A stretch of DNA of 64,000 nt, taken from NCBI RefSeq assembly GCF_902168435.1, contig NZ_LR656177.1, positions 84,803 through 148,802 on the forward strand. Reading direction: 5' to 3'. The position numbers and the translations under genes are program-made. Shown here one piece after another: positions 1-64,000 of the stretch (the first letter of the stretch is position 1; each line of letters opens with the position of its first letter). The stretch comes from Bacillus marasmi (GTDB lineage Bacteria; Bacillota; Bacilli; Bacillales; Cytobacillaceae). The notes below the pieces were generated by a model, which saw nothing but the letters and a program-made list of their open reading frames with translations, ran no database searches and had not been told where the DNA came from.

Positions 1-2
1 AT

Positions 3-110
3 TTTTCGGTTTATATTTTTGTACTGCCAAGTTTCTTTTATTTATTAAAACTATTATTTGAAAACATGTTTGATTCGATGTTTTCCATTCTGAAATTAAT
101 GGGGGCATAA
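3..110 (+). CDS. fliR: Flagellar export protein FliR, C-terminal end (partial)
   Basis: The reading frame is open from the window edge and ends with TAA at 108-110, two bases before the flhB start. The 35 visible residues begin with a hydrophobic stretch (FSVYIFVLPSFFYLLKLL) and finish with an amphipathic tail ending LMGA. FliR is a membrane protein of the flagellar type III export gate and normally lies directly upstream of flhB, so position is the main argument. The rest of the gene, and probably fliO, fliP and fliQ, lie to the left of the window. Confidence 0.6.
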   Translation, partial: FSVYIFVLPSFFYLLKLLFENMFDSMFSILKLMGA

Positions 111-112
111 GC

Positions 113-1204
113 ATGCTTCGCTTAGATTTACAATTCTTTTCTGGTGAAAAAACAGAAAAAGCGACCCCCCATAAACGTCGGGAGGCAAGGAAAAAGGGCC
201 AGGTTGCCAAGAGCATGGAGGTCTCAAGCGCCTTAACGCTGTTGCTGTGCTTTTCCTACCTCATGATTGCTGGGCAAAGCTTTATTGAAGGCTGTATGAA
301 TATATTCAAACGAAGCTTTTCGGAATATATGCTATGGGAGTTGTCAATTGACAACACGAAGCTCCTCTTTACTCAATTATTATGGGAAACCGTAAAACTA
401 GTCGGGCCGTTATTCGGCGTGGCGATGGTTGCTGGATTAATCGCCAATTATATGCAGGTTGGTTTCATGATTAACACTGAAGCTTTAAAGATGAAGCTTG
501 AAAAAATCAATCCAATTAGCGGTTTTAAAAGATTATTTTCACTGCGTTCGCTTGTTGAATTAATTAAATCAATCTTAAAAATGTCAATCGTCGGTGGTAT
601 CGCCTTTTGGGTCGTATGGCGCCAAATGGACGAGCTGCTGAAAATTGGGAATAAAAGCATTTGGGACGCAGCGCGTTTTATAGGTTCGCTGGCGATTCAA
701 ATCGGTATGGTTGTTGCAATTCTCTTAATTGTTCTTGCTGCAGCCGATTATCTTTACCAGAAATTTGACCATGAAAAAAAGCTCCGGATGTCAAAGCAAG
801 ACATCAAGGATGAATATAAAAAGATGGAAGGGGACCCATTCATTAAGGGTCAGAGACGGGCGAAGCAGCGTCAAATGGCGATGAATCGAATGATTTCAGA
901 AGTGCCAACGGCTGATGTTGTCATCACCAACCCGACTCACTTTGCTGTCGCTATCCGTTACGATTTTGACACGATGGCAGCGCCTGAGGTTATTGCCAAA
1001 GGCCAAGACCATGTTGCTTTAAAAATTAAAGAAATTGCCAAAGAGCATAAAATTATGACGGTTGAAAACAAACCGCTTGCTCGAAGTCTATTTGCCAGCT
1101 GTGAAATTGGGGATACGATTCCTGAGGAATTATTTAATGCAGTCGGTGAAATTTTAGCTTATGTATACTTCCAAGAAGGTCGGTATAAGGAGATGAAATC
1201 ATGA
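113..1204 (+). CDS. flhB: Flagellar type III export switch protein FlhB
   Basis: The 363-aa protein starts with the family signature around EKTEKATPHKRREARKKGQV, has about four membrane segments between residues 30 and 215, and then a charged cytoplasmic domain. The NPTH autocleavage site lies at residues 273-276, as expected for the protein that switches export from rod/hook to filament substrates. Length is normal for the family. A GGGGG ribosome binding site lies inside the end of fliR, and the stop overlaps the flhA start by four bases, which suggests translational coupling. Identification is secure. Confidence 0.97.
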   Translation: MLRLDLQFFSGEKTEKATPHKRREARKKGQVAKSMEVSSALTLLLCFSYLMIAGQSFIEGCMNIFKRSFSEYMLWELSIDNTKLLFTQLLWETVKLVGPLFGVAMVAGLIANYMQVGFMINTEALKMKLEKINPISGFKRLFSLRSLVELIKSILKMSIVGGIAFWVVWRQMDELLKIGNKSIWDAARFIGSLAIQIGMVVAILLIVLAAADYLYQKFDHEKKLRMSKQDIKDEYKKMEGDPFIKGQRRAKQRQMAMNRMISEVPTADVVITNPTHFAVAIRYDFDTMAAPEVIAKGQDHVALKIKEIAKEHKIMTVENKPLARSLFASCEIGDTIPEELFNAVGEILAYVYFQEGRYKEMKS

Positions 1205-3234
1205 AAATAAAAGATATGGCAGTGCCGATAGTTGTCATTTTAATTGTGGCCATGATGATTATCCCTTTGCCAACTTTATTATTAGATTTTCTATTAATCT
1301 TTAACATTTCATTATCAATTATGATTTTGCTAGTTTCAATGAACACGAAGGAAGCGCTCGATTTCTCGATTTTTCCAACAGCGCTTTTGCTTGCGACATT
1401 ATTCAGACTCGCTTTAAATGTATCGACAACCCGCTCGATTTTATCAAAAGCAGATGGAGGAGCGGTTATTGAGACGTTCGGTTCCTTCGTTATTGGCGGG
1501 AACGCCGTCATTGGTTTCGTCGTGTTCTTAATTCTCGTCATCATTCAATTTATCGTTATTACCAAAGGTTCGGAACGTGTGGCTGAGGTAACAGCACGTT
1601 TTACATTAGACGCGATGCCAGGTAAGCAAATGAGTATTGATGCGGATATGAATGCCGGCTTAATCAGTGAACATGATGCGCGGGAACGCCGTAAGAAAAT
1701 TGAACAGGAAGCGGATTTCTACGGAGCGATGGATGGTGCCAGTAAATTCGTAAAAGGAGATGCCATCGCCGGGATTGTCATCCTATTAATCAATATTATT
1801 GGTGGCTTTGCGATTGGTATGGCGATTCATGGAATGGGATTTCAGGAAGCGCTTAGCACTTTCACGCTTTTATCAGTCGGGGATGGTTTAGTCAGCCAGG
1901 TACCCGCCTTATTGATCTCGACAGCAACTGGTATTACTGTAACGAGGGCCGCATCAGACGGTGATTTAGGCACAGACATTTTACAGCAAATTTTTTCATA
2001 CCCAAAACAACTTTATATGGTAGCTGGAACGATTTTAGCTCTAGGTGTGTTTACACCAATCGGTCTTTTGTTGACGTTACCAGTGGCCGGGATTATGGCC
2101 TATGCTGCATACAAGATGCAGCAGAACATGAAGAAGGAAGAAGCACGGTTGGAACAGGCTGAAATTCAAGAGACGGAGGAGGATATTCGAAGCCCTGAGA
2201 CGGTTATCAATCTCCTTCAGCTCGATACATTGGAGCTTGAAATCGGCTATGGCCTCATTCCCTTAGCGGATACGAAGCAAGGTGGAGATATCCTTGACCG
2301 AATTGTGATGATCCGCCGCCAATTTGCGATTGAATTAGGTTTAGTCATACCGACGATCAGGATTCGCGATAATTTGCAGCTCCAGCCGAATGAATATGTG
2401 CTGAAATTCCGAGGTAGTAAAATCGCCACGGGTGAAGTGTACTTGGATCATTATTTAGCGATGAACCAAGGACCGTCAAGCGATGATATTGACGGAATCA
2501 AGGTCATTGAACCTGCATTTGGAATCCCGGCGATTTGGGTCAATATGGAGGAAAAGCAAAAAGCCGAACTGCTTGGCTATATGATTGTCGATCCTCCGTC
2601 CGTGATTGCAACTCATTTAACCGAAGTATTAAAACGTTATGCACATCAATTGCTTCGTCGTGAAGAAACGAAGGAATTAGTCGATAATCTCAAAGAAACG
2701 CACCCAGCTCTTGTTGAGGAGCTCGTCCCAAATTTAATGACAATTGGCGAGATTCAAAAGGTACTGCAAAACTTGCTGCGTGAACAAATTTCCATTCGCG
2801 ATTTAGCAGCAATTTTTGAAACATTAGCGGATTACTCCGTTTATACAAAGGACCCACGAGTATTAACAGAGTATGTGCGCCAGTCGTTAACACGTCAAAT
2901 CACCGAGCAATATACGGAAAATGGAATCATCCAAGTTTTAACTGCAGGGGCAACCTTGGAAAAAGGAATCTCAGACAGCATCCAGCAAAGCGAAGCGGGT
3001 GGATATTACTTAGCGATGGACCCGCAGCTTTCTCGAAAAATTACGGAAGTGCTTAAAACTCATATCGAACAAATTATCAATGCCGGTGGACAGCCAATCT
3101 TCCTAACTTCTCCGCAAATTCGGATGTATTTAAAACAGTTAGTAGATAAAATCATGCCGGTTGTGCCAGTTCTTGCCTACACCGAATTGGAGCCAGATAC
3201 TGAGATTCAGAGTATAGGAGTGGTGAACATATGA
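1201..3234 (+). CDS. flhA: Flagellar export gate protein FlhA
   Basis: This 677-aa FHIPEP-family protein has about eight N-terminal transmembrane helices, the conserved cytoplasmic loop RFTLDAMPGKQ at about residues 133-143 followed by the DADMNAG segment, and a large C-terminal cytoplasmic domain that in this family docks export chaperones and substrates. The ATG overlaps the flhB stop, and the end overlaps the flhF start (ATGA), so flhB-flhA-flhF are tightly coupled. Length matches Bacillus FlhA. Confidence 0.97.
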   Translation: MKIKDMAVPIVVILIVAMMIIPLPTLLLDFLLIFNISLSIMILLVSMNTKEALDFSIFPTALLLATLFRLALNVSTTRSILSKADGGAVIETFGSFVIGGNAVIGFVVFLILVIIQFIVITKGSERVAEVTARFTLDAMPGKQMSIDADMNAGLISEHDARERRKKIEQEADFYGAMDGASKFVKGDAIAGIVILLINIIGGFAIGMAIHGMGFQEALSTFTLLSVGDGLVSQVPALLISTATGITVTRAASDGDLGTDILQQIFSYPKQLYMVAGTILALGVFTPIGLLLTLPVAGIMAYAAYKMQQNMKKEEARLEQAEIQETEEDIRSPETVINLLQLDTLELEIGYGLIPLADTKQGGDILDRIVMIRRQFAIELGLVIPTIRIRDNLQLQPNEYVLKFRGSKIATGEVYLDHYLAMNQGPSSDDIDGIKVIEPAFGIPAIWVNMEEKQKAELLGYMIVDPPSVIATHLTEVLKRYAHQLLRREETKELVDNLKETHPALVEELVPNLMTIGEIQKVLQNLLREQISIRDLAAIFETLADYSVYTKDPRVLTEYVRQSLTRQITEQYTENGIIQVLTAGATLEKGISDSIQQSEAGGYYLAMDPQLSRKITEVLKTHIEQIINAGGQPIFLTSPQIRMYLKQLVDKIMPVVPVLAYTELEPDTEIQSIGVVNI

Positions 3235-4730
3235 AAACGAAAAAAATCGTAGCAGATTCTATGCCGCAAGCGTTAAAGATGGTACGTCAGGAATTAGGAG
3301 ATAACGCGATTATCGTTAACACGGCTGTTGTAAAAACCGGTGGATTGTTTGGGCTGTTCGCGAAACAAAAATATGAAGTAACGGCATACTCAATTGATGC
3401 TTACAGGGATCGCCCTGAGCCGAAGTTTTCCGTTGAATTAAAAAGCAAACCTGACAGACAAGCTCCAGCCATCAATACATTTGAACCAATGAACGGTGAG
3501 AAGGACCAACCTTCCTCCGGATTTCATAGCAAGCCGCAGAATTTATATCAATACTATTCACAGCAAGCGCCGGCAGAGCAGGTCCAACAACAAGCAGCAG
3601 CACCGACTGCTCAGGAGAAACCAAAAGCGGCACCAGTACCACCAACAGTGGAACGGAGCGAACCAGTTGCTCAACCTCAACAAGTGAATGAGGAATTCAT
3701 TCCTCTTTTTGAAAAATCAAAGCCGGAAAGCGCACCAATGGCTCAAGCGAAAAACGAAACGATTAATAAAATCAATAACAATCCCGATAGCAGGAATGAA
3801 GACTCTAGCAATAATCAGGTACTCGATGAGCTTCAGCAAATGCGCAAAATGATGATGACATACATGATGGCTGACAAAGCAAGCAGTATCATGCCAGCGC
3901 CCGTAGCAAAATGGGTAAACCAATTGAAAAAACAGGGTATCGATGATGAAATCATTCAGCATATAGTTGATCACGTGCTTCAGAAGCATGAGGACATCAA
4001 TGCTGTCGATCAACATACACTCAAGCAGGAAATCGGTGAAATGATGCTGCAAATCATCATGAAACGAGTTCCAGAATCCATCGCTGTTGATGAAAAAACA
4101 CGAATGATTAACATGATTGGTCCAACCGGTGTCGGTAAAACAACATCAATTGCCAAGCTTGCAACCGAACAGGTGTTAAAGCAGAAGCGCCGCGTTGCAA
4201 TGATTACCACTGATGTGTACAGGATTGCGGCTGTTGAACAGCTAAAAACGTATGCTGGAATTTTGAACGTCCCAATTGAAGTCGTTCGTTCTGCAGAGGA
4301 ATTAAAGCTTGTTCTTGATAAGCTTACACATTATGACTTAATTTACATGGATACAACCGGACGCAATTACAAGGAAGATAAATACCGTGAATCTATTAAT
4401 CAATATTTAGACCATCCTTTCCAAAATGATAATTATTTGGTGCTAAGTTTGACGACAAAGTATGAAGATATGCAATTATTGCTAAATGAATTTGAGAATA
4501 GTCCGATAAATAAATTGATTCTTACTAAATTTGATGAAACAAGCAGCTATGGTTCGATTTTGAATATCGCTTACAAGTATCCTTATCAAATTGCTTACCT
4601 TACCAATGGCCAAAGTGTACCAGAGGATATTTTAGCGTTCGACGCTGAGCTGATTGTGAACCACATATTAGGAAGTGATAATAGCGATGGATCAAGCACA
4701 AACCCTCAGGGAATATATGCATCGATTTAG
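3231..4730 (+). CDS. flhF: SRP-type GTPase FlhF
   Basis: FlhF is a signal-recognition-particle-like GTPase that helps determine where flagella are built. The 499-aa product has the G1 loop GPTGVGKT at residues 297-304, DTTG at 374-377 and TKFD at 432-435. The N-terminal basic domain is followed by a long Pro/Gln/Ala-rich segment (about residues 75-190), which makes the protein clearly longer than the ~366 aa of B. subtilis FlhF. It overlaps flhG by 44 bases when the FlhG start at 4687 is used. The low-complexity insertion is the only odd feature. Confidence 0.95.
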   Translation: MKTKKIVADSMPQALKMVRQELGDNAIIVNTAVVKTGGLFGLFAKQKYEVTAYSIDAYRDRPEPKFSVELKSKPDRQAPAINTFEPMNGEKDQPSSGFHSKPQNLYQYYSQQAPAEQVQQQAAAPTAQEKPKAAPVPPTVERSEPVAQPQQVNEEFIPLFEKSKPESAPMAQAKNETINKINNNPDSRNEDSSNNQVLDELQQMRKMMMTYMMADKASSIMPAPVAKWVNQLKKQGIDDEIIQHIVDHVLQKHEDINAVDQHTLKQEIGEMMLQIIMKRVPESIAVDEKTRMINMIGPTGVGKTTSIAKLATEQVLKQKRRVAMITTDVYRIAAVEQLKTYAGILNVPIEVVRSAEELKLVLDKLTHYDLIYMDTTGRNYKEDKYRESINQYLDHPFQNDNYLVLSLTTKYEDMQLLLNEFENSPINKLILTKFDETSSYGSILNIAYKYPYQIAYLTNGQSVPEDILAFDAELIVNHILGSDNSDGSSTNPQGIYASI

Positions 4731-5583
4731 TGCCGAACAAGAAGTAAACGAAACGACTAAGAAATCTTCGCATGTCATCACAATTACGAGTGGAAAAGGC
4801 GGAGTTGGCAAAACGAATTTTACGCTCAATTTTGCACTTGGTTTAAAAGCTATTGGAAAGAAAGTCATCGTATTAGATATGGACCTATCTACAGCAAATA
4901 TCAATATATTAATGGGCATTACACCAAGGTACAGCTTAGTAGATGTCCTCCATCAAAAGAAAAAAATTTGGGACATCATTGAGCATGGCATTGATGGCAT
5001 CAACTATATTTACGGCGGGCTCGATATCGAAGAGCTGATGGACCTTGATCAGCAAAAATTAACTCATTTTTGGAATCAAATTCAAGAGCTTCAAGCCTAT
5101 GCGGATTTTATTTTACTTGATACGGGAGCGGGAATTTCGAAGGAACTCATCGACTGGATATTGGCATCAGATGAAACGATTCTGGTGACAACACCTGAGC
5201 CGACCTCGATTGCCGATTGTTACTCGGTTTTAAAGACGGTACAGCATTTTTCGAAGCAGCCACCACCGATTCGCTTAGTCGTGAATCGCGTGCAAAATTA
5301 TAAAGAAGGCCTGGAAACGGCGCGCGCTTTGCAAAATGCGACGAGTAATTTTTTAAAGCTGGAAGTGAAGACGCTTGGCTTTTTAATGGAGGATACGCAT
5401 GTGCGTCAATCGGTGCGGAGCCAAACTCCTTTCTTTATTTCCTATCCAAATTGCCTCGCCACGAAAAGCATTAAGCAAATTGTGGCTGTATATGTTCCAG
5501 AAATAAACACCAATGCTACTAGTTCTCCTAAAGGAATGAAGGGGATCTTTCAGAAAGTCTTTTCTTTAGGTAAACGGACTTAG
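4687..5583 (+). CDS. flhG: MinD-like ATPase FlhG (YlxH)
   Basis: FlhG is a ParA/MinD-type ATPase that works with FlhF to control flagellar number and placement. The deviant Walker A motif GKGGVGKT is at residues 36-43, followed by DMDLSTAN and the LLDTGAG switch region. The reading frame opens at a GTG at 4675, but the ATG at 4687 is preferred: AGGAAGTG at 4670-4677 sits nine bases upstream and the product then begins MDQAQTLREYM, as expected of FlhG (298 aa). The start lies within flhF, as in other fla operons. Confidence 0.95.
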   Translation: MDQAQTLREYMHRFSAEQEVNETTKKSSHVITITSGKGGVGKTNFTLNFALGLKAIGKKVIVLDMDLSTANINILMGITPRYSLVDVLHQKKKIWDIIEHGIDGINYIYGGLDIEELMDLDQQKLTHFWNQIQELQAYADFILLDTGAGISKELIDWILASDETILVTTPEPTSIADCYSVLKTVQHFSKQPPPIRLVVNRVQNYKEGLETARALQNATSNFLKLEVKTLGFLMEDTHVRQSVRSQTPFFISYPNCLATKSIKQIVAVYVPEINTNATSSPKGMKGIFQKVFSLGKRT

Positions 5584-5613
5584 TAACGAGTTTAAAGAGG
5601 GGAGGGATACGAA

Positions 5614-6417
5614 GTGAACCCGGTTAAGCAAGAGGTTATTCCAAATTATCATTTGTGGCGGACTTATAACGAAAAAGATGATTCGTCAACACAGGATAAA
5701 CTGGCAAAACAATATATGCACTTAGTTGAGCAAATGGCCAGTAAAATGAGCATGAGTATCCCGCACCGAATTATTCCAAAAGAGGACCTAATCGGTCTGG
5801 GCTATATCGGACTTGTTGAGGCGATTCAAAAATTCGATTACAAAAAGGGCTATCAATTTGAGACCTATGGCTTATGGCGGATTAAGGGAGCGATGCTCGA
5901 TGGCATCCGACAGATGGACTGGATACCTAGGGGCTTGAGAGATAAGGCTAAAAAGCTTAATCAAGCATACTCACAATTAGAACAAAAGCTAATGAGAACA
6001 CCGACTGAAGCAGAGCTTAGCAGCTTTTTAGATATGACAGCTGAAGAAGTCGATCAGGCGATGTCGGTTCTATCCACTTCTGCACTTCTATCGCTAGATG
6101 CTCCGGTCAATTCAGCTAATGACGAGGGCAAACAACAAAATCACGTTGACCAGCTCGTGGATGATAAATCCGTCTCACAGGACCGCAATCTACTAATGGG
6201 TGAATTCCAAAAGATGATCGCCCAATGTATAGACATCATGCCTGAAAAAGAAAAACTAGTCATCACCCTATTTTATTATGAAGGACTATCACAAATTGAA
6301 ATTGCTGAAGTGTTAAGCCTTACAAAGGGGCGGATTTCACAGCTCCATTCTAAAGCGGTGCTGCGGATGAGACAACACCTAGAAGGCAAGGGATATACAT
6401 TAGATTCATTTTATTAA
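5614..6417 (+). CDS. sigD: Flagellar sigma factor SigD (sigma-28, FliA/WhiG family)
   Basis: The 267-aa product has sigma region 2 (IPKEDLIGLGYIGLVEAIQKF, then GLWRIKGAMLDGIRQMDW), a region 3 segment, and a C-terminal region 4 helix-turn-helix (YYEGLSQIEIAEVL with KGRISQLHSKA). Sigma-D would transcribe flagellin and late motility genes; two good sigma-D promoters occur in this window (29596 and 37083). The start is GTG with GGGAGGG upstream. In B. subtilis sigD is near the end of fla/che after cheD; here it directly follows flhG, and cheA, cheW, cheC, cheD and swrB are not adjacent. Confidence 0.96.
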   Translation: MNPVKQEVIPNYHLWRTYNEKDDSSTQDKLAKQYMHLVEQMASKMSMSIPHRIIPKEDLIGLGYIGLVEAIQKFDYKKGYQFETYGLWRIKGAMLDGIRQMDWIPRGLRDKAKKLNQAYSQLEQKLMRTPTEAELSSFLDMTAEEVDQAMSVLSTSALLSLDAPVNSANDEGKQQNHVDQLVDDKSVSQDRNLLMGEFQKMIAQCIDIMPEKEKLVITLFYYEGLSQIEIAEVLSLTKGRISQLHSKAVLRMRQHLEGKGYTLDSFY

Positions 6418-6528
6418 AATATAAATTCTAGTCATTTGACTAAGCTCTAGTTATCTAGTACTTTTAGGGTAGAGGTTCCTAAATATCCATATTTTGATTA
6501 ATACTGTAGACAGCATGAACATGTGGTT

Positions 6529-6558
6529 TTGAATCCGTAGAAATTATATAGATAAAAT
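6529..6558 (+). promoter_or_regulatory. Candidate sigma-A promoter upstream of cheR
   Basis: TTGAAT (6529-6534) and TAAAAT (6553-6558) are separated by 18 bases in the ~195-base gap between sigD and cheR. Downstream, AGGGC (6562-6566) can pair with GCCCT (6590-6594) to form a leader hairpin. It could give cheR-cheB a separate transcript from the large operon. This is a sequence match only. Confidence 0.4.
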
Positions 6559-6612
6559 TTGAGGGCAGATGATTTGGCGCGTAAAGTCAGCCCTGTTAAT
6601 TAGGTGAGGATA

Positions 6613-7413
6613 ATGGAAGATAAAGGGCTACAAACTCTTAGCCAGCTCATAAAAGATTATTGCGGGCTGAGATATGCTGACAGACTGAGCACTTTAAAGG
6701 AAAAGATATCGGAGCATGTCTCGCGTCTGGGACTATCTTACTGGGAATATTGTCGCTATCTCGAGGAAACACCCGGCGAATGGGATGCTCTAGTTGATTT
6801 ATTAACGATCAACGAGACATATTTTTATCGTGAGGAAAACCAATTAAACCATTGTTGCTACGATATTTTACCTACTATGAAAAAATATATCCATCGTCCG
6901 CTTCGGATTTGGTGTGCGGCCTGCTCAACAGGGGAAGAGCCCTACACGATTGCGATGTTGCTCCACGAGACGGGGTTATTTCTTCCAGGTGCAGTGGAGA
7001 TTATTGCTACTGATATCGACAAAAAGGTCCTCGAAAAAGCGCAAAAGGGTTGGTACAACAAAGCGGCTTTTTCGTTCCGTCGCATTCCAGCACATCTTTT
7101 AGAAAAGTATTTTTCAGATGTTGATGGTGGCTATCAAATCAATTATTCCATTAAAAGAATGGTAAAGTTTAAGCAATTAAATCTTCTTGATCAGAAAAAA
7201 GCTGCCGAAATCGGAGAAGTTGACGTAATATTCTGCCGAAATGTCCTGATTTATTTTGACCACGATACGACAACGCAGGTGATTAATAGCTTAACTCAAA
7301 ACCTTATTCATGGTGGCTATTTATTCCTTGGCCATGCTGAGTCTATCACTGAAGGTAATCTCGGCATGAACAAAATCAATTCAGATAAGAGTATTTACTA
7401 TCGAAAGGACTGA
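6613..7413 (+). CDS. cheR: Chemoreceptor methyltransferase CheR
   Basis: CheR methylates glutamates on chemoreceptors using S-adenosylmethionine. The protein has the N-terminal all-helical domain, the SAM-binding segment RIWCAACSTGEEPYTIAM from about residue 98, and the NVLIYFD motif. I prefer the ATG at 6613 (266 aa) over the GTG at 6604 because AGGTGAGG (6602-6609) then serves as ribosome binding site, although spacing is short. It is paired with cheB, its antagonist. In B. subtilis cheR lies outside fla/che, so this pairing is a local arrangement. Confidence 0.94.
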   Translation: MEDKGLQTLSQLIKDYCGLRYADRLSTLKEKISEHVSRLGLSYWEYCRYLEETPGEWDALVDLLTINETYFYREENQLNHCCYDILPTMKKYIHRPLRIWCAACSTGEEPYTIAMLLHETGLFLPGAVEIIATDIDKKVLEKAQKGWYNKAAFSFRRIPAHLLEKYFSDVDGGYQINYSIKRMVKFKQLNLLDQKKAAEIGEVDVIFCRNVLIYFDHDTTTQVINSLTQNLIHGGYLFLGHAESITEGNLGMNKINSDKSIYYRKD

Positions 7414-7418
7414 AACAC

Positions 7419-8456
7419 ATGAAAAAGTACGGAATATTAGTGGTCGACGATTCCGCCTTCATGCGGCGTGGGATAAGCAAAATACTAGAAAATGACCCGC
7501 ACTTTTTCGTGGTTGGTATCGCCAGAAATGGAGAGGAAGCTGTAGAAAAGGTTGAAAGACTCAAGCCAGACCTCGTCACGATGGATGTTGAAATGCCTGT
7601 TATGAACGGCTTAAAGGCATTAGAAATCATCATGAAAAACACACCTGTTCCTGTTGTCATGCTCAGCTCCCATACCGGAGAAGGGGCAGCGGAAACATTA
7701 AAAGCACTAGAATTAGGAGCGGTAGACTTTTTTCTAAAAGAAAACCTATTAAACGTCAATGGCGATGGCACGCAAATACAGGAATTTTTACTTCGAATTA
7801 AGTCAATCGTTGATTCGAAAATGACTTTAGGTGCTAAAAAGGTACATTTAGGCGGAAGCGCTCTCGGGAAAAGAGCGCATCCAAAACCAGAACTAATTAT
7901 TATTGGTTGTTCTACTGGAGGTCCTTCAGCATTGCAAGCAATCCTTCCCCATTTCCAAAAGGGTTTTTCGATTCCGATTGTTGTTTGTCAGCATATGCCA
8001 CCAGGTTTCACGACACCTTTAGCAGAGCGATTTGATACCCTATGTCAACTTAAAGTACAGGAAGCGTTAAATGGTCAAGAATTAAAGCCAGGTTCGATTT
8101 ACATTGCGCCATCAGGCTTACAAACTCGTTTCTTGAAAACAAAAGAAGGTACTGTAATTTTCAAAGTCGATAATCATGCAGATGATTCATCCTTGTACAA
8201 GCCGTGTATCGATATCACATTAAGTTCTGCAGCACCAGTCTTTGAAGACAAGTTACTTTCGGTTATTTTAACCGGAATGGGAACAGATGGTATGCAGGGC
8301 TGTGGGCTCGTGAAGCGTTTCAATGGCAATGTGTTTGTTGAGGCCGAGGACTCGTGTGTCATTTATGGGATGCCAAAAGCTGTCCTTGAGGCAGGTTATG
8401 CAGACGGTCAATTTTCAGTAACACAAATGTATCATGAGATTATGAATTACATTTAA
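7419..8456 (+). CDS. cheB: Chemotaxis response regulator / protein-glutamate methylesterase CheB
   Basis: The N-terminal CheY-like receiver (about residues 1-120) has the phospho-acceptor Asp56 in TMDVEMP and an acidic pair at VVDDS. The C-terminal esterase domain (from about 155) keeps the catalytic triad, Ser165 in GCSTGGPS, His192 in CQHMPPGF and Asp290 in GMGTDGM. The 345-aa length is normal. It removes methyl groups added by CheR, five bases upstream. A long untranslated stretch follows before the next gene. Confidence 0.96.
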   Translation: MKKYGILVVDDSAFMRRGISKILENDPHFFVVGIARNGEEAVEKVERLKPDLVTMDVEMPVMNGLKALEIIMKNTPVPVVMLSSHTGEGAAETLKALELGAVDFFLKENLLNVNGDGTQIQEFLLRIKSIVDSKMTLGAKKVHLGGSALGKRAHPKPELIIIGCSTGGPSALQAILPHFQKGFSIPIVVCQHMPPGFTTPLAERFDTLCQLKVQEALNGQELKPGSIYIAPSGLQTRFLKTKEGTVIFKVDNHADDSSLYKPCIDITLSSAAPVFEDKLLSVILTGMGTDGMQGCGLVKRFNGNVFVEAEDSCVIYGMPKAVLEAGYADGQFSVTQMYHEIMNYI

Positions 8457-8557
8457 ACAATTTGATTGGCAGCTAGAGCACGTATCCTTTCAAGGTAAAG
8501 CCAAAGGGGTGTTGGCGGAAAGGAATGACAGAAGCGTGGTAGAAAGGGAGCGAAAAT

Positions 8558-9139
8558 ATGGAAGCCCCAAAATTAGAAGTTGTAAAAGAGGCTATTGAGG
8601 AAAAGCCGGCGCAAGCAGGAATTTTCATAAAGTTTATTGTTTTAGTTTTGGTGCCAACACTATATGGTATTGGTTTAGTCATGTTACTTTTACACTTTGC
8701 AGGGGTTAATATTCAGACACAAGTAAAGACGGTTGGAAATGTCGCACAACCATTGATTGCTCTATTTGATGCTCCGAAAAGTACAGCACCTCCAACTGAA
8801 AAGGAAGAAACAGATACGGAATCAACAACTGAAACAAAAACAAGCAATGAGGAAGTACCATACTCTAATAAAAATGATACTGAATCAAGCAGCGGAAACA
8901 ATGATAATAATCCAACTTCATCACAAATTGAAGATAATAATCAAGATTCGAACATAGCATCATCAGTTGAAATTTACGCTAATTTAAAGCCAGAACAAAT
9001 TGCGATCATCTTCAAAGGCATCGAAGATCGTGAAGAGGTACTAAGACAATTTCGAAAGCTTGATCCAAAAACAGCCTCAAAGGTGATTGTCCTCCTCAAT
9101 CCGGACATCGCCGGCTGGATTATCACGCAAATGGACTAA
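8558..9139 (+). CDS. YlxF / MotE-like flagellar protein with MgtE-N-like domain
   Basis: This 193-aa protein has one membrane helix at about residues 25-48, an acidic Ser/Thr/Asn-rich linker (about 70-130), and a C-terminal domain resembling the MgtE intracellular N-domain (YANLKPEQIAIIFKGI, KLDPKTASKVIVLLNPDIAGWI). Such proteins (YlxF in B. subtilis, MotE elsewhere) sit immediately before fliK. Here it also precedes fliK but is separated from it by a terminator and a repeat array. Its role, likely at the motor or export apparatus, is not certain. Confidence 0.75.
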   Translation: MEAPKLEVVKEAIEEKPAQAGIFIKFIVLVLVPTLYGIGLVMLLLHFAGVNIQTQVKTVGNVAQPLIALFDAPKSTAPPTEKEETDTESTTETKTSNEEVPYSNKNDTESSSGNNDNNPTSSQIEDNNQDSNIASSVEIYANLKPEQIAIIFKGIEDREEVLRQFRKLDPKTASKVIVLLNPDIAGWIITQMD

Positions 9140-9146
9140 ATGATAA

Positions 9147-9188
9147 GGGCTTATCCAAATAGTGGAATTTGGTAGGCTCTTTTTTTTG
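9147..9188 (+). terminator. Rho-independent terminator of the flhB-ylxF operon
   Basis: A long imperfect stem (GGGCTTATCCAAAT pairing with ATTTGGTAGGCTC, one bulge and G-U pairs) is followed by a run of eight T. It lies eight bases after the ylxF-like stop and separates this operon from fliK. Confidence 0.85.
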
Positions 9189-9189
9189 T

Positions 9190-9407
9190 ATTGGTGACAT
9201 TTTTGGCTTGAAACCAGTTCAAATTGTCACCAATCAAGGCTATTGGTAACACTTTCGGCGTGAAACCAGTTCAAATTGTCACCAATCGGGTCTATTGGTA
9301 ACACCTTCGGCTTGAAACCAGTTCAAATTGTCACCAATCAACTTCATTGGTAACTTCTCCCTCTCTAAAATCGTAATTATGTAACCAATCCCACATTTTT
9401 ACCAATC
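9190..9407 (+). repeat. Intergenic tandem array of palindromic ~52-bp units
   Basis: Three units and a divergent fourth each begin ATTGGTAAC or ATTGGTGAC and end GTCACCAAT (GTAACCAAT in the fourth): 9190-9234, 9242-9286, 9294-9338 and 9346-9389. The interior AAACCAGTTCAAATT is nearly identical in the first three. The ends of each unit are inverted repeats, so every unit can form a hairpin. No coding potential is seen. The rest of the 424-base gap holds the fliK promoter. Confidence 0.85.
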
Positions 9408-9488
9408 CATTGCTATTTTCCGCAATAAAAAATAATCAAAAATAATCAATATGAACAATTTTGTTTTTGATAACAATCAAAAATTCCC

Positions 9489-9517
9489 ATGACTATCGCA
9501 TTGCATTAAGTTATAAT
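9489..9517 (+). promoter_or_regulatory. Sigma-A-type promoter for fliK-cheY operon
   Basis: ATGACT (9489-9494) lies 17 bases from a consensus TATAAT (9512-9517), about 45 bases upstream of the fliK ATG. It follows a terminator and so probably starts an independent transcript for fliK through cheY. Confidence 0.6.
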
Positions 9518-9562
9518 TGTATAGTAATTGTGTATAAAAAAACCTATTAAAAAGGAGGGTGG

Positions 9563-12286
9563 ATGTTGGAGCCTACTCAACTAATGATCAAAGTAAATCT
9601 CGCTGTACAATCAAACAAAGACACACAACAAAAGAACAACGTACCAGCTAATGCTGAGTCGAAATCTTTTGATCAAATCCTCTCTTTATTTAATATGGTC
9701 CAGGTACCAGATGAGAATGGCGTTAGTGAAAAAACGCCTTCCATAAACGGTACTGAAATGACAGAAGACATCTTGCAAAATCCAAACAGTCTTTCTGAAG
9801 AAGATTGGAAACAATTAGATACCATTCTTCATGAGCTTTTTGGACTTTATCAGCAGGTGCTGCCAAACATTCAACCAACAGGCCATTTTAAAGATGGGTT
9901 AATCTCGATTTCGATGAGCCAGTCTGAAGGTATGGTGGGTCAATCCATCCAACAGGTCATCGGCGAGGTTCATGCCGATTTAGGACAATGGCTACAAAAA
10001 GCTGGGGGCATTGAGCAATTATCATATTTAGAAAAGAAACAATTAATTGATAAAATTACCCAGTTTGCAAATAACTTAACAACTCTAGGAAAAATAAATC
10101 AAAATATATCGATAGAGATTCAGGGGCAACTTGAGCAAACCGAATATCTTGATGCCCCGCAGCCTGTTGAGGAACAAGTGAATACTGCAAACAGTCAAGC
10201 GTCAGTATCAGGACCAGTTCCAAGCCAAGCTGGAATATTAAACAATCAAACTGCGGATTCGGAACCTGTTCATGAGCAAGCAGCAATACCAGATAGGCAA
10301 ACTGCAAACACTGAGCAAACAGCAATACCAAATAGGCAAACCGCAAACACAGGACAAGCACATGAGCAAGAGCCGATACCAATCACTCAAACAACAGACT
10401 CGAAGTCTGTTCCTGAGCAAGTGAATATACGAAATAATACAACAGTAGACACAAGGCCAGTCCTTGAGCAGTTGGCGATATCAAATACCCAAAGTACAGA
10501 CTCGGGTCCAGTCCCTGAACAAGTGGTGGTATCAAACAGTCCAAGTACAGACTCGAGGCTAGTTCTTGAACAAGCGACTGTACCAACCAGTCGTGATGCA
10601 GACTCAAGTACAGTCCCTAAGACTGCGACTGTACCTAATAGTTCAATAACAAACACAAGTCAAATACTTGAGCAAGCGGTGGCGATACCAGTCAACCAAA
10701 CCACAGACCCAAGGTTAGCTCCTGAGCACACAAACATTTTGGAACAAATCCTGCGTCTGTTTGGGATAGAAGAAAAGGACTTAAGTCCAGTTAGCAATAC
10801 AAAACCTACAAATGAGGCTCTCTTCAATCCTCATTTTTCTAGACAAGTACCTAAGCTTTCTAGCGATGTTAATCTCGATAAGAGCTTCATGAACAACATC
10901 GCCTTTGCGAAGCCGGATTTTCAAATGGTGCGGCCTGTAATGCTGAGGAACAACATTATCAATAATAGCAATGTAAAACCGTTACAAGAACCAACACTTG
11001 CGACTGAAATGATTGGTGGTAGCTTTGTTACCGAGGAAATCGATGGTATTCAAATTCCAAAGCAAATCAACCAACCAATCATAGATGAACTACAAGCAGT
11101 TCAAGTAACAGAGTCGGATTCTAGTAAGATCACTACTGATCCAGTTGAGCAAAATACAGCATCTAGTCAAAATAATGCAAGGAACTCGACTACACCAACA
11201 AACTTGGATATTGAAGTTCCACCAGTTAACACTAAAACTGAGCAGAATAACACGATTCAGGTTGGAATAACACAAAATGCAAACTCAACAACACCTGAAA
11301 CTTTAATTCAACAGGATAAAATAAATCATTTTACTTCACAGGAACAAGTTAGCAACGAGGTTATACAAAATCCACAAAAGCAATCAATCGACCCAATCAC
11401 AACAAGTCGAGTACAAACTTTTATGGATGCTTCATTACCACCTGAAAAAAGAAAAATAGATGGAGGTATTCTTAATACAGTACCACATCAGGAAATTCAG
11501 GCAGTTCAAGTACAACCAACAAACACTGCAAAGGCAGAAAATATAAATAACCAGCAGCATAATCAGACCTCTGCAATCGAGTCTGTTATAGCTGCACCAA
11601 AAAGCGAAGTCCAGACAAACCAACCTCCACCGTCAGAGCAAATGATTACTTCTGATGTGCAACAACAGGAGGTAACCGAAATTCAACAGCTTCAGCAAAG
11701 AGAAGCGGTACCAATTAGAAACAGCAACGCCAACACAGTAGTAACACAACAGACGGCAACGCTAACGCTTGCAAGCTTTGTGCCTGAAGTAAGCGAATGG
11801 ATGGGACGTTTTTTCAAGATTTCAAAAGACCTATCTGGACTTAGTGAAGCTAGATTTTCGTTATATCCTAAGCATTTAGGTCAACTTCAAATCAAAATCG
11901 CTGCACAAAAAGGTCAGATTACAGCGCAAATCGTAACCGATACACAAGTCGCAAAAGAAGCATTGGAGGGTCAACTTTCCATGCTAAAGCAAGCACTGCA
12001 GCAGCAAGGTTTGCAGGTTCAAAAAATCGAAATCATTCAACACGTTCCAACTGCACAGGAGTTTAATCAAGGAAACAACAACACAACCTTCTCACAAGGC
12101 GGGGGCAATCAGCAGCAATACAATCAGCATCATGAACAGGAGCCTCATTCTGCTTCAAAAGCTGCGTCAAATACCACCGATAAGGATATTGGTCAAAATC
12201 CAGTAGAGCGGGACAATACGATGCCGTCGTATACATACGGAGGAACGCAAGTGCGTACAGCTTCACGTATTGATTTTACGGCATAG
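9563..12286 (+). CDS. fliK: Flagellar hook-length control protein FliK, strongly expanded
   Basis: FliK is secreted during hook assembly, measures hook length and triggers the FlhB export switch. The Flg_hook domain is recognisable near the C-terminus (LSEARFSLYPKHLGQLQIKIAAQ, about residues 765-840). The protein is 907 aa, roughly twice the usual 400-500 aa. The extra length is Gln/Thr/Ser-rich sequence, including about nine degenerate 20-aa repeats with a VPEQA core at about residues 195-395. The start ATG follows AAAGGAGGGTGG. The C-terminal tail is Asn/Gln-rich. Confidence 0.9.
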   Translation: MLEPTQLMIKVNLAVQSNKDTQQKNNVPANAESKSFDQILSLFNMVQVPDENGVSEKTPSINGTEMTEDILQNPNSLSEEDWKQLDTILHELFGLYQQVLPNIQPTGHFKDGLISISMSQSEGMVGQSIQQVIGEVHADLGQWLQKAGGIEQLSYLEKKQLIDKITQFANNLTTLGKINQNISIEIQGQLEQTEYLDAPQPVEEQVNTANSQASVSGPVPSQAGILNNQTADSEPVHEQAAIPDRQTANTEQTAIPNRQTANTGQAHEQEPIPITQTTDSKSVPEQVNIRNNTTVDTRPVLEQLAISNTQSTDSGPVPEQVVVSNSPSTDSRLVLEQATVPTSRDADSSTVPKTATVPNSSITNTSQILEQAVAIPVNQTTDPRLAPEHTNILEQILRLFGIEEKDLSPVSNTKPTNEALFNPHFSRQVPKLSSDVNLDKSFMNNIAFAKPDFQMVRPVMLRNNIINNSNVKPLQEPTLATEMIGGSFVTEEIDGIQIPKQINQPIIDELQAVQVTESDSSKITTDPVEQNTASSQNNARNSTTPTNLDIEVPPVNTKTEQNNTIQVGITQNANSTTPETLIQQDKINHFTSQEQVSNEVIQNPQKQSIDPITTSRVQTFMDASLPPEKRKIDGGILNTVPHQEIQAVQVQPTNTAKAENINNQQHNQTSAIESVIAAPKSEVQTNQPPPSEQMITSDVQQQEVTEIQQLQQREAVPIRNSNANTVVTQQTATLTLASFVPEVSEWMGRFFKISKDLSGLSEARFSLYPKHLGQLQIKIAAQKGQITAQIVTDTQVAKEALEGQLSMLKQALQQQGLQVQKIEIIQHVPTAQEFNQGNNNTTFSQGGGNQQQYNQHHEQEPHSASKAASNTTDKDIGQNPVERDNTMPSYTYGGTQVRTASRIDFTA

Positions 12287-12303
12287 GAAGGAGCCAACTA
12301 TTA

Positions 12304-12741
12304 ATGGCTAATTGGGTTGATGTCACAAACGTTGCGAAAAATTATTCTAAATTCAACAATGTTAAATCATATGAAGAACAAAGCAACTTGGGCAAGGATG
12401 CCTTTTTAAGAATTTTAACAACGCAGCTTTCCAATCAGGATCCTTCAAGTCCGCTCGAGGATAAGGATTTTATTGCGCAGATGGCCACGTTTAGCTCCTT
12501 GGAGCAATTAACCAATTTAAATATGGCATTTGCGAAATTCTCTAGCAATCAAATGAGTAATTTTGCAGCAACGATTGGGAAGGAAGTCACTTGGACGCCT
12601 GAGGGAGCAATTGAACCAAAAACAGGTGAAGTATCCGGGATTTCCACACAAAACGGTAGTTATTTTTATATAGTCGGAGATAAAAAGGTTCCAGTTGAAG
12701 CAGTAACTGAGATTAAGCAGAAGACGGAAGAAACCATCTAA
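12304..12741 (+). CDS. flgD: Hook cap protein FlgD
   Basis: The 145-aa product has the FlgD N-terminal signature LGKDAFLRILTTQLSNQDPSSP and LEQLTNLN. FlgD forms the scaffold that caps the growing hook. Length matches the short Bacillus form. It lies 18 bases after fliK with a GGAAGGAG ribosome binding site, in the conserved fliK-flgD-flgE order. Confidence 0.95.
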   Translation: MANWVDVTNVAKNYSKFNNVKSYEEQSNLGKDAFLRILTTQLSNQDPSSPLEDKDFIAQMATFSSLEQLTNLNMAFAKFSSNQMSNFAATIGKEVTWTPEGAIEPKTGEVSGISTQNGSYFYIVGDKKVPVEAVTEIKQKTEETI

Positions 12742-12776
12742 TCAAACTAATTTCGAAACCATAGGAGGACGAATCA

Positions 12777-13679
12777 ATGTTAAAATCACTATACTCTGGC
12801 GTATCAGGTATGAAAGGTTTTCAAACAAAACTAGATGTAATTGGGAATAATATTGCCAATGTTAATACAGTAGGCTTTAAGAAAAGTCGGGTAATGTTCC
12901 AGGACATTATGAATCAAAATATTGCTGGTGCAACACCGCCACAGGATGATCGTGGAGGAAGTAACCCAATGCAAATTGGTTTAGGATCTAAGGTTGGGGC
13001 AATCGAAACACTTCACACTCCAGGAAGCCCAATGACGACTTATATCGGAACAGACTTAATGATTGATGGAGATGCATATTTTGTTGTCGGTCCTAAAAAG
13101 ACTGGATTTGATACAGATACAAATTTATTAACGAAGGCTGGTAACTTTACTCGTGATTCAGAAGGATATCTAGTAACTTCCAATGGCTATTATTTGTCAG
13201 GTACAACTGGTGGTCCAGGATCATTAGATCAGTTTTCTATCAAAATTGTTGGTGATGAGGTAACTGGGAATAAATTTACCTCTTATTCAATTGATGTAGA
13301 TGGCTATATTAATGTTGTTGATTCTGAGGGGGCAATCGGTAAACTTGCAAGAAATGCCGGTGGACAGTATTACCTAAGCACTGGAGCGAATCCGGAAAAT
13401 ATCTCTATTACCACTGGTACAGTTTCCAATACAGCTGGTTTAACAAAAGTAGGAAACACTATGTATAAAGAGAGCGGAAACTCTGGAAAGGTTGATTTTG
13501 GACGAATTGCGGAACTTGAGGGTGGAATGATTTATGCTGGTTCACTAGAAATGTCCAACGTTGACCTTACGGAAGAATTTACGGAAATGATTGTTGCTCA
13601 GCGTGGTTTCCAAGCAAACTCCAGAATGATTACGACATCAGATTCAATCCTTGAAGAAGTCGTTAACTTAAAACGATAA
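12777..13679 (+). CDS. flgE: Flagellar hook protein FlgE
   Basis: The protein (300 aa) begins MLKSLYSGVSGMKGFQTKLD, has the rod/hook motif GNNIANVNTVGFKKSR, and ends with the matching C-terminal motif around EFTEMIVAQRGFQANSRMI. Position after flgD marks it as the hook subunit rather than a rod protein; the distal rod paralogues are at 26034 and 26942. No FlbD/SwrD gene, often found immediately after flgE, is visible before fliL. Confidence 0.93.
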   Translation: MLKSLYSGVSGMKGFQTKLDVIGNNIANVNTVGFKKSRVMFQDIMNQNIAGATPPQDDRGGSNPMQIGLGSKVGAIETLHTPGSPMTTYIGTDLMIDGDAYFVVGPKKTGFDTDTNLLTKAGNFTRDSEGYLVTSNGYYLSGTTGGPGSLDQFSIKIVGDEVTGNKFTSYSIDVDGYINVVDSEGAIGKLARNAGGQYYLSTGANPENISITTGTVSNTAGLTKVGNTMYKESGNSGKVDFGRIAELEGGMIYAGSLEMSNVDLTEEFTEMIVAQRGFQANSRMITTSDSILEEVVNLKR

Positions 13680-13739
13680 CATAGAGAGGATATCATTGGG
13701 AGTTCACTAGCCTCCCTTTGTAAAAAGGTAGGAGATTAC

Positions 13740-14165
13740 ATGAAAGCCAAATTAAAAGTCATTGTAATCATGGCCCTTTCAGCAATTGTATTGCTGGGGG
13801 TCATATGGTTTGGTTTAACGCAATTCACTAAAAAAGAAGAGACTCCAAAAGGGCTTTCGGCTGATGAAATACTGGAAACAAGCGTAGAAACGGAAATGAT
13901 TACTACGAACTTAGGTTCAGGTGGCTATATTCAATTGCGCTTCAGGATTCAGGTCAGCTCGAAGGATGCAGTTGAGGAGCTTACTCAGCGTGAATTTCAA
14001 ATCCGCAATATCGTTCTGAGCCAGGCAGCCTCGATGACTGAAAAAGAGGCAAAAAGTGCAGAAGGAATGATCAAGTTTGAAGAGGAAATGAAAAATCAAC
14101 TTAATGAACTGCTCCAAAGTGGGACAGTGTTAAGAGTGTATACGACGGATAAGATCATTCAATAA
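13740..14165 (+). CDS. fliL: Flagellar basal body protein FliL
   Basis: FliL has a single N-terminal membrane anchor (about residues 7-28) and an extracytoplasmic domain with the motif TTNLGSGGYIQLRFRIQV. It surrounds or supports the stator at the motor. The gene is in the standard position before fliM, with GTAGGAG upstream. A diverged second copy is encoded at 25557. Confidence 0.92.
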   Translation: MKAKLKVIVIMALSAIVLLGVIWFGLTQFTKKEETPKGLSADEILETSVETEMITTNLGSGGYIQLRFRIQVSSKDAVEELTQREFQIRNIVLSQAASMTEKEAKSAEGMIKFEEEMKNQLNELLQSGTVLRVYTTDKIIQ

Positions 14166-14191
14166 CTCACGGAAGAGTTAGGGGGATACCT

Positions 14192-15166
14192 TTGTCAGAT
14201 GTATTATCGCAACAAGAAATAGATGCTTTGTTATCAGCCATTAAGAGTGGAGAAATACATGCATCGGATGTTACAGAGGAACAGGATAAAGTAAAGGTTT
14301 ATGATTTCAAACGCGCGATGCGGTATTCTAAGGACCAGCTTCGCAGCATTACGCGTATTCATGAAAACTTCGCACGCTTGTTCACAACTTACCTTTCTGC
14401 TCAACTAAGAACCTACGTTCAAATTGAGATCGACTTGGTAGACCAAGTAACCTACCATGAATTCATCGCGTCCATCCCCTCGCGAACGGTTTTGAACGTG
14501 TTTGCCGTACAACCAATGGATGGAAAAATGGTCATGGAAATCAATCCACAGGTTACTTATGCGGTATTAGAAAGGTTGTTGGGCGGACAAGGTGATCCTG
14601 TGAATCGAAACGGTTCGTTGACAGAAATTGAAACAGTACTTATGAAAAGAATCTTTTCTCGTGCATTCAATTTGTATTCAGATGCTTGGGAAAATATTGA
14701 AAGGATTCGCGTCAATTGGGAAGGGATTGAATCAAATCCACAGTTTATCCAAATCGCTGCCCCAAATGACACGGTTATTATTATCGTTCTCCACACCACA
14801 ATTGGAGAGATTACAGGTCGGATGACCCTTTGTTTGCCACATTTAATATTGGAGCCAGTCCTATCAAAATTATCATCGCAGCAATGGCTATCGTCGCTAG
14901 CGAAGTCAAATTCTCCATCACAGGAAGTGATTAAGCAAAGCCTAGATAATGTCAATGTGCCTGTGATAGCTGAATTAGGTAGAGCGAAGATACCTATTTC
15001 AGATGTACTCAATTTACAGATAGGCGATGTGATCGGAATTGAAGCTGGAAAAGTCCAAGTCAAGGTTGGTCAAAGGACGAGATTTCTCGGTAATCCTGGT
15101 ATCCAAAAAAATCATTACGCTATACAAATCGACCAAGTAATCGATACGGAAGGAGATAATTCATAG
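14192..15166 (+). CDS. fliM: Flagellar motor switch protein FliM
   Basis: The start is TTG with AGGGGGA upstream, giving MSDVLSQQEIDALLSAI, the CheY-P-binding N-terminal peptide. A CheC-like middle domain (about 45-225) and a SpoA/FliN-like C-terminal domain (about 250-320) follow. FliM is the C-ring subunit that receives the chemotactic signal. The 324-aa length is normal, and one base separates it from fliY. Confidence 0.96.
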   Translation: MSDVLSQQEIDALLSAIKSGEIHASDVTEEQDKVKVYDFKRAMRYSKDQLRSITRIHENFARLFTTYLSAQLRTYVQIEIDLVDQVTYHEFIASIPSRTVLNVFAVQPMDGKMVMEINPQVTYAVLERLLGGQGDPVNRNGSLTEIETVLMKRIFSRAFNLYSDAWENIERIRVNWEGIESNPQFIQIAAPNDTVIIIVLHTTIGEITGRMTLCLPHLILEPVLSKLSSQQWLSSLAKSNSPSQEVIKQSLDNVNVPVIAELGRAKIPISDVLNLQIGDVIGIEAGKVQVKVGQRTRFLGNPGIQKNHYAIQIDQVIDTEGDNS

Positions 15167-15167
15167 T

Positions 15168-16307
15168 ATGAATGAAGGTTCGCTATCACAGGATGAGATT
15201 AATGCATTGTTTAATCAAGCTGCCAGTGCGAGTGCTGATGCTAAACCAGCGCTAAAGATTGAAGATTATTTATCTCCAATGGAAGTCGATGCCCTTGGGG
15301 AGATTGGAAATATATCATTAGGTAGTTCGACCACCGCTCTTTCGACTCTATTAAATCAGCGAGTGGTGATTACCACACCTGAGCTCACGGTTTTTGAGCA
15401 TGATGAAATCGACAAGCTGGTCGATCAAAAACAAGTAGCTATCCATGTTGATTATACGACAGGCTTACGCGGGAAAAACCTGTTATTAATAAAGGAAAAT
15501 GATGCGAAAATTATCGCTAACTTAATGATGGGCGGGGATGGCACAAATTTAGAGCCGGAGCTAACCGACCTTCATTTAAGTGCAGTCCAGGAAGCGATGA
15601 ATCAAATGATGGGATCAGCAGCCACGTCGATGTCGACGATGATTCATCAGAAGGTGGATATTTCACCACCAGAGATTGATCTAATGGATGTTCCGCTTCA
15701 TAAAATGCAAGAAATTAATGATGATATTCTCATAAAGGTTTCTTTTCAACTAAAAGTTGGGGATTTAATTGATTCTAATATGCTGCAGTTAATCCCGATT
15801 TCTTTTGCTAAGGAAATGGTTGGAAAAATAACTGGTGGGGGACAATCGGACCCGGAACCAGTTAAACCTGCTGTGCAGACTCCACCTGTAACACAAGCAA
15901 GCGGACAAACTCAAGCACCACCGCAGTACCAGAATATGCGGCCAGAGCCACAAGTACAGGCTACAGCTCAGCCAAAAGTGAATGCTAATGTGCAAAAGGT
16001 AGAATTCACCTCATTTTCTGAGCCGGCTCGGTCACCTGAGGGCGTTCATAATCTAAATATGTTATTTGATATTCCTTTAGGTATTACGGTTGAATTAGGG
16101 CGCACCGAGCTTCCGATTAAAAAGATCCTCGAGTTAGGACCGGGAGCGGTAATTCCTTTAGATAAATTGGCTGGTGAACCAGTTGACATTCTGGCAAACC
16201 ATAAATTAATCGCGAAGGGCGAAGTTGTGGTCATCGAAGAAAATTTTGGTGTCCGGATAACAGACATAATCAGCCCAGCTGATCGTTTATCAAATATGAC
16301 AAAATAG
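15168..16307 (+). CDS. fliY: Flagellar motor switch phosphatase FliY
   Basis: FliY is the Gram-positive C-ring protein that combines a FliN-like domain with CheY-P phosphatase activity. The 379-aa product has the N-terminal CheY-binding peptide (LSQDEINALFNQ), two CheC-type active-site helices (ALGEIGNISLGSS and AVQEAMNQMMGSA), a Pro/Gln-rich linker (about 225-275) and a C-terminal SpoA domain. It sits between fliM and cheY, as in B. subtilis. Confidence 0.96.
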   Translation: MNEGSLSQDEINALFNQAASASADAKPALKIEDYLSPMEVDALGEIGNISLGSSTTALSTLLNQRVVITTPELTVFEHDEIDKLVDQKQVAIHVDYTTGLRGKNLLLIKENDAKIIANLMMGGDGTNLEPELTDLHLSAVQEAMNQMMGSAATSMSTMIHQKVDISPPEIDLMDVPLHKMQEINDDILIKVSFQLKVGDLIDSNMLQLIPISFAKEMVGKITGGGQSDPEPVKPAVQTPPVTQASGQTQAPPQYQNMRPEPQVQATAQPKVNANVQKVEFTSFSEPARSPEGVHNLNMLFDIPLGITVELGRTELPIKKILELGPGAVIPLDKLAGEPVDILANHKLIAKGEVVVIEENFGVRITDIISPADRLSNMTK

Positions 16308-16334
16308 ATACTTACTTAATGGAGGATTATGCCG

Positions 16335-16697
16335 ATGGCAAAAGTGTTAATCGTAGATGATGCGGCTTTTATGCGTATGATGTTAAAAGATATCTTATCG
16401 AAAAATGGAATGGAAGTAGTGGGTGAGGCAGCGAATGGTATCGAAGGTATTGAGAAATTTCGCGAGCTTCAGCCAGATCTAGTAACAATGGATATTACGA
16501 TGCCAGAAATGGATGGAATAACAGCAGTCAAAGGTATTCGTGCTGAATACCCGCAAGCAAATATCATTATGTGCTCAGCAATGGGTCAGCAGCCAATGGT
16601 AATTGAAGCGATTCAAGCGGGTGCAAAGGACTTTGTTGTTAAGCCATTTCAACCTGACAGAGTAATGGAATCTATTAATAAAGTATTAGGAAGGTAG
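16335..16697 (+). CDS. cheY: Chemotaxis response regulator CheY
   Basis: A single receiver domain of 120 aa carries the acidic pair in IVDDAAF, phospho-acceptor Asp53 in TMDITMPEMDG, and the conserved lysine in VVKPF. The upstream ATG at 16329 is too close to GGAGGA (16321-16326), so the ATG at 16335 giving MAKVLIVDD is chosen. CheY-P binds FliM and FliY. It is the last gene of this fla block; fliOPQR, which normally follow, would be left of the window. Confidence 0.96.
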   Translation: MAKVLIVDDAAFMRMMLKDILSKNGMEVVGEAANGIEGIEKFRELQPDLVTMDITMPEMDGITAVKGIRAEYPQANIIMCSAMGQQPMVIEAIQAGAKDFVVKPFQPDRVMESINKVLGR

Positions 16698-16750
16698 CAA
16701 ACCACATAGCCTACTGAAGAAAATATAGAAAAAAGCGTTTAACTAGAACA

Positions 16751-16908
16751 GTGTCTAGCTCCAGCGCCTAGCGTCTAGTGGACTTCACCCTCCCTCCCTA
16801 CGATAAGTCAACAGCGATTCGCACTATCGTGCTCACCGTGTTTCCTTTATCTCAGTCGGGATGGCTCCAGTCCATACACCGCTGAGCAAGGCGCTTACGC
16901 TTTTCAAG
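16751..16908. repeat. Dispersed Bacillaceae-type GC-rich intergenic element
   Basis: The segment begins GTGTCTAGCTCCAGCGCCTA and ends CAAGGCGCTTACGCTTTTC. Such elements, with AGCGCCT/AGGCGCT ends in inverted orientation, are familiar in intergenic DNA of Bacillus relatives. No open frame is credible. It lies directly upstream of the yvyF-like gene, whose ribosome binding site begins at its right edge. Confidence 0.65.
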
Positions 16909-16922
16909 AAGGGGAGAGTAGC

Positions 16923-17318
16923 TTGGTTTCGAAGCTGGGGAATTGCCCAAAATGTGGGAAGCTATTTTTAAAAGTAAGAAAAGTTTGCGATGATTGCTAT
17001 GAAAAGCAGGAAGAAGATTTCCGTAAAGTTTCAGGATACTTGTGGGACCATCCTGGCTGCAATATAAAAGAACTAAGTGAGGGCGCAGAGGTTTCAATTG
17101 CCCAAATCCGCCAATTTATCATGGAGAACAGGATTATCATTGGTCAATTTTCTAATTTGTCCTATCCATGCGACCAATGCGGCAAACAAATTCGGCAAGG
17201 CAAAACCTGTCCAAGCTGTTTAAAAAATGTAACAGAATTGGCTCAAAAGGTAGAGTTCGAAAAAAATCAAAAAAAGGACGACAATCGCCCAAGCAGCTAC
17301 AAAATCTATCGTGATTAA
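16923..17318 (+). CDS. YvyF-like flagellar operon protein (zinc-ribbon)
   Basis: The 131-aa product starts at TTG with GGGGAGAG four bases upstream. It has paired CxxC motifs at the N-terminus (CPKCGKLF, CDDCYEK) and near the C-terminus (CDQCGKQI, CPSCLKN), with a helix-turn-helix-like middle part, matching YvyF of the B. subtilis flgM operon. There yvyF is followed by flgM, flgN, flgK and flgL; none of these follow here, so the gene is an orphan. Its molecular role is not known to me. Confidence 0.75.
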   Translation: MVSKLGNCPKCGKLFLKVRKVCDDCYEKQEEDFRKVSGYLWDHPGCNIKELSEGAEVSIAQIRQFIMENRIIIGQFSNLSYPCDQCGKQIRQGKTCPSCLKNVTELAQKVEFEKNQKKDDNRPSSYKIYRD

Positions 17319-17344
17319 TCATTACAATATGAAGGGAGGGTACT

Positions 17345-17760
17345 TATATTCGTTATAAGTGCCCTATTTTCATTGCTAGGAGAAAAAGAGGTCTGTTAAA
17401 GGCGATATAAGTTACCTATTTTCAGTTTCGTTCGAAAAGGAGGTCACTTAAACTATATAAGTGCCCTAATTTCATTTTTGGGTGTAAAAGAGGTTAGTTA
17501 AAGGCGATATAAGTTACCTATTTTCAATTTCGAAAAAGAGGTCGCTTACAGGGTATAAGTGCCCTAATTTCATTTTTGGGTGTAAAAGAGGTCAGTTAAA
17601 GAAGATATAAGTTACCTATTTTCAGTGTCACGCGAAAAAGAGGTCACTTAAAGGCGATATAAGTTACCTATTTCCAGTGTCATTCAAAAAAGAGGTAACT
17701 TAAACGCGATATAAGTGCCCCTATTTTAGAATTTCACCAAAAAATAGTTCACTTAAAAGG
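17345..17760. repeat. Tandem array of palindromic ~55-bp units (family shared with 48424-48902)
   Basis: About eight degenerate units contain AGAGGTCACTTA ... TATAAGTTACCTATTTTCA or TATAAGTGCCCT. In each, AGGT(C/A)ACTTA and TAAGT(T/G)(A/C)CCT are inverted, so each can form a hairpin. The intervals between palindromes are also repeated. The array fills almost all of the 525 bases between the yvyF-like gene and motB; no coding sequence is seen. Confidence 0.85.
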
Positions 17761-17803
17761 CAGCATCCCTCCTCCTAAAATCCCACCCACCTACCCAACC
17801 AAC

Positions 17804-17836
17804 CAAAAAAAACCGCCAATGCAGTGAGCATTGGCG
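17804..17836 (-). terminator. Terminator of motA-motB
   Basis: On the minus strand the stem CGCCAATGC / GCATTGGCG (17814-17836, loop of five) is followed by a run of T (17804-17812 read as A on the plus strand). It lies seven bases beyond the motB stop. Confidence 0.85.
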
Positions 17837-17842
17837 ATTTTG

Positions 17843-18649
17843 CTATTTCCGAAGCACAATGATATTGACTCTTCGGTTTAATTCTCTGTTTTGTGGTGTG
17901 TCATTTCCGGCAATTGGCTTAAATTCGCCATATCCGGTGAAACGCAAGCGATTTGGATCAATTCCGTTATTTTGGAAATAGTGCAGCACCGCTGCTGCCC
18001 GTGCTCCTGACAGCTCCCAGTTCGAGGTGAACCGTGAATTGTGGATTGGTCGATTATCGGTATGTCCTTCAATAATAATTGGATTATCCAGCTTCGCTAT
18101 TATCCGCGTTATCTCATCCAAACTTGGAATGAAATTGACTTGAATATGGTCGCTACCTGAGTCAAACACTATTTTATCCCTAAGAGTGATTTGAATTCCT
18201 GATGAAATATCAGTTAATGACATTTCTGCATTAAGATTGTTTGCTTCAATGTGTTCTTGAAGATCAGTCATTAGGTCTTGCAGCTGTTGCTCATTTTTAT
18301 CATTGACAGAAAACCCTTTCTGAGGCTTCTTTTCATCATCCTGATCGGTTTTTTCATCCTCAGATCCGGTTGGCTGTTTTTCTGTTCCTTCATCTCCTGT
18401 CACCGGTTGTTTGTTAGGTTCCCCAGGAGTTTGTTCCCCACCTGAACCCTCGAAAATCATAAACGTATTTAGCGCTTCATTGAGGGAATCAAATAATAAA
18501 TTGGTTCTGTCAACATCCTCAGAACGCATTGAAAAGAGGACGATAAACAGGGCGAGAAGCAGAGTGAGCAAATCAGAATAAGGAATCAGCCACGTCTCAT
18601 CAATATGATCATCTTCATGATTTTCCTTTAATTTCTTCTTTCTGGCCAC
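17843..18649 (-). CDS. motB: Flagellar stator protein MotB
   Basis: MotB anchors the stator to peptidoglycan. The 268-aa product has a basic N-terminus, one membrane helix containing the proton-accepting Asp26 (YSDLLTLLLALF), an acidic Pro/Gly/Glu linker (about 65-110) and a C-terminal OmpA-like peptidoglycan-binding domain with GHTDNRP. Asp26 and the protein's similarity to MotB rather than MotS suggest a proton-driven stator, but the ion cannot be proven from sequence. It follows motA by 16 bases. Confidence 0.95.
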   Translation of the reverse strand: MARKKKLKENHEDDHIDETWLIPYSDLLTLLLALFIVLFSMRSEDVDRTNLLFDSLNEALNTFMIFEGSGGEQTPGEPNKQPVTGDEGTEKQPTGSEDEKTDQDDEKKPQKGFSVNDKNEQQLQDLMTDLQEHIEANNLNAEMSLTDISSGIQITLRDKIVFDSGSDHIQVNFIPSLDEITRIIAKLDNPIIIEGHTDNRPIHNSRFTSNWELSGARAAAVLHYFQNNGIDPNRLRFTGYGEFKPIAGNDTPQNRELNRRVNIIVLRK

Positions 18650-18665
18650 TGGAAACCCTCCAAAA

Positions 18666-19457
18666 TTACGATGCAGAACCTAGGTTTTTCTTCTCTAATT
18701 CGACTGGATCTAAGTAAACGTTTAGCTTGTGCTCCAATTGTCTTGAAGTGATGCCTTCCTGAAGAGATAGAAGTCCTTCGACCATTATCTGTCGGATTTC
18801 AATCTCTTGCTTGGAGATTAACTTCAATTTATTACTCATTGGATGCCATAACACATATCCGGTGAAAATCCCTAATAATGTGGCGATGAATGCTGCGGCA
18901 ATTGAGTGTCCAAGTGCTTCAACATCTGCTAAATTGCCTAATGCGGCGATAAGACCTACTACCGCTCCTAAAACCCCAAGAGTTGGGGCATACATACCTG
19001 CCTGAGAAAAAATTAAAGCACCTTTACGATGGCGCTCTTGCATAGCACTTATCTTCTCCAATAACACATCTCTAGCAAAATCGGAATCAGTCGTATCAAC
19101 GATAATTTCAAGTCCCTGCTTTAAAAACAAATCTTCAACGTTTTGGATTTCACTTTCAAGTCCGAGAAGGCCTTCTTTTCTAGCGATTGATGCCCATTTA
19201 GTGAATGTATCAATGAGTTCAATTTTTGAAGGAAGTGGCTTGCCTCCTCCAAAAATGATCTTAAATAACACTGGCAGCTTTTTTATTTCAACTAAGGGAA
19301 AACTGACAAATAAAGACGCTGCTGTACCACCAATAATAATTAAATATGCTGCGGGGTTATTCACGAGAGAAACTAGATTGGCGCCTTTCATCACCATTCC
19401 GACCCCAATAGCAACAAGCGCCAAAATAATCCCTATGAGTGTTGATGGATCTTTCAA
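18666..19457 (-). CDS. motA: Flagellar stator protein MotA
   Basis: The protein has four membrane segments and the conserved GMYAPTLGVLGAVVGLIAAL region carrying motor prolines. The frame is open up to 19523, but a TTG at 19457 is preferred because GGGGGTG precedes it on the minus strand and gives the typical start MKDPSTLIGIILAL, 263 aa. MotA forms the five-subunit ring around MotB. I looked for a sigma-D promoter upstream and found none convincing. Confidence 0.94.
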   Translation of the reverse strand: MKDPSTLIGIILALVAIGVGMVMKGANLVSLVNNPAAYLIIIGGTAASLFVSFPLVEIKKLPVLFKIIFGGGKPLPSKIELIDTFTKWASIARKEGLLGLESEIQNVEDLFLKQGLEIIVDTTDSDFARDVLLEKISAMQERHRKGALIFSQAGMYAPTLGVLGAVVGLIAALGNLADVEALGHSIAAAFIATLLGIFTGYVLWHPMSNKLKLISKQEIEIRQIMVEGLLSLQEGITSRQLEHKLNVYLDPVELEKKNLGSAS

Positions 19458-19717
19458 TTTGGCACCCCCTTTATGAAAAAATGATATCAATATTATTTTA
19501 TTGGATATTTTTTGATAACACAACTATTTGTTTGATAGTTGAAGTTGTAATCATTTCCATGCCTTTATAACAGTGTAATTTTAACAAAAACTATCAAAAT
19601 AAACACTCAATCGTATCAAAAAATATGCTAATATAAAGTGTATATTTATCAACATTTTTATAAAATTCCATTATCCGGGGAATTACATTTGATGAAGGTC
19701 TGCGAAGGGAGTTTAAA

Positions 19718-21781
19718 ATGGACTTTAACGAATACTTAGAAATATTTTTAGAAGAGTCAAAAGAGCATTTACAATCTATCAATGATGAATTGCTAAAGCT
19801 GGAGTCTGAACCAGAAAATACCGACATAGTTAATGAAATCTTTCGTTCGGCCCACACACTAAAAGGCATGGCCGGATCAATGGGCTTTGAAGATTTAGCC
19901 TCACTGACACATCAAATGGAAAATGTCTTGGACCTTCTCCGGAATGGGAAAATCAGCATTAATACAGATCTAATGGACATCATTTTCAAATGCGTTGATT
20001 TAATCGAAAAAATGGTAGTCAGCATCGAAAATGGTGGGGACGGCAAGGAAAATGTTACCGAAGTAGTAAATGAGCTAGCAAAAATAAAGGATGGCACTCA
20101 AGCGAAGCCTGCTGACCCAGTGTCTGCAGTCGAAGAATCTATGGAGCAAGAACCGAAGCTTGAGTTAGATGAATTTGTTATATCGCTTATTAAAGAAGCG
20201 CAAAAGATGGGCAATTTTACTCATCAAATTAAAGTCAGCTTTGAAGAAAATTGTTTGATGAAAAATGTCCGGGCCTATATGGTCATCCAAGTCGCTGAGG
20301 AGATGGGTGAAATCATCCAAACAAGTCCTCCGGCAGAGCAAATTGAAACGGAGGATTTCGGAAACTCTTTCATAATGATATTGATTTCTCCGCTACAGGC
20401 AGAAGAGGTTAAAGCTCAATTGGCTAATGTCATGGAGGTAAAAGAAGTCAGTGTAATTGACAGAAGTGATGATGAGCATCATATCTGCGAAACTGCTGTT
20501 ACAGTTGAACTTGAATCTCCAGATACATCTGAGACAGCTGAAGTATCAAAAACGATTCAAACAGATTCGGAAAAATCGAATCAGCCTCCCGCGAAAGCAG
20601 AAACTGAACATAAGCAAAAGAAAGCTAAAACAAAATCAATCAGGGTCGATATTGAGAAGCTTGACCAATTGATGAATTTATTCAGCGAGCTTATCATCGA
20701 CCGCGGCAGATTAGAGCAAATTTCGAGAAGAGCGGAAATTTCAGACCTAACTGAAACCGTTGAACATATGGCGCGAATTTCGACTGACCTTCAAGGACTA
20801 ATCTTAAATATGAGAATGGTGCCGGTTGATCAAGTATTTAACCGTTTCCCACGCATGGTCCGCGACCTTGCTAAAGATCTCAACAAGAAGGTTCAATTAA
20901 TCGTTGAAGGCGCTGAAACGGAGCTCGACCGGACGGTAATCGATGAAATCGGTGACCCATTGGTGCATCTGTTGCGAAACGCCTTAGATCACGGGCTCGA
21001 GACCACTGAAGAACGAATTGCCAACAATAAACCTGAAGAAGGAACAATCCTACTCAAGGCATATCACGGCGGCAACCATGTCTTTATCGAGGTTAGTGAT
21101 GATGGACATGGTATTAATCGTGAAAAAGTGCTGCAGAAGGCGATTTCACAAGGTGTAGTAACTGCCGAAGAAGGAAAAGCACTCACTGACCAGCAGGTAT
21201 ATTACCTACTTTTCGCCTCTGGCTTTAGTACGGCTGAAAAGGTGTCTGATATTTCTGGTCGTGGGGTCGGTCTAGATGTTGTAAAAACAAAAATTGAGTC
21301 GCTAGGTGGCGTGATTACGGTGGATTCAACACCAGGCCAAGGCTCAACCTTCCGCGTCCAGCTTCCATTAACACTATCGATTATTTATTCGATGCTCGTG
21401 AAGGTAGAGGACGAAACGTATGCGATTCCATTTAGCTCAATCGTGGAAATTACCACTTTAACACCAGAACAAGTTGCGACTCTTCATGGAAAACGAGTTT
21501 TCCAATTCCGTGGACAGGTTTTACCACTCATATACTTAAATGAAGTTTTTCACGTTCCGCCGCTCGAAGAGGAAATCGAACAAGAACAAATTTTCATCGT
21601 CATTGTTCGAAAAGGGACGCAAACAGTTGGACTCGTTGTTGATTCAGTATTAGGTCAGCAGGAGGTCGTATTAAAATCCCTAGGCGGATTTTTAACGAAT
21701 TTATACGCCATCTCCGGTGCGACAATCCTCGGAAACGGCGAAGTGGCCTTAATCATCGACTCCAACCAGTTTTTTAATTAG
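19718..21781 (+). CDS. cheA: Chemotaxis histidine kinase CheA
   Basis: The 687-aa protein shows the P1 phosphotransfer domain with His46 in SAHTLKGMAGSMG, a P2 region, an acidic/Lys linker (about 265-305), the dimerisation domain, a HATPase domain (LRNALDHGLE, DDGHGI, GRGVGLDVV) and a C-terminal CheW-like domain. It autophosphorylates and passes phosphate to CheY and CheB. The start ATG follows GAAGGGAG. Here it lies outside the sigD block, followed by two cheW genes and an MCP. Confidence 0.97.
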   Translation: MDFNEYLEIFLEESKEHLQSINDELLKLESEPENTDIVNEIFRSAHTLKGMAGSMGFEDLASLTHQMENVLDLLRNGKISINTDLMDIIFKCVDLIEKMVVSIENGGDGKENVTEVVNELAKIKDGTQAKPADPVSAVEESMEQEPKLELDEFVISLIKEAQKMGNFTHQIKVSFEENCLMKNVRAYMVIQVAEEMGEIIQTSPPAEQIETEDFGNSFIMILISPLQAEEVKAQLANVMEVKEVSVIDRSDDEHHICETAVTVELESPDTSETAEVSKTIQTDSEKSNQPPAKAETEHKQKKAKTKSIRVDIEKLDQLMNLFSELIIDRGRLEQISRRAEISDLTETVEHMARISTDLQGLILNMRMVPVDQVFNRFPRMVRDLAKDLNKKVQLIVEGAETELDRTVIDEIGDPLVHLLRNALDHGLETTEERIANNKPEEGTILLKAYHGGNHVFIEVSDDGHGINREKVLQKAISQGVVTAEEGKALTDQQVYYLLFASGFSTAEKVSDISGRGVGLDVVKTKIESLGGVITVDSTPGQGSTFRVQLPLTLSIIYSMLVKVEDETYAIPFSSIVEITTLTPEQVATLHGKRVFQFRGQVLPLIYLNEVFHVPPLEEEIEQEQIFIVIVRKGTQTVGLVVDSVLGQQEVVLKSLGGFLTNLYAISGATILGNGEVALIIDSNQFFN

Positions 21782-21802
21782 AAGGGGTGAATCTTACAGC
21801 AC

Positions 21803-22228
21803 ATGGAAATTTCAAAAATAGTCGCATTTAAATTAGGAAAAGAAGAGTATGGTCTCGATATATTTCACGTTCAATCGATTGAACGGATTAATCATACAAC
21901 AAGAGTTCCAAATGCCTCGGTTTTTGTAAAAGGGGTCATTAATCTGCGCGGAAATGTCACGCCGATTATTGAACTAAAGAATATGCTCGGCATGGGACAC
22001 ACTCAATACACGGAAAATTCTAGAGTCATCATCATCAATTACGGTGACAGCCAGCTCGGCTTAATCGTTGATGAAACAAGCGACGTCTTAAACGTAAGCC
22101 CAGATTGTATTGATCAAGCAGCCAACAGCGGCTTTGACTCCGAATACTTCCAAGGCATAGCTAAAATCAACGGCCGCCTAATCATCTTACTGAATTTGGA
22201 TGAATTGCTTAAAGAACTTTACAACTAA
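21803..22228 (+). CDS. CheW adaptor protein (first copy)
   Basis: The 141-aa product is a single CheW domain (FKLGKEEYGLDI, GVINLRGNVTPII, GLIVDETSDVL). CheW couples receptors to CheA. The ribosome binding site GGGGTGA is unusually far (13 bases) from the ATG, but a stop lies in frame just upstream, so no better start is available. It is one of three CheW proteins in the window. Confidence 0.93.
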   Translation: MEISKIVAFKLGKEEYGLDIFHVQSIERINHTTRVPNASVFVKGVINLRGNVTPIIELKNMLGMGHTQYTENSRVIIINYGDSQLGLIVDETSDVLNVSPDCIDQAANSGFDSEYFQGIAKINGRLIILLNLDELLKELYN

Positions 22229-22229
22229 T

Positions 22230-22269
22230 TTGTTGATTGGAGCGCAGTGCCTGGAGCGGAAATCAACAA
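22230..22269. repeat. Deletion remnant of the 130-bp GC-rich element
   Basis: The segment TTGTTGATTGGAGCG joins directly to CAGTGCCTGGAGCGG followed by AAATCAACAA. These are the two outer ends of the complete element at 27864-27993 with the central ~90 bases missing. The ends remain an inverted repeat. Confidence 0.7.
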
Positions 22270-22313
22270 TTAGCAAACCGAAAGAATAAAAATATTTGAA
22301 AAAGAGGACAAAT

Positions 22314-22793
22314 ATGGATATTCAAACTACCTACCAAGACGCAAAATCACTTATCTTTAAAGTCGGACAAGAAGACTACGGAATCAACATCAACCAAGTA
22401 GTCTCAATCGAGCGGATGCAAAGCATCACCTCCTACCCGAACCGTCCACCATACGTATTAGGTGTCACGAATGTCCGCGAAGAAGTGATACCTGTTGTAG
22501 ACTTACGGGCTGCTTTAACAGGAAAGGCCTTTGCCGAATGTGAGTCATCCAGAATCATCATCGTCCAAGTCAAAAATCACTCAATTGGTCTACTAGTGGA
22601 TGCAGCAACAGAAGTCCTAGACATTCCTGCTACTAGCATCCAGCAGCCACATTTACTTGAAACGAGAGAAGTATCCTATCTAATAGGAATTGCCAAACTT
22701 GAAGAACGACTATTAATTCTCCTAGATATTGAACAGCTACTAGAAGATACAACCAACCTGGATGAACTAAAACTGATTAAAGATATGCTGTAA
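22314..22793 (+). CDS. CheW adaptor protein (second copy)
   Basis: A CheW domain of 159 aa (FKVGQEDYGININQVVSIERM, GVTNVREEVIPVVDLR, GLLVDAATEVLDI). The frame opens at TTG 22296, but ATG 22314 is preferred since AAAGAGGA lies six bases upstream. NVREE replaces the usual NLRG at the CheA/receptor interface, so binding may differ from the first copy. It is followed by an MCP, suggesting a dedicated partnership. Confidence 0.9.
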   Translation: MDIQTTYQDAKSLIFKVGQEDYGININQVVSIERMQSITSYPNRPPYVLGVTNVREEVIPVVDLRAALTGKAFAECESSRIIIVQVKNHSIGLLVDAATEVLDIPATSIQQPHLLETREVSYLIGIAKLEERLLILLDIEQLLEDTTNLDELKLIKDML

Positions 22794-22841
22794 AGTCAAA
22801 AGAGGGCCGTGTCAATGCGGCTACAACAGGGAGTGAGAGAA

Positions 22842-25007
22842 ATGTTTAACAAAATTTTTCATAAAACATCGATGAGTTTTAAACAATGGGGCAGTTACTT
22901 AGTTATCATCGCTTTCTTTGCTGTACTAAATTTTGTTGCATACTTAAGCATTAGTGATTTACAGGAACAAGTCGATTACTTAGGTAATACACAAACGGCA
23001 AAAGTTGAACTTGTCGGTAACATTAAAGAGGATTTTACTCGGGTCCGCTTGTACGTAACAAAGCATGCCTATGAGCACGAACTAGCAGACAAAAACACAA
23101 TGAAAACCTTTATAGATGAAGATATTGAGGATGTACGAAACACAATCAAGGAAATGAAAGAGCTTGATTTAACGGATGAAAATAGTAAGCGTTTAAACGA
23201 CTTTAGCGATGATTTTGAAGCATATACCGCTAGTTTCCCAGATTATTTTGATGGTTCATTAAGCAATGACTATGAAGCTGTTCATGAATTAATGGGCGAA
23301 ATGGCTCCATTAGGTGAACACGCAGTCGCAGCATTACACGCGCTTTCTGAGGATGTTAATAAAGATACGGATAACTTTATCAAAGATTCCGAAGATTTTG
23401 CGATGAAAGCAGTCATTGAAAATATTGCAGTTTCCGTCGGTGCTGGAATTTTCTCAATCATTATTTCATTTATCATGACAAGATTAATTCGTCGTTCCGT
23501 AAATGCAGTAGTGAAAAATGTAGAAATCACAACCAACTCCGTCAACGAAATCAAGAAGTCAATCGATCAATCAGCGGTTGCGGCGCATACGCTTGATGAT
23601 TCAATGGATAAGACAAGTGATTCATTAAATGAACTTGTTTCATCGATTCAGGAGGTTGCCGGAAATACAACCACAACAACTTCTGGCGTCAACGAAATCT
23701 CAGCAGCCATCGAAGAAATGAGCAGCACAATCAGCTTAGTGGCAACAAGTGCCGACCACCTGTCAGATGCAGCAGATAAGAGTTCCAACGCTATTCAAGA
23801 AATGATGGCTTCTATCGAACAAGTAGCTGGTAATGCTGGAAATGTTGGTGCGGGCGTTGAACAAATTTCTGCCTCAATCGAAGAAATGAGTAAATCAATC
23901 GATGTTGTTTCTGATAGTGCTGTAAGTCTATTAAAAACCGCAGATGAAACATCAATATCAGTTCAAGAAATGATTACCTCAGTACAACAGGTTGCATCAA
24001 GCACTCATAAAATGAACGAGCTTAGCCAATCTGTTAAAACGGATGCAGTTGAAGGTGCTGGGACCGTTAATGAAACATTAAATGCAATGAAGGAAATTTC
24101 TAAAGAAATCAACCAAGCTAGCAATGTGATGATTAACCTCGGCAAGAGTTCTGAGGAAATCGGCAGCATTATCGAAACGATTGATGATATTGCTGGTCAA
24201 ACAAACTTGCTGGCACTTAACGCAGCAATCGAAGCGGCCCGTGCTGGCGAACACGGAAAAGGCTTCGCCGTTGTGGCTGATGAAGTAAGAAAGCTTGCGG
24301 AACGAAGCGCCCAAGCGACGAAGGAAATCGCTAACTTAATTAAAGGTATTCAAAATGAAACCGTAGTGGCAGTCAACTCGATTAAGAGCGGTGCCGATAA
24401 GGTTGAGGTTGGAAACCAGCTTGCTGATAAAACGAATGAAGCCATTAAGAAAATCACGCAAGGCATCACTATTATGAGTGAAGAAATGAATCAAATCGTT
24501 GAAGTAACCGAAACACAATCAAAGAACACTGCACTCATTACGAAATCGGTTGAAAACGTAGCCCATAAAGCATCAGAAATGACGCAATCAACAAAAGAAC
24601 AATCGTTAACTGCCCAAGAAGTAGTTAAAGGTATTATGGATATCAAAAACCAAGTTCAACAAATTACTTCTGCTACTGCTGAGCAAGCTAGAGGCGGCCG
24701 TGAAATTGTTACTTCAGTTGAAGACGTATCTAGTCAATCAAACTCAGTTACGGCGGCAACTCGCGAGCAAGCATTGGCAGCTGAGGAAATCGTTCGCAAC
24801 CTTAATGCAATTAAAAACATGGTCAAAGAAATCACCGTCGTGACAAACGACCAAGCTCGCTTTGGACAAGAAATTTCATCAGAAATCTCTAAAGTCCGTA
24901 AGCAAACTAACGAGCTAAATGCCAGCATTGAAACGCAAACGAAAGAAGCAGAAGGAGTTGCCGAAGCAATTCACGATGTTGAAGTTCAGGTTGAGAAGTT
25001 GAAATAG
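22842..25007 (+). CDS. Methyl-accepting chemotaxis protein (four-helix-bundle type)
   Basis: The receptor has a first membrane helix (about residues 17-35), a ~150-residue acidic extracytoplasmic domain rich in helices, a second membrane helix (about 190-215) and a long cytoplasmic coiled coil. The signalling tip [20 protein letters not shown] with EVRKLAERS is intact. Several Glu/Gln-rich methylation heptads flank it. The ATG at 22842 with GGGAGTGAG upstream is preferred to the GTG at 22809, giving 721 aa. Ligand unknown. Confidence 0.92.
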
Positions 25008-25023
25008 TTATTACTACAATTCT

Positions 25024-25064
25024 ATGGAACGCTTTCGCTTAATTGCGGAGGCGCTTCCGCTTTT
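25024..25064. repeat. Short GC-rich palindromic repeat fragment
   Basis: GGAACGCTTTCGCTT is followed by GCGGAGGCGCTTCCGC and TTTTCT. The hairpin GCGGA/TCCGC plus T-run resembles the ends of Bacillaceae dispersed elements and could weakly terminate transcription after the MCP gene. Confidence 0.4.
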
Positions 25065-25081
25065 CTAAAGGAGGTGGACTA

Positions 25082-25525
25082 ATGAAAATTCAAGAACCTG
25101 TTCGGGTAAATGTTAGTGACCCGCAGCTGACACCATCTGATCGGTCTACCACCAGCAATACTTCTTTTCAAAAAATCATCGGCAGCTACTCAAAGGAATT
25201 AACCCAGGACCGGCTTCAGCAGCTACTGCAAAACATTGAGCAGCAAGGTCAAACCTTAAGCGAGAAGCGCACCTTTCATGAATTGCGCAAATACAAGGAT
25301 TTGGTCAAGCAATACATGAATGAGGTATCCAAGCACGGTGTTAAGCTACACCAATCCGAAACATGGGACCCATATGCCGGAAGCAAAACACTGAAAACCA
25401 TCAAAACAATTGATACAAAATTAATGGAATTAACGAAGCATGTGTTAGACGAACAAACAACGAGTCTCTCAATTCTAGAGCGAATTGGCGAAATCAAAGG
25501 CTTATTAATCAATCTTTACACTTAA
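25082..25525 (+). CDS. YaaR family protein (DUF327)
   Basis: The 147-aa acidic/basic helical protein contains the family features KYKDLVKQYMNEV and the tail IGEIKGLLINLYT. The ATG follows a perfect AAAGGAGGTGG; frames further upstream lack support. YaaR proteins are common in Bacillales without an assigned function that I know; location between an MCP and flagellar genes suggests a motility link, but this is inference only. Confidence 0.7.
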   Translation: MKIQEPVRVNVSDPQLTPSDRSTTSNTSFQKIIGSYSKELTQDRLQQLLQNIEQQGQTLSEKRTFHELRKYKDLVKQYMNEVSKHGVKLHQSETWDPYAGSKTLKTIKTIDTKLMELTKHVLDEQTTSLSILERIGEIKGLLINLYT

Positions 25526-25556
25526 ACTTTCTATTACAGGATAAGGGGCAGTGCCC

Positions 25557-25988
25557 ATGAATTTGTTGAAAAAATCGCTACTGATTATTGGCAGTATTAC
25601 CTTTATTGGCGTCGGAGCATTTTTTGTTTGGTTTGCGTTAAATGCCCCAAGCGAAACGAAAAATCAAGATGAAGTTTCGATAGAAGAGCTATTAGAAATC
25701 TCATTAGATACTAAACCAATCACCACCAATTTAGCAGACGGTAACTTTATGCAGGCGAAATTCAAAATCGTTACCAAATCACAAAAAACAGCAGAAGAAA
25801 TTAGCAAATTAAACTTTCGCATCGAAAATACGATTATTAAAAATATAAATAGCTTGAAAAAAAATGAAGTCATCGGCATAAAAGGGTTCAAATCGCTAGA
25901 AGAAAGTATCGAAAACGATTTGAATAAGGAATTTGATTCCAAGGATTATATAACCCGCGTCTATATTGTTGATTTTTTAGTTCAATAA
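25557..25988 (+). CDS. Second FliL-like protein
   Basis: The 143-aa protein has an N-terminal membrane helix (about 7-28) and shares with FliL at 13740 the segment EELLEISLDTKPITTNL and the same overall length and ending. AAGGGG lies eight bases before the ATG at 25557, which is preferred to the GTG at 25551. It precedes flhO-flhP. It could support a distinct stator or modulate the motor; this is a guess from paralogy. Confidence 0.75.
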   Translation: MNLLKKSLLIIGSITFIGVGAFFVWFALNAPSETKNQDEVSIEELLEISLDTKPITTNLADGNFMQAKFKIVTKSQKTAEEISKLNFRIENTIIKNINSLKKNEVIGIKGFKSLEESIENDLNKEFDSKDYITRVYIVDFLVQ

Positions 25989-26033
25989 AAATCGTTATTA
26001 ATAAATGCAAGTAATGAGAGAGGAGTGAAGCAT

Positions 26034-26915
26034 TTGTTAAGAGGCTTGAATACCGCAGCGTCTGGAATGTTTTCACTGGAGCGAAAGCAAGAGGCATTAA
26101 CGAATAATCTCGCCAATGCCCAAACACCCGGTTTTAAAAAGGATGATCCAATCCTACGCGCATTTCCGAATCATTTGTTAGAGCGAATTCGCGACTTTAA
26201 TCAAAACGGAACAACAGGAACTGGACAAGTATCAGGACAATATCCACCTAATAACGAAATCGCAAGCGGAGTCTATACACAAGAACGAATCGCAAACTTT
26301 AGCCAAGGAACTTTCGTCCAAACATCAGGCGCTTTGGACCTAGCGATAGAAGACTCAAGCATTCCCTATCAAACTATCAATGGTAGACTCGTAAAGCCAG
26401 CCGGATTTTTCGCGGTGCAAATGGCAGATGGAACAGTGGGTTACACCCGTAATGGTAAATTTGATTTGGACTCCAATGGAAATCTTGTTACGCCCGAAGG
26501 CTATCGCGTTCTCGGCACCAATCATCAGCCGATTCGTATTACCGATAGTATTGCCAAGGAAGATTTGCAAATTGACACTCAAGGAAATATTTTAGCTTAC
26601 GCAAATGATCCAGCCCGGACGAGAAACATTGGGCAAATCGGAATGGTTGTTGTCCAAAATCCGCATAACCTAATTCGTCGTGGAGAGAACCTTTACGGAT
26701 CAGATAACGCAATCCCGTTTGTTACCGACCCTGGAAGCACTAATCCTGGTATGCTCCTTCATCAGGGATTTATTGAGCAATCCAATGTTGATGCTGGTCA
26801 AACAATGGCCGACATGATGGTAACCATCCGTGGCTACGAGGCCAACCAAAAGGTCATCAACGCATACGATCAATCACTACAGCAATTGTATTCAGTTGGA
26901 AAAGTCAATGGCTAA
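26034..26915 (+). CDS. flhO: Flagellar basal-body rod protein FlhO (FlgF/FlgG family)
   Basis: Beginning at TTG 26034 (AGGAG eight bases upstream) the product reads MLRGLNTAASGMFSLERKQ, with the NNLANAQTPGFKK motif and the C-terminal GYEANQKVINAYDQSL motif of axial rod proteins; 293 aa. In B. subtilis flhO-flhP encode the distal rod. The GTG at 26025 is too close to the ribosome binding site. Confidence 0.88.
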   Translation: MLRGLNTAASGMFSLERKQEALTNNLANAQTPGFKKDDPILRAFPNHLLERIRDFNQNGTTGTGQVSGQYPPNNEIASGVYTQERIANFSQGTFVQTSGALDLAIEDSSIPYQTINGRLVKPAGFFAVQMADGTVGYTRNGKFDLDSNGNLVTPEGYRVLGTNHQPIRITDSIAKEDLQIDTQGNILAYANDPARTRNIGQIGMVVVQNPHNLIRRGENLYGSDNAIPFVTDPGSTNPGMLLHQGFIEQSNVDAGQTMADMMVTIRGYEANQKVINAYDQSLQQLYSVGKVNG

Positions 26916-26941
26916 TAGAATCAAGAAAGAGGTAAGCGAAA

Positions 26942-27802
26942 TTGAATACTTCACTTAATATCTCGGCAGGCTCTTTGCGCGCATACCAGCAAAAGCTTGA
27001 TACTATATCAAATAATGTTGCCAATGTGAATACACCGGGCTTCAAACGCACCCGACAAAGCTTTACTGAAATTCTGGCGAACCAAATCAATAACCAAGCT
27101 GGAGCTGGCCAAGAGGTCGGTCGCCTAACACCAAACGGAATCCGCGTTGGCTACGGCACCCGCACTGGCTTAACACAAATGGATACGACTCAAGGTGCAC
27201 CAATGCAAACCGATAACCCATTTGCGATGATGATTAATGGCAGCGGTTATTTCCAAATCGGGTATCCATCACAAACCGGTGGTGGAGCACTCGAAACAAG
27301 ATACACTCGTGACGGAAACTTCCAGATAAGTCCAAACAGTGATACCCCGGGTACCTATAATCTAGTTCATCCAAATGGCGGCTATCTGTTAGACCAAAAC
27401 GGAAATCCAATCGTCTTGAACGACCAACACGAAGTGCAAATTCAAAGCAATGGCCAAATCTTTTTGAAAAATAAAAACACTGTCAGCGGTGACTTTATCT
27501 CCGCGCAACGAGTCGGCATCGTCGACATTCAAAATCCGAACTTGCTAAAAAATCTAGGCGGCAATCAATATTCGTTCGATCCAGCCGCATTACCGAATGG
27601 AACAAACCAAGCCAACTTTGTCAGAGCAATGGGCGTCAATGAAATTTCAGTAACATCAGGCTATCTAGAGGCCTCAAACGTCGACCTAGCAACCGAAATG
27701 ACCGAACTATTACTAACGCAACGTGGCTTCCAACTAAACGCCCGAGCCATGACCTACGCCGACCAAATGCTAGGAATTGCGAATGGGATTATAAAATCTT
27801 AG
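26942..27802 (+). CDS. flhP: Flagellar distal rod protein FlhP (FlgG family)
   Basis: The 286-aa product starts at TTG after AGAGGTAAG and carries the SNNVANVNTPGFKR signature and the C-terminal motif EMTELLLTQRGFQLNARAM. It follows flhO by 26 bases and completes the rod pair. Assignment as FlhP rather than generic FlgG rests on gene order. Confidence 0.88.
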   Translation: MNTSLNISAGSLRAYQQKLDTISNNVANVNTPGFKRTRQSFTEILANQINNQAGAGQEVGRLTPNGIRVGYGTRTGLTQMDTTQGAPMQTDNPFAMMINGSGYFQIGYPSQTGGGALETRYTRDGNFQISPNSDTPGTYNLVHPNGGYLLDQNGNPIVLNDQHEVQIQSNGQIFLKNKNTVSGDFISAQRVGIVDIQNPNLLKNLGGNQYSFDPAALPNGTNQANFVRAMGVNEISVTSGYLEASNVDLATEMTELLLTQRGFQLNARAMTYADQMLGIANGIIKS

Positions 27803-27863
27803 TGATGTTTGAAGGGTGCTTAGAAGTAGTATAGGTTTTTCCAAAAAGTTCATTTTGTGAGAA

Positions 27864-27993
27864 GTTGATTGGAGCGGAAGGCACGAAGACTCCTGCGGGA
27901 GCAAAGGGCATAGGGAGACCCCGCAGGCGCAAAGCGCCGAGGAGGCTCTCTGCACCGCCCGCGGAAAGCGAAGTGCCTGGAGCGGAAATCAAC
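27864..27993. repeat. Complete 130-bp GC-rich dispersed element
   Basis: GTTGATTGGAGCGGAAGGCAC at the left is matched in inverted form by the right end (GTGCCTGGAGCGGAAATCAAC), with inner palindromes such as ACTCCTGCGGGAG. A ~90% identical copy is at 39452-39582 and a deletion remnant at 22230-22269. The element is far richer in GC than its surroundings and has no credible gene. Confidence 0.8.
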
Positions 27994-28039
27994 ATTCTAT
28001 TTCGATAGCAAACAATTAATAAGGAAAGGAGTGCTACTT

Positions 28040-29539
28040 GTGTCAGCAATAAATAATGATCCATTAAGAGTGACAGGTCTCGCCTCCGGAATGAATACCG
28101 AAGAAATCGTTGATAAACTAGTCGCAGCCCAAAGTGCCCGCCTAAACAAAATGATCGCAAACAAAACAACTGCCACCTGGAAAAGCGACGCCTATCGCGA
28201 CGTCAACCGCAAGCTTGATGAATTCCGCAAAGCAATGGAAGGCTTGCGTCTGCAATCAACCTTTAATAAGCAAAAGGTAACAGCCAGTGATTCAAGAATA
28301 GAAGTCTCAACTGCAGGGACAAGTTCTAGGAAAGATTTTGTCATTACGGAAGCTGCCCCGTCGACAACAGCTAAACCAGCAATGGTAAGCTATGATATCA
28401 ATTGGACAAAGGTTGATGCGGATACTACCATTACACTCAATGAAGTTCCGATTACACTAAAAAAAGACATGACGCTCGACGAGGTTGTCTCTGAAATCAA
28501 TAAGCGTACGGAAATAGCAGAACCAGAAATTTCAACAAAAGTAAAAGCAGCAAATGTTGGTGGTTCATTGGTCCTCACATCAACAGATACAGGTGAAGCA
28601 GCTAATGTAAATTTATCAGTTGGGACGAACAATCTTGGCTTATCTAACAAAAGTGGAATAGGAAAGAAAGCTGAGACAGGCTATATTATCATAGATGGTA
28701 ACAGAATTAACGTTTCTTCTAATAAATTCACTTATGATGGTATTGCCTTTAACATCAAAGAGCCAATTACAGCAGACAAAAGTGTATCAGTGCAAATTAC
28801 TAGTGACACCTCAGGAATCTTTGATAACATCAAAACCTTTGTCGATAAGTACAACGAATTGATTGCTGATTTAAATGGTCGCCTTACTCAAAAGAAATAT
28901 CGTGACTTTCCACCATTAACAGATGAACAGAAAAAGGATATGAAGGAAAACGATATTAAGCTGTGGGAAGAAAAAGCGAGAAGCGGCTTACTCCAAAATG
29001 ATTCAACCATAAAAAGTGTCCTGAATGAAATGCGAAACAGCCTTTCAACTATGGTGAAAAGTTCAGGAGTATCCACAAATTTTGATTCATTAAAGGAAAT
29101 TGGACTAGATTTCTCCAAAGAATATATCGACAAAGGAAAAATCATCCTTGACGAAACCAAATTTAAGGGCGTCTTGGAAACCAATTTAGAAGATGTAAAG
29201 AAAATGTTTACAGCTATTGGCTCGGAAGCAAGTGGTGTAAATTCAACTACTAAGGATAGGACTGTACATGATCAAAGTGGTTTTGGTTGGAGAATATATG
29301 AACGTTTAAATGTTGCCATTTCCCAGCTTGGGGAACTAGCTGGATCACCAAATTCCAAGGTCGATACGCAAAGCTTTATGGCGAAACAACTAAAATCGAT
29401 TGAAGCTAACATCACAAGAGAACAAAGACGAGTTACCGATTACGAAGCTAGACTTTGGAAAAAATTCACCGCTATGGAAAGTGCGCTATCAAAAATGAAC
29501 TCACAAAGTTCATGGCTTTCGCAGCAAATAGGAATGTGA
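28040..29539 (+). CDS. fliD: Flagellar filament cap protein FliD (HAP2)
   Basis: The N-terminus LRVTGLASGMNTEEIVDKLV and the C-terminal region (DYEARLWKKFTAMESALSKMNSQ) identify FliD, which caps the filament and folds incoming flagellin. The GTG at 28040 is preferred over that at 28031 since AAGGAAAGGAG is then correctly spaced; 499 aa. The usual partners fliS and fliT do not follow; instead a terminator and the csrA-like gene come next. Confidence 0.93.
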   Translation: MSAINNDPLRVTGLASGMNTEEIVDKLVAAQSARLNKMIANKTTATWKSDAYRDVNRKLDEFRKAMEGLRLQSTFNKQKVTASDSRIEVSTAGTSSRKDFVITEAAPSTTAKPAMVSYDINWTKVDADTTITLNEVPITLKKDMTLDEVVSEINKRTEIAEPEISTKVKAANVGGSLVLTSTDTGEAANVNLSVGTNNLGLSNKSGIGKKAETGYIIIDGNRINVSSNKFTYDGIAFNIKEPITADKSVSVQITSDTSGIFDNIKTFVDKYNELIADLNGRLTQKKYRDFPPLTDEQKKDMKENDIKLWEEKARSGLLQNDSTIKSVLNEMRNSLSTMVKSSGVSTNFDSLKEIGLDFSKEYIDKGKIILDETKFKGVLETNLEDVKKMFTAIGSEASGVNSTTKDRTVHDQSGFGWRIYERLNVAISQLGELAGSPNSKVDTQSFMAKQLKSIEANITREQRRVTDYEARLWKKFTAMESALSKMNSQSSWLSQQIGM

Positions 29540-29555
29540 AAATTATAAATCAACT

Positions 29556-29592
29556 AGTCATTCCAATCGGGATGGCTATTTTTTTGCTTTTT
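29556..29592 (+). terminator. Terminator of fliD
   Basis: AGTCATTCC (29556-29564) pairs with GGGATGGCT (29569-29577), including two G-U pairs, with loop AATC and a T-rich tail (ATTTTTTTGCTTTTTT). Confidence 0.85.
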
Positions 29593-29595
29593 TAT

Positions 29596-29622
29596 TAAAC
29601 CTTTTAAAAATGTTACCGATAA
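29596..29622 (+). promoter_or_regulatory. Sigma-D promoter for the csrA-like gene and flagellin
   Basis: TAAA (29596-29599), exactly 15 bases, then ACCGATAA (29615-29622), against the sigma-D consensus TAAA-N15-GCCGATAT (all four -35 bases, six of eight -10 bases). It overlaps the end of the fliD terminator. No separate promoter is obvious between the csrA-like gene and the flagellin gene, so the two are probably co-transcribed. Confidence 0.75.
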
Positions 29623-29738
29623 AAATAATACAAAATTATTTGATTGATTTTGGAAAATAGTATCAAAATGAACTAAACATTTCTTTTAATGCTCCGATAA
29701 AAGAACTATACAGCAAGTGAATCTCAGGAGGGGATAGG

Positions 29739-30086
29739 ATGCTGATTGTAGGCAGAGAAATTGGACAATCCGTCATCATTGGTGAAGAGATCAAAGTGAC
29801 TGTTCTACAAGCTGGTTCCAAACCTCGGATTGCGATTGAAGCACCAAGACATTTGAGAATCAAAAAGTTGAAACACCAACACCGAAAAACATATGTTGTC
29901 AAAAAACAAGTAAGGAAAATTATCGAGACGATTCTTATTGGGGATGCAATCAAAGTAACCATTCTCCAAACCGTATCTGGTTTACTCAGGTTTGCAATTG
30001 AGGCGCCAAAGGAAATCAGTATTTTCCGTGAAGAGCTTTGCAAAATCAATTTCCTTACTGAGCCTGAAAAGGTGTTTATCATCTAA
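29739..30086 (+). CDS. Tandem CsrA-domain protein (two CsrA units fused)
   Basis: CsrA is normally a ~60-75 aa homodimer that represses mRNAs carrying GGA motifs. This 115-aa protein holds two CsrA-like units. Unit 1 (about 1-48) has an intact first strand, MLIVGREIGQSVIIGEEIK, but ends RHLRIKKLKH and lacks the basic/acidic HREE-type segment. Unit 2 (about 51-115) has a degenerate first strand (YVVKKQVRKIIETILIGD) but retains APKEISIFREEL. The halves are thus complementary. Placement directly before flagellin matches csrA-hag in Bacillus, but no fliW is present. The start ATG follows CAGGAGGGG. Confidence 0.85.
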   Translation: MLIVGREIGQSVIIGEEIKVTVLQAGSKPRIAIEAPRHLRIKKLKHQHRKTYVVKKQVRKIIETILIGDAIKVTILQTVSGLLRFAIEAPKEISIFREELCKINFLTEPEKVFII

Positions 30087-30114
30087 TTAATAGACCCACT
30101 GGGTTTGTTATATA

Positions 30115-30160
30115 AGGGGATTTCCCCTCAAAAATAATACTTAATATCCAAATAAGGAGG
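30115..30160 (+). promoter_or_regulatory. Flagellin leader with GGA hairpin and GGA-containing Shine-Dalgarno
   Basis: In the 82-base spacer before flagellin, AGGGG-ATTT-CCCCT (30115-30128 region) forms a small stem with a GGA at the loop boundary, and the Shine-Dalgarno sequence AAGGAGGA (30154-30161) supplies further GGA motifs. CsrA sites typically have GGA in a hairpin loop with a second at the Shine-Dalgarno. This layout suggests translational control by the adjacent tandem CsrA protein. Inference from motif and context. Confidence 0.45.
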
Positions 30161-30168
30161 ATTTTACA

Positions 30169-31344
30169 ATGCGTATTAACCACAATATTGCAGCACTCAA
30201 CACGCACCGTCAGTTGACTAGTGCATCGACAAATCAATCTAAATCAATGGAAAAATTAGCTTCTGGTCTTCGCATTAACAAAGCTGGAGACGATGCAGCT
30301 GGACTAGCAATCTCAGAAAAAATGCGTGGCCAAATTCGAGGATTAGATCAAGCTTCGAAGAATGCACAGGATTCAATATCGTTGATAGCCACTGCGGAAG
30401 GGGCTTTAAATGAAACACACGATATTCTTCAACGTATGCGAGAATTAGCTGTACAAGGTGGGAATGACACTAATACTACTGACGATCGTGGTGAGATTCA
30501 AAAAGAGCTAAATCAGTTACTATCTGAAATTGATCGGATTTCTACTGATTCTCAATTTAATACACAACCATTGTTGGGTGGATCACTTAATATTACTTTA
30601 CAAGTTGGTGCTAATAGTGGACAGGTTATTAATTTTAGTATCGGAACAATGAGCTCTTCCGCATTGACATTGGATGGAATTTCTGTTTCTACCAATGCTG
30701 CTGCAAGTACTGCTATCGCATCAATTGATGCTGCAATTAAGGCAGTTTCAGGAGAACGCTCAAAAATGGGCGCATTCCAAAATCGTTTAGAGCATACTAT
30801 TAATAATTTAAATACTTCGTCAGAGAACTTAACTGCTGCGGAATCTCGTATCCGTGACGTAGATTATGCTTTAGCTGCTTAGGCAGTGACAAGCACAGTC
30901 GTCCTAGCTGGTAACGGCTAGAGATCATTATCGGGTGAATTGCTGGAAAACCCTAAGAGCTTTTCTTACCACAACGTAGTTGGAAACGACAAGCGTGATG
31001 GTTTGAAAAAAGGAAAGATATGGGCAATCAGCAGCCAAGCTCCTGTCTCGAAAGAGTGGAGAAGGTTCAACGACTAGGATAGACCATCTAAGGCTCTTTA
31101 GGCTATGATGATGAAATCCGTAGGTGAAACAATGTACATCAGCATTGTGAATCCGAAGTGCCCGACCCCTACTAGACTACTAGAGGGTGAAGATATAGTC
31201 TGGTCATTTGTGAAAGCAAATGTTCGCACGATGGCGAAAGAAATGATGACTCAAACAAAGAATTCTATACTTTCTCAAGCTGCTCAAGCAATGCTAGCGC
31301 AAGCAAATCAGCAGCCTCAAGGAGTATTACAATTACTTCGTTAA
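30169..31344 (+). CDS. hag: Flagellin (Hag), interrupted by a group I intron
   Basis: The coding sequence is read as exon 1 30169-30870 and exon 2 31237-31344, giving 269 aa. Exon 1 carries the N-terminal flagellin domain (MRINHNIAALNTHRQL, ASGLRINKAGDDAAGLAISEKMR) and the start of the C-terminal helix (TAAESRIRDVDYA). Exon 2 continues KEMMTQTKNSILSQ and ends QQPQGVLQLLR. Unspliced translation would stop at TAG 30880-30882, losing the C-terminal D0 helix needed for polymerisation. The short variable region is Ser/Thr-rich, and a glycosylation cassette follows immediately. Exact splice sites are inferred. Confidence 0.9.
30871..31236 (+). ncRNA. Group I self-splicing intron in the flagellin gene
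   Basis: The four conserved core elements are present in order: P (AATTGCTGGAAA, 30938-30949), Q (AATCAGCAGCC, 31026-31036), R (GTTCAACGACTA, 31065-31076) and S (AAGATATAGTC, 31190-31200). GACTA in R pairs with TAGTC in S to form P7. For P1, exon TGCT (30867-30870) pairs with GGCA (30882-30885), with the required U-G pair at the 5' splice site. The intron ends in G (31236). It is 366 nt and encodes no endonuclease. Group I introns in flagellin genes of thermophilic Bacillus/Geobacillus have been reported. Confidence 0.9.
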
Positions 31345-31350
31345 TTTTAA

Positions 31351-31387
31351 AAAAAGATATCGTACTTTTGTTGCGATATCTTTTTAT
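31351..31387 (+). terminator. Terminator of the flagellin gene
   Basis: AAAAAGATATCG (31351-31362) and CGATATCTTTTT (31374-31385) form a strong stem with an 11-base loop and T-rich end, seven bases after the flagellin stop. Downstream glycosylation genes may be read through or have their own promoter. Confidence 0.85.
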
Positions 31388-31410
31388 TATTACTAAAGGA
31401 ATGAGATGCT

Positions 31411-34302
31411 ATGCAACCTTTTATATCACTTTGTATGATCGTAAAGAATGAAGAAAAGGTTTTGGAAAGATGTTTGGATTCTGTTTTTGGTATAGTTGAT
31501 GAAATAATAATTGTTGATACAGGTTCAACTGATTGCACTAAAGAAATTGCTTCAAAATATACTGATAAAATTTATGATTTTAATTGGGATGGTAGTTTCT
31601 CTAACGCGCGTAACTTTGCTCAAAAGTTTGCTAGAGGAGTTTGGATTTTAGCTCTAGATGCTGATGAATACGTTGATAGAGAAAATTTATGTACTACTAT
31701 TGATAGCTTAAAAGAGATTATTGACTCAAAGTCAAGAATTGATGCTCTTTCTGTTAAAATAATTAACTTCACTGGATCTTATGGTGAAAATATTATTCAA
31801 CATCATCATTCTAGAATATATATAAATGATGGAACGGTTAAATATTATAGGGACATTCATGAGCAACTAGAAAAAACTGATGATACTTTAATAAGAGATA
31901 AGGATTCCAGTCTTGTTGTTTATCATTCTGGTTATTTAAATTATGTGGTTAAGAATAAAGAAAAGAATAAAAGGAATACCATGTTAATTGAGTCAGAAAT
32001 GAAGAAGTCTGGAGAATCTGGTTTTGATTATTTTAATATGGGAAATGAGTTGCAGTCTTTGGGGAAGATTGAGGAAGCATTAGATGCATATAAAAAAGCA
32101 TTCATAAAAAAACCTGATATAGGATATTCTTGGGTCCCTTATACAATAATTCAAATCATTAATTGTTTAATTAGGTTAACTAGATATAATGAGGCACTAG
32201 ATGTGATTGCTGATGCTCAACAAATGTATTCTAATTCCCCTGATTTTCAATGTTTAAAGAGTAATATTTATATTTCACAGTTTAGATTTGAAGACGCTAA
32301 AGATGTATTAATAGAGATTATTAACAATAAGGATAATTACGATAAATGTATTTTGAGTGAAGATTATTTAGAATTAATTCCTCATAAATTTTTAGGAATG
32401 ATATATGAACGTGAAGAAAACTATGAAAAGGCTATTGAGCAATATTCTCATGCTTTATCATATAATACAACTAACTTAGAAATTATCACACGGATTCTAT
32501 TCATCTTATCGAAATATAATTGCAACAAAGAACTAAAGAACTTTATTGACAAACAGAAATGGACAGCTAGGCAAGAAATAACTAAGGCAATTATAAAAGT
32601 ACTACTGAATAATAATAATATTGATTTAGCAAAAAGTTTATGTGAGTTTATTAATACCAAAAAAGATATTGTAGGAATAAATATGAAATCCGAATTGGTT
32701 AATGGTAATTTCAATGATGCTTATAATAGAATAAAAAATAGATCTATACATGATTTGAACGATTTATTAAGTCAAAATTGGATTGATTTTTTTGATTTAC
32801 TTATCCTTGCTTTAAACTGTAAGGAAACCAATTTGTTGAAGTTATTTGGTAATTTGATTACAAATAGTGACGAAAAATTATTTGTATCATTTTTACTAGA
32901 AGGGTCAATTGATACAAAGATGAATAATCCAGTTTATCTAGTTTCTCTTATGGAAAAAGCAGTACTCCTTCAACAGTTCGAACTATTCGAATCGCTTATA
33001 CCGCTAAAGAAGTTCTATGATGAATCTATTAATCTGTTAATTGGCCATATGTTATATAAGCTTCATTTTGAAGAGATTGCAATCTCTTTTTATCAAGAAA
33101 TAGATAGTTTAGAAAAACTTGATGATGAAGCTATGGTGAATACTATTAAGGAGTTTATAAAGAGAGAAGAAATTAATGATGCTATTGAGTTCTCATTACT
33201 AGCTATAAACCAAAATAGAAATGATTTTCGTATTTTTAAATATGGGATTGAATTAACTGAAAAGGTAAAAATGTATGAATTAAGAGATGAGTTTTTAAAA
33301 CTAGCCTTACAAATTTATCCTGATAGCAAGTGGCTACAAGGTTTTAACGTTAAATGTAAAAAAATAGATTTTGCAAAAAAAACTAGAGTTAAGGAATATG
33401 AATTATCATCAGATAGAATTCTACTTTCAATTATCATTCCGGCTTATAATGCAGGAAAATACATTAGGGAAACAATTGAGTCTGCGTTAACACAGACTAT
33501 AGATAAAAAAGAAGTTATTATCGTAAATGATGGGTCTTCAGATAATACATTAGCAATTATAAATAAATTTTCACATTTAGAAAATGTAAAGGTTTTTGAT
33601 AATGTAATTAATAGAGGGGCTAACTATACCTATAATTATGGTTTGTTACAAGCAAAAGGTGAATATGTAACTTTTCTTGATGCAGATGATGTATACCTTC
33701 CTGAATATTGCGAAAAGGTAATTAATGAAATTGAAATGGATCAAGCAGATTTGGGCTTTGCAAATTTATTTGTTATAGATGGTACAAGTAAATTAACAAC
33801 CACACTTTACGGTCAACCACGAGATCCAAGATTTAACCATTTCTTTGAAGGGCCCAATCATCAGTTCCCAGATGGTGAAATGTTACGAAAACTTATTTTA
33901 AAGGGTGCTCATGTGAGTCCAAGATCGGTTTATAAACGAGAATTATTCCATCTTTTTGGTCTTGAAGATTATCGTTTGAGAATTGCACACGATTGGTTGA
34001 GACATATTAGATTTATCCTGAATGGAGCAAAATGTGTTTTTGTAGAAGAGCCACTTGGTTACTACAGAATACATCCTGAAGGAAATTCGCAGAAGAATCC
34101 ACAGGAAAATAATGTGGAAAATTTAAAGGTAATGGAGATCGTTGAGAAAGAACTTTTTCATGTTTTAAGTGAAGAAGAGCGTTTTATTATGACTATGATT
34201 AAAAAAAATATACGGGTATCACTTTTCAGTAGTTTAGCAGACTCTAACTTACCAACATCGGAAATAATCAAATATCTAGTAAATAGGAAATTTGATATTT
34301 AG
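31411..34302 (+). CDS. Two-domain family 2 glycosyltransferase with TPR region
   Basis: The 963-aa protein has an N-terminal GT2 domain (ISLCMIVKNEEKVLERCLDS, DTGSTDCT, metal-binding DADEY), a long middle with TPR-like helices (about 210-650), and a second GT2 domain at the C-terminus (LSIIIPAYNAGKYIRETIES, VNDGSSDNT, DADDVY, about 670-900). Both catalytic domains look intact, so it may add two sugars. Position right after flagellin and AT-rich codon use suggest a flagellin glycosyltransferase acquired by transfer. Substrate not established. Confidence 0.85.
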   Translation: MQPFISLCMIVKNEEKVLERCLDSVFGIVDEIIIVDTGSTDCTKEIASKYTDKIYDFNWDGSFSNARNFAQKFARGVWILALDADEYVDRENLCTTIDSLKEIIDSKSRIDALSVKIINFTGSYGENIIQHHHSRIYINDGTVKYYRDIHEQLEKTDDTLIRDKDSSLVVYHSGYLNYVVKNKEKNKRNTMLIESEMKKSGESGFDYFNMGNELQSLGKIEEALDAYKKAFIKKPDIGYSWVPYTIIQIINCLIRLTRYNEALDVIADAQQMYSNSPDFQCLKSNIYISQFRFEDAKDVLIEIINNKDNYDKCILSEDYLELIPHKFLGMIYEREENYEKAIEQYSHALSYNTTNLEIITRILFILSKYNCNKELKNFIDKQKWTARQEITKAIIKVLLNNNNIDLAKSLCEFINTKKDIVGINMKSELVNGNFNDAYNRIKNRSIHDLNDLLSQNWIDFFDLLILALNCKETNLLKLFGNLITNSDEKLFVSFLLEGSIDTKMNNPVYLVSLMEKAVLLQQFELFESLIPLKKFYDESINLLIGHMLYKLHFEEIAISFYQEIDSLEKLDDEAMVNTIKEFIKREEINDAIEFSLLAINQNRNDFRIFKYGIELTEKVKMYELRDEFLKLALQIYPDSKWLQGFNVKCKKIDFAKKTRVKEYELSSDRILLSIIIPAYNAGKYIRETIESALTQTIDKKEVIIVNDGSSDNTLAIINKFSHLENVKVFDNVINRGANYTYNYGLLQAKGEYVTFLDADDVYLPEYCEKVINEIEMDQADLGFANLFVIDGTSKLTTTLYGQPRDPRFNHFFEGPNHQFPDGEMLRKLILKGAHVSPRSVYKRELFHLFGLEDYRLRIAHDWLRHIRFILNGAKCVFVEEPLGYYRIHPEGNSQKNPQENNVENLKVMEIVEKELFHVLSEEERFIMTMIKKNIRVSLFSSLADSNLPTSEIIKYLVNRKFDI

Positions 34303-34328
34303 ATTTTAATAAAGGATTTGATAAGCAG

Positions 34329-35009
34329 ATGGACTACAATGAATTATTAAACATAATTTATAAAGCTAATCATCTATTTCATGAAAATGATGCTAGAAAT
34401 ATAGAACGTGAATTACAAAGAAAAGCATTAAAAGAAACAGCAAGTTTTGTTGAAGAGAGAATGAATAATGTGAGATCTTTTGCTACTAAAGAAGAGCTAT
34501 TAGAATATGCAATTGATTTGGTGGTCCTAAAAGGCTTATTTATTGAATTTGGGGTGTATAAAGGTGAAACGATTAATTTTATTTCATCTAAAGTAGAAGA
34601 GACCGTTTATGGATTTGACTCATTTGAGGGTTTACCAGAAGATTGGAGAGATGGTTTTCCTAAAGGAGTATTTCAGTTGGGAACACTTCCAAGTGTAAAT
34701 TATAACGTTGAATTAATTAATGGATGGTTTGAGGAATCTTTACCAAAGTTTACTGAAAATCATAAAAACAATTGTGCATTTATCCACATTGATTGTGATT
34801 TGTATACATCAACTAAAACAATATTTAAATTTCTAAAAGGCAAAATACAATCTGGGACAGTAATTGTATTTGATGAGTACTTTAATTATCCAAATTGGAA
34901 AAATGGAGAATATAAGGCTTTTGAAGAGTTTATTGCTGAGAGCAAAAGTAAATTTGAATATATAGGGTATAATCGTTACCATGAGCAAGTAGGAGTAAGA
35001 ATACTATAA
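34329..35009 (+). CDS. Class I SAM-dependent methyltransferase, TylF/macrocin-O-methyltransferase-like
   Basis: The 226-aa protein contains the SAM-binding region FIEFGVYKGETINFISS, the motif YGFDSFEGLPEDW, and FIHIDCDLYTSTK followed by VIVFDEYFNYPNW, which together are typical of TylF-type sugar O-methyltransferases. Between a glycosyltransferase and a galactofuranose-forming enzyme it likely methylates a glycan sugar. The gene is AT-rich like its neighbours. Confidence 0.75.
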   Translation: MDYNELLNIIYKANHLFHENDARNIERELQRKALKETASFVEERMNNVRSFATKEELLEYAIDLVVLKGLFIEFGVYKGETINFISSKVEETVYGFDSFEGLPEDWRDGFPKGVFQLGTLPSVNYNVELINGWFEESLPKFTENHKNNCAFIHIDCDLYTSTKTIFKFLKGKIQSGTVIVFDEYFNYPNWKNGEYKAFEEFIAESKSKFEYIGYNRYHEQVGVRIL

Positions 35010-35038
35010 ATTGAAATTAAAATTATAGGAGCATTATA

Positions 35039-36139
35039 ATGTATGACTATTTAATAGTTGGCGCTGGTTTATTTGGTGCTGTGTTTGCTTATGAGGCTAC
35101 ACAAAGAGGAAAGACTTGTTTAGTAATTGATAAAAGGGATCATATTGGTGGTAATTTATATACTGAGAAAATAGAAGATATTAATGTTCATAAGTATGGA
35201 GCTCATATTTTTCATACTAATAATAAAAAGGTTTGGGATTATATCAATCAATTTGGCGAGTTTAACAGATATACTAATGCACCTATAGCAAATTTTAATG
35301 GAGAAATATACAATCTACCATTTAATATGAATACTTTTAATAAATTATGGGGTGTTTCAACACCAAATGAAGCAAGGAAGGTTATTGAAGAACAAAGAAA
35401 AAGGGCTGGGGTTATTACTCCTAAAAATCTTGAAGAACAAGCAATTTCTTTAGTTGGAACAGATATTTATAAAAAGTTAATTAAAGGTTATACAGAAAAG
35501 CAATGGGGAAGGCCTGCTAAAGAATTACCTGCAGCTATTATCAGAAGAATTCCAGTACGCTTTACTTATGATAATAATTATTTTAATGACAAATATCAAG
35601 GAATACCAATTGGTGGATACACCGCAATTATTGAAAAGATGCTTATGAATAGTGAAAAGAGATTAAGTGTTGATTTCTTTCAAAATAGATATGAACTCTC
35701 AAAACTCGCTCATAAAATTGTTTTTACTGGGATGATTGATCAATATTACGAATTTAATTATGGAGTGCTTGAATATAGAAGTCTTAAATTTGAAACAAAG
35801 GTTTTACATGAAATCAACAATTACCAAGGAAATGCAGTAGTTAATTATACTGATAACGTAACCCCTTATACTCGAATAATAGAGCATAAACATTTTGAAT
35901 TTGGCACCCAAGAAAAGACAATTATTACAAAAGAATATCCTCTAGATTGGGAATCTGGTAAAGAGCCATATTATCCAATTAATGATGAAAAAAATAATAA
36001 TTTATATATAAAATATGAAGAGCTAGCAAAACAAGAGAAGAATGTGATTTTTGGGGGGAGATTAGGATTATATAAATATTTTGATATGCATCAAGTGATT
36101 GTTTCTGCGCTAGAGTCTGTTAAAAAAGAATTTAGTTAG
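35039..36139 (+). CDS. glf: UDP-galactopyranose mutase
   Basis: The 366-aa flavoprotein begins with the FAD Rossmann motif YLIVGAGLFGAVFAYE and IDKRDHIGGN, has YGAHIFHTNN, and the GYTEKQWGRP and RIPVRFTYDNNYF motifs typical of Glf. It interconverts UDP-galactopyranose and UDP-galactofuranose. It closes the cassette behind flagellin, suggesting galactofuranose in the filament glycan or a surface polymer. AGGAG lies eight bases upstream of the ATG. Full length. Confidence 0.9.
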   Translation: MYDYLIVGAGLFGAVFAYEATQRGKTCLVIDKRDHIGGNLYTEKIEDINVHKYGAHIFHTNNKKVWDYINQFGEFNRYTNAPIANFNGEIYNLPFNMNTFNKLWGVSTPNEARKVIEEQRKRAGVITPKNLEEQAISLVGTDIYKKLIKGYTEKQWGRPAKELPAAIIRRIPVRFTYDNNYFNDKYQGIPIGGYTAIIEKMLMNSEKRLSVDFFQNRYELSKLAHKIVFTGMIDQYYEFNYGVLEYRSLKFETKVLHEINNYQGNAVVNYTDNVTPYTRIIEHKHFEFGTQEKTIITKEYPLDWESGKEPYYPINDEKNNNLYIKYEELAKQEKNVIFGGRLGLYKYFDMHQVIVSALESVKKEFS

Positions 36140-36659
36140 TAATAAAAGAGCAAAAAGGTAGAAAGGGTTAAAAAAATAGAAAATGACATGGTTGATGATT
36201 AAAACGTCATAGAAAGCTTTCTAGCATGCATCATCTATTGGGGCTCTGCTGTTAAAAACTATAGTATTATACTTTAGTTTATTCGGGGGTGATCATCAAG
36301 ATTGAGATGACATGGACCTCGTAAAACTTTTACTGTGTTAACAAGGTAGAAGTTCAAGGTGTTTGAAAAAAGAATTTTATTAGCACAAATCTAGATTTGA
36401 TTCTCATTATGGGGGATAGTATACTCGCTATCCTCCCAAACTGTCCTAAGTAGGTAAATAGTTGTTCCATTATTATCATTGTTGTTGTAATGAATTGAAA
36501 TGAATCTCCTCTTCATAAATATACACATGGATAAAGTAGAACCAATTTAATGAAATGACATATGAACCTCATTGCGCTATTGACTCGAAATTTGCTCCTA
36601 AACTTTAAATTAGACTCTCAAAATTGGATTATTCTATATGATAAACCGCAAATTCACTT
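36140..36659. other. Intergenic region, probable degraded DNA
   Basis: No open frame is convincing. A hairpin GGGGGATAG ... CGCTATCCTCCC is seen near 36410-36440 without a T-run. The AT-rich, stop-dense sequence between the glycosylation cassette and an endonuclease remnant looks like decayed inserted DNA, but I cannot name its source. Confidence 0.4.
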
Positions 36660-36965
36660 TCAATTGTTATAACACACCTGCTCAAGGAATGTTATAAACT
36701 GGTCGGTCTGAGATTGCACTTGGTAGCACTCGGTGTAGCCCTTTTCAGTTCTACTATCCATTACTTTCTTATAAAAGGGACGTGCTAGTGGAAGAGTAGA
36801 GGTTAATTTTTCAAAACAGAAAAAACACCATTCACTATCATTTTTAGAATGAATAAATTGAAATCGAGGTTTTCTTCCTCTTTGTTTTGTAATGCAGCCA
36901 TCCCCTAACAACTTTCCGGTAATCATATGTTTAATTTCTTCAGGTATAGAACTTAAAGAAAACAT
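36660..36965 (-). pseudogene. LAGLIDADG homing endonuclease remnant
   Basis: The 101-aa product has the first LAGLIDADG-type motif (MITGKLLGDGCI) followed by PRFQFIHSKNDSEW, as in single-chain or half-length homing endonucleases of introns. It stops after about half the usual length; the second motif region is not found downstream. It lies antisense between the two flagellin genes, one of which holds an endonuclease-free group I intron, so it may be the leftover of an intron mobility gene. Probably not functional. Confidence 0.6.
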
Positions 36966-37082
36966 AATATCACCTACATAGAATGTTTGTTCTATTATAA
37001 CATTTCATACTACTTACGAATAATATTTTGACGAGAATATGAAAAAATTTGTTTTATTACTAATAAATCCCATAGAATTTGC

Positions 37083-37109
37083 TAAATTTTTCCTAGATAT
37101 TACCGATAC
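37083..37109 (+). promoter_or_regulatory. Sigma-D promoter of the VWA-flagellin gene
   Basis: TAAA (37083-37086), 15 bases, then ACCGATAC (37102-37109) match the sigma-D consensus with exact spacing, about 40 bases upstream of the start codon. The gene therefore belongs to the late flagellar regulon. Confidence 0.8.
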
Positions 37110-37149
37110 CAAAATATAGGTAAAAAGTCTTTTTATTGAAGGTGATATC

Positions 37150-38622
37150 TTGATCATTAATCATAATTTAGCAGCATTAAATACAATAAATAAATTAACA
37201 AAAAACAACAAAAGCAATACAAATGCAATCGAAAAGTTAGCATCTGGCTTACGTATAAATAAAGCTGCTGATGACGCAGCAGGTTTGGCTATTTCGGAAA
37301 AAATGAGAGCACAAATCCGAGGAACTGAACAAGCGAATAAAAACATTCAGGATGGCATATCTCTTATTCAGAGTGCAGACGCAGCTCTTGGACAAATTCA
37401 AAATCCCAATTTACAAAGAATAAGGGAATTAGCAATACAAGCAGCTAATGATACACTTACCGCAGAAGATAGGGGAGCAATACAAACAGAAATTGACCAA
37501 ATAAAATTAGGAATAGATGATATTGCAAATAATACTGAATTTAATAGTATTAAAATCCTTAGACCACCAATTATTGAAACTCCACCAGTTACTGTTCCAG
37601 GTAAATCAGATATTATTTTTATTATTGATAATACGGGGAGCATGGGATCACCAATCGCAAATGTAAAAAATAACATTGAAAGCTTTGTTAATAAAATGAA
37701 AGATGAGGGAGTAGATGTTAGGTTAGGTTTAGTTACATATGGCGATATATCACCATCTGAAAATGGTGAGTGGGTTGAGAAAAAAGACTTTGTTACGGAC
37801 GTAGAAGTTTTCAAAACATATATTGGAAGTGTTCCAGCAATTGGCGGAGGCGATACGGAGGAATCTGGACTAGAAGGTATTGCTGACCCAACCAATGGTG
37901 CATTAAGCTTTTCCTTCCGGGAGGATGCGACTAAACAATTTATTTTAGTTACAGATGCACCTGTCCATGACAACGCAACTGATGGTGACGGTGGGGATGG
38001 GCAATCGAGCTATGATATAGATGACGTTGCCAATTTGTTAAAAACAAATAATATTAAATTACATGTAGTTTCATCAACTGCTTCAGGGATTGCCACGCAA
38101 TTAGATCGGCTAACCACCCCAACCGGTGGTACATATATGGATATTTATGGTGACTTTTCGTCTCAATTAAGCTCGCTAGCTTCTAGTATTATTGTTGATT
38201 CTGGCAATAAAGAAGAATTGGAAAATATGCCACCAATCACTCTACAAGTTGGAGCAAATTCTGGTGACTCTTTTTTGATTGAGTTATTTGATGCTCGTAC
38301 AGATAAATTAAAAATAGCTACACTATCTATTAATCCAGCTGATAAAGCTCAAGAAGCAATCACATTAATAGATGAAGCAATCAAGATGATTTCTTCTCAA
38401 CGAGGTAAATTGGGAGCCTATCAAAATGCATTAGAGCACATCCAGAATAATATTTCAAATTATGGTATTAATATAACCGCAGCAGAATCAGGTATTCGTG
38501 ATTCAGACATGGCAAAAGAAGTAATGGCGCAAGCCAAAAATTCAATTCTATCTCAGTCTGCTCAAGCAATGCTGATACAAGCAAATCAGCAACCTCAAGC
38601 CGTTTTACAGCTTCTTCGATAA
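37150..38622 (+). CDS. Flagellin with an inserted von Willebrand factor A domain
   Basis: Starting at TTG (AAGGTGAT upstream), the 490-aa protein has a standard N-terminal flagellin domain (MIINHNLAALNTINKL, ASGLRINKAADDAAGLAISEKMR, residues 1-139) and C-terminal domain (about 370-490, ending QQPQAVLQLLR). Between them, about residues 154-352, sits a VWA domain: FIIDNTGSMG with MIDAS residues Asp160, Thr162 and Ser164, then VTYGD and ILVTDAP. The domain should be displayed on the filament surface and bind metal and possibly a host, matrix or cell ligand. Export and polymerisation regions look intact. Confidence 0.93.
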   Translation: MIINHNLAALNTINKLTKNNKSNTNAIEKLASGLRINKAADDAAGLAISEKMRAQIRGTEQANKNIQDGISLIQSADAALGQIQNPNLQRIRELAIQAANDTLTAEDRGAIQTEIDQIKLGIDDIANNTEFNSIKILRPPIIETPPVTVPGKSDIIFIIDNTGSMGSPIANVKNNIESFVNKMKDEGVDVRLGLVTYGDISPSENGEWVEKKDFVTDVEVFKTYIGSVPAIGGGDTEESGLEGIADPTNGALSFSFREDATKQFILVTDAPVHDNATDGDGGDGQSSYDIDDVANLLKTNNIKLHVVSSTASGIATQLDRLTTPTGGTYMDIYGDFSSQLSSLASSIIVDSGNKEELENMPPITLQVGANSGDSFLIELFDARTDKLKIATLSINPADKAQEAITLIDEAIKMISSQRGKLGAYQNALEHIQNNISNYGINITAAESGIRDSDMAKEVMAQAKNSILSQSAQAMLIQANQQPQAVLQLLR

Positions 38623-38672
38623 ATAATTTTTTACGTTCCAATTCTCATAGTAAAATATAAGGATGTGCTTAT

Positions 38673-38873
38673 ATGGATATTGCAAAAATGTCGATTGCAC
38701 TAAGCCAAGGACAAGTACAACAACAAGCTTCCATGTCTGTTATGAAAATGGCAATGGGGAATGTTGAACAGCAAGGAGACGCACTTCAAAAGTTATTAGG
38801 CGTTAGTAATGTTTCAAACATTCAACGGATTGACCAACCGAATCTAGGTACAAATATTGATGTATTAATCTGA
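38673..38873 (+). CDS. YjfB-like putative motility protein
   Basis: The 66-aa protein MDIAKMSIALSQGQVQQQAS ... is a member of the small YjfB family, found in motility regulons of Bacillus. AAGGATGTG precedes the ATG. It follows the VWA-flagellin by 50 bases and is probably co-transcribed. No biochemical function is known to me. Confidence 0.75.
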   Translation: MDIAKMSIALSQGQVQQQASMSVMKMAMGNVEQQGDALQKLLGVSNVSNIQRIDQPNLGTNIDVLI

Positions 38874-39046
38874 ACGGTGCTTGAATGTAATTTTCGTTGA
38901 TTGTATTTAGTGCTTCAGGTTATTATTTGCAGGGTATGCTTGAAATAATTTATCTCATAAATTGTTCATTATATATCATAAACTTTCCCCCACCCCAACC
39001 GATAATTTTAAATAGAGTGATTGTGCATAGGAGGTGGAGATGAGCG

Positions 39047-39433
39047 ATGTCAGATAGGTTGTCTATTTCTGGTACGAATAATAATCATGTGGCAGGAATG
39101 CCTGGTAATGTCCCAAGTGGATATCAGGCGAAGCCGGTTGATAAGGTCGAACGAATCGTTAAGACTAAGGAAATGTCCAAAGATAAAGAGGAATCGAGCC
39201 AGCAGAATTCAAAGGAACAAACCGAAAAAGTGATTAATGGCTTAAATGAATTTTTGAAGGCCTCAAATTCCCATTTGAAGTTCGAATTTCATGATGGGGC
39301 AAAGGAATATTATGTTTCAATCGTTGATGACCAGACCAATGAAGTCATTAAAGAAATTCCTTCGAAAAAACTATTAGACATGTACGCTGCCATGACCGAT
39401 TATCTCGGATTACTCGTGGACCGGAAGGCATAA
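39047..39433 (+). CDS. flaG: FlaG family flagellar protein
   Basis: The 128-aa product has a variable Lys/Glu-rich N-terminus and a conserved C-terminal FlaG/YvyC domain (LKFEFHDGAKEYYVSIVDDQTNEVIKEIPSKKLLDMYAAM). FlaG proteins influence filament length. A strong GGAGGTGGA lies upstream. In Bacillus the gene usually precedes fliD; here it is separated from fliD by the flagellin region. Confidence 0.88.
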   Translation: MSDRLSISGTNNNHVAGMPGNVPSGYQAKPVDKVERIVKTKEMSKDKEESSQQNSKEQTEKVINGLNEFLKASNSHLKFEFHDGAKEYYVSIVDDQTNEVIKEIPSKKLLDMYAAMTDYLGLLVDRKA

Positions 39434-39451
39434 TGTAATAATTTTTACAAA

Positions 39452-39582
39452 TTGATAACGGAGCGGAAGGCACGAAGACTCCTGCGGGAGCAAAGGGCAT
39501 AGGGAGACACCGCAGGAGCGAAGCGACGAGGAGGCTTCCTGCACCGCCCGCGGAAAGCGAAGTGCCTGGAGCGGAGATTAAC
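39452..39582. repeat. Second copy of the 130-bp GC-rich dispersed element
   Basis: About 90% identical to 27864-27993, sharing GGAGCGGAAGGCACGAAGAC at the left and AAGTGCCTGGAGCGG at the right, with differences concentrated in the variable inner hairpin. It lies 19 bases after the flaG stop. No gene is visible. Confidence 0.8.
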
Positions 39583-39693
39583 ATTATATTAAATTAAACA
39601 AGGCCAAGGCGGTCTTGTTTTTTTGTCTAAATTTTTAAATATCCCACCATTATTTTACATAACAAAGTTTTATCGATATAATAAATTTATCCC

Positions 39694-39834
39694 ACATCAA
39701 CGGGCAGTAAATCCCCCACTTCAAGGATTATATTAAATATAGAAAATTATGGCAGATAAACTGCCCGTAAATGTCCGATTAAGTTCAGCTAACCATAAGT
39801 GGGTATAATGCCACCCACTGATGGAAGTTTCACT
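39694..39834 (+). other. Candidate structured element shared with the rRNA leader
   Basis: ACGGGCAGT near 39698 pairs with ACTGCCCGT near 39760-39768 across a variable loop; then AAATGTCCGATT, CTAACCAT, a variable hairpin (AGTGGG/CCCACT), ATGG and AAGTTTCA follow. The conserved blocks recur in the same order, with different hairpin lengths, at about 63788-63869 upstream of 16S rRNA. The 580-base gap before the third cheW contains this and the GC-rich element and no gene. Confidence 0.55.
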
Positions 39835-40014
39835 ATATAATTGTTTGATTTTACCCAATCTATAAAAATATTTATTTTTGCACCCAAAGAATTCTTCAAA
39901 CTCACAAAACACTATAACCCTCCACCAGAAAAACACACATCCCACCACACCAGAACTTGAACCTTATCCAAACCGTTTTCAATGAAGCAAACTGAATAAA
40001 AGGAGGTCTAGCAA

Positions 40015-40506
40015 ATGAGCGAAGCAATGGATCCCGAATTATTGGAAGTGGAAGGTGATACGCTGAAGAACAGGTTTCTCATTTTTGTGCTTGGGAATGA
40101 AACGTACGGAATTGAAATTGAGTATGTCACGGAAATTATTGGCTTACAGCCGGTGACTGAGGTACCTGAGTTACCCGAGTATATTCGGGGAATTATTAAT
40201 TTGCGTGGAAAAATTATTCCTGTTATGGATGTAAGACTCCGTTTTAGGAAGCCATTTAAAGAATACAATGATCGGACCTGCGTGGTGGTAATCGAAAATG
40301 AGGATATCACGATTGGACTCATTGTTGATAGTGTTTCAGAGGTCCTATCGATACCAGAAACGGAAGTGGTGCCTCCACCAGACGTGAACAAAACAGGCTA
40401 TAAATACATAAAGGGAATCGGAAAGACCGGCAATGATGTGAAGCTATTGCTCGACTGTAATAAACTCCTCAACGAAGATGATGCAGAAAATCTGTTAAAG
40501 GTCTAG
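40015..40506 (+). CDS. CheW adaptor protein (third copy)
   Basis: The 163-aa CheW domain ([52 protein letters not shown]) has short N- and C-terminal extensions. AAAGGAGGTC precedes the ATG. It is 16 bases upstream of an MCP, suggesting a receptor-specific adaptor. Confidence 0.94.
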
Positions 40507-40522
40507 TAGGGAGGCAAGGGGA

Positions 40523-42814
40523 ATGGAAAGCTCTATTAATATGAAGCTAAGCGGTAAGATATTTGCTGGATTTTTCATTATGATTTTTGTCGCTGGAATT
40601 GTCGGCTATTATGGTGGATTGGACACCCCGTTATTATTAACTTTAATTGGCGTACTTTTAATAGTAGGAATTGTCTTAAGTAGTGTGATTAGCAGTTCAA
40701 TTCGCAATCCGTTTCGTAGGGTGGTCCATGCGGCAGAAAAGATTACTAAAGGCGATGTGAATGTAAATTTTGAAGATATTAACGATGCTGAATTGAGTCC
40801 ATTGATATTGTCGCTTGATAAGATTGCTGGCAATATCAGAACTCAGTCGGAAGTCGCTGATAAAATTGCAAAAGGTGATTTCGATGTTGAGGTTAAGGTC
40901 CAATCTGAACATGATCTGCTTTCAAAAAGCGTGAAGACTGTTATGGAAACGATGCGTTCGTTTATTCAGGAAACAGAGCATATGGCTAAGGCATATCGTG
41001 AGGGTGAAATTGATGAACTTATACCAACAGAAAAATTTCAGGGGTCGTATAAAACGCTATCAATAGGCATAAATAATTTATCAATTGATATTAAAACGGA
41101 AATGCAAATATTAATGAAGGTAATTGAAGCGTTTTCTAAAGGGGACTTCGATAAAGAACTTCAGCAATTTCCAGGAAAGAAAGCCTTTGTTAATGACGCA
41201 GTCGAAGGTCTAAGAGCAAATGTGAAAAATTTGCTAGAAGAAATGACTACAATGTCAGCTCAGCATGACGCCGGGGATATCGATGTGTTTGTCCCAGAAG
41301 ATAAATTCCAAGGTGCTTATAAGGAAGTGGCCAATGGTGTAAACAGTATGGTTAAGAACCATATTATTGTGAAAAAGAAGGCAATGGCCTGTGTCGCAGA
41401 ATTTGCCCAAGGTAACTTTGATGCGGAGCTTGAGAAGTTTCCAGGCAAAAAAGCATTTATAAATGACAATCTTGAAGCGTTACGAAAAAATCTTAAAGAT
41501 GTCAGCTCAGAAATTAATATTTTAATAGAAGCTTCTAAAGAAGGGAAATTAACCGAAAGAGGAAATGTAAGCAAATTCCATGGTGACTGGGCTGCAGTTA
41601 TCAAAGGCCTAAACGGATTAATTGATGCGATAATTGAACCAGTCCAAGAAGCAGCCGCTGTACTCGATGAAATGTCAAAAGGTAATTTAAAGGTAAGCGT
41701 TAAAGGTAATTATAAAGGCGACCATGCAAAAATCAAGCATGCTTTGAACGACAGTATCGAAACTCTATCATCTTATGTGACAGAAATTTCGAGTGTATTA
41801 ACAGAAATGACGAATGGAAATCTTGTTGTTGGCATTACAAGAGAATACCGTGGTGATTTTGGCGAAATCAAATCATCAATTAATAACATCATTCAATCGC
41901 TAAATAACATTATGCAGGAAATTAATAAAGCTGCCCAACAGGTAGCCGCGGGCTCAAGACAGGTATCAGATTCTAGCTTGGCCTTGTCTGAAGGAGCAAC
42001 TGAACAAGCTGCTTCGATTGAGGAATTAACTGTATCACTTGAAGAAATTTCTTCGCAAACGAAGCAAAATGCTGCTAATGCCGATCAAGCAAATCTACTT
42101 GCCGAAAAAGCAAAGCTGAATGCGGAGCACGGGAATGAGCAAATGAACGAAATGCTGAAATCAATGGCCGAAATTAATAATGCCTCTACTAATATTTCAA
42201 AAATCATTAAAGTAATTGATGACATAGCCTTCCAAACGAATATTCTGGCGTTGAACGCAGCCGTTGAAGCTGCCCGGGCCGGTCTACATGGTAAAGGCTT
42301 TGCTGTAGTGGCAGAAGAGGTTCGGAATTTAGCTGCACGCTCAGCAAACGCAGCAAAGGAAACAACCGATTTAATCGAAGGTTCGATAAACAAGGTTCAA
42401 GATGGAACCAATATCGCGAATCAAACAGCGGAAGCGTTGAAGAAGATTGTGGATGGGGTGGCCCAGGTAACCAATCTAGTCGGGGATATTGCAGCCGCAT
42501 CAAATGAGCAAGCAATGGGCATTTCTCAAGTAAATCAAGGTATCTTACAAGTATCTCAAGTCGTTCAAACCAACTCTTCAACCTCTGAAGAAGGAGCAGC
42601 GGCCAGCGAAGAACTAGCATCACAAGCAGAAATGCTCAAAAACCAAGTCACAAAATTCAAGCTAAGAAATCATCAAACCTTCCAAAATTCAAATTATCAT
42701 CAAGACCAAAACCATTACAATCAAGAATCTACAAACACATATTCAGAAACCGAGGGCGCTAATCCCAAAAGAATCGTATTGAGTGATAATGAATTTGGGA
42801 AGTATACGCATTAG
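40523..42814 (+). CDS. Methyl-accepting chemotaxis protein with tandem HAMP-like modules
   Basis: The 763-aa receptor has two membrane helices (about residues 10-28 and 35-55) separated by only about six residues, so there is no extracytoplasmic sensor. A HAMP follows, then a chain of about six or seven HAMP-like modules each with a G-(D/N/E)-(F/I/L)-D motif (for example [18 protein letters not shown] and [18 protein letters not shown]) to about residue 465, and an intact signalling tip ([18 protein letters not shown]). A His/Asn/Gln-rich tail ends the protein. Sensing is probably cytoplasmic or through a partner. Confidence 0.92.
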
Positions 42815-42833
42815 ATTTGTACAAGTATAAATG

Positions 42834-42874
42834 AAAAGCACTGGTGCAGTTCAACAAGTGACCAGTGCTTTTCC
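42834..42874. terminator. Bidirectional terminator between MCP and pseudopilin genes
   Basis: AAAAGCACTGGT (42834-42845) and ACCAGTGCTTTT (42861-42872) are perfect inverted arms, flanked by T on one strand and A on the other, between two convergent genes. Confidence 0.85.
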
Positions 42875-42881
42875 AATTCAA

Positions 42882-44342
42882 TTATTTATTAAAAGTTCGT
42901 CCCTTTGGAACTAATTTGATTTCCTTCAATTTTACATAGCCATAATATTGAGAATCTGGAATATAGGTTAATTTTTCAGGATAGTCGACCTTAACATTAC
43001 CGATCAATGCACCTTTTATTGTCATTGGCTGGTTGTTAGTTGTAATGATAATATCTTTATCTGAATAAAATAGTCCCTTGTACTCGCTACAGGAATTATT
43101 GTTAATTAAACTGATATTTCCTTTTGCTAAGAGACTAAATTTATTTTTATTAGTAAGCTCTTTATTAATACAAGCTTTTTTAATTTCTGCATTGTTTTGA
43201 ACATAAATTTTATCATTAGTGATGCTGTCCCCGAATTGAAGGTCTGTATAGTTAATATATAAATCCTTCATCACCATCATATCTCCGTTAAGTATTAATT
43301 TACTTTTCAAATCTTCCCCTTGAAAACCACCTATGATAAGCGATTTATGAACATGCAACCCTTCTTGAAATGTGAAAGTTCTTGAATCAGCAAAATCCTT
43401 TCCAAAAAGAAACCCTTTCTTATCTTGTTTAATTATTACATTCCCAATGACTGCTAATTTTTTAAAGTTGATGTTTCGATAATCATTAAATTCGATCCCA
43501 AGTAGTCCTAAGGCTGTGTATCCTCCGTCGATTACAACATTTGTGTCGTATTCATCCTTGAAACTAAGAACATTAACAGTTAACAAAGTAGCTTTTTTTC
43601 CTTTTAAAAGGTCTACACCTAATATTTCTCCCTGTCTCGTTGCGATAACTTCTTTTTCTTCCATCGTTTTAAACGGTTGAGTACTTAAAAGATTTGCACC
43701 AATCAAGTCAAAGAGAACACTAGCACCAATTGCTCGGTCAGCTGGTACATTGTAATAAGATTTATCACTACCTGTAGGGTCGATTAAGTCTAAGCCTAAT
43801 AATGATAATAAATCTAAACCAACTGCATCCTTTTTTGTAAAATCAATTGCTAAACCGTCATAATTTGGTGTTGGGAAAGGAGGATGTTCAATTTCCGCAA
43901 TCTGACTGATTTTATAAGTTCCAACTAGAGTTTCAGTAGATAACGAATCTCTGCCTGTACTTGTAACTTTAATGGTGTCAACACCCTCTAGCGCTACTTT
44001 AACCTTAATTTCTTTTTGATTTGAATCACTCCAAGGATCACCAACAGTAAGTCCTTCACTTGTCGGATATTTTGATAGGAAATTTGTTTGTAAATGCTCT
44101 TTAAAATTATGAAAACTAATAGAATTAAAATCTGTTTCATTGTCAATAAATCTTTTAAAGTCCTTCTCAACATATGTCAATCCACTTTCGGCCAAATAAC
44201 GCGCCTGCATATTTGATTCCGTCTTATATGTCCGCTTATTTTCCCCAATTACATTCCCCATCAATGCCAATCCTAATACTGAAAACACTATTATGACCAA
44301 CAAAACTTGAATTAACGAGGAACCTTTTTCATTGCGTATCAT
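42882..44342 (-). CDS. Large PilX-like pseudopilin (second paralogue)
   Basis: The 486-aa product begins MIRNEKGSSLIQVLLVIIVF, a type IV prepilin N-terminus with cleavage after Gly and a hydrophobic helix. Residue +5 is Gln, not Glu. A QARYLAESGLTY segment typical of PilX follows, then a large repeat-like beta-rich domain (GLHVHKSLIIGG, GDMMVMKDLYI). It is clearly homologous to the 610-aa protein next to it. ATG 44342 with GAGGTG upstream is used. Likely a minor pilin or tip adhesin. Confidence 0.75.
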   Translation of the reverse strand: MIRNEKGSSLIQVLLVIIVFSVLGLALMGNVIGENKRTYKTESNMQARYLAESGLTYVEKDFKRFIDNETDFNSISFHNFKEHLQTNFLSKYPTSEGLTVGDPWSDSNQKEIKVKVALEGVDTIKVTSTGRDSLSTETLVGTYKISQIAEIEHPPFPTPNYDGLAIDFTKKDAVGLDLLSLLGLDLIDPTGSDKSYYNVPADRAIGASVLFDLIGANLLSTQPFKTMEEKEVIATRQGEILGVDLLKGKKATLLTVNVLSFKDEYDTNVVIDGGYTALGLLGIEFNDYRNINFKKLAVIGNVIIKQDKKGFLFGKDFADSRTFTFQEGLHVHKSLIIGGFQGEDLKSKLILNGDMMVMKDLYINYTDLQFGDSITNDKIYVQNNAEIKKACINKELTNKNKFSLLAKGNISLINNNSCSEYKGLFYSDKDIIITTNNQPMTIKGALIGNVKVDYPEKLTYIPDSQYYGYVKLKEIKLVPKGRTFNK

Positions 44343-44440
44343 GAGCAACACCTCATTTCGTTATTATTACTAACTGGGTGTCTGTCATCAATTGCATTAT
44401 TCTAGTAGTTAAGTAGATAAAGCTGTTGTTATTAGCTTTA

Positions 44441-46273
44441 TTAATTGCTTTTATCCATTGTCCGTCCTAAGTTTGTTAGTTCTGTTTTGTTTAGATAAAC
44501 ATGATATAAGAATGGGTAATTAGGATTAACGTTATATTTAAAGAGAGTTCCTTTATGTTTATATTCGTCAAGTGGTACTCCATCAATCTTCACGTCGCCG
44601 AGTAAAGCCCCGTTAATCGTAATCGGCTTTCCATTTGTTTTAATATTAATTCCTTTTCTTGCATAAAAGAGTCCTTCGTACGTACTGCAAGATGGGTTGT
44701 TTTCAATCGTGATCGTGCCCTTTGAGAATATCCGCATTCCATATTTCGTTTTATCTTTAGGATTAATACAAGCTGATTGTTTAATCATCGCATTATTATG
44801 AATATAAAAATCGGAATTACGCTCATCATTCGATAGTACTGCCTGATTTTTATCTGTGTCCCCAAATTGTAAATTGACATCGGAAATGTGGAGGTCTTTC
44901 ATTGCGACCATATCGCCGCGCAGCATAAGGTTGTTACCGGTTTTGCTATATTTTCCGCCGATAATAAGGGACTTATTTACAAACAAACCTTCATCAAAGG
45001 TGAATCTTCTGCGAACACCGTATGGATTCAAATTCTCCCAATTCCATGGGAAGATTAAATCAGTTAGCTTTATATTAGAAATACTTCTATCAATATCCTG
45101 GACAGCGCCATATCTGTCCTGTTGAATAACAACGTTTCCCATCACTGCTAATTTTTTAAACTCAATATCAAAGTAACTATTAATTAACGGAATCCCCAAA
45201 GCCTGGAAGAAGTTATTATAGCCGTCAATCTTTACGTTGAGATTGTTCTCTGTTTTGAGATCGAGGACATTTGCGTTTAGCAGAGTCCCTTTTTCATCCT
45301 TTAATACTTCTAAATTGGCAATTTCGCCTTCGCCGGTAGCAATAACTCGATGTTTTTCCATTGTTTCAAAAGTATTTCGTGTTTCTTTATTGCTAAGGTC
45401 TGGAATTTCTAAGTTTAAAACTGGACCAAGAGCATTTACCCCAACAACATTATCGCTTGGAACACGATAAAATTTATCCTCATTTCCAGGTAGATTGATG
45501 ACATCAGCATTAATGACATCGCCAAGATTTAGGAGCAGTCCAGCTTCCAATAAATCTTGTTGTAGTAATTCAGCTGTAACTGTTAGCTGTAAATGGTCTA
45601 GACCAAGTAGACCGAGTACAGCATTTAATACATCAAAGAGGGGTTTGGTAACTCCTAGCAATTTGGTAGTATTCAAATCAACCCCGACTGCTTTAACTTC
45701 CGAAAAATCAATCGCTTTGCCATCTTCTTCAAAATCGGCAATTTCAGCAGTGTACTTATCGATACTGATTTCTGGCTTATAATAGCCAATTAATTTCGAA
45801 TGGCTTTTTATATTATTGTTTGAATCACGGATGATTCCGTTACTCGTAACTTGGATCCTTAAATCGTTTGGGTCTGATGTAATAACCTCAGTATCTGACA
45901 TACAAACTCCATTTGGTCCTACAATACATGCAGATACTGTAATTTGCTCGTTCTTGCTATCAGCAGTTGTAGGTTTAACGTTCATACCATTCTTATAATT
46001 AGCGAGGAAGTTTAGTGATAAGTACTCATTAAACTTATAAAAGTTGATAGGTTCATGATTACGACTTTCTTCATCTATAAAATTCTTATAATCCTGCTCA
46101 AAATAAGTCAGTCCACTTTCTGCTAAGTAACGTGCCTGCATATTCGATTCAGTCGCATGTGTTCGCTTGTTTTCACCTAATACACTTCCCATTAACGCTA
46201 ATCCGAGAACTGTAAACACCAGTATGACTAACAAAACCTGAATAAGGGATGACCCCTTTTCGTTAAGCTTCAC
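44441..46273 (-). CDS. Large PilX-like pseudopilin (first paralogue)
   Basis: With GTG at 46273 (AGGTG upstream) the 610-aa protein starts MKLNEKGSSLIQVLLVILVF, a prepilin signal with Gln at mature position 5. QARYLAESGLTYFEQDY follows. The C-terminal two thirds shares many blocks with the 486-aa neighbour (GLFVNKSLIIGG, GDMVAMKDLHI, YEGLFYARKGI). Missing Glu5 is typical of initiating pseudopilins (GspK/PilX type). The frame opening at 46318 would overlap the upstream gene and is not preferred. Confidence 0.75.
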   Translation of the reverse strand: MKLNEKGSSLIQVLLVILVFTVLGLALMGSVLGENKRTHATESNMQARYLAESGLTYFEQDYKNFIDEESRNHEPINFYKFNEYLSLNFLANYKNGMNVKPTTADSKNEQITVSACIVGPNGVCMSDTEVITSDPNDLRIQVTSNGIIRDSNNNIKSHSKLIGYYKPEISIDKYTAEIADFEEDGKAIDFSEVKAVGVDLNTTKLLGVTKPLFDVLNAVLGLLGLDHLQLTVTAELLQQDLLEAGLLLNLGDVINADVINLPGNEDKFYRVPSDNVVGVNALGPVLNLEIPDLSNKETRNTFETMEKHRVIATGEGEIANLEVLKDEKGTLLNANVLDLKTENNLNVKIDGYNNFFQALGIPLINSYFDIEFKKLAVMGNVVIQQDRYGAVQDIDRSISNIKLTDLIFPWNWENLNPYGVRRRFTFDEGLFVNKSLIIGGKYSKTGNNLMLRGDMVAMKDLHISDVNLQFGDTDKNQAVLSNDERNSDFYIHNNAMIKQSACINPKDKTKYGMRIFSKGTITIENNPSCSTYEGLFYARKGINIKTNGKPITINGALLGDVKIDGVPLDEYKHKGTLFKYNVNPNYPFLYHVYLNKTELTNLGRTMDKSN

Positions 46274-46289
46274 GAAACACACCTCTTTT

Positions 46290-46853
46290 TTATTCCACAT
46301 GAACAAATGAAACCTCACTATTCAATACTAGTGGTTTTCGGTACTTAGATTGTTCGTTTTCAAGCACCATTTCAATTTTGACGGTATCCTTAATATGATC
46401 AATTGAAATTTCTGTTTTATCTGATTCATAGTCAATGAAGTTAATATAATCATTACTGATTGGTTGAAGAGGTATCCCTTTAAATTTATTATTAGTGCAA
46501 TCTAGCCCAGATCCGGTAAAGCTTCCGTAATCAGTAGCGATTACAGCTTTATTACATGCAAATCCAACTATAGTCTTTTTATCTTCAAAACTAGTTACTT
46601 CAATAAGATAGCTCGAGGTAGAATCCGAGACCAATTTAACATCTTTCGCCACGAAAATATAATTGACCATTTGAGACATCACATAGTTAGCTTCATCATG
46701 CAGGGCAATTTCCTCATTAACCCGTTTAAAATTATTCATACTATTGATCAAATATCCAATTACTAAACTAGTCAGCATCGTAAAAACCATTAAGGTTACC
46801 AACAGTTCGATAAACGTTAATCCGCTTTGAGACTTAAGTATCCTTCTGCTCAT
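46290..46853 (-). CDS. PilW/ComGF-like pseudopilin
   Basis: The 187-aa protein has the prepilin motif QSGLTFIELLVTLMVF with canonical Glu5 and a hydrophobic helix, then a globular domain with two cysteines (FACNKAV, GLDCTNN) that could form a disulphide. Its ATG overlaps the stop of the upstream gene by four bases. Part of a four-gene pseudopilin operon. Confidence 0.78.
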   Translation of the reverse strand: MSRRILKSQSGLTFIELLVTLMVFTMLTSLVIGYLINSMNNFKRVNEEIALHDEANYVMSQMVNYIFVAKDVKLVSDSTSSYLIEVTSFEDKKTIVGFACNKAVIATDYGSFTGSGLDCTNNKFKGIPLQPISNDYINFIDYESDKTEISIDHIKDTVKIEMVLENEQSKYRKPLVLNSEVSFVHVE

Positions 46854-47281
46854 AGTTCAACAAATCCTTCCACTGAACTTAGAGGCTTATCATCTTCCTC
46901 GCCATCCCCATCGTAAACATTTACGGTGGCCCAATATATGTCTAAGCCGGTTTTATCTTTTTCACCGATAATGATTTCTACTTTATAGTTGACTCCGTTA
47001 ATTAAAAAACTATTATATAGTTCATTGCAGTCAACACCGTTTGGTTTTTTATTACACTCTTGGAGATTGTAGGTTTTTTGAGTATCAATTTCTTTGTGTA
47101 CTCCATGTTTAACCCGCTCCAACACCCCCTGGGCTACATTTAGTGCTACAAGTTTTTCCTTACTGGTTGTTGTGGTCTTTTGTGAGAAAACGAACATTTG
47201 GAAAAAGATTGTTGCCAAAATCGCCAGAATCGTAATTGAAGCGAGTACCTCAACTAATGTAAATCCTCGTTCATTTCGCAT
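46850..47281 (-). CDS. PilV-like pseudopilin
   Basis: The 143-aa product starts MRNERGFTLVEVLASITILA, a classical prepilin signal cleaved at Gly-Phe with Glu5. Two cysteines lie in LQECNKKPNGVDC. It is the first gene of the pseudopilin operon. No assembly ATPase, platform protein or prepilin peptidase gene is in the window, so the operon must use machinery from elsewhere, perhaps the competence system. Confidence 0.78.
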   Translation of the reverse strand: MRNERGFTLVEVLASITILAILATIFFQMFVFSQKTTTTSKEKLVALNVAQGVLERVKHGVHKEIDTQKTYNLQECNKKPNGVDCNELYNSFLINGVNYKVEIIIGEKDKTGLDIYWATVNVYDGDGEEDDKPLSSVEGFVEL

Positions 47282-47524
47282 TTTTTATCACTCTTAGTTA
47301 TTTGACTTGGAAAACGTAAAAAAAAGCAGAATACTTGATTACTGCTGTCGACTTGTGTAGTAATTTGGTGAAAAACAGTGACCTGTATCACACTTCCTAT
47401 ATCTGTATAATAACACTTAATTAACGAAATAGTACATATATTAGAAAAATTTTTTAAAAATTAATTCCTTTTCCAAAATAAGGTTTTTGAATGAAAAAAA
47501 CTTGTGAAATAATTAAAAAACCCA
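47282..47524. other. AT-rich divergent intergenic region
   Basis: Between the pseudopilin operon and the MerR-type gene the sequence is very AT-rich with several A5-T6 tracts (near 47450-47465). No credible promoter for the pilin operon could be assigned; no gene is seen. Confidence 0.4.
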
Positions 47525-47555
47525 TTGACCTTAACGTTGCGTAAAGGTGTAAATT
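47525..47555 (+). promoter_or_regulatory. MerR-type promoter with operator in a 19-bp spacer
   Basis: TTGACC (47525-47530) is 19 bases from TAAATT (47550-47555). The long spacer contains the dyad CCTTAACG-TTG-CGTAAAGG, a typical MerR/TipA/Mta operator. The adjacent gene's product is a MerR-family protein, so autoregulation is expected. Confidence 0.75.
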
Positions 47556-47579
47556 TATTGATGTAAGGGAGGTAATCGC

Positions 47580-48347
47580 ATGGAGTACACAATTCAAAAG
47601 CTGGCCAGTCTGGCTGGGGTTAGCACGAGAACCTTGAGGTATTACGATGAAATCGGGATTCTTAAGCCGGCAAGGATCAATTCATCAGGATACCGGATTT
47701 ACGGTCAAAACGAGGTAAACCTCCTCCAACAGATTTTATTTTACCGAGAGCTTGGAGTAGGGTTGGAGAACATTAAGGAAATAGTGACCTCACCTACGTT
47801 TGACGGTGCTAAAGCCTTAAGAGAACATCGCGAAAAGCTCCTTGAAAAAAGACAGCAATTGGATGTGTTAATTGCTAATGTCGAACAAACGATTGCAGTA
47901 ACAGAAGGGAGAATAACCATGAGTGATAAACAGAAATTCGAAGGTTTTAAGAAGAAGATGATAGATGAAAACGAACAAAAATACGGTAAAGAGATCCGCG
48001 AGAAATATGGTGAGGAAACCGTTAAGAAATCGAACGAAAAGTTCATGAATATGTCTAAGGAAGAACACGACGAAGCAACTGCGACGCAAGAAGAGTTATT
48101 TGAAACGCTGAAAGAGGGGTTTGCGACTGGTGATCCTGCTGGAGAATTAGCACAAAAAGCTGCAGCGCTTCACAAAAAATGGCTGATGCATTATTGGCCT
48201 GATTACAACAAGGAAGCCCACGCAGGACTTGCGCAAATGTATGTAGATGACGAACGCTTCACTGCCTACTATGATAAAATTCAACCGGGTATTACCGTAT
48301 TCCTAAGAGACGCGATTCACATTTTCACAGGAATGACGCAAGAGTAA
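47580..48347 (+). CDS. MerR family regulator with TipAS effector domain
   Basis: The N-terminal winged-helix (MEYTIQKLASLAGVSTRTLRYYDEIG and PARINSSGYRIY) and dimerisation coiled coil are followed by a TipAS-type C-terminal domain (about 110-255, NEKFMNMSKEEHDE, KKWLMHYWPDY, YVDDERFTAYYD) that in relatives binds peptide antibiotics. The 255-aa length matches Mta/TipAL. Only its own promoter carries an evident operator here; targets elsewhere are possible. Confidence 0.9.
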   Translation: MEYTIQKLASLAGVSTRTLRYYDEIGILKPARINSSGYRIYGQNEVNLLQQILFYRELGVGLENIKEIVTSPTFDGAKALREHREKLLEKRQQLDVLIANVEQTIAVTEGRITMSDKQKFEGFKKKMIDENEQKYGKEIREKYGEETVKKSNEKFMNMSKEEHDEATATQEELFETLKEGFATGDPAGELAQKAAALHKKWLMHYWPDYNKEAHAGLAQMYVDDERFTAYYDKIQPGITVFLRDAIHIFTGMTQE

Positions 48348-48423
48348 TATTGATATAACAACTAGTATTATACAGATAACAAATAAATACTAATTTTGAA
48401 GAGAATACCAGATATTATGGGAG

Positions 48424-48902
48424 GGCACGAAACGTTATGAGGCGTTTAAGTGCCCTTTTTAAATTATTACCGCAAAAAGAGGTCACTTAGAGGATGTAAG
48501 TGTCCTCATTTTCTTGCTTCTAAGAAATTAGGTAACTTAAAGGCTGTATAAGAGCCCTCATTTTATTGCTTCCACAAAATTAGGTCACTTAAAGGGTGTA
48601 TAAGTGTCCTCATTTTATTACTTCCGCAAAATTAGGTCACTTAGAGAATGTAAGTGCCCTCATTTTCTAGCATCTAAAAAATTAGGTCACTTACAGGGTG
48701 TATGTACCCTCATTTTCTTGCATCTAAAAAATTAGGTAACTTAAAGGCGGTATAAGAGCTCTCTTTTTATTGCTTCCGCAAAATTAGGTAACTTAAAGGC
48801 TGTATAAGTGTCCTCATTTAATCCACTTCATCAAAAATAGGCCACTTATAAGGTGTTTAACTACCCGCATTTTTATTTTTCAAAAAAATAAAGGCACTTA
48901 AA
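48424..48902. repeat. Tandem array of palindromic ~58-bp units (family of 17345-17760)
   Basis: About eight or nine units of the pattern AAATTAGGTCACTTAAAGG ... TATAAGTGTCCTCATTTT are seen. AGGTCACTTA and TAAGTG(T/C)CCT are imperfect inverted arms, each followed by a T-run. The motif is clearly the same family as the array 31 kb to the left. It fills the gap between the MerR-type gene and the nitrilase gene; no gene is present. Confidence 0.85.
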
Positions 48903-49007
48903 AGCAAACGAGTTCCCGCGTCCTACCACAAATCCAAATGACAGATTTTTCAGTCATCAAACAAAATGGTATACTAGACCCATAAAACGTACATAAGGAT
49001 GGATTTT

Positions 49008-49841
49008 ATGGTAGAAAAATTAACAGTGTCCCTCGTTCAAATGAAGGTGACCAATAATGTTGAGGAAAATGTCGCTACAGCAATTGGATTAATTAGACAA
49101 GCTGCTAACAGTAATTCGGATGTTGTCATTCTTCCTGAAAATTTCCACATGATGGGCCGCCGCGTCGAATTCAATGAAAGTGCGGAAGCGCTCGATGGTC
49201 CAACGTTAACCACATTAAGAAAACTCGCAAAAGAGCTTGGTTTATACATAGTCGCTGGCACGATGTATCTTCGCATGCCTGGTGAAGAGAAGCTCCGAAA
49301 TACTTGCTGTGTCATCAACCCAGATGGTGAAATACAAGATACATATACGAAAATTCACAGTTTCAACGCGCAAATCGGTGATCGAAATATTGATAGTAGT
49401 AAAGTGGAGGAAGCGGGGAGCGATATCGTTGTTACCTCGATTAAGGGAGTGCCGGTGGGATTAAGTGTTTGCTTTGATATTCGATTCCCGGAAATGTTCC
49501 GCATTCTCGCGTTGAAAGGTGCAAAGGTTATTTTGACTCCGGCAATTTTCATGCTTCATACGGGTAAGGACCATTGGGAAGTGCTTTTAAAAGCCCGAGC
49601 AATTGAAAATCAAGTTTATATGGTTGCCCCGGCAAGCTACGGAAAAGTCCCGCCGCACAACGAATGGAGCTATGGAAGAAGTATGGTTGTTGATCCATGG
49701 GGTGTCGTCATTGCTCAAGCTTCCGACCAAACTTGCGTCATTACAACTGAACTGGATTTGAATTGGCTCGATAATGTTCGCAAAAGGGTACCAACTTTAA
49801 CTCAACGCCGTCCTGACGCATATGTCTGGCCAGAAAATTAA
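49008..49841 (+). CDS. Nitrilase superfamily carbon-nitrogen hydrolase (Nit2/omega-amidase-like)
   Basis: The catalytic triad of the superfamily is visible: Glu44 (LPENFHM), Lys115 (TYTKIHSF) and Cys155 (SVCFDIRFPE). The 277-aa product uses ATG 49008, with AAGGATGG correctly spaced, rather than 49001-overlapping ATG 48999. NEWSYGRSMVVDPWG is typical of Nit1/Nit2-type amidases that hydrolyse deaminated glutathione or alpha-keto acid amides. A TATACT -10 box is at 48970-48975. Substrate uncertain. Confidence 0.88.
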   Translation: MVEKLTVSLVQMKVTNNVEENVATAIGLIRQAANSNSDVVILPENFHMMGRRVEFNESAEALDGPTLTTLRKLAKELGLYIVAGTMYLRMPGEEKLRNTCCVINPDGEIQDTYTKIHSFNAQIGDRNIDSSKVEEAGSDIVVTSIKGVPVGLSVCFDIRFPEMFRILALKGAKVILTPAIFMLHTGKDHWEVLLKARAIENQVYMVAPASYGKVPPHNEWSYGRSMVVDPWGVVIAQASDQTCVITTELDLNWLDNVRKRVPTLTQRRPDAYVWPEN

Positions 49842-49857
49842 CTAACACTTATCCTAA

Positions 49858-49888
49858 AACATCACTCCGATCGGGGTGGTGTTTTTTG
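49858..49888 (+). terminator. Terminator of the nitrilase gene
   Basis: ACATCACTCC and GGGGTGGTGT form a stem around GATC, followed by TTTTTT. Confidence 0.85.
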
Positions 49889-50042
49889 TTCATGTATTTA
49901 ATGAGCTGTTCTCCTCCATAAAAAATACCATAAAAAATGACAAATTATCGAACAACTGGAAATGTTCTGGCAACGAACAGTAATAACGGTAAAATAATAA
50001 TGAGATATTGATTTTTCGTAATGAAGGTGAGGAGCGGGCAAC

Positions 50043-52205
50043 GTGAATGGATTCAGTAAACGAGAGTTAAAAGAAATACTTGGTGGAGATTATTTCAATG
50101 ATTTTGTTGATGAATTAGTTATTAATAATTTTGAAATCGATCCAATTCACCTTCAAGATACAAATAAACAAAGTAATGGATTTATATCCATTTCGACTGC
50201 TAGATGGAATCAAGCGAATAACAAAGAAACTAAATGGATCAGCGGGAATGAAAAAATCGTTAAATGTCCAGATAGATGTGAATTAATTATTACTGAAGAA
50301 CCAATCGAAGCCTTGAAAGATGTAGTCATGCAGCTAATTGTTGAGGACAGCTTTGCTGTGATAAAAAAATTAGCAACAGCAGCTCGTCATAAAATGAGGG
50401 GCACGGTTATTGGTATTACAGGCTCTGTCGGAAAAAGCTCAACACGTCTTATGCTTGAACATATCCTTAGTGGAAGCACGATTGTGGCAACACGAGGTAA
50501 TCATAATACGCAAGTTGGCGTCCCGTTATACGGTGCGAAATTAAGCAGTAATCCTGATTATGGGATTGTGGAGATTTCATTAAATGCATTAAATAATCGA
50601 GGCAATCAAGCGAAGGTCATCCAACCGGATGTCGCAATCATCACTTCAATTGGAGAAGCCCATCTATCAACATTACATTCCAAAGAGAATATTGCTAAAT
50701 TCAAAGCGAGGATTTTCGAAGGCTTAAAACAGGACGGTTTGGCGATTATTAATCATGATATTGAGGAATTTGATATTTTGTATAAAAAGGCACTGGAAAA
50801 AACGGATAATATCAAGACCTATAGTTTAAATAACCCTCTAGCCGATCTTTATTTAAAGAAAGTTAGCCAGGAAAAATACTCAACCAATATAAAATTTGGT
50901 TATAAAGGGAAAGACTACAACTTTGACTTAGAGATGCCAAGTAATGGAATGATTCAAAATGCCTTATGCGCGTTTCTGTGTATCGCCGAGATGGGTATCG
51001 AATTGGGGCCGCAGCTTCCAACGATGCGGGATTTCAAATCCTTCGATCGCGTAATGGAACTTAAACAGTTGAAAACAAATGATGGAAGAACTATCGATGT
51101 GCTCGATGATACTCACAATGCTGCGATTCCATCGATGATTAATGCCATCGAAACCTTCAAGGCGAAGGCATCGTTTTACGAAGGAAAGAAAATATTAGTG
51201 CTTGGACAGGTCCAAGATTTAGGGGAACAAAGTCAGGCGCTTCATGATGCGCTTCTGCCAAAAATATTAGCTACGGGAGCTGATTATGTATTTGGGCATG
51301 GACATTACATGCGAAATGTCATTAAGCAGCTGCCGGCTGAAATGGTCGGAGGATGGTTCGATAACGCAAAGGATTTATCGAAACGGATTCCGTTGTATTG
51401 TTCAGATAAATCGCTAGTATTACTCAAAGGGTCCGTCTCCGGTAGTGATTTTCGCAAGACAAGCTATTATTTACCGGGGCAAATTTCGATTTCAAAACAA
51501 AAGCTTAAAAGTTATGAGCCGTCATCCATAGCCCAAGTACTCCAACCGCTTTGGGGAGGACTTGTCTATGATTTAAAAAGAAAAGAAGTTATCCTTAAAA
51601 ATGGAAATCCGAGTACGGCAGCAATCGAGGGATTAGCACCTATCGTACTGTTGAATCTATTATTCAAAAAACAGATTCCATCTGACAAAATAATAGAATT
51701 ACAAAAATGGCCAACAAACCGAGGAGTTAGCATCAAGGGGAAATCCTTCAAAACCGGAATGAGGTTTACCACGAAGGAATTAATCGACGAACTGATTGAG
51801 ACTCAGCATCCAAGTGCAACTTTTGAGCTTTCACATCGTTATTTTGGTAGTAGGAATGCTGCACTTAATCAAGTTACTGAGTTTGCGCGTACAATTGGCC
51901 TTTCAGCTTCAGCCACCTATAATTTAACAGGGAGATACCGGGTGAAGGAACAGCAATCCTACACTTTAGAAGACCTTGTAAAAATCGGTACCTCCTTTTA
52001 CGAGGATGATAGATTGCTTCGGCAATTTCCAGTTCGCGAAATGGGTGGAGTGAAGCTTCGCACCCTTATGTTTGGACATGAAAAGAAGAGCGCCATCTGC
52101 TTTTATCATGATGTTCTCATTTGTGTTAGCGGTCTTTCTTCTCCTCAGCAGCTGAATGAATTATTAAAAGCATATCAACTCAAAAATCTATTAAGTCACG
52201 CATAA
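50043..52205 (+). CDS. MurF-like ligase fused to a degenerate D-Ala-D-Ala carboxypeptidase-like domain
   Basis: The first ~470 residues look like a Mur ligase: P-loop GITGSVGKSS at about 124-133, NHNTQVGVP, the DDTHNA segment, and the C-terminal ligase motif LGQVQDLGE. From about residue 500 the sequence resembles a peptidase S11 fold (LVYDLKRKEVIL, KTGMRFTTKELIDELI, FELSHRYFGSRNAALNQVTEFARTIGL). The S11 active-site motifs seem lost (STAAIEG for SxxK, SAT for SxN). The start is GTG. It may build or bind cell-wall peptides; the substrate is unknown. MurF itself is normally ~450 aa. Confidence 0.65.
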   Translation: MNGFSKRELKEILGGDYFNDFVDELVINNFEIDPIHLQDTNKQSNGFISISTARWNQANNKETKWISGNEKIVKCPDRCELIITEEPIEALKDVVMQLIVEDSFAVIKKLATAARHKMRGTVIGITGSVGKSSTRLMLEHILSGSTIVATRGNHNTQVGVPLYGAKLSSNPDYGIVEISLNALNNRGNQAKVIQPDVAIITSIGEAHLSTLHSKENIAKFKARIFEGLKQDGLAIINHDIEEFDILYKKALEKTDNIKTYSLNNPLADLYLKKVSQEKYSTNIKFGYKGKDYNFDLEMPSNGMIQNALCAFLCIAEMGIELGPQLPTMRDFKSFDRVMELKQLKTNDGRTIDVLDDTHNAAIPSMINAIETFKAKASFYEGKKILVLGQVQDLGEQSQALHDALLPKILATGADYVFGHGHYMRNVIKQLPAEMVGGWFDNAKDLSKRIPLYCSDKSLVLLKGSVSGSDFRKTSYYLPGQISISKQKLKSYEPSSIAQVLQPLWGGLVYDLKRKEVILKNGNPSTAAIEGLAPIVLLNLLFKKQIPSDKIIELQKWPTNRGVSIKGKSFKTGMRFTTKELIDELIETQHPSATFELSHRYFGSRNAALNQVTEFARTIGLSASATYNLTGRYRVKEQQSYTLEDLVKIGTSFYEDDRLLRQFPVREMGGVKLRTLMFGHEKKSAICFYHDVLICVSGLSSPQQLNELLKAYQLKNLLSHA

Positions 52206-52214
52206 TGACTTAAA

Positions 52215-52244
52215 GGAACCGGTCTCGTCCACCGGTTCTTTTTG
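52215..52244 (+). terminator. Terminator of the Mur ligase-like gene
   Basis: GGAACCGGT (52215-52223) and ACCGGTTC (52231-52238) with a T-run follow the gene by about ten bases. Confidence 0.85.
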
Positions 52245-52441
52245 TTGCCTATCTATTTAGAAAAATAGCTATGACAAAGGCACAATTTACATTTTTCTTT
52301 TGCCAAAAGCCCTCAAATCGGCCATTATCTAGTCGAATACCCCGTATGGAAATCTATCATTTTAAGGCTAAGGCCTACACCAATTCTTGTCTTTCGCATT
52401 TACTGAAAGGGAATAATTTAAAAAAGGAAGCGAGGATTAAA

Positions 52442-54214
52442 ATGTCTGATAAACATAAAGAAACAAAATTAACTAAATTCAAAGACTTGAAGTCGACTAA
52501 ATATATTGATACTAAGTATGAGGATACAAAATCAACAAAATACAAAGATGGCAAATCAACAAGTTACAAGAATGATAAGTCAACCAAATATAAAGATGAA
52601 AAAACAACAAGTTACAAGAATGATAATTCAACAAAATACCATGATGATAAAACAACAAGTTACAAGAATGATAAGTCGACGAAATACAAAGAAGACAAAA
52701 CCACAAGTTACAAGAATGATAAATCAACAAAATATAAAGAAGACAAATCAACGAAAAATAAGGACGATAAGTCAACAAAATACAAAGATACAAAATCCGC
52801 TGAAAAGGTAGAAGTAAAATCGGACAAAAAGCGTGACACAAAGGATCAAAAGCGTATCATCATTCGTGGCGCAACGATTGTGACGATGAATCGTAATCGC
52901 GACGTTCTATACAATCAAGATATTCTCGTCGTGGGCAATCGTATTAAAGCAATTGGGGATTGTGACAATGAGCTTGATCGTGCTGATGAAGTCATCAACG
53001 CCAAAGGGCAAATTATCATTCCGGGTCTCGTCCAAACTCATCTACATTTAACTCAAACCTTGCAGCGTAATCTCGTTGCTGACCAGACTTTAGAGCAATG
53101 GCTGAACACGACACTCGCTTTGGAAGCGGCACACGATGCTGACTCAAATTTTTGGTCAAGTATGCTGGGAATCTCGGAACTATTTTTAAACGGGACAACA
53201 ACCATCTACGATATGGAAACAACATTCCATACCAATAGCTGCTTTGAAGCGATGGAGGAAACCGGTATACGCGGCTTTGCTGGGAAAGCGATGATTGACC
53301 AAACAGAACGGGGAGTCAACATTCCAGAAATTATGATTCAGCCCACTGATGTGGCATTCGGCGAGTCGGTTGATTTATTTGAAAAATGGGATGGTCGTAA
53401 AGATGGCCGACTTCGCTACTGCTTCGTCCCACGCTATGCTCCATTTTGTTCTACTAGGCTTTTAAAGCTAACGGGTGATTTTTCAGCAAAATACGGTGCC
53501 CATGTGCATACTCATGCTGCGGAAACGGAAGAGGAAGAACAAGTGGTGATCGAAAATACCGGCATGAGAGAGGTTGAATATTACGATTCGGTTGGCCTCA
53601 TTAATCCAAGAACAGTTTTAGCTCATTGTGTCCATTTAAATGATCGTGAAATAGACATTCTCGCTCGTCGTGGCTGCCACGTCTCGCACTGTCCTTCTGC
53701 TAATCTTTATCTGGCATCTGGAATAGCGCCAATTCCAAAAATGCTAAAACGTGGTGTGAATGTCTCAATTGGACCAGACGGATCAGACAATAACAATCTC
53801 GATAATATTTTAGAAATGCGCCTTGCTGCATTATTGCAAAAGGGTCTTCACCAAAATCCAACAATCCAACCAAGTGCAAAAAAAGCACTAGAGATGGCGA
53901 CGATGGGAGGAGCACGTGCCCTTGGTCTAGAAAACGAAATCGGCAGCATCGAAGTCGGCAAGAAAGCGGACTTAGCAATTCTTGATTTGCGCAAACCGCA
54001 CTCTTGGCCAAATGAAGCGCAAGTGAACTCGGAGGAAAATATTTATACTCGCATTGTCTATTCAGCTAATGCCGCAGATGTCGTTCTCACAATGGTTGAC
54101 GGTAAAGTCGTCATGCGCGATCGCAAACTTTTGACCATCGACAAATATGAGGTACTCCAAGAATCAAACCAAGCCATCAAAAGACTACTAAGAAGAACGG
54201 GATTAGATCGATAA
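52442..54214 (+). CDS. ATZ/TRZ-type amidohydrolase with lysine-rich tandem-repeat N-terminus
   Basis: From ATG 52442 (GCGAGG upstream) the 590-aa protein has two parts. Residues ~9-125 are degenerate 8-aa repeats such as STKYKDDK and TTSYKNDK, arranged as 16-aa pairs, very basic and probably unfolded. Residues ~135-585 form a metal-dependent deaminase/hydrolase: His200 and His202 (THLH), HTHAAETEEE, LAHCVHL and GPDGSDNNN. Relatives deaminate guanine, adenosine-type or triazine compounds. The frame extends upstream to 52271 without a good start. The repeat extension is unusual in this family. Confidence 0.82.
   Translation: MSDKHKETKLTKFKDLKSTKYIDTKYEDTKSTKYKDGKSTSYKNDKSTKYKDEKTTSYKNDNSTKYHDDKTTSYKNDKSTKYKEDKTTSYKNDKSTKYKEDKSTKNKDDKSTKYKDTKSAEKVEVKSDKKRDTKDQKRIIIRGATIVTMNRNRDVLYNQDILVVGNRIKAIGDCDNELDRADEVINAKGQIIIPGLVQTHLHLTQTLQRNLVADQTLEQWLNTTLALEAAHDADSNFWSSMLGISELFLNGTTTIYDMETTFHTNSCFEAMEETGIRGFAGKAMIDQTERGVNIPEIMIQPTDVAFGESVDLFEKWDGRKDGRLRYCFVPRYAPFCSTRLLKLTGDFSAKYGAHVHTHAAETEEEEQVVIENTGMREVEYYDSVGLINPRTVLAHCVHLNDREIDILARRGCHVSHCPSANLYLASGIAPIPKMLKRGVNVSIGPDGSDNNNLDNILEMRLAALLQKGLHQNPTIQPSAKKALEMATMGGARALGLENEIGSIEVGKKADLAILDLRKPHSWPNEAQVNSEENIYTRIVYSANAADVVLTMVDGKVVMRDRKLLTIDKYEVLQESNQAIKRLLRRTGLDR
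52480..52800 (+). repeat. Coding tandem repeats, ~24/48-bp period
   Basis: Within the amidohydrolase gene, the units ACAAGTTACAAGAATGATAA and ACAAAATACAAAGA alternate with few changes over ~320 bases. High identity at the DNA level suggests recent expansion by slippage. Confidence 0.85.
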
Positions 54215-54224
54215 TATTTAAGTG

Positions 54225-54256
54225 CCCTACGTTTAATGGGGCACTTATTATTTTGT
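54225..54256 (+). terminator. Probable terminator of the amidohydrolase gene
   Basis: AAGTGCCC and GGGCACTT form a stem about ten bases after the stop, followed by an imperfect T-rich tail. The arms resemble those of the AGGTCACTTA/TAAGTGCCCT repeat family. Confidence 0.6.
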
Positions 54257-54439
54257 GGAGAATAAAATTGGGATAATTGGGTGAAATCATCTTAAATACT
54301 ATTCATTGAGATGATTTTTGGTGAAAAAATAACGAAAATATCCGGGAAAACTCAAATCTGAGGGGGCAATAAGGTGGAAATCCTGCGAAAATAGTTGAAA
54401 AATCTTCGATGCCCTATTTTTTCTAGAATTATTTGCACA

Positions 54440-54640
54440 CAAAACGGCCTATATGCACATGAAATTGTAGATATGTTACATTTCAAAAAATATATGATAC
54501 AACTTTTTCGATATATGCACGACTTTTGAAATATATGCACAACTTCGCAAGTCCGATCTGAACTTATGCACACCAATTTGCATATTTGCACACAAAATCC
54601 AATATATGCACGGCGGAACCCATATATGCACACTTGCCCC
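54440..54640. repeat. Degenerate array with ATATATGCACA core
   Basis: At least seven copies of ATATATGCAC or close variants (TATGCACA, ATTTGCACAC) occur at ~25-30-base spacing. The minus-strand frame across it (54352-54702) is a by-product of the repetition. The remainder of the ~580-base gap, 54214-54790, contains the two flanking terminators and no gene. Confidence 0.75.
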
Positions 54641-54737
54641 GAGCCTCCAGCCCCGAACCCTGAACCAGAATAATCACGGGAACAAAAAAACTTTATTAAC
54701 AAGTGAACCGAAAATCAATTAGCACCATGAAGCAATA

Positions 54738-54778
54738 AAAGAACCGGCATTGTGAGTTCACAATACCGGTTCTTTGCT
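54738..54778. terminator. Terminator of the 92-aa gene (bidirectional)
   Basis: AAAGAACCGG and CCGGTTCTTT, with inner arms ATTGTGA/TCACAAT, form a long near-perfect stem 15 bases beyond the minus-strand gene. Confidence 0.85.
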
Positions 54779-54790
54779 TTAATCGTAATA

Positions 54791-55069
54791 TTAGTTTTTA
54801 ACTTCTTCCCAATAATACTGAACAGCTTCTTTACGAACAACTTCTGGGCACTCAACTTCATCTTCCCAGTTATCGTAATTATTTTTGCCATCAATGTGCT
54901 GAATATCAACGCTATAGTATTTGTCTTGATATTTAAAAATGACAACAATCATTTCTGAATAGCCAGCGTCATCATTGCCTAGCTCCTGAACAAATTCAAG
55001 TCCATAAGATTCGTGATTTCTTCCTTCTGCAACTGATTCTAGGATAATTTCTTTAGGGAACTTCATCAT
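54791..55069 (-). CDS. Small acidic hypothetical protein
   Basis: A 92-aa (or 91-aa, two adjacent ATG codons) soluble, acidic, Tyr/Trp-containing protein (FPKEIILESVAEGRNHESYG ... WEDEVECPEVVRKEAVQYYW). AAGGAGCG lies correctly spaced on the minus strand and a strong terminator follows, so it is very likely real. I do not recognise the family. Confidence 0.7.
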   Translation of the reverse strand: MMKFPKEIILESVAEGRNHESYGLEFVQELGNDDAGYSEMIVVIFKYQDKYYSVDIQHIDGKNNYDNWEDEVECPEVVRKEAVQYYWEEVKN

Positions 55070-55420
55070 TATCGCTCCTTACGTTTTATAAGCGTATTTT
55101 AATATGCAAATAAATAAAAATAAACAACCTATTGCCTAAAAGTTTGTCGAAATTATGACAATATCTCGATAGTGGAAACTGTGAAACGATATCCATATAT
55201 TAATAAAATAACCATTTAATAGGAATTGCAAACCAGTAATTTCCGCTCTACTGTTTAATCATGTTTTTCGCTGGAATTTGCATAAATTTTCCTAATAAAA
55301 GAATAAAGGTGTTGTATATCACATTTTGATGGGTTAATATATAGTTGATTTTAATTTTTCGCAATAATTTAATAATTTTACATTTCCTTAATAGTGGAGA
55401 TGTATAGTGGGGTTTTTAAT
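55070..55420. other. AT-rich intergenic region before the GGDEF/EAL gene
   Basis: The ~350 bases hold the divergent promoters of the 92-aa gene and the GGDEF/EAL gene; none could be defined with confidence. No gene or structured element is apparent. Confidence 0.4.
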
Positions 55421-57145
55421 ATGATGACGCAAGATAATCAGACGGACCGACAGGAGAATTTACTCAAGGTACTAACTGATATTAAATACGCCCTAGATAA
55501 TTCAGCGATCGTGGCGATTACCGATGTGAACGGAATCATCACGTATGTAAATGACAAATTTTGTAAAGTCTCTGAGTATGAACAAGACGAATTAGTTGGG
55601 GTTACCCATCGCATCCTAAATTCTGGTTATCATCCGAGTAGCTTTTGGAAAAAATTATGGGAAACCGTTAAGTCTGGAAAGAAGTGGGAAGGTGAGGTCC
55701 AAAACCGTAAAAAGGGTGGCAGCACTTACTGGGTCGATACGACGATTATTCCACTCCTTGACAGTGACCACAAGCCATATCAATATGTAGCCATTCGTTA
55801 TGATATTACTGAAAAGAAAAAGATGGAGCAGGAGTTGCTGGAAAGCAAGGAACGATATAAAAAACTAGCCTATCATGATGTCTTAACAGGTTTGCCCAAC
55901 CGGCTTAGCTTTATCGAAACGCTTAATCAAATGATTATCACTCATCCAAAGCTGGCGATTTGTTTTCTTGATATGGATCGTTTTAAGTTAGTCAATGATA
56001 CTTATGGACATGCCTTTGGGGATGAACTTTTAAAGGAATTTGTAGCGCGCTTACAGGTATGTGTTGGCGATCGCTGCATTTGTCTTTCTCGACAGAGCGG
56101 TGATGAATTTATCTTCATTTCTCCTTATTATCACATAACTAAAGTGGAAAAATTGGCGGAACTTATCCAACAGTCACTGACAAAGCCGTTTTATATTAAT
56201 GGAAAAGAAATATTTATTACTGCAAGTATTGGTATTAGTCTGTTTCCGGACCAATCTACAGATGTAGGTGAATTAATTCGTAAAGCGGACATCGCTATGT
56301 ACAAAGCTAAAAACAATGGCGGCAATAAATATGTTATATTCCAAGATCGGCAGGAAGAATCCGTGATTGAAAAGCTGAAAATCGAGAACGCTTTGCGACG
56401 AGCGGTGGAACAGGACGAATTTCGACTATATTACCAGCCGAAAATCAATGTTTCAACAGGACATGTTTATGGCATGGAGGCGTTAATTCGCTGGTATCAT
56501 CCTGAACTAGGTATCGTATCACCCGACCGGTTTATACCAGTCGCGGAGCAAACTGGTCTTATTAATGAAATTGGTGAATGGGTGCTCTGGACCGCCTGTC
56601 AAAAAAATATGCTTCTCCTTGAGCAAGGCTATCGGCTTAGCGTTTCTGTTAACGTTTCTATCATCCAATTAATCCGTCAAGGCTTTGTTGAAAATCTTCG
56701 GAATATCCTAGCTGAGACGGGCTTGCCGCCACACTTTTTAGAGCTAGAGATAACAGAAACAGTTGCGATACAGCATAAGGATTATGTTCACGAGGTACTG
56801 CATTTTCTCAAGGAAATGGGTGTAAAAATTGCGATTGATGATTTCGGTACAGGCTATTCATCGATGATCTATTTGAAGGAAATTCCGGTTGATACTGTTA
56901 AAATTGATCGTTCCTTCGTCACTGAAATGAATCAAAACCTGTTCGACCTGAAGGTAATCGAAGCGATTATTTCTGTCAGTCAAAGCTTGAATTTGTCTGT
57001 CATCGCTGAAGGGGTCGAAACATACGAGCAATTGGAGCTTTTGAAAAGTAAAAACTGCGACAGCGTCCAAGGGTTTATTTTCAGTAAACCACTTCCGGAG
57101 CAAGAACTCGAATTATTTTTGCACAAAAATTTAATCGCTCATTAG
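55421..57145 (+). CDS. PAS-GGDEF-EAL cyclic di-GMP protein
   Basis: Starting at ATG 55421 (GTGGGG upstream) the 574-aa protein has a PAS domain with PAC motif (about residues 18-135), a GGDEF domain whose signature is SGDEF (226-230), and an EAL domain with EAL at 353-355, the ELEITET motif and IDDFGTGYSS. SGDEF may still support synthesis or may bind GTP only; the EAL residues for phosphodiesterase activity look complete. No membrane segment is evident. It may link motility to surface life in this chemotaxis-rich region. Confidence 0.92.
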   Translation: MMTQDNQTDRQENLLKVLTDIKYALDNSAIVAITDVNGIITYVNDKFCKVSEYEQDELVGVTHRILNSGYHPSSFWKKLWETVKSGKKWEGEVQNRKKGGSTYWVDTTIIPLLDSDHKPYQYVAIRYDITEKKKMEQELLESKERYKKLAYHDVLTGLPNRLSFIETLNQMIITHPKLAICFLDMDRFKLVNDTYGHAFGDELLKEFVARLQVCVGDRCICLSRQSGDEFIFISPYYHITKVEKLAELIQQSLTKPFYINGKEIFITASIGISLFPDQSTDVGELIRKADIAMYKAKNNGGNKYVIFQDRQEESVIEKLKIENALRRAVEQDEFRLYYQPKINVSTGHVYGMEALIRWYHPELGIVSPDRFIPVAEQTGLINEIGEWVLWTACQKNMLLLEQGYRLSVSVNVSIIQLIRQGFVENLRNILAETGLPPHFLELEITETVAIQHKDYVHEVLHFLKEMGVKIAIDDFGTGYSSMIYLKEIPVDTVKIDRSFVTEMNQNLFDLKVIEAIISVSQSLNLSVIAEGVETYEQLELLKSKNCDSVQGFIFSKPLPEQELELFLHKNLIAH

Positions 57146-57153
57146 CAAGTCTG

Positions 57154-57188
57154 TAGACTACATTTCGAAATGAATGTAGTCTTTTTGT
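57154..57188 (+). terminator. Terminator of the GGDEF/EAL gene
   Basis: AGACTACATT and AATGTAGTCT around TCGAAATG form a perfect 10-bp stem, followed by TTTTTG. Confidence 0.88.
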
Positions 57189-57217
57189 TTATGAAGCTTT
57201 TTTAGCTTAGAGAAGTT

Positions 57218-57246
57218 ATAAAATTCACATAAATAGTGAATTTTAT
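57218..57246. promoter_or_regulatory. Perfect 11-bp inverted repeat upstream of the MCP-B12 operon
   Basis: ATAAAATTCAC (57218-57228) and GTGAATTTTAT (57236-57246) flank a seven-base spacer, about 90 bases upstream of the start codon. The geometry suits a dimeric repressor site. It lacks a T-run and is not a terminator. Confidence 0.5.
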
Positions 57247-57336
57247 CGTTTTTTTAATATAAGAAATGATTTAAGATGAAGATGGAAATGTCTGTATTTA
57301 AGAGCTTAGGCACGCTCGCTATTGGGAGGGCTTAAA

Positions 57337-58860
57337 TTGTCGAATCATTCTTTTTTGGAAAAACAGAAGAAACGATTAGAAAAGCAGCTCAGTGTACTGT
57401 GGTCACAAATAAACTACTGCGAAGATATCGAAACATCCTCAGAGGCACTGGGAGATTATTTGTTAAAAATCAAAAAGATTTACTTAGACTACACTGGTAA
57501 TGAAAATTACATAACCTTGATCGCTGAACGTACAAAGCAAAAAATAGATAATCAATTAACGTTGTTTCTCGATGGTTTAAACAAAATGATTCAGCTTCGC
57601 GAAAACTATACCGAGATTAACGCCAAAATCGTTGAATTAAACAATAATCATACCGAGGTGGAAAGGGAGCTTCAAAAAACCTTTCGCTTATTGAAAGACG
57701 TTTCATCGCAAACGAATATCCTTGCGATCAATGCAAATATTGAGGCACATCGCTTAGGACAGCAGGGAGCGGTGTTTAAAATTATCGCAACCGAAGTGCG
57801 GAAATTATCCGAAGTGACCAGTAATTCTACCACGAATATCACAGATACCACTAGTCAACTTACGATGCAAACTTCAGAAATGACGCATACGCTTAATGAA
57901 AACAATCAAACTTTATTTGCGGTTTTTGAAGAGCTTGAGCAAGGGAAGGAAAGCTTCATTACAATGTATCAGGACTCTGAAAACATCGTCAATGAATCCC
58001 TGATTCTGGATGATACGCTACATATGATACTTGAACTCATTGAAAAAGTGTATGTTTTGGTTGAATACAATAAAATGAGCTATGCCAATGTTAGAAAAAT
58101 CCTTGAGCAGCAGGTCGATTTAACAAAGGAAATGCTTGTTGATTTTAATAAGGAGCTAGGGGTTACTTCGTACCGCATGCGATCTGAAATTACTTCTAAT
58201 TTATATAAAGACTTTTATCGTCATTTTAAAGAAGAAAATTTGGAGGCATGTACCGATTTAATCAAAAATGCCTTGGAGTCCGGCGAGGATGCGACGTTTA
58301 TTACGAATCACATTCTCGAACGAACCGTGGAAACAATCGGTAAAGAGCAAATTGATAAGCTCGTTCCGTTAACTGAAATATATGTAAATGGCCGCATTAT
58401 CGAGGCTTGTATGGATATATTGATTCCGATTTTAGAAAAAGAACACAGAAATAATCACCTCGGAAAAATCATCATCGGAAATGCCTTCGGAGATTACCAT
58501 GCGTTAGGTAGGAAAATTATCGCCACCTTCCTCAAAATGGCGGGATTTGATGTCATCGATCTCGGCTTGTCCGTTGATAATGATGTTTTTGTTAAGGCGG
58601 CAAAAGAACATAACGCGAAACTCATTTGTGTTTCTGCGCTAATTCTCCACACAGCTGAGGAAGTGTCTAGACTAAGAGAATTATTGGATAAAGAAGGCTT
58701 AAACTACGTGAAAATTCTCGTTGGAGGAGCACCTTTCAATTTTGAACCGAGACTCGTTCAAACCGTCAAAGCCGATGCGATGGCTACAACCGGGATTGAA
58801 GCAGTTAAAGTTGCCAAGGAATTGCTTGGTCTATTAAGCAGAAGGGTGGGCTTGTCATGA
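57337..58860 (+). CDS. Cytoplasmic MCP-like signalling domain fused to B12-binding domain
   Basis: Beginning at TTG 57337 (TGGGAGGG upstream), the 507-aa soluble protein has an N-terminal coiled coil with a degenerate MCP tip (Gln125, SQTNILAINANIEAHRLG, then EVRKLSEVTS), a helical B12-cap domain (about 290-370), and a cobalamin-binding Rossmann domain with the DxHxxG lower-ligand motif at Asp386, His388 and Gly391 (GDYHALGRKI), then IDLGLSVDND and SALILHTAEE. It overlaps the next gene by four bases. It probably senses cobalamin state or a methyl donor and signals to CheA/CheW. The fusion is unusual. Confidence 0.85.
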   Translation: MSNHSFLEKQKKRLEKQLSVLWSQINYCEDIETSSEALGDYLLKIKKIYLDYTGNENYITLIAERTKQKIDNQLTLFLDGLNKMIQLRENYTEINAKIVELNNNHTEVERELQKTFRLLKDVSSQTNILAINANIEAHRLGQQGAVFKIIATEVRKLSEVTSNSTTNITDTTSQLTMQTSEMTHTLNENNQTLFAVFEELEQGKESFITMYQDSENIVNESLILDDTLHMILELIEKVYVLVEYNKMSYANVRKILEQQVDLTKEMLVDFNKELGVTSYRMRSEITSNLYKDFYRHFKEENLEACTDLIKNALESGEDATFITNHILERTVETIGKEQIDKLVPLTEIYVNGRIIEACMDILIPILEKEHRNNHLGKIIIGNAFGDYHALGRKIIATFLKMAGFDVIDLGLSVDNDVFVKAAKEHNAKLICVSALILHTAEEVSRLRELLDKEGLNYVKILVGGAPFNFEPRLVQTVKADAMATTGIEAVKVAKELLGLLSRRVGLS

Positions 58861-59891
58861 ACTCAATCGAACGGGTAGTAAACGCTGTAACATTTCAACA
58901 GGTCGATCGCGTCCCGGTCATCCCAGTTGCGTTAACGCAAGGAGCGAAGCTATTAAATGTAGATTTACCTACATATCAACAAAGTGGAGTCCATCTTGCC
59001 AATGGCCAGTTAAAGCTTTTGGAGCGGTTGGGGCATGATGGTGTAGTGGGTGTACCGCACGTAATCCAGGACTTGGTTCCTTGGGGCTTGCCACTCACCT
59101 ATAATCTTAACGGCTCACCAATTCTTTCGAAAACTCTGTTTACTAGAGGCGAAGATATTGTAAATTTGAAAGTTCCAAATCCGGCGAGTTCTCATGAAAC
59201 AATGGAAACATTAAAAGCGATTAACATCCTCGCTAAAGAGGTTGGTCATCATACACCAGTTATCGCTGCACAAATTGCGCCGTTTAGTTTGCCGAGTATG
59301 CTGATGGGAACAGGACCGTTTTTGAGGCTTCTTCTTGAGGAGGACCGTAACGGCGATCAATATATGAATCTACTGTTGGATAAATGTAAGCAATATGTCG
59401 TGTCCTGGGCGAAGCAAATGGTTGAGCAGGGGGCGCTCATCATTGTGTTGGCTGATGGAATGGCGTCGGAAACCGTTATCAGTAGACGCTTATTCGAAAA
59501 ATACGTTCATCCGCTGTTGACCGAAACCATTAAAGAAATTGGTGTTCCGGTTGTATATGAACCAGTTGGCAGCACCCAAGGAATATTAGACTTAATTGCC
59601 ACGACTGGTGCTTTGGTCGCAATTATCGAGCACAAGGATAATTTGCTAGAGTGTAAAAAAATCGCCCAAGGTCGGATTGCGATTATGGGTAATTTTAATA
59701 ACATCGAAATGTTAAATTGGAATCCGATTCGGACTCAGCTTGAAGTGAAAAAGGCTATTAACAAGGCTGCCACAGGTTATGGCTATATCGTTTCATCGCA
59801 AGGACCGGAAATCCCATACAATGTCCCAATCGAAGTCATCGAAACCATGGTCCACGCCACCAAGGAATTCGGGAGATATAAGCAAGGATAA
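58857..59891 (+). CDS. UroD / corrinoid methyltransferase (MtaA)-like protein without zinc ligands
   Basis: The 344-aa TIM-barrel-type protein has the family start (SIERVVNAVTFQQVDRVPVIP) and matches MtaA/CmuA-like corrinoid methyltransferases over its length. Where those have the zinc-binding HxC (as in HICGNT) this protein has EPV (residues 235-237, EPVGST), and the late cysteine of the APGC-type motif is Gln. It therefore cannot bind zinc in the usual way. ATGA overlap with the B12-domain gene indicates they work together. Confidence 0.78.
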   Translation: MNSIERVVNAVTFQQVDRVPVIPVALTQGAKLLNVDLPTYQQSGVHLANGQLKLLERLGHDGVVGVPHVIQDLVPWGLPLTYNLNGSPILSKTLFTRGEDIVNLKVPNPASSHETMETLKAINILAKEVGHHTPVIAAQIAPFSLPSMLMGTGPFLRLLLEEDRNGDQYMNLLLDKCKQYVVSWAKQMVEQGALIIVLADGMASETVISRRLFEKYVHPLLTETIKEIGVPVVYEPVGSTQGILDLIATTGALVAIIEHKDNLLECKKIAQGRIAIMGNFNNIEMLNWNPIRTQLEVKKAINKAATGYGYIVSSQGPEIPYNVPIEVIETMVHATKEFGRYKQG

Positions 59892-59964
59892 TATTCATGA
59901 TGAGCAAGTGGAGAGAAGGTGATTTTCTCCGCTTGTTTTCTTTATTTATGGGAGGATTTTTTGG

Positions 59965-60140
59965 TGTTTTTCATGTGAGAGTGTCCAATGGAGCCCTTCA
60001 ATGAAACACATTTGGGGAAAGCTTGGGTGAAAATATGAAACACTTTTGGAGAAAGATTGGGTAGTAATGTATTATGGAGCCTTCCAATGAAACACTTTTG
60101 TGGGAAGCTTGGGTGGAAATGTATCATGGAACCCATATAT
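59965..60140. repeat. Intergenic array with AATGAAACACTTTTG core
   Basis: About three and a half degenerate units contain ATGAAACAC(T/A)TTTGG, GGAAAGCTTGGGTG and TGGAGCC(C/T)T at ~50-60-base spacing. A stem AGCCTC/GAGGCT lies at about 60163-60190. The remaining bases up to 60360 show no gene. Confidence 0.75.
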
Positions 60141-60359
60141 GAGTTACTTTGACGAAAAAAAATAGCCTCAACTCAAACGGAAGAGGCTTTGCCAAATAAA
60201 GGCGAATAAAAACCAATTCCTATTGTATCGTAAAATCAAGCCAAAAAATCTACCATCAATGTCAAAAATAGTAATTAATAGTAGGGATTTTTGAACTTTA
60301 TGACAGAGAAGAAAATATCTCAAACCAAAAAAGACCTCCATATTCAAGGTTGGATTATT

Positions 60360-60875
60360 TTAAGCACCATTATTTAAATCATCATCAATAAATTCATCAT
60401 CAATAAATTTATCCGATACGCTATCTTTGTTAGTATAATTTTTTATTTTATTTATTAACTTTTTTAATAAAGGAGCATTATTATTCTGTTGTTTAAGTTG
60501 TTTAAAATAACAAACTCGACACTCATATGGATTTTTACTAAACTCGGAAACAACTAATTTTTCAATCCCCAATTTTTTAGCTATACATGTTCTATGCTGA
60601 CCATCATCGAAAGCAACATGACCACAATCATTAAGTACTGCGTAAATACCTGTATCCTTTTCGAAAGCGTTCTTTTCTTTTAAATATTCTGCAAACTCTC
60701 TGCAGTAATCAACACTACCATCTGAGTAGCCTTTAGATAAAGGAACATATTTCTCATATTCTTCATCCGTTAGTTCTAGTGAGCATTTCCCAGTTAATCT
60801 TTTAAAACAATCATACTTCCCCAAGTTAAAAGCGTAAGAATATTTTTGCGGATTAATAGTTTCCAGTTTTTTCAC
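60360..60875 (-). CDS. ParB-like DGQHR-motif protein of unknown function
   Basis: The 171-aa protein contains YAVLNDCGHVAFDDGQHRTCIAKKLG, resembling the ParB/sulfiredoxin nuclease-like core DGxHR. Six cysteines, several in pairs (CGH, CRVC), may bind metal. The tail is Lys/Asn- then Asp-rich. It starts at GTG with a ribosome binding site very close by. Neighbours give no clue; the gene is AT-rich and may be acquired. Confidence 0.55.
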   Translation of the reverse strand: MKKLETINPQKYSYAFNLGKYDCFKRLTGKCSLELTDEEYEKYVPLSKGYSDGSVDYCREFAEYLKEKNAFEKDTGIYAVLNDCGHVAFDDGQHRTCIAKKLGIEKLVVSEFSKNPYECRVCYFKQLKQQNNNAPLLKKLINKIKNYTNKDSVSDKFIDDEFIDDDLNNGA

Positions 60876-61024
60876 CTCTCCCTATAGTTATTTATGAGCA
60901 TATTTATTGGCATATGACAATAAAAGTCAGCAGGAGGTAACTGCTGACCAGTTTAATGCATCTAGTTCAATAATGTAATCAAAAAATCATTAACATGGTT
61001 GATAAACGATATTTGGACAAAAAG

Positions 61025-61053
61025 AAAAAACCTTGTTATAGCAAGGTTTTTTC
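61025..61053 (-). terminator. Terminator after tRNA-Ala
   Basis: CCTTG and CAAGG arms (with TTATAG loop) flanked by AAAAAA and TTTTTT, directly downstream of the tRNA on the minus strand. Confidence 0.85.
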
Positions 61054-61057
61054 GGTA

Positions 61058-61131
<74 letters not shown>

Positions 61132-61261
61132 TAATATAAGTCAAATCACGGTATAAGAAAAATTATAGCGAGTAAAACAACGATATGCAAGTGTAAAATC
61201 TGACTAACTTCAAAGGGGAGGTCAGCGTCATTTTACAGGCATTTCTACAAAGGCCATATAT

Positions 61262-61292
61262 AAAAAGGGGAGGAACCAAATCCCTCCCCGAT
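61262..61292 (-). terminator. Terminator of the MgtC gene
   Basis: GGGGAGG and CCTCCCC arms, followed on the minus strand by TTTTTA. Confidence 0.85.
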
Positions 61293-61294
61293 AA

Positions 61295-61990
61295 CTAAGA
61301 CATACTTTCAACTTCAAGCTTTTCAACACCTTCGATATTTACAACATGCTGATACACTTCAGTCGTATCCTCGCTAAAATCAACAATTAGCATTAATTGA
61401 AGTAACAGGTCACCGTCACTTTGATCTTTAATTCGCATCGTTTTAATTTTAATTTCTTCCTTCCTAACTTTATTGATAATATCGTTCATCTTGCTCCGAT
61501 CATTAACATAAAGCTTTAGCTGAACCTCTTTTTCGCGAAGTCTCCGAATCCCGAACAAATTCATGATATACGGAACAATTTCTACGCTAATAATCAGAAG
61601 TACAACTCCGAAGATTGCTTCAATATAAAAGCCGGTTCCAACGGCAATTCCGATTCCAGCAGCTCCCCAAATCATTGCCGCTGTCGTTAATCCGGAAATA
61701 CTCTCATTGCCACGGCGGAGAATAACCCCGGCGCCAAGAAAGCCAATACCGGACACAATCTGCGCTGCCAAACGGAGCGGATCCATCGTAATGTTGACAT
61801 CATCATCACCTGGGAATAAATAAGCCGACTGAATCGACACAATCGTCAGTAAGCAGCTAACAATACAGATAACCAAGCTCGTTTTTAATCCGACCGGCTT
61901 CCGCTTTAATTCGCGTTCAAGACCGATAATTAATCCTAACACCGCGGAAATCCCTAGCTTTAATAAAATATCCCAATCGATCGCAAACAT
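61295..61990 (-). CDS. MgtC/SapB family membrane protein
   Basis: The 231-aa product has about five membrane helices in the first 140 residues with the family motifs LGLIIGLERELKRKPVGLKT and GIGFLGAGVILRRG, then a cytoplasmic ACT-like domain (about 150-231). MgtC proteins affect magnesium homeostasis and ATP synthase in other bacteria. GGGGAGG precedes the ATG. The exact role here is unknown. Confidence 0.88.
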   Translation of the reverse strand: MFAIDWDILLKLGISAVLGLIIGLERELKRKPVGLKTSLVICIVSCLLTIVSIQSAYLFPGDDDVNITMDPLRLAAQIVSGIGFLGAGVILRRGNESISGLTTAAMIWGAAGIGIAVGTGFYIEAIFGVVLLIISVEIVPYIMNLFGIRRLREKEVQLKLYVNDRSKMNDIINKVRKEEIKIKTMRIKDQSDGDLLLQLMLIVDFSEDTTEVYQHVVNIEGVEKLEVESMS

Positions 61991-62140
61991 AATCCTCCCC
62001 CGCTCTTTTCCTTGTAGTTTCTATGTAATAAAGGAATTTGTGTGAAATGCCAATAGGAGTATAGAAAAAACTAAAATAATAAGTGTAAAATTATACCTAA
62101 ATAAATTTTACCATGTAATCATCAAGAAGGAGATTAATAA

Positions 62141-63028
62141 ATGGGGAAAACCTACATAAATCCATATATTGCCTTAGCAATTGGTGTCATCTCTGTTTCG
62201 ACCTCGGCCATATTTGTGAAATTCTCCTCCGCACCAGCAGGCGTGATTGCGTTTTACCGACTCTTTTTTTCTGTCCTGCTTATGTTGCCGGTATTTCTAA
62301 TAAAGTATGTTTCCGAACTTCGACTTATTACGAAGCGCGATTGGCTTTACTCAACCATATCCGGAGTCTTCCTAGCTTTTCACTTTATTCTTTGGTTTGA
62401 ATCGCTCAACTACACTTCTGTCGCCAGTTCAACTGTTCTAGTAACGCTTCAGCCTCTGTTCGCTTTTATAGGCACCTTCATCTTTTTTAATGAAAGGTTG
62501 TCGGTAAAAGAAATATTAAGTGGTGTCACAGCTGTAATAGGGAGCGTTGTCATCAGTTGGGGTGATTTTCTCATCAGCGGTGATGCGTTATTCGGTGACA
62601 TTTTAGCTTTAATCGCTTGTGGACTCATTACTGCTTATTTATTATTTGGACAAACCGTTCGGAAAAGAGTCTCGTTGATCACCTATACATTTGTTGTGTA
62701 TAGCATCAGTTCAATCACGTTACTTCTATATGTATTAATCAACGGTGACAAGCTATTCGGTTACGATAGCGTCAATTGGCTTAATTTCTTCTTGCTGGCG
62801 CTCATTCCAACATTATTCGGACACACCCTTATGAATTGGTCACTAAAATGGCTCAGTACTTCGACTATATCCGTAGCCATTCTTTTTGAACCGATTGGCG
62901 CAACAATTCTTGCGGTCATATTCCTGAATGAAACCATCCTCTGGACTCAAATAGTAGGGGGAATCATCGTGCTAGCAGGTATCATGATTTTTCTAATGCA
63001 TAAGAAAAGAGAAAGAGGCACCCCATAA
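62141..63028 (+). CDS. EamA/DMT family transporter
   Basis: The 295-aa protein has ten predicted membrane segments in two EamA repeats (for example ISVSTSAIFVKFSSAPAGVIAFYR and LIPTLFGHTLMNWSLKWLSTST). AAGGAG precedes the ATG. Members export or import amino acids and other small metabolites; the substrate cannot be told from sequence. The stop codon lies in a terminator loop. Confidence 0.9.
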   Translation: MGKTYINPYIALAIGVISVSTSAIFVKFSSAPAGVIAFYRLFFSVLLMLPVFLIKYVSELRLITKRDWLYSTISGVFLAFHFILWFESLNYTSVASSTVLVTLQPLFAFIGTFIFFNERLSVKEILSGVTAVIGSVVISWGDFLISGDALFGDILALIACGLITAYLLFGQTVRKRVSLITYTFVVYSISSITLLLYVLINGDKLFGYDSVNWLNFFLLALIPTLFGHTLMNWSLKWLSTSTISVAILFEPIGATILAVIFLNETILWTQIVGGIIVLAGIMIFLMHKKRERGTP

Positions 63029-63041
63029 GTGCCTCTTTCTA
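63011..63041. terminator. Bidirectional terminator overlapping the transporter stop
   Basis: GAAAGAGGCAC (63011-63021) and GTGCCTCTTTC (63029-63039) pair perfectly; the TAA stop at 63026-63028 is in the loop. It also ends the small convergent gene. Confidence 0.85.
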
Positions 63042-63045
63042 CTAC

Positions 63046-63222
63046 TTAATAGAAAACAAATGACATTTTTGAAAAAAATAAAGCGAAAATCACACAAAGA
63101 ATCAAAGTGCCTCCATACACCCTATCATCTGCATTGCTGATTTTTATCGCCTCAATATATCCTCGTAAAAACAAAAAAACGGCCATTACAAATGATAAAT
63201 AAAAAGCAAAACTCTCTAGCAT
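63046..63222 (-). CDS. Small two-helix membrane protein (58 aa)
   Basis: The minus-strand frame starts at ATG 63222 with AAGGAGATTGAAAT upstream, a near-ideal ribosome binding site. The 58-aa product MLESFAFYLSFVMAVFLFLR ... has two hydrophobic helices (about 5-19 and 39-52) joined by a charged loop (KISNADDRVYGG). The TAA stop lies next to a shared terminator. Family unknown to me; coding status rests on the ribosome binding site and amphipathic layout. Confidence 0.6.
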   Translation of the reverse strand: MLESFAFYLSFVMAVFLFLRGYIEAIKISNADDRVYGGTLILCVIFALFFSKMSFVFY

Positions 63223-63507
63223 ATTTCAATCTCCTTATGAAAAAATCCAATTAATATAAAATATGACACGCCTGGCAAATCTATTACTAAATTACGCAAT
63301 AATAGAAACAGATCGAACGGAGGATTGTGGATATGTTTATTAAGATTGTTGATAAAGTGTGGATATTCTGAAAATTAGCACAACTACCAACTGGTTTTTA
63401 ATGTTTCATGCTGTGGATAAAATTACTCTTTATTTTCACGGTTTAATATTGAAAGAAATAGATAAGAATACTTTTATGATTTAATCCAAAAAAATTGAAG
63501 ATTTATG

Positions 63508-63536
63508 TTGCATTCATTTTTTATCCGTGATATATT
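63508..63536 (+). promoter_or_regulatory. rRNA operon promoter P1
   Basis: TTGCAT (63508-63513), 17 bases, TATATT (63531-63536), upstream of a second promoter and the 16S gene. Tandem promoters are usual for Bacillus rrn operons. Confidence 0.65.
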
Positions 63537-63602
63537 AGAACACGTCCTCACCGAGAGGGACGGACAAACAACTTCGAATGAAAAAATCTTTTAAAAAAGA
63601 TG

Positions 63603-63631
63603 TTGACATCCAAAGTTGAAAATGTTAAATT
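63603..63631 (+). promoter_or_regulatory. rRNA operon promoter P2
   Basis: Consensus TTGACA (63603-63608), 17 bases, TAAATT (63626-63631). A boxA-like antitermination sequence (TGCTCTTTGAAAACT, about 63665-63680) follows in the leader. Confidence 0.8.
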
Positions 63632-63787
63632 AATAAAGTCGCCTCTGAGCGATAAGTTAAAAATTGCTCTTTGAAAACTAAACAAACAAACGTCAACAAT
63701 AAACAAATTTTAGTGTATCTGACTTCGGTTATGAACACTAGCCAACGTAACTTTTATGAGCTAAATCAACTCAACTTTCTCGCGTAT

Positions 63788-63869
63788 AACGCGCAGTAAT
63801 ATCCTTACGGATAACTGCCCGTAAATGCCCGATTGATTCGACTAACCATCTAAAGATGGAAGTCTCATC
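63788..63869 (+). other. Structured element in the 16S leader, related to 39694-39834
   Basis: CGCAGTAATATCC pairs with GGATAACTGC-CCG; then AAATGCCCGATT, CTAACCAT, a short loop, ATGG and AAGTCTCA. Each block matches the element near 39.7 kb except that both hairpins are shorter. It ends just before the mature 16S start. Confidence 0.55.
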
Positions 63870-64000
63870 TTATTGGAGAGTTTGATCCTGGCTCAGGACG
63901 AACGCTGGCGGCGTGCCTAATACATGCAAGTCGAGCGGACTTGAGGGAGCTTGCTCCCGATAGTCAGCGGCGGACGGGTGAGTAACACGTGGGCAACCTG
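63870..64000 (+). rRNA. 16S rRNA, 5' end (partial)
   Basis: The universal start TATTGGAGAGTTTGATCCTGG and the following GACGAACGCTGGCGGCGTGC are present, with the V1 loop GACTTGAGGGAGCTTGCTCCC. The gene runs off the right edge of the window. The 5' boundary is approximate. Confidence 0.97.

Follow-up and report, generated by a model that had tools for sequence, protein, structure and literature searches.

A stretch of 64,000 nucleotides from Bacillus marasmi (the window) contains a two-gene unit in which a chemoreceptor-type protein fused to a corrinoid-binding domain is followed directly by a protein of the UroD/MtaA fold. The evidence supports a predicted corrinoid-binding sensor wired to a signalling output, and the pair is most likely a corrinoid-state sensor that is set by the UroD-like partner and read through CheA. 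Vitamin B12 is known mostly as an enzyme cofactor; in a few regulators it acts as a light or cofactor sensor. The unit described here suggests that bacteria can also use vitamin B12 for sensing in a manner that is little known. If our reading is true, a receptor hairpin, a corrinoid domain and a methyltransferase-like partner would together make enzyme chemistry on cobalt into a sensory input. Coordinates are those of the window, and all of the features given lie on its + strand.

Gene 1 (57337..58860; its place, like that of gene 2, was confirmed by ORF reading) encodes a soluble protein of 507 aa. It starts with TTG, six bases after the ribosome-binding site GGGAGGG (57324..57330), which is similar in the upstream alignment of the orthologues. 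The order of its domains is MCP signalling hairpin, corrinoid cap and B12-binding domain. The hairpin matches Pfam family MCPsignal (PF00015; 57655..57990) at E 1.4e-16, with 61.2 bits against a cut-off of 34.6, and the Rossmann domain matches B12-binding (PF02310; 58462..58803) at E 5.7e-23, with 81.5 bits against a cut-off of 32.1; the fusion of an MCP-like to a B12 domain, proposed in a first-pass annotation of this DNA, is thus borne out. That annotation had also called the chemoreceptor tip degenerate, fairly so: within the hairpin tip QTNILAINANIEAHRLGQQGAVFKIIATEV (57709..57798; compared with MCPs of the same genome), which we take to be the region that contacts CheA/CheW, the core QTNILAINANIEAHR is recognisable and the flanking residues differ from those of the ordinary MCPs in the window. 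The helical cap and Rossmann domain together form the corrinoid-binding region (58234..58788). The cap, too, had been proposed, and it is supported by the match to TIGR02370 (residues 305-489, counted from 57322), though the score of 105.1 bits lies below the cut-off of 215.3. The PDB chain nearest to this half of the protein is 3ezx, a monomethylamine corrinoid protein (E 2e-19), and by both comparisons the half is closest to the corrinoid proteins of methyltransferases. The lower cobalt-ligand motif, DxHxxG, is complete as annotated (DYHALG; 58492..58509), and the GGAP motif of the B12 domain lies at 58723..58734. No transmembrane-like stretch was found in gene 1 (its highest 19-residue hydropathy is 1.4, against 2.4 and 2.9 in two MCPs of the window), nor did a Pfam scan at E ≤ 1 find any HTH or other DNA-binding family in it.

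Gene 2 (58857..59891; 344 aa) begins inside gene 1: its ATG overlaps the TGA of gene 1 by four bases (ATGA), which confirms the overlap first reported. Its match to URO-D (PF01208; E 2e-48) assigns it, by sequence only, to the UroD-type fold. The best NCBIfam match is MtaA/CmuA (TIGR01463), at 115.5 bits against a cut-off of 235.4, and gene 2 scores under every one of the MtaA/CmuA/MtbA cut-offs. Where MtaA-type enzymes carry the zinc ligands H-x-C, gene 2 has E235-P236-V237 (codons at 59559..59567), and at the position of the third ligand, a Cys, it has P317 (codons of P317-E318 at 59805..59810). The likeness to UroD and to corrinoid methyltransferases that had been claimed for this protein therefore stands for the family, but stops short of the methyltransferase cut-offs and of the MtaA zinc site. 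Two ordinary identities were considered and rejected, uroporphyrinogen decarboxylase HemE on its score (TIGR01464; 47.8 bits against a cut-off of 302.95) and MtaA on the absence of its zinc ligands.

Genes 1 and 2 sit between two terminator-like hairpins. The first (57155..57182; 11 pairs followed by a T run, found by pattern scan) closes the upstream PAS-GGDEF-EAL gene, and the second (59902..59938; 16 pairs followed by a T-rich tail) ends the two-gene unit. Ahead of gene 1 lies the element AATAGTGAATTTTATCG (57232..57248), which can be aligned by eye in five of six orthologues and resembles an FNR-type half-palindrome, in the window only a degenerate one. The near-palindrome reaches 9/10 in locus L022 and 8/10 in L020; in the other four (window, L019, L021 and L023) a place other than the aligned element gives the best FNR-type score. 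A sigma-D promoter upstream of gene 1 was also considered and rejected, the best matches being no better than those in shuffled sequence. A search of Rfam gave no riboswitch match in 54000-62500.

Gene 1 is rare. Counting its own genome each time, it was found in 5 of 193 genomes of the family (E ≤ 1e-30), 2 of 397 genomes of the order (E ≤ 1e-50) and 1 of 398 genomes of a phylum sample (E ≤ 1e-45); up to three first-look candidates per genome were scored in the order and phylum searches. A scan of the collection, which sees near relatives only because it is based on two short peptide patterns from the N-terminal helix, named loci in Bacillus sp. DNRA2, B. dakarensis, Neobacillus paridis, Calidifontibacillus erzurumensis and Niallia endozanthoxylica. 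By identities and places, these are the same five as the family and order matches. Gene 2 comes directly after gene 1 in all six Bacillales loci (the window and five others), with identities to the window of 68-87% for gene 1 and 74-86% for gene 2. The window and L019 have neighbours in common on both sides, and in the other four loci the neighbours differ (judged by eye from ORF starts). The fusion and gene pair singled out by the first-pass annotation thus recur intact elsewhere and, except between the window and L019, are kept while their surroundings differ. Synonymous sites are saturated for every pair but window and L019. For this pair dN is 0.077 and dS 1.444 in gene 1, and 0.085 and 2.230 in gene 2, giving dN/dS ratios of about 0.05 and 0.04, rough figures with dS above 1. 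These values show that both genes are under purifying selection, and because fusion and partner occur together in six of six loci and dN/dS is low, the fusion is not a chance one. There is no sign of spread by plasmids (no match at E ≤ 1e-20) or by viruses (none among 93 pattern matches in viral contigs).

The relatives of gene 2 extend further. A gene-2 profile, A2, matched 6 of 398 genomes of the phylum (E ≤ 1e-45, own genome counted). In genome G922, from another class of the phylum, the neighbour of the gene-2 relative is once more an MCP–B12 fusion with the UroD gene directly downstream (locus L031; MCPsignal 1.9e-24, B12-binding 2.5e-23, 25% identity to gene 1 over residues 2-497). This distant fusion was missed by the gene-1 search of the phylum because E ≤ 1e-45 was too strict, and was reached through gene 2. 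In G616, G961 and G938 a corrinoid protein that stands alone takes the neighbouring place, and the gene after it encodes DUF1638 fused to PAS-GGDEF, GGDEF or PAS-HK-REC. A second profile, A4 (E ≤ 1e-60, seeds counted), matched 4 of 72 genomes in the class of G922, 14 of 97 in that of G938, the single genome in that of G616 (1/1) and 1 of 15 in that of G961; its weakest match was 7.3e-123, and none fell between this value and the limit. The resulting clade comprises 26 loci: six from Bacillales, four from the A2 search and, new from A4, three and thirteen from the classes of G922 and G938. One A2 match, G659 (L029/L035), does not enter the clade counts, since it carries the MtaA zinc ligands and its fetched stretch shows no corrinoid gene.

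A4 was built from proteins in signalling contexts, and the counts of context that follow are valid for this clade, not for all UroD-like proteins. An MCP hairpin is fused to the corrinoid domain in 7 of the 26 loci (the six from Bacillales and L031). In 15 there is a downstream DUF1638 output protein, with GGDEF in 14 (GG[DE]EF is kept in all of them) and with PAS-HK-REC in one; in another, L055, a SpoIIE-HATPase protein lies downstream. The decisive flank runs off the contig in three loci, upstream in L056 and downstream in L062 and L067, and wherever it is visible (23/23) there is a signalling output. Ten of 11 Pfam-scanned DUF1638 proteins pass the family cut-off (L064 is below it), and the assignments for L051, L059, L061 and L068 rest on BLAST similarity; the flanks of the Bacillus version show no DUF1638 gene. 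DxHxxG and GGAP are present in all 23 corrinoid domains counted (L054, L056 and L068, in which the gene is cut off, are left out). Loss of DxHxxG among homologues, named at the outset as a sign against cobalamin sensing, was therefore not seen.

None of the three MtaA zinc-ligand columns (H, C, C) is filled in any of the 26 clade members; all three are filled in the MtaA-like row L035. Outside the MCP-type group of UroD rows (the seven fusions and L056), 17 of 18 clade rows place a His one column ahead of the MtaA His, which makes another metal site possible. Two zinc motifs of other methyltransferases I are absent from all 27 UroD rows, and since these include the zinc-bearing L035, that scan says little.

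The hosts appear equipped to read such a receptor. The CheW family (PF01584) is present in all seven host genomes tested, which we count as possession of CheA/CheW; the matched PF01584 frames, at about 670-795 aa, have a CheA-like length. Consensus receptor-methylation sites are missing in 7/7 MCP fusions, whereas the two ordinary MCPs tested from the window both have them; adaptation as in ordinary MCPs is therefore doubtful. Because the core of the tip is kept and the methylation sites are missing in all seven, we read gene 1 as a protein that would feed CheA without ordinary adaptation, or would work inside mixed arrays. The activase family RACo (PF14574) was found in none of the seven host genomes (among 14 control genomes, it matched only in Methanosarcina acetivorans), and a catalytic Co(I) cycle would thus depend on some other reductant. 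A putative MetH, recognised by eye, indicates that the host has a use for cobalamin. The first-pass annotation had proposed a cobalamin-dependent sensor for chemotaxis, allied to a corrinoid-methyltransferase-like protein: the sequence supports the predicted sensor wired to an output (the conserved pair, CheW in 7/7, outputs in 23/23), but does not establish a working methyltransferase.

In the MtaA/MtbA systems a corrinoid protein is paired with a UroD-type barrel, which holds the substrate over the cobalt. We consider it probable that the present pair is a cytosolic one-input unit, in which the UroD-like partner alters the state of a bound corrinoid and CheA/CheW reads it out. Gene 1 would form a soluble homodimer of the chemoreceptor type, with its corrinoid (cobalamin) sensor at the C-terminal end of the hairpin. 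Gene 2, a predicted TIM-barrel of the UroD/MtaA superfamily, would dock on the cobalamin domain as in the subunit pairs of corrinoid methyltransferases, and would bind a small molecule. Its action would change the state of the corrinoid—most likely by methylation or demethylation of the cobalt, otherwise through its redox or ligand state—and the cap domain would pass that state down the coiled coil to CheA/CheW. Corrinoid binding, docking, the dimer and the contact with CheA we infer; that methyl transfer is the sensed event is a guess, and so is the ligand. The zinc site of MtaA activates thiols. This site is absent from the clade and RACo from the hosts tested; the two absences fit a module that sets the state of one bound corrinoid better than they fit a high-flux enzyme, and neither proves it.

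It is about an even question whether this can be generalised, such that a corrinoid protein and a UroD-like protein lacking the zinc ligands of MtaA would form a general input module, in which a methyltransferase-like reaction at cobalt is sensed and passed to varied outputs, Bacillus having the chemotaxis version. The outputs of such a 'corrinoid relay sensor' would be chemotaxis-type hairpins, c-di-GMP synthesis, a histidine kinase and a SpoIIE phosphatase. On the simplest reading, DUF1638 in the sister loci would read or reset the corrinoid protein. The occurrence of the same input module before GGDEF, kinase and phosphatase outputs would turn an odd fusion into a testable family, same input against different output.

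Of the other explanations, the one that survives best is that the unit senses cobalamin supply or the redox state of cobalt (anoxia), and not a methylated compound. We regard it as possible but unlikely; it overlaps the broad form of our preferred explanation, and the probabilities we attach to the readings are not meant to sum to one. The state of a corrinoid does depend on oxygen and reductants, an FNR-like element lies upstream in some of the orthologues, and the DUF1638 family of the sister loci is linked, in the portion of PMC5764234 available, to B12 reactivation. The FNR-like element is weak, however (9/10 and 8/10 in two loci, and outscored by other sites in the remaining four), the region has no Rfam riboswitch match, and this reading does not clearly explain why a substrate-pocket protein should be conserved next to the sensor. 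A sensor of light or alkyl-cobalamin as in CarH, with the UroD-like protein as an accessory that loads or protects the cofactor, seems to us improbable. Some known proteins, CarH among them, use a B12 domain to sense light; the corrinoid half also matches PDB chain 8j2y, a 'GGDEF domain-containing protein' (E 0.00013), and the corrinoid protein of L034 matches the CarH model at 2.4e-7 (30.3 bits, cut-off 400). Gene 1 itself, however, scores only 12.9 bits against this model (NF052513; cut-off 400), its best matches are methyltransferase corrinoid proteins, and a UroD-type partner is not known as a feature of CarH. About as improbable is a metabolic corrinoid methyltransferase whose hairpin serves only as scaffold or for placement at the receptor array, without sensing: UroD-type and corrinoid subunits do pair in methyl-transfer enzymes, MtaA/CmuA is the best NCBIfam match of gene 2, and other chemistry might proceed without the MtaA zinc site, given the His one column earlier in the sister rows, but the zinc ligands are absent in 26/26 clade members and RACo in 7/7 genomes, the sister modules adjoin c-di-GMP, kinase or phosphatase proteins, and no other methyltransferase or C1 gene was recognised in the fetched flanks of L019-L023 (by eye, ORF starts only).

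Among known systems, HemAT and TlpD are cytosolic chemoreceptors that combine a soluble MCP hairpin with a cofactor- or metal-binding sensor domain. Gene 1 is like them in being soluble and in joining an MCP hairpin to a cofactor-type sensor domain; it is unlike them in that the sensor is a C-terminal corrinoid domain, consensus methylation sites are missing, and a partner gene accompanies all seven of the MCP–corrinoid fusions found. With MtmC, MtbC and MtgC it shares the cap and Rossmann domains, DxHxxG, GGAP and the best sequence match, and differs from them in its MCP hairpin and in a TIGR02370 score below cut-off (105.1 against 215.3 bits). Gene 2 matches MtaA/MtbA/CmuA (TIGR01463; PDB 4ay7) over nearly its full length, but the zinc ligands H-x-C...C are replaced in 26/26 members of its clade. 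Like CarH and other B12-dependent regulators, gene 1 appears to put a B12 domain to signalling; unlike CarH, it has an MCP hairpin as output, a UroD-type partner and no DNA-binding domain that we could find. The unit fits best as a new variant within B12-based signalling, and its standing as a class of its own depends on cobalt methylation being the signal.

The MCP–B12 fusion was thought undescribed when first annotated and, in agreement, no description of the MCP–corrinoid–UroD unit or of the DUF1638–GGDEF triad occurs among the matches listed from open-licence PMC papers. In the available portion of Price et al. (PMC5764234), the fitness of Phaeobacter mutants places a DUF1638 protein with B12 reactivation, and no specific function is proposed; a predicted role is repeated in the available part of PMC12478193. 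The Phaeobacter protein belongs to the same family as the 15 sister-locus outputs and its gene, too, adjoins one for a corrinoid protein, but the context there is methionine synthesis, whereas the sister loci have DUF1638 joined to GGDEF or kinase. A preprint on mlp clusters (PMC10418091) places MtaA-like enzymes in methyl-sulfur or methyl-selenide metabolism; in the portion of its text available, the words sensor, signal, chemotaxis, GGDEF and DUF1638 do not occur. RdhU and RdhV of Desulfitobacterium, as presented in the accessible part of PMC9888536, are a corrinoid and UroD-like pair whose roles were suggested from similarity, and we liken them to the present pair by description only.

The L031 hairpin scores 44.6 bits against that of the window and five ordinary MCPs of the window genome score 39.3 to 51.2 (a further row, L007, was discounted, its frame being a membrane protein and no MCP); as the L031 hairpin is no closer than ordinary MCPs are, we claim no single fusion event. 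In a tree of UroD proteins (25 of the 27 rows, omitting L054 and L068, in which the corrinoid gene is cut off), the partners of the MCP type are not recovered as one clade against the outgroup L035, a very long branch, and the 16 others group at 100/100. In the tree of corrinoid domains (23 rows), L031 is a long branch, and the seven MCP-fused domains split from the 16 others at 97/97.

The gene directly upstream of the pair, on the forward strand at 55394–57145 of the window, encodes a PAS-GGDEF-EAL protein; among the six Bacillales loci that carry the pair, this gene was seen beside it only in the window and in L019. An upstream element of the pair (57232–57248 in the window) is alignable in five of the six orthologues, and among the orthologue upstream regions a near-perfect FNR-type palindrome occurs at this element only in L022.

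Signalling genes also flank corrinoid-UroD genes in sister loci of the clade outside the Bacillales set. In L033, a PAS-GAF-GGDEF-HD protein (7113–9485) is encoded directly upstream of a triad of corrinoid protein, UroD-like and DUF1638-GGDEF genes. Two large GGDEF-containing proteins, PAS-GGDEF-HD-like by eye, lie directly upstream of a corrinoid-UroD pair in L067 (2018–5988), where the downstream flank is cut. Downstream of the corrinoid-UroD pair in L055 is a protein with SpoIIE phosphatase and HATPase domains (6265–7875), the N-terminal part of which resembles, by eye, the linker of the DUF1638-GGDEF proteins.

Elsewhere in the window, at 19718–25007 (forward strand), flagellar genes adjoin the genes for a CheA-like protein, two CheW proteins and one MCP. 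Another CheW-MCP pair, its MCP with a long, repeated N-terminal region, lies at 40015–42814 (forward strand). The CheW assignments in both regions are CheW-family matches; the remainder were made by eye from the ORFs. From reading its sequence by eye, a protein of 490 aa (37150–38622, forward strand) appears to be flagellin-like, with a von Willebrand factor A-like middle region (DIIFIIDNTGSMGSP...). The amidohydrolase at 52271–54214 (forward strand) is 5'-deoxyadenosine deaminase-like, scoring 507 bits against that model, slightly under the cut-off of 522; its N-terminus carries ~190 additional residues, in short repeats rich in K/S/T/D. A tRNA gene occupies 61058–61130 on the reverse strand.
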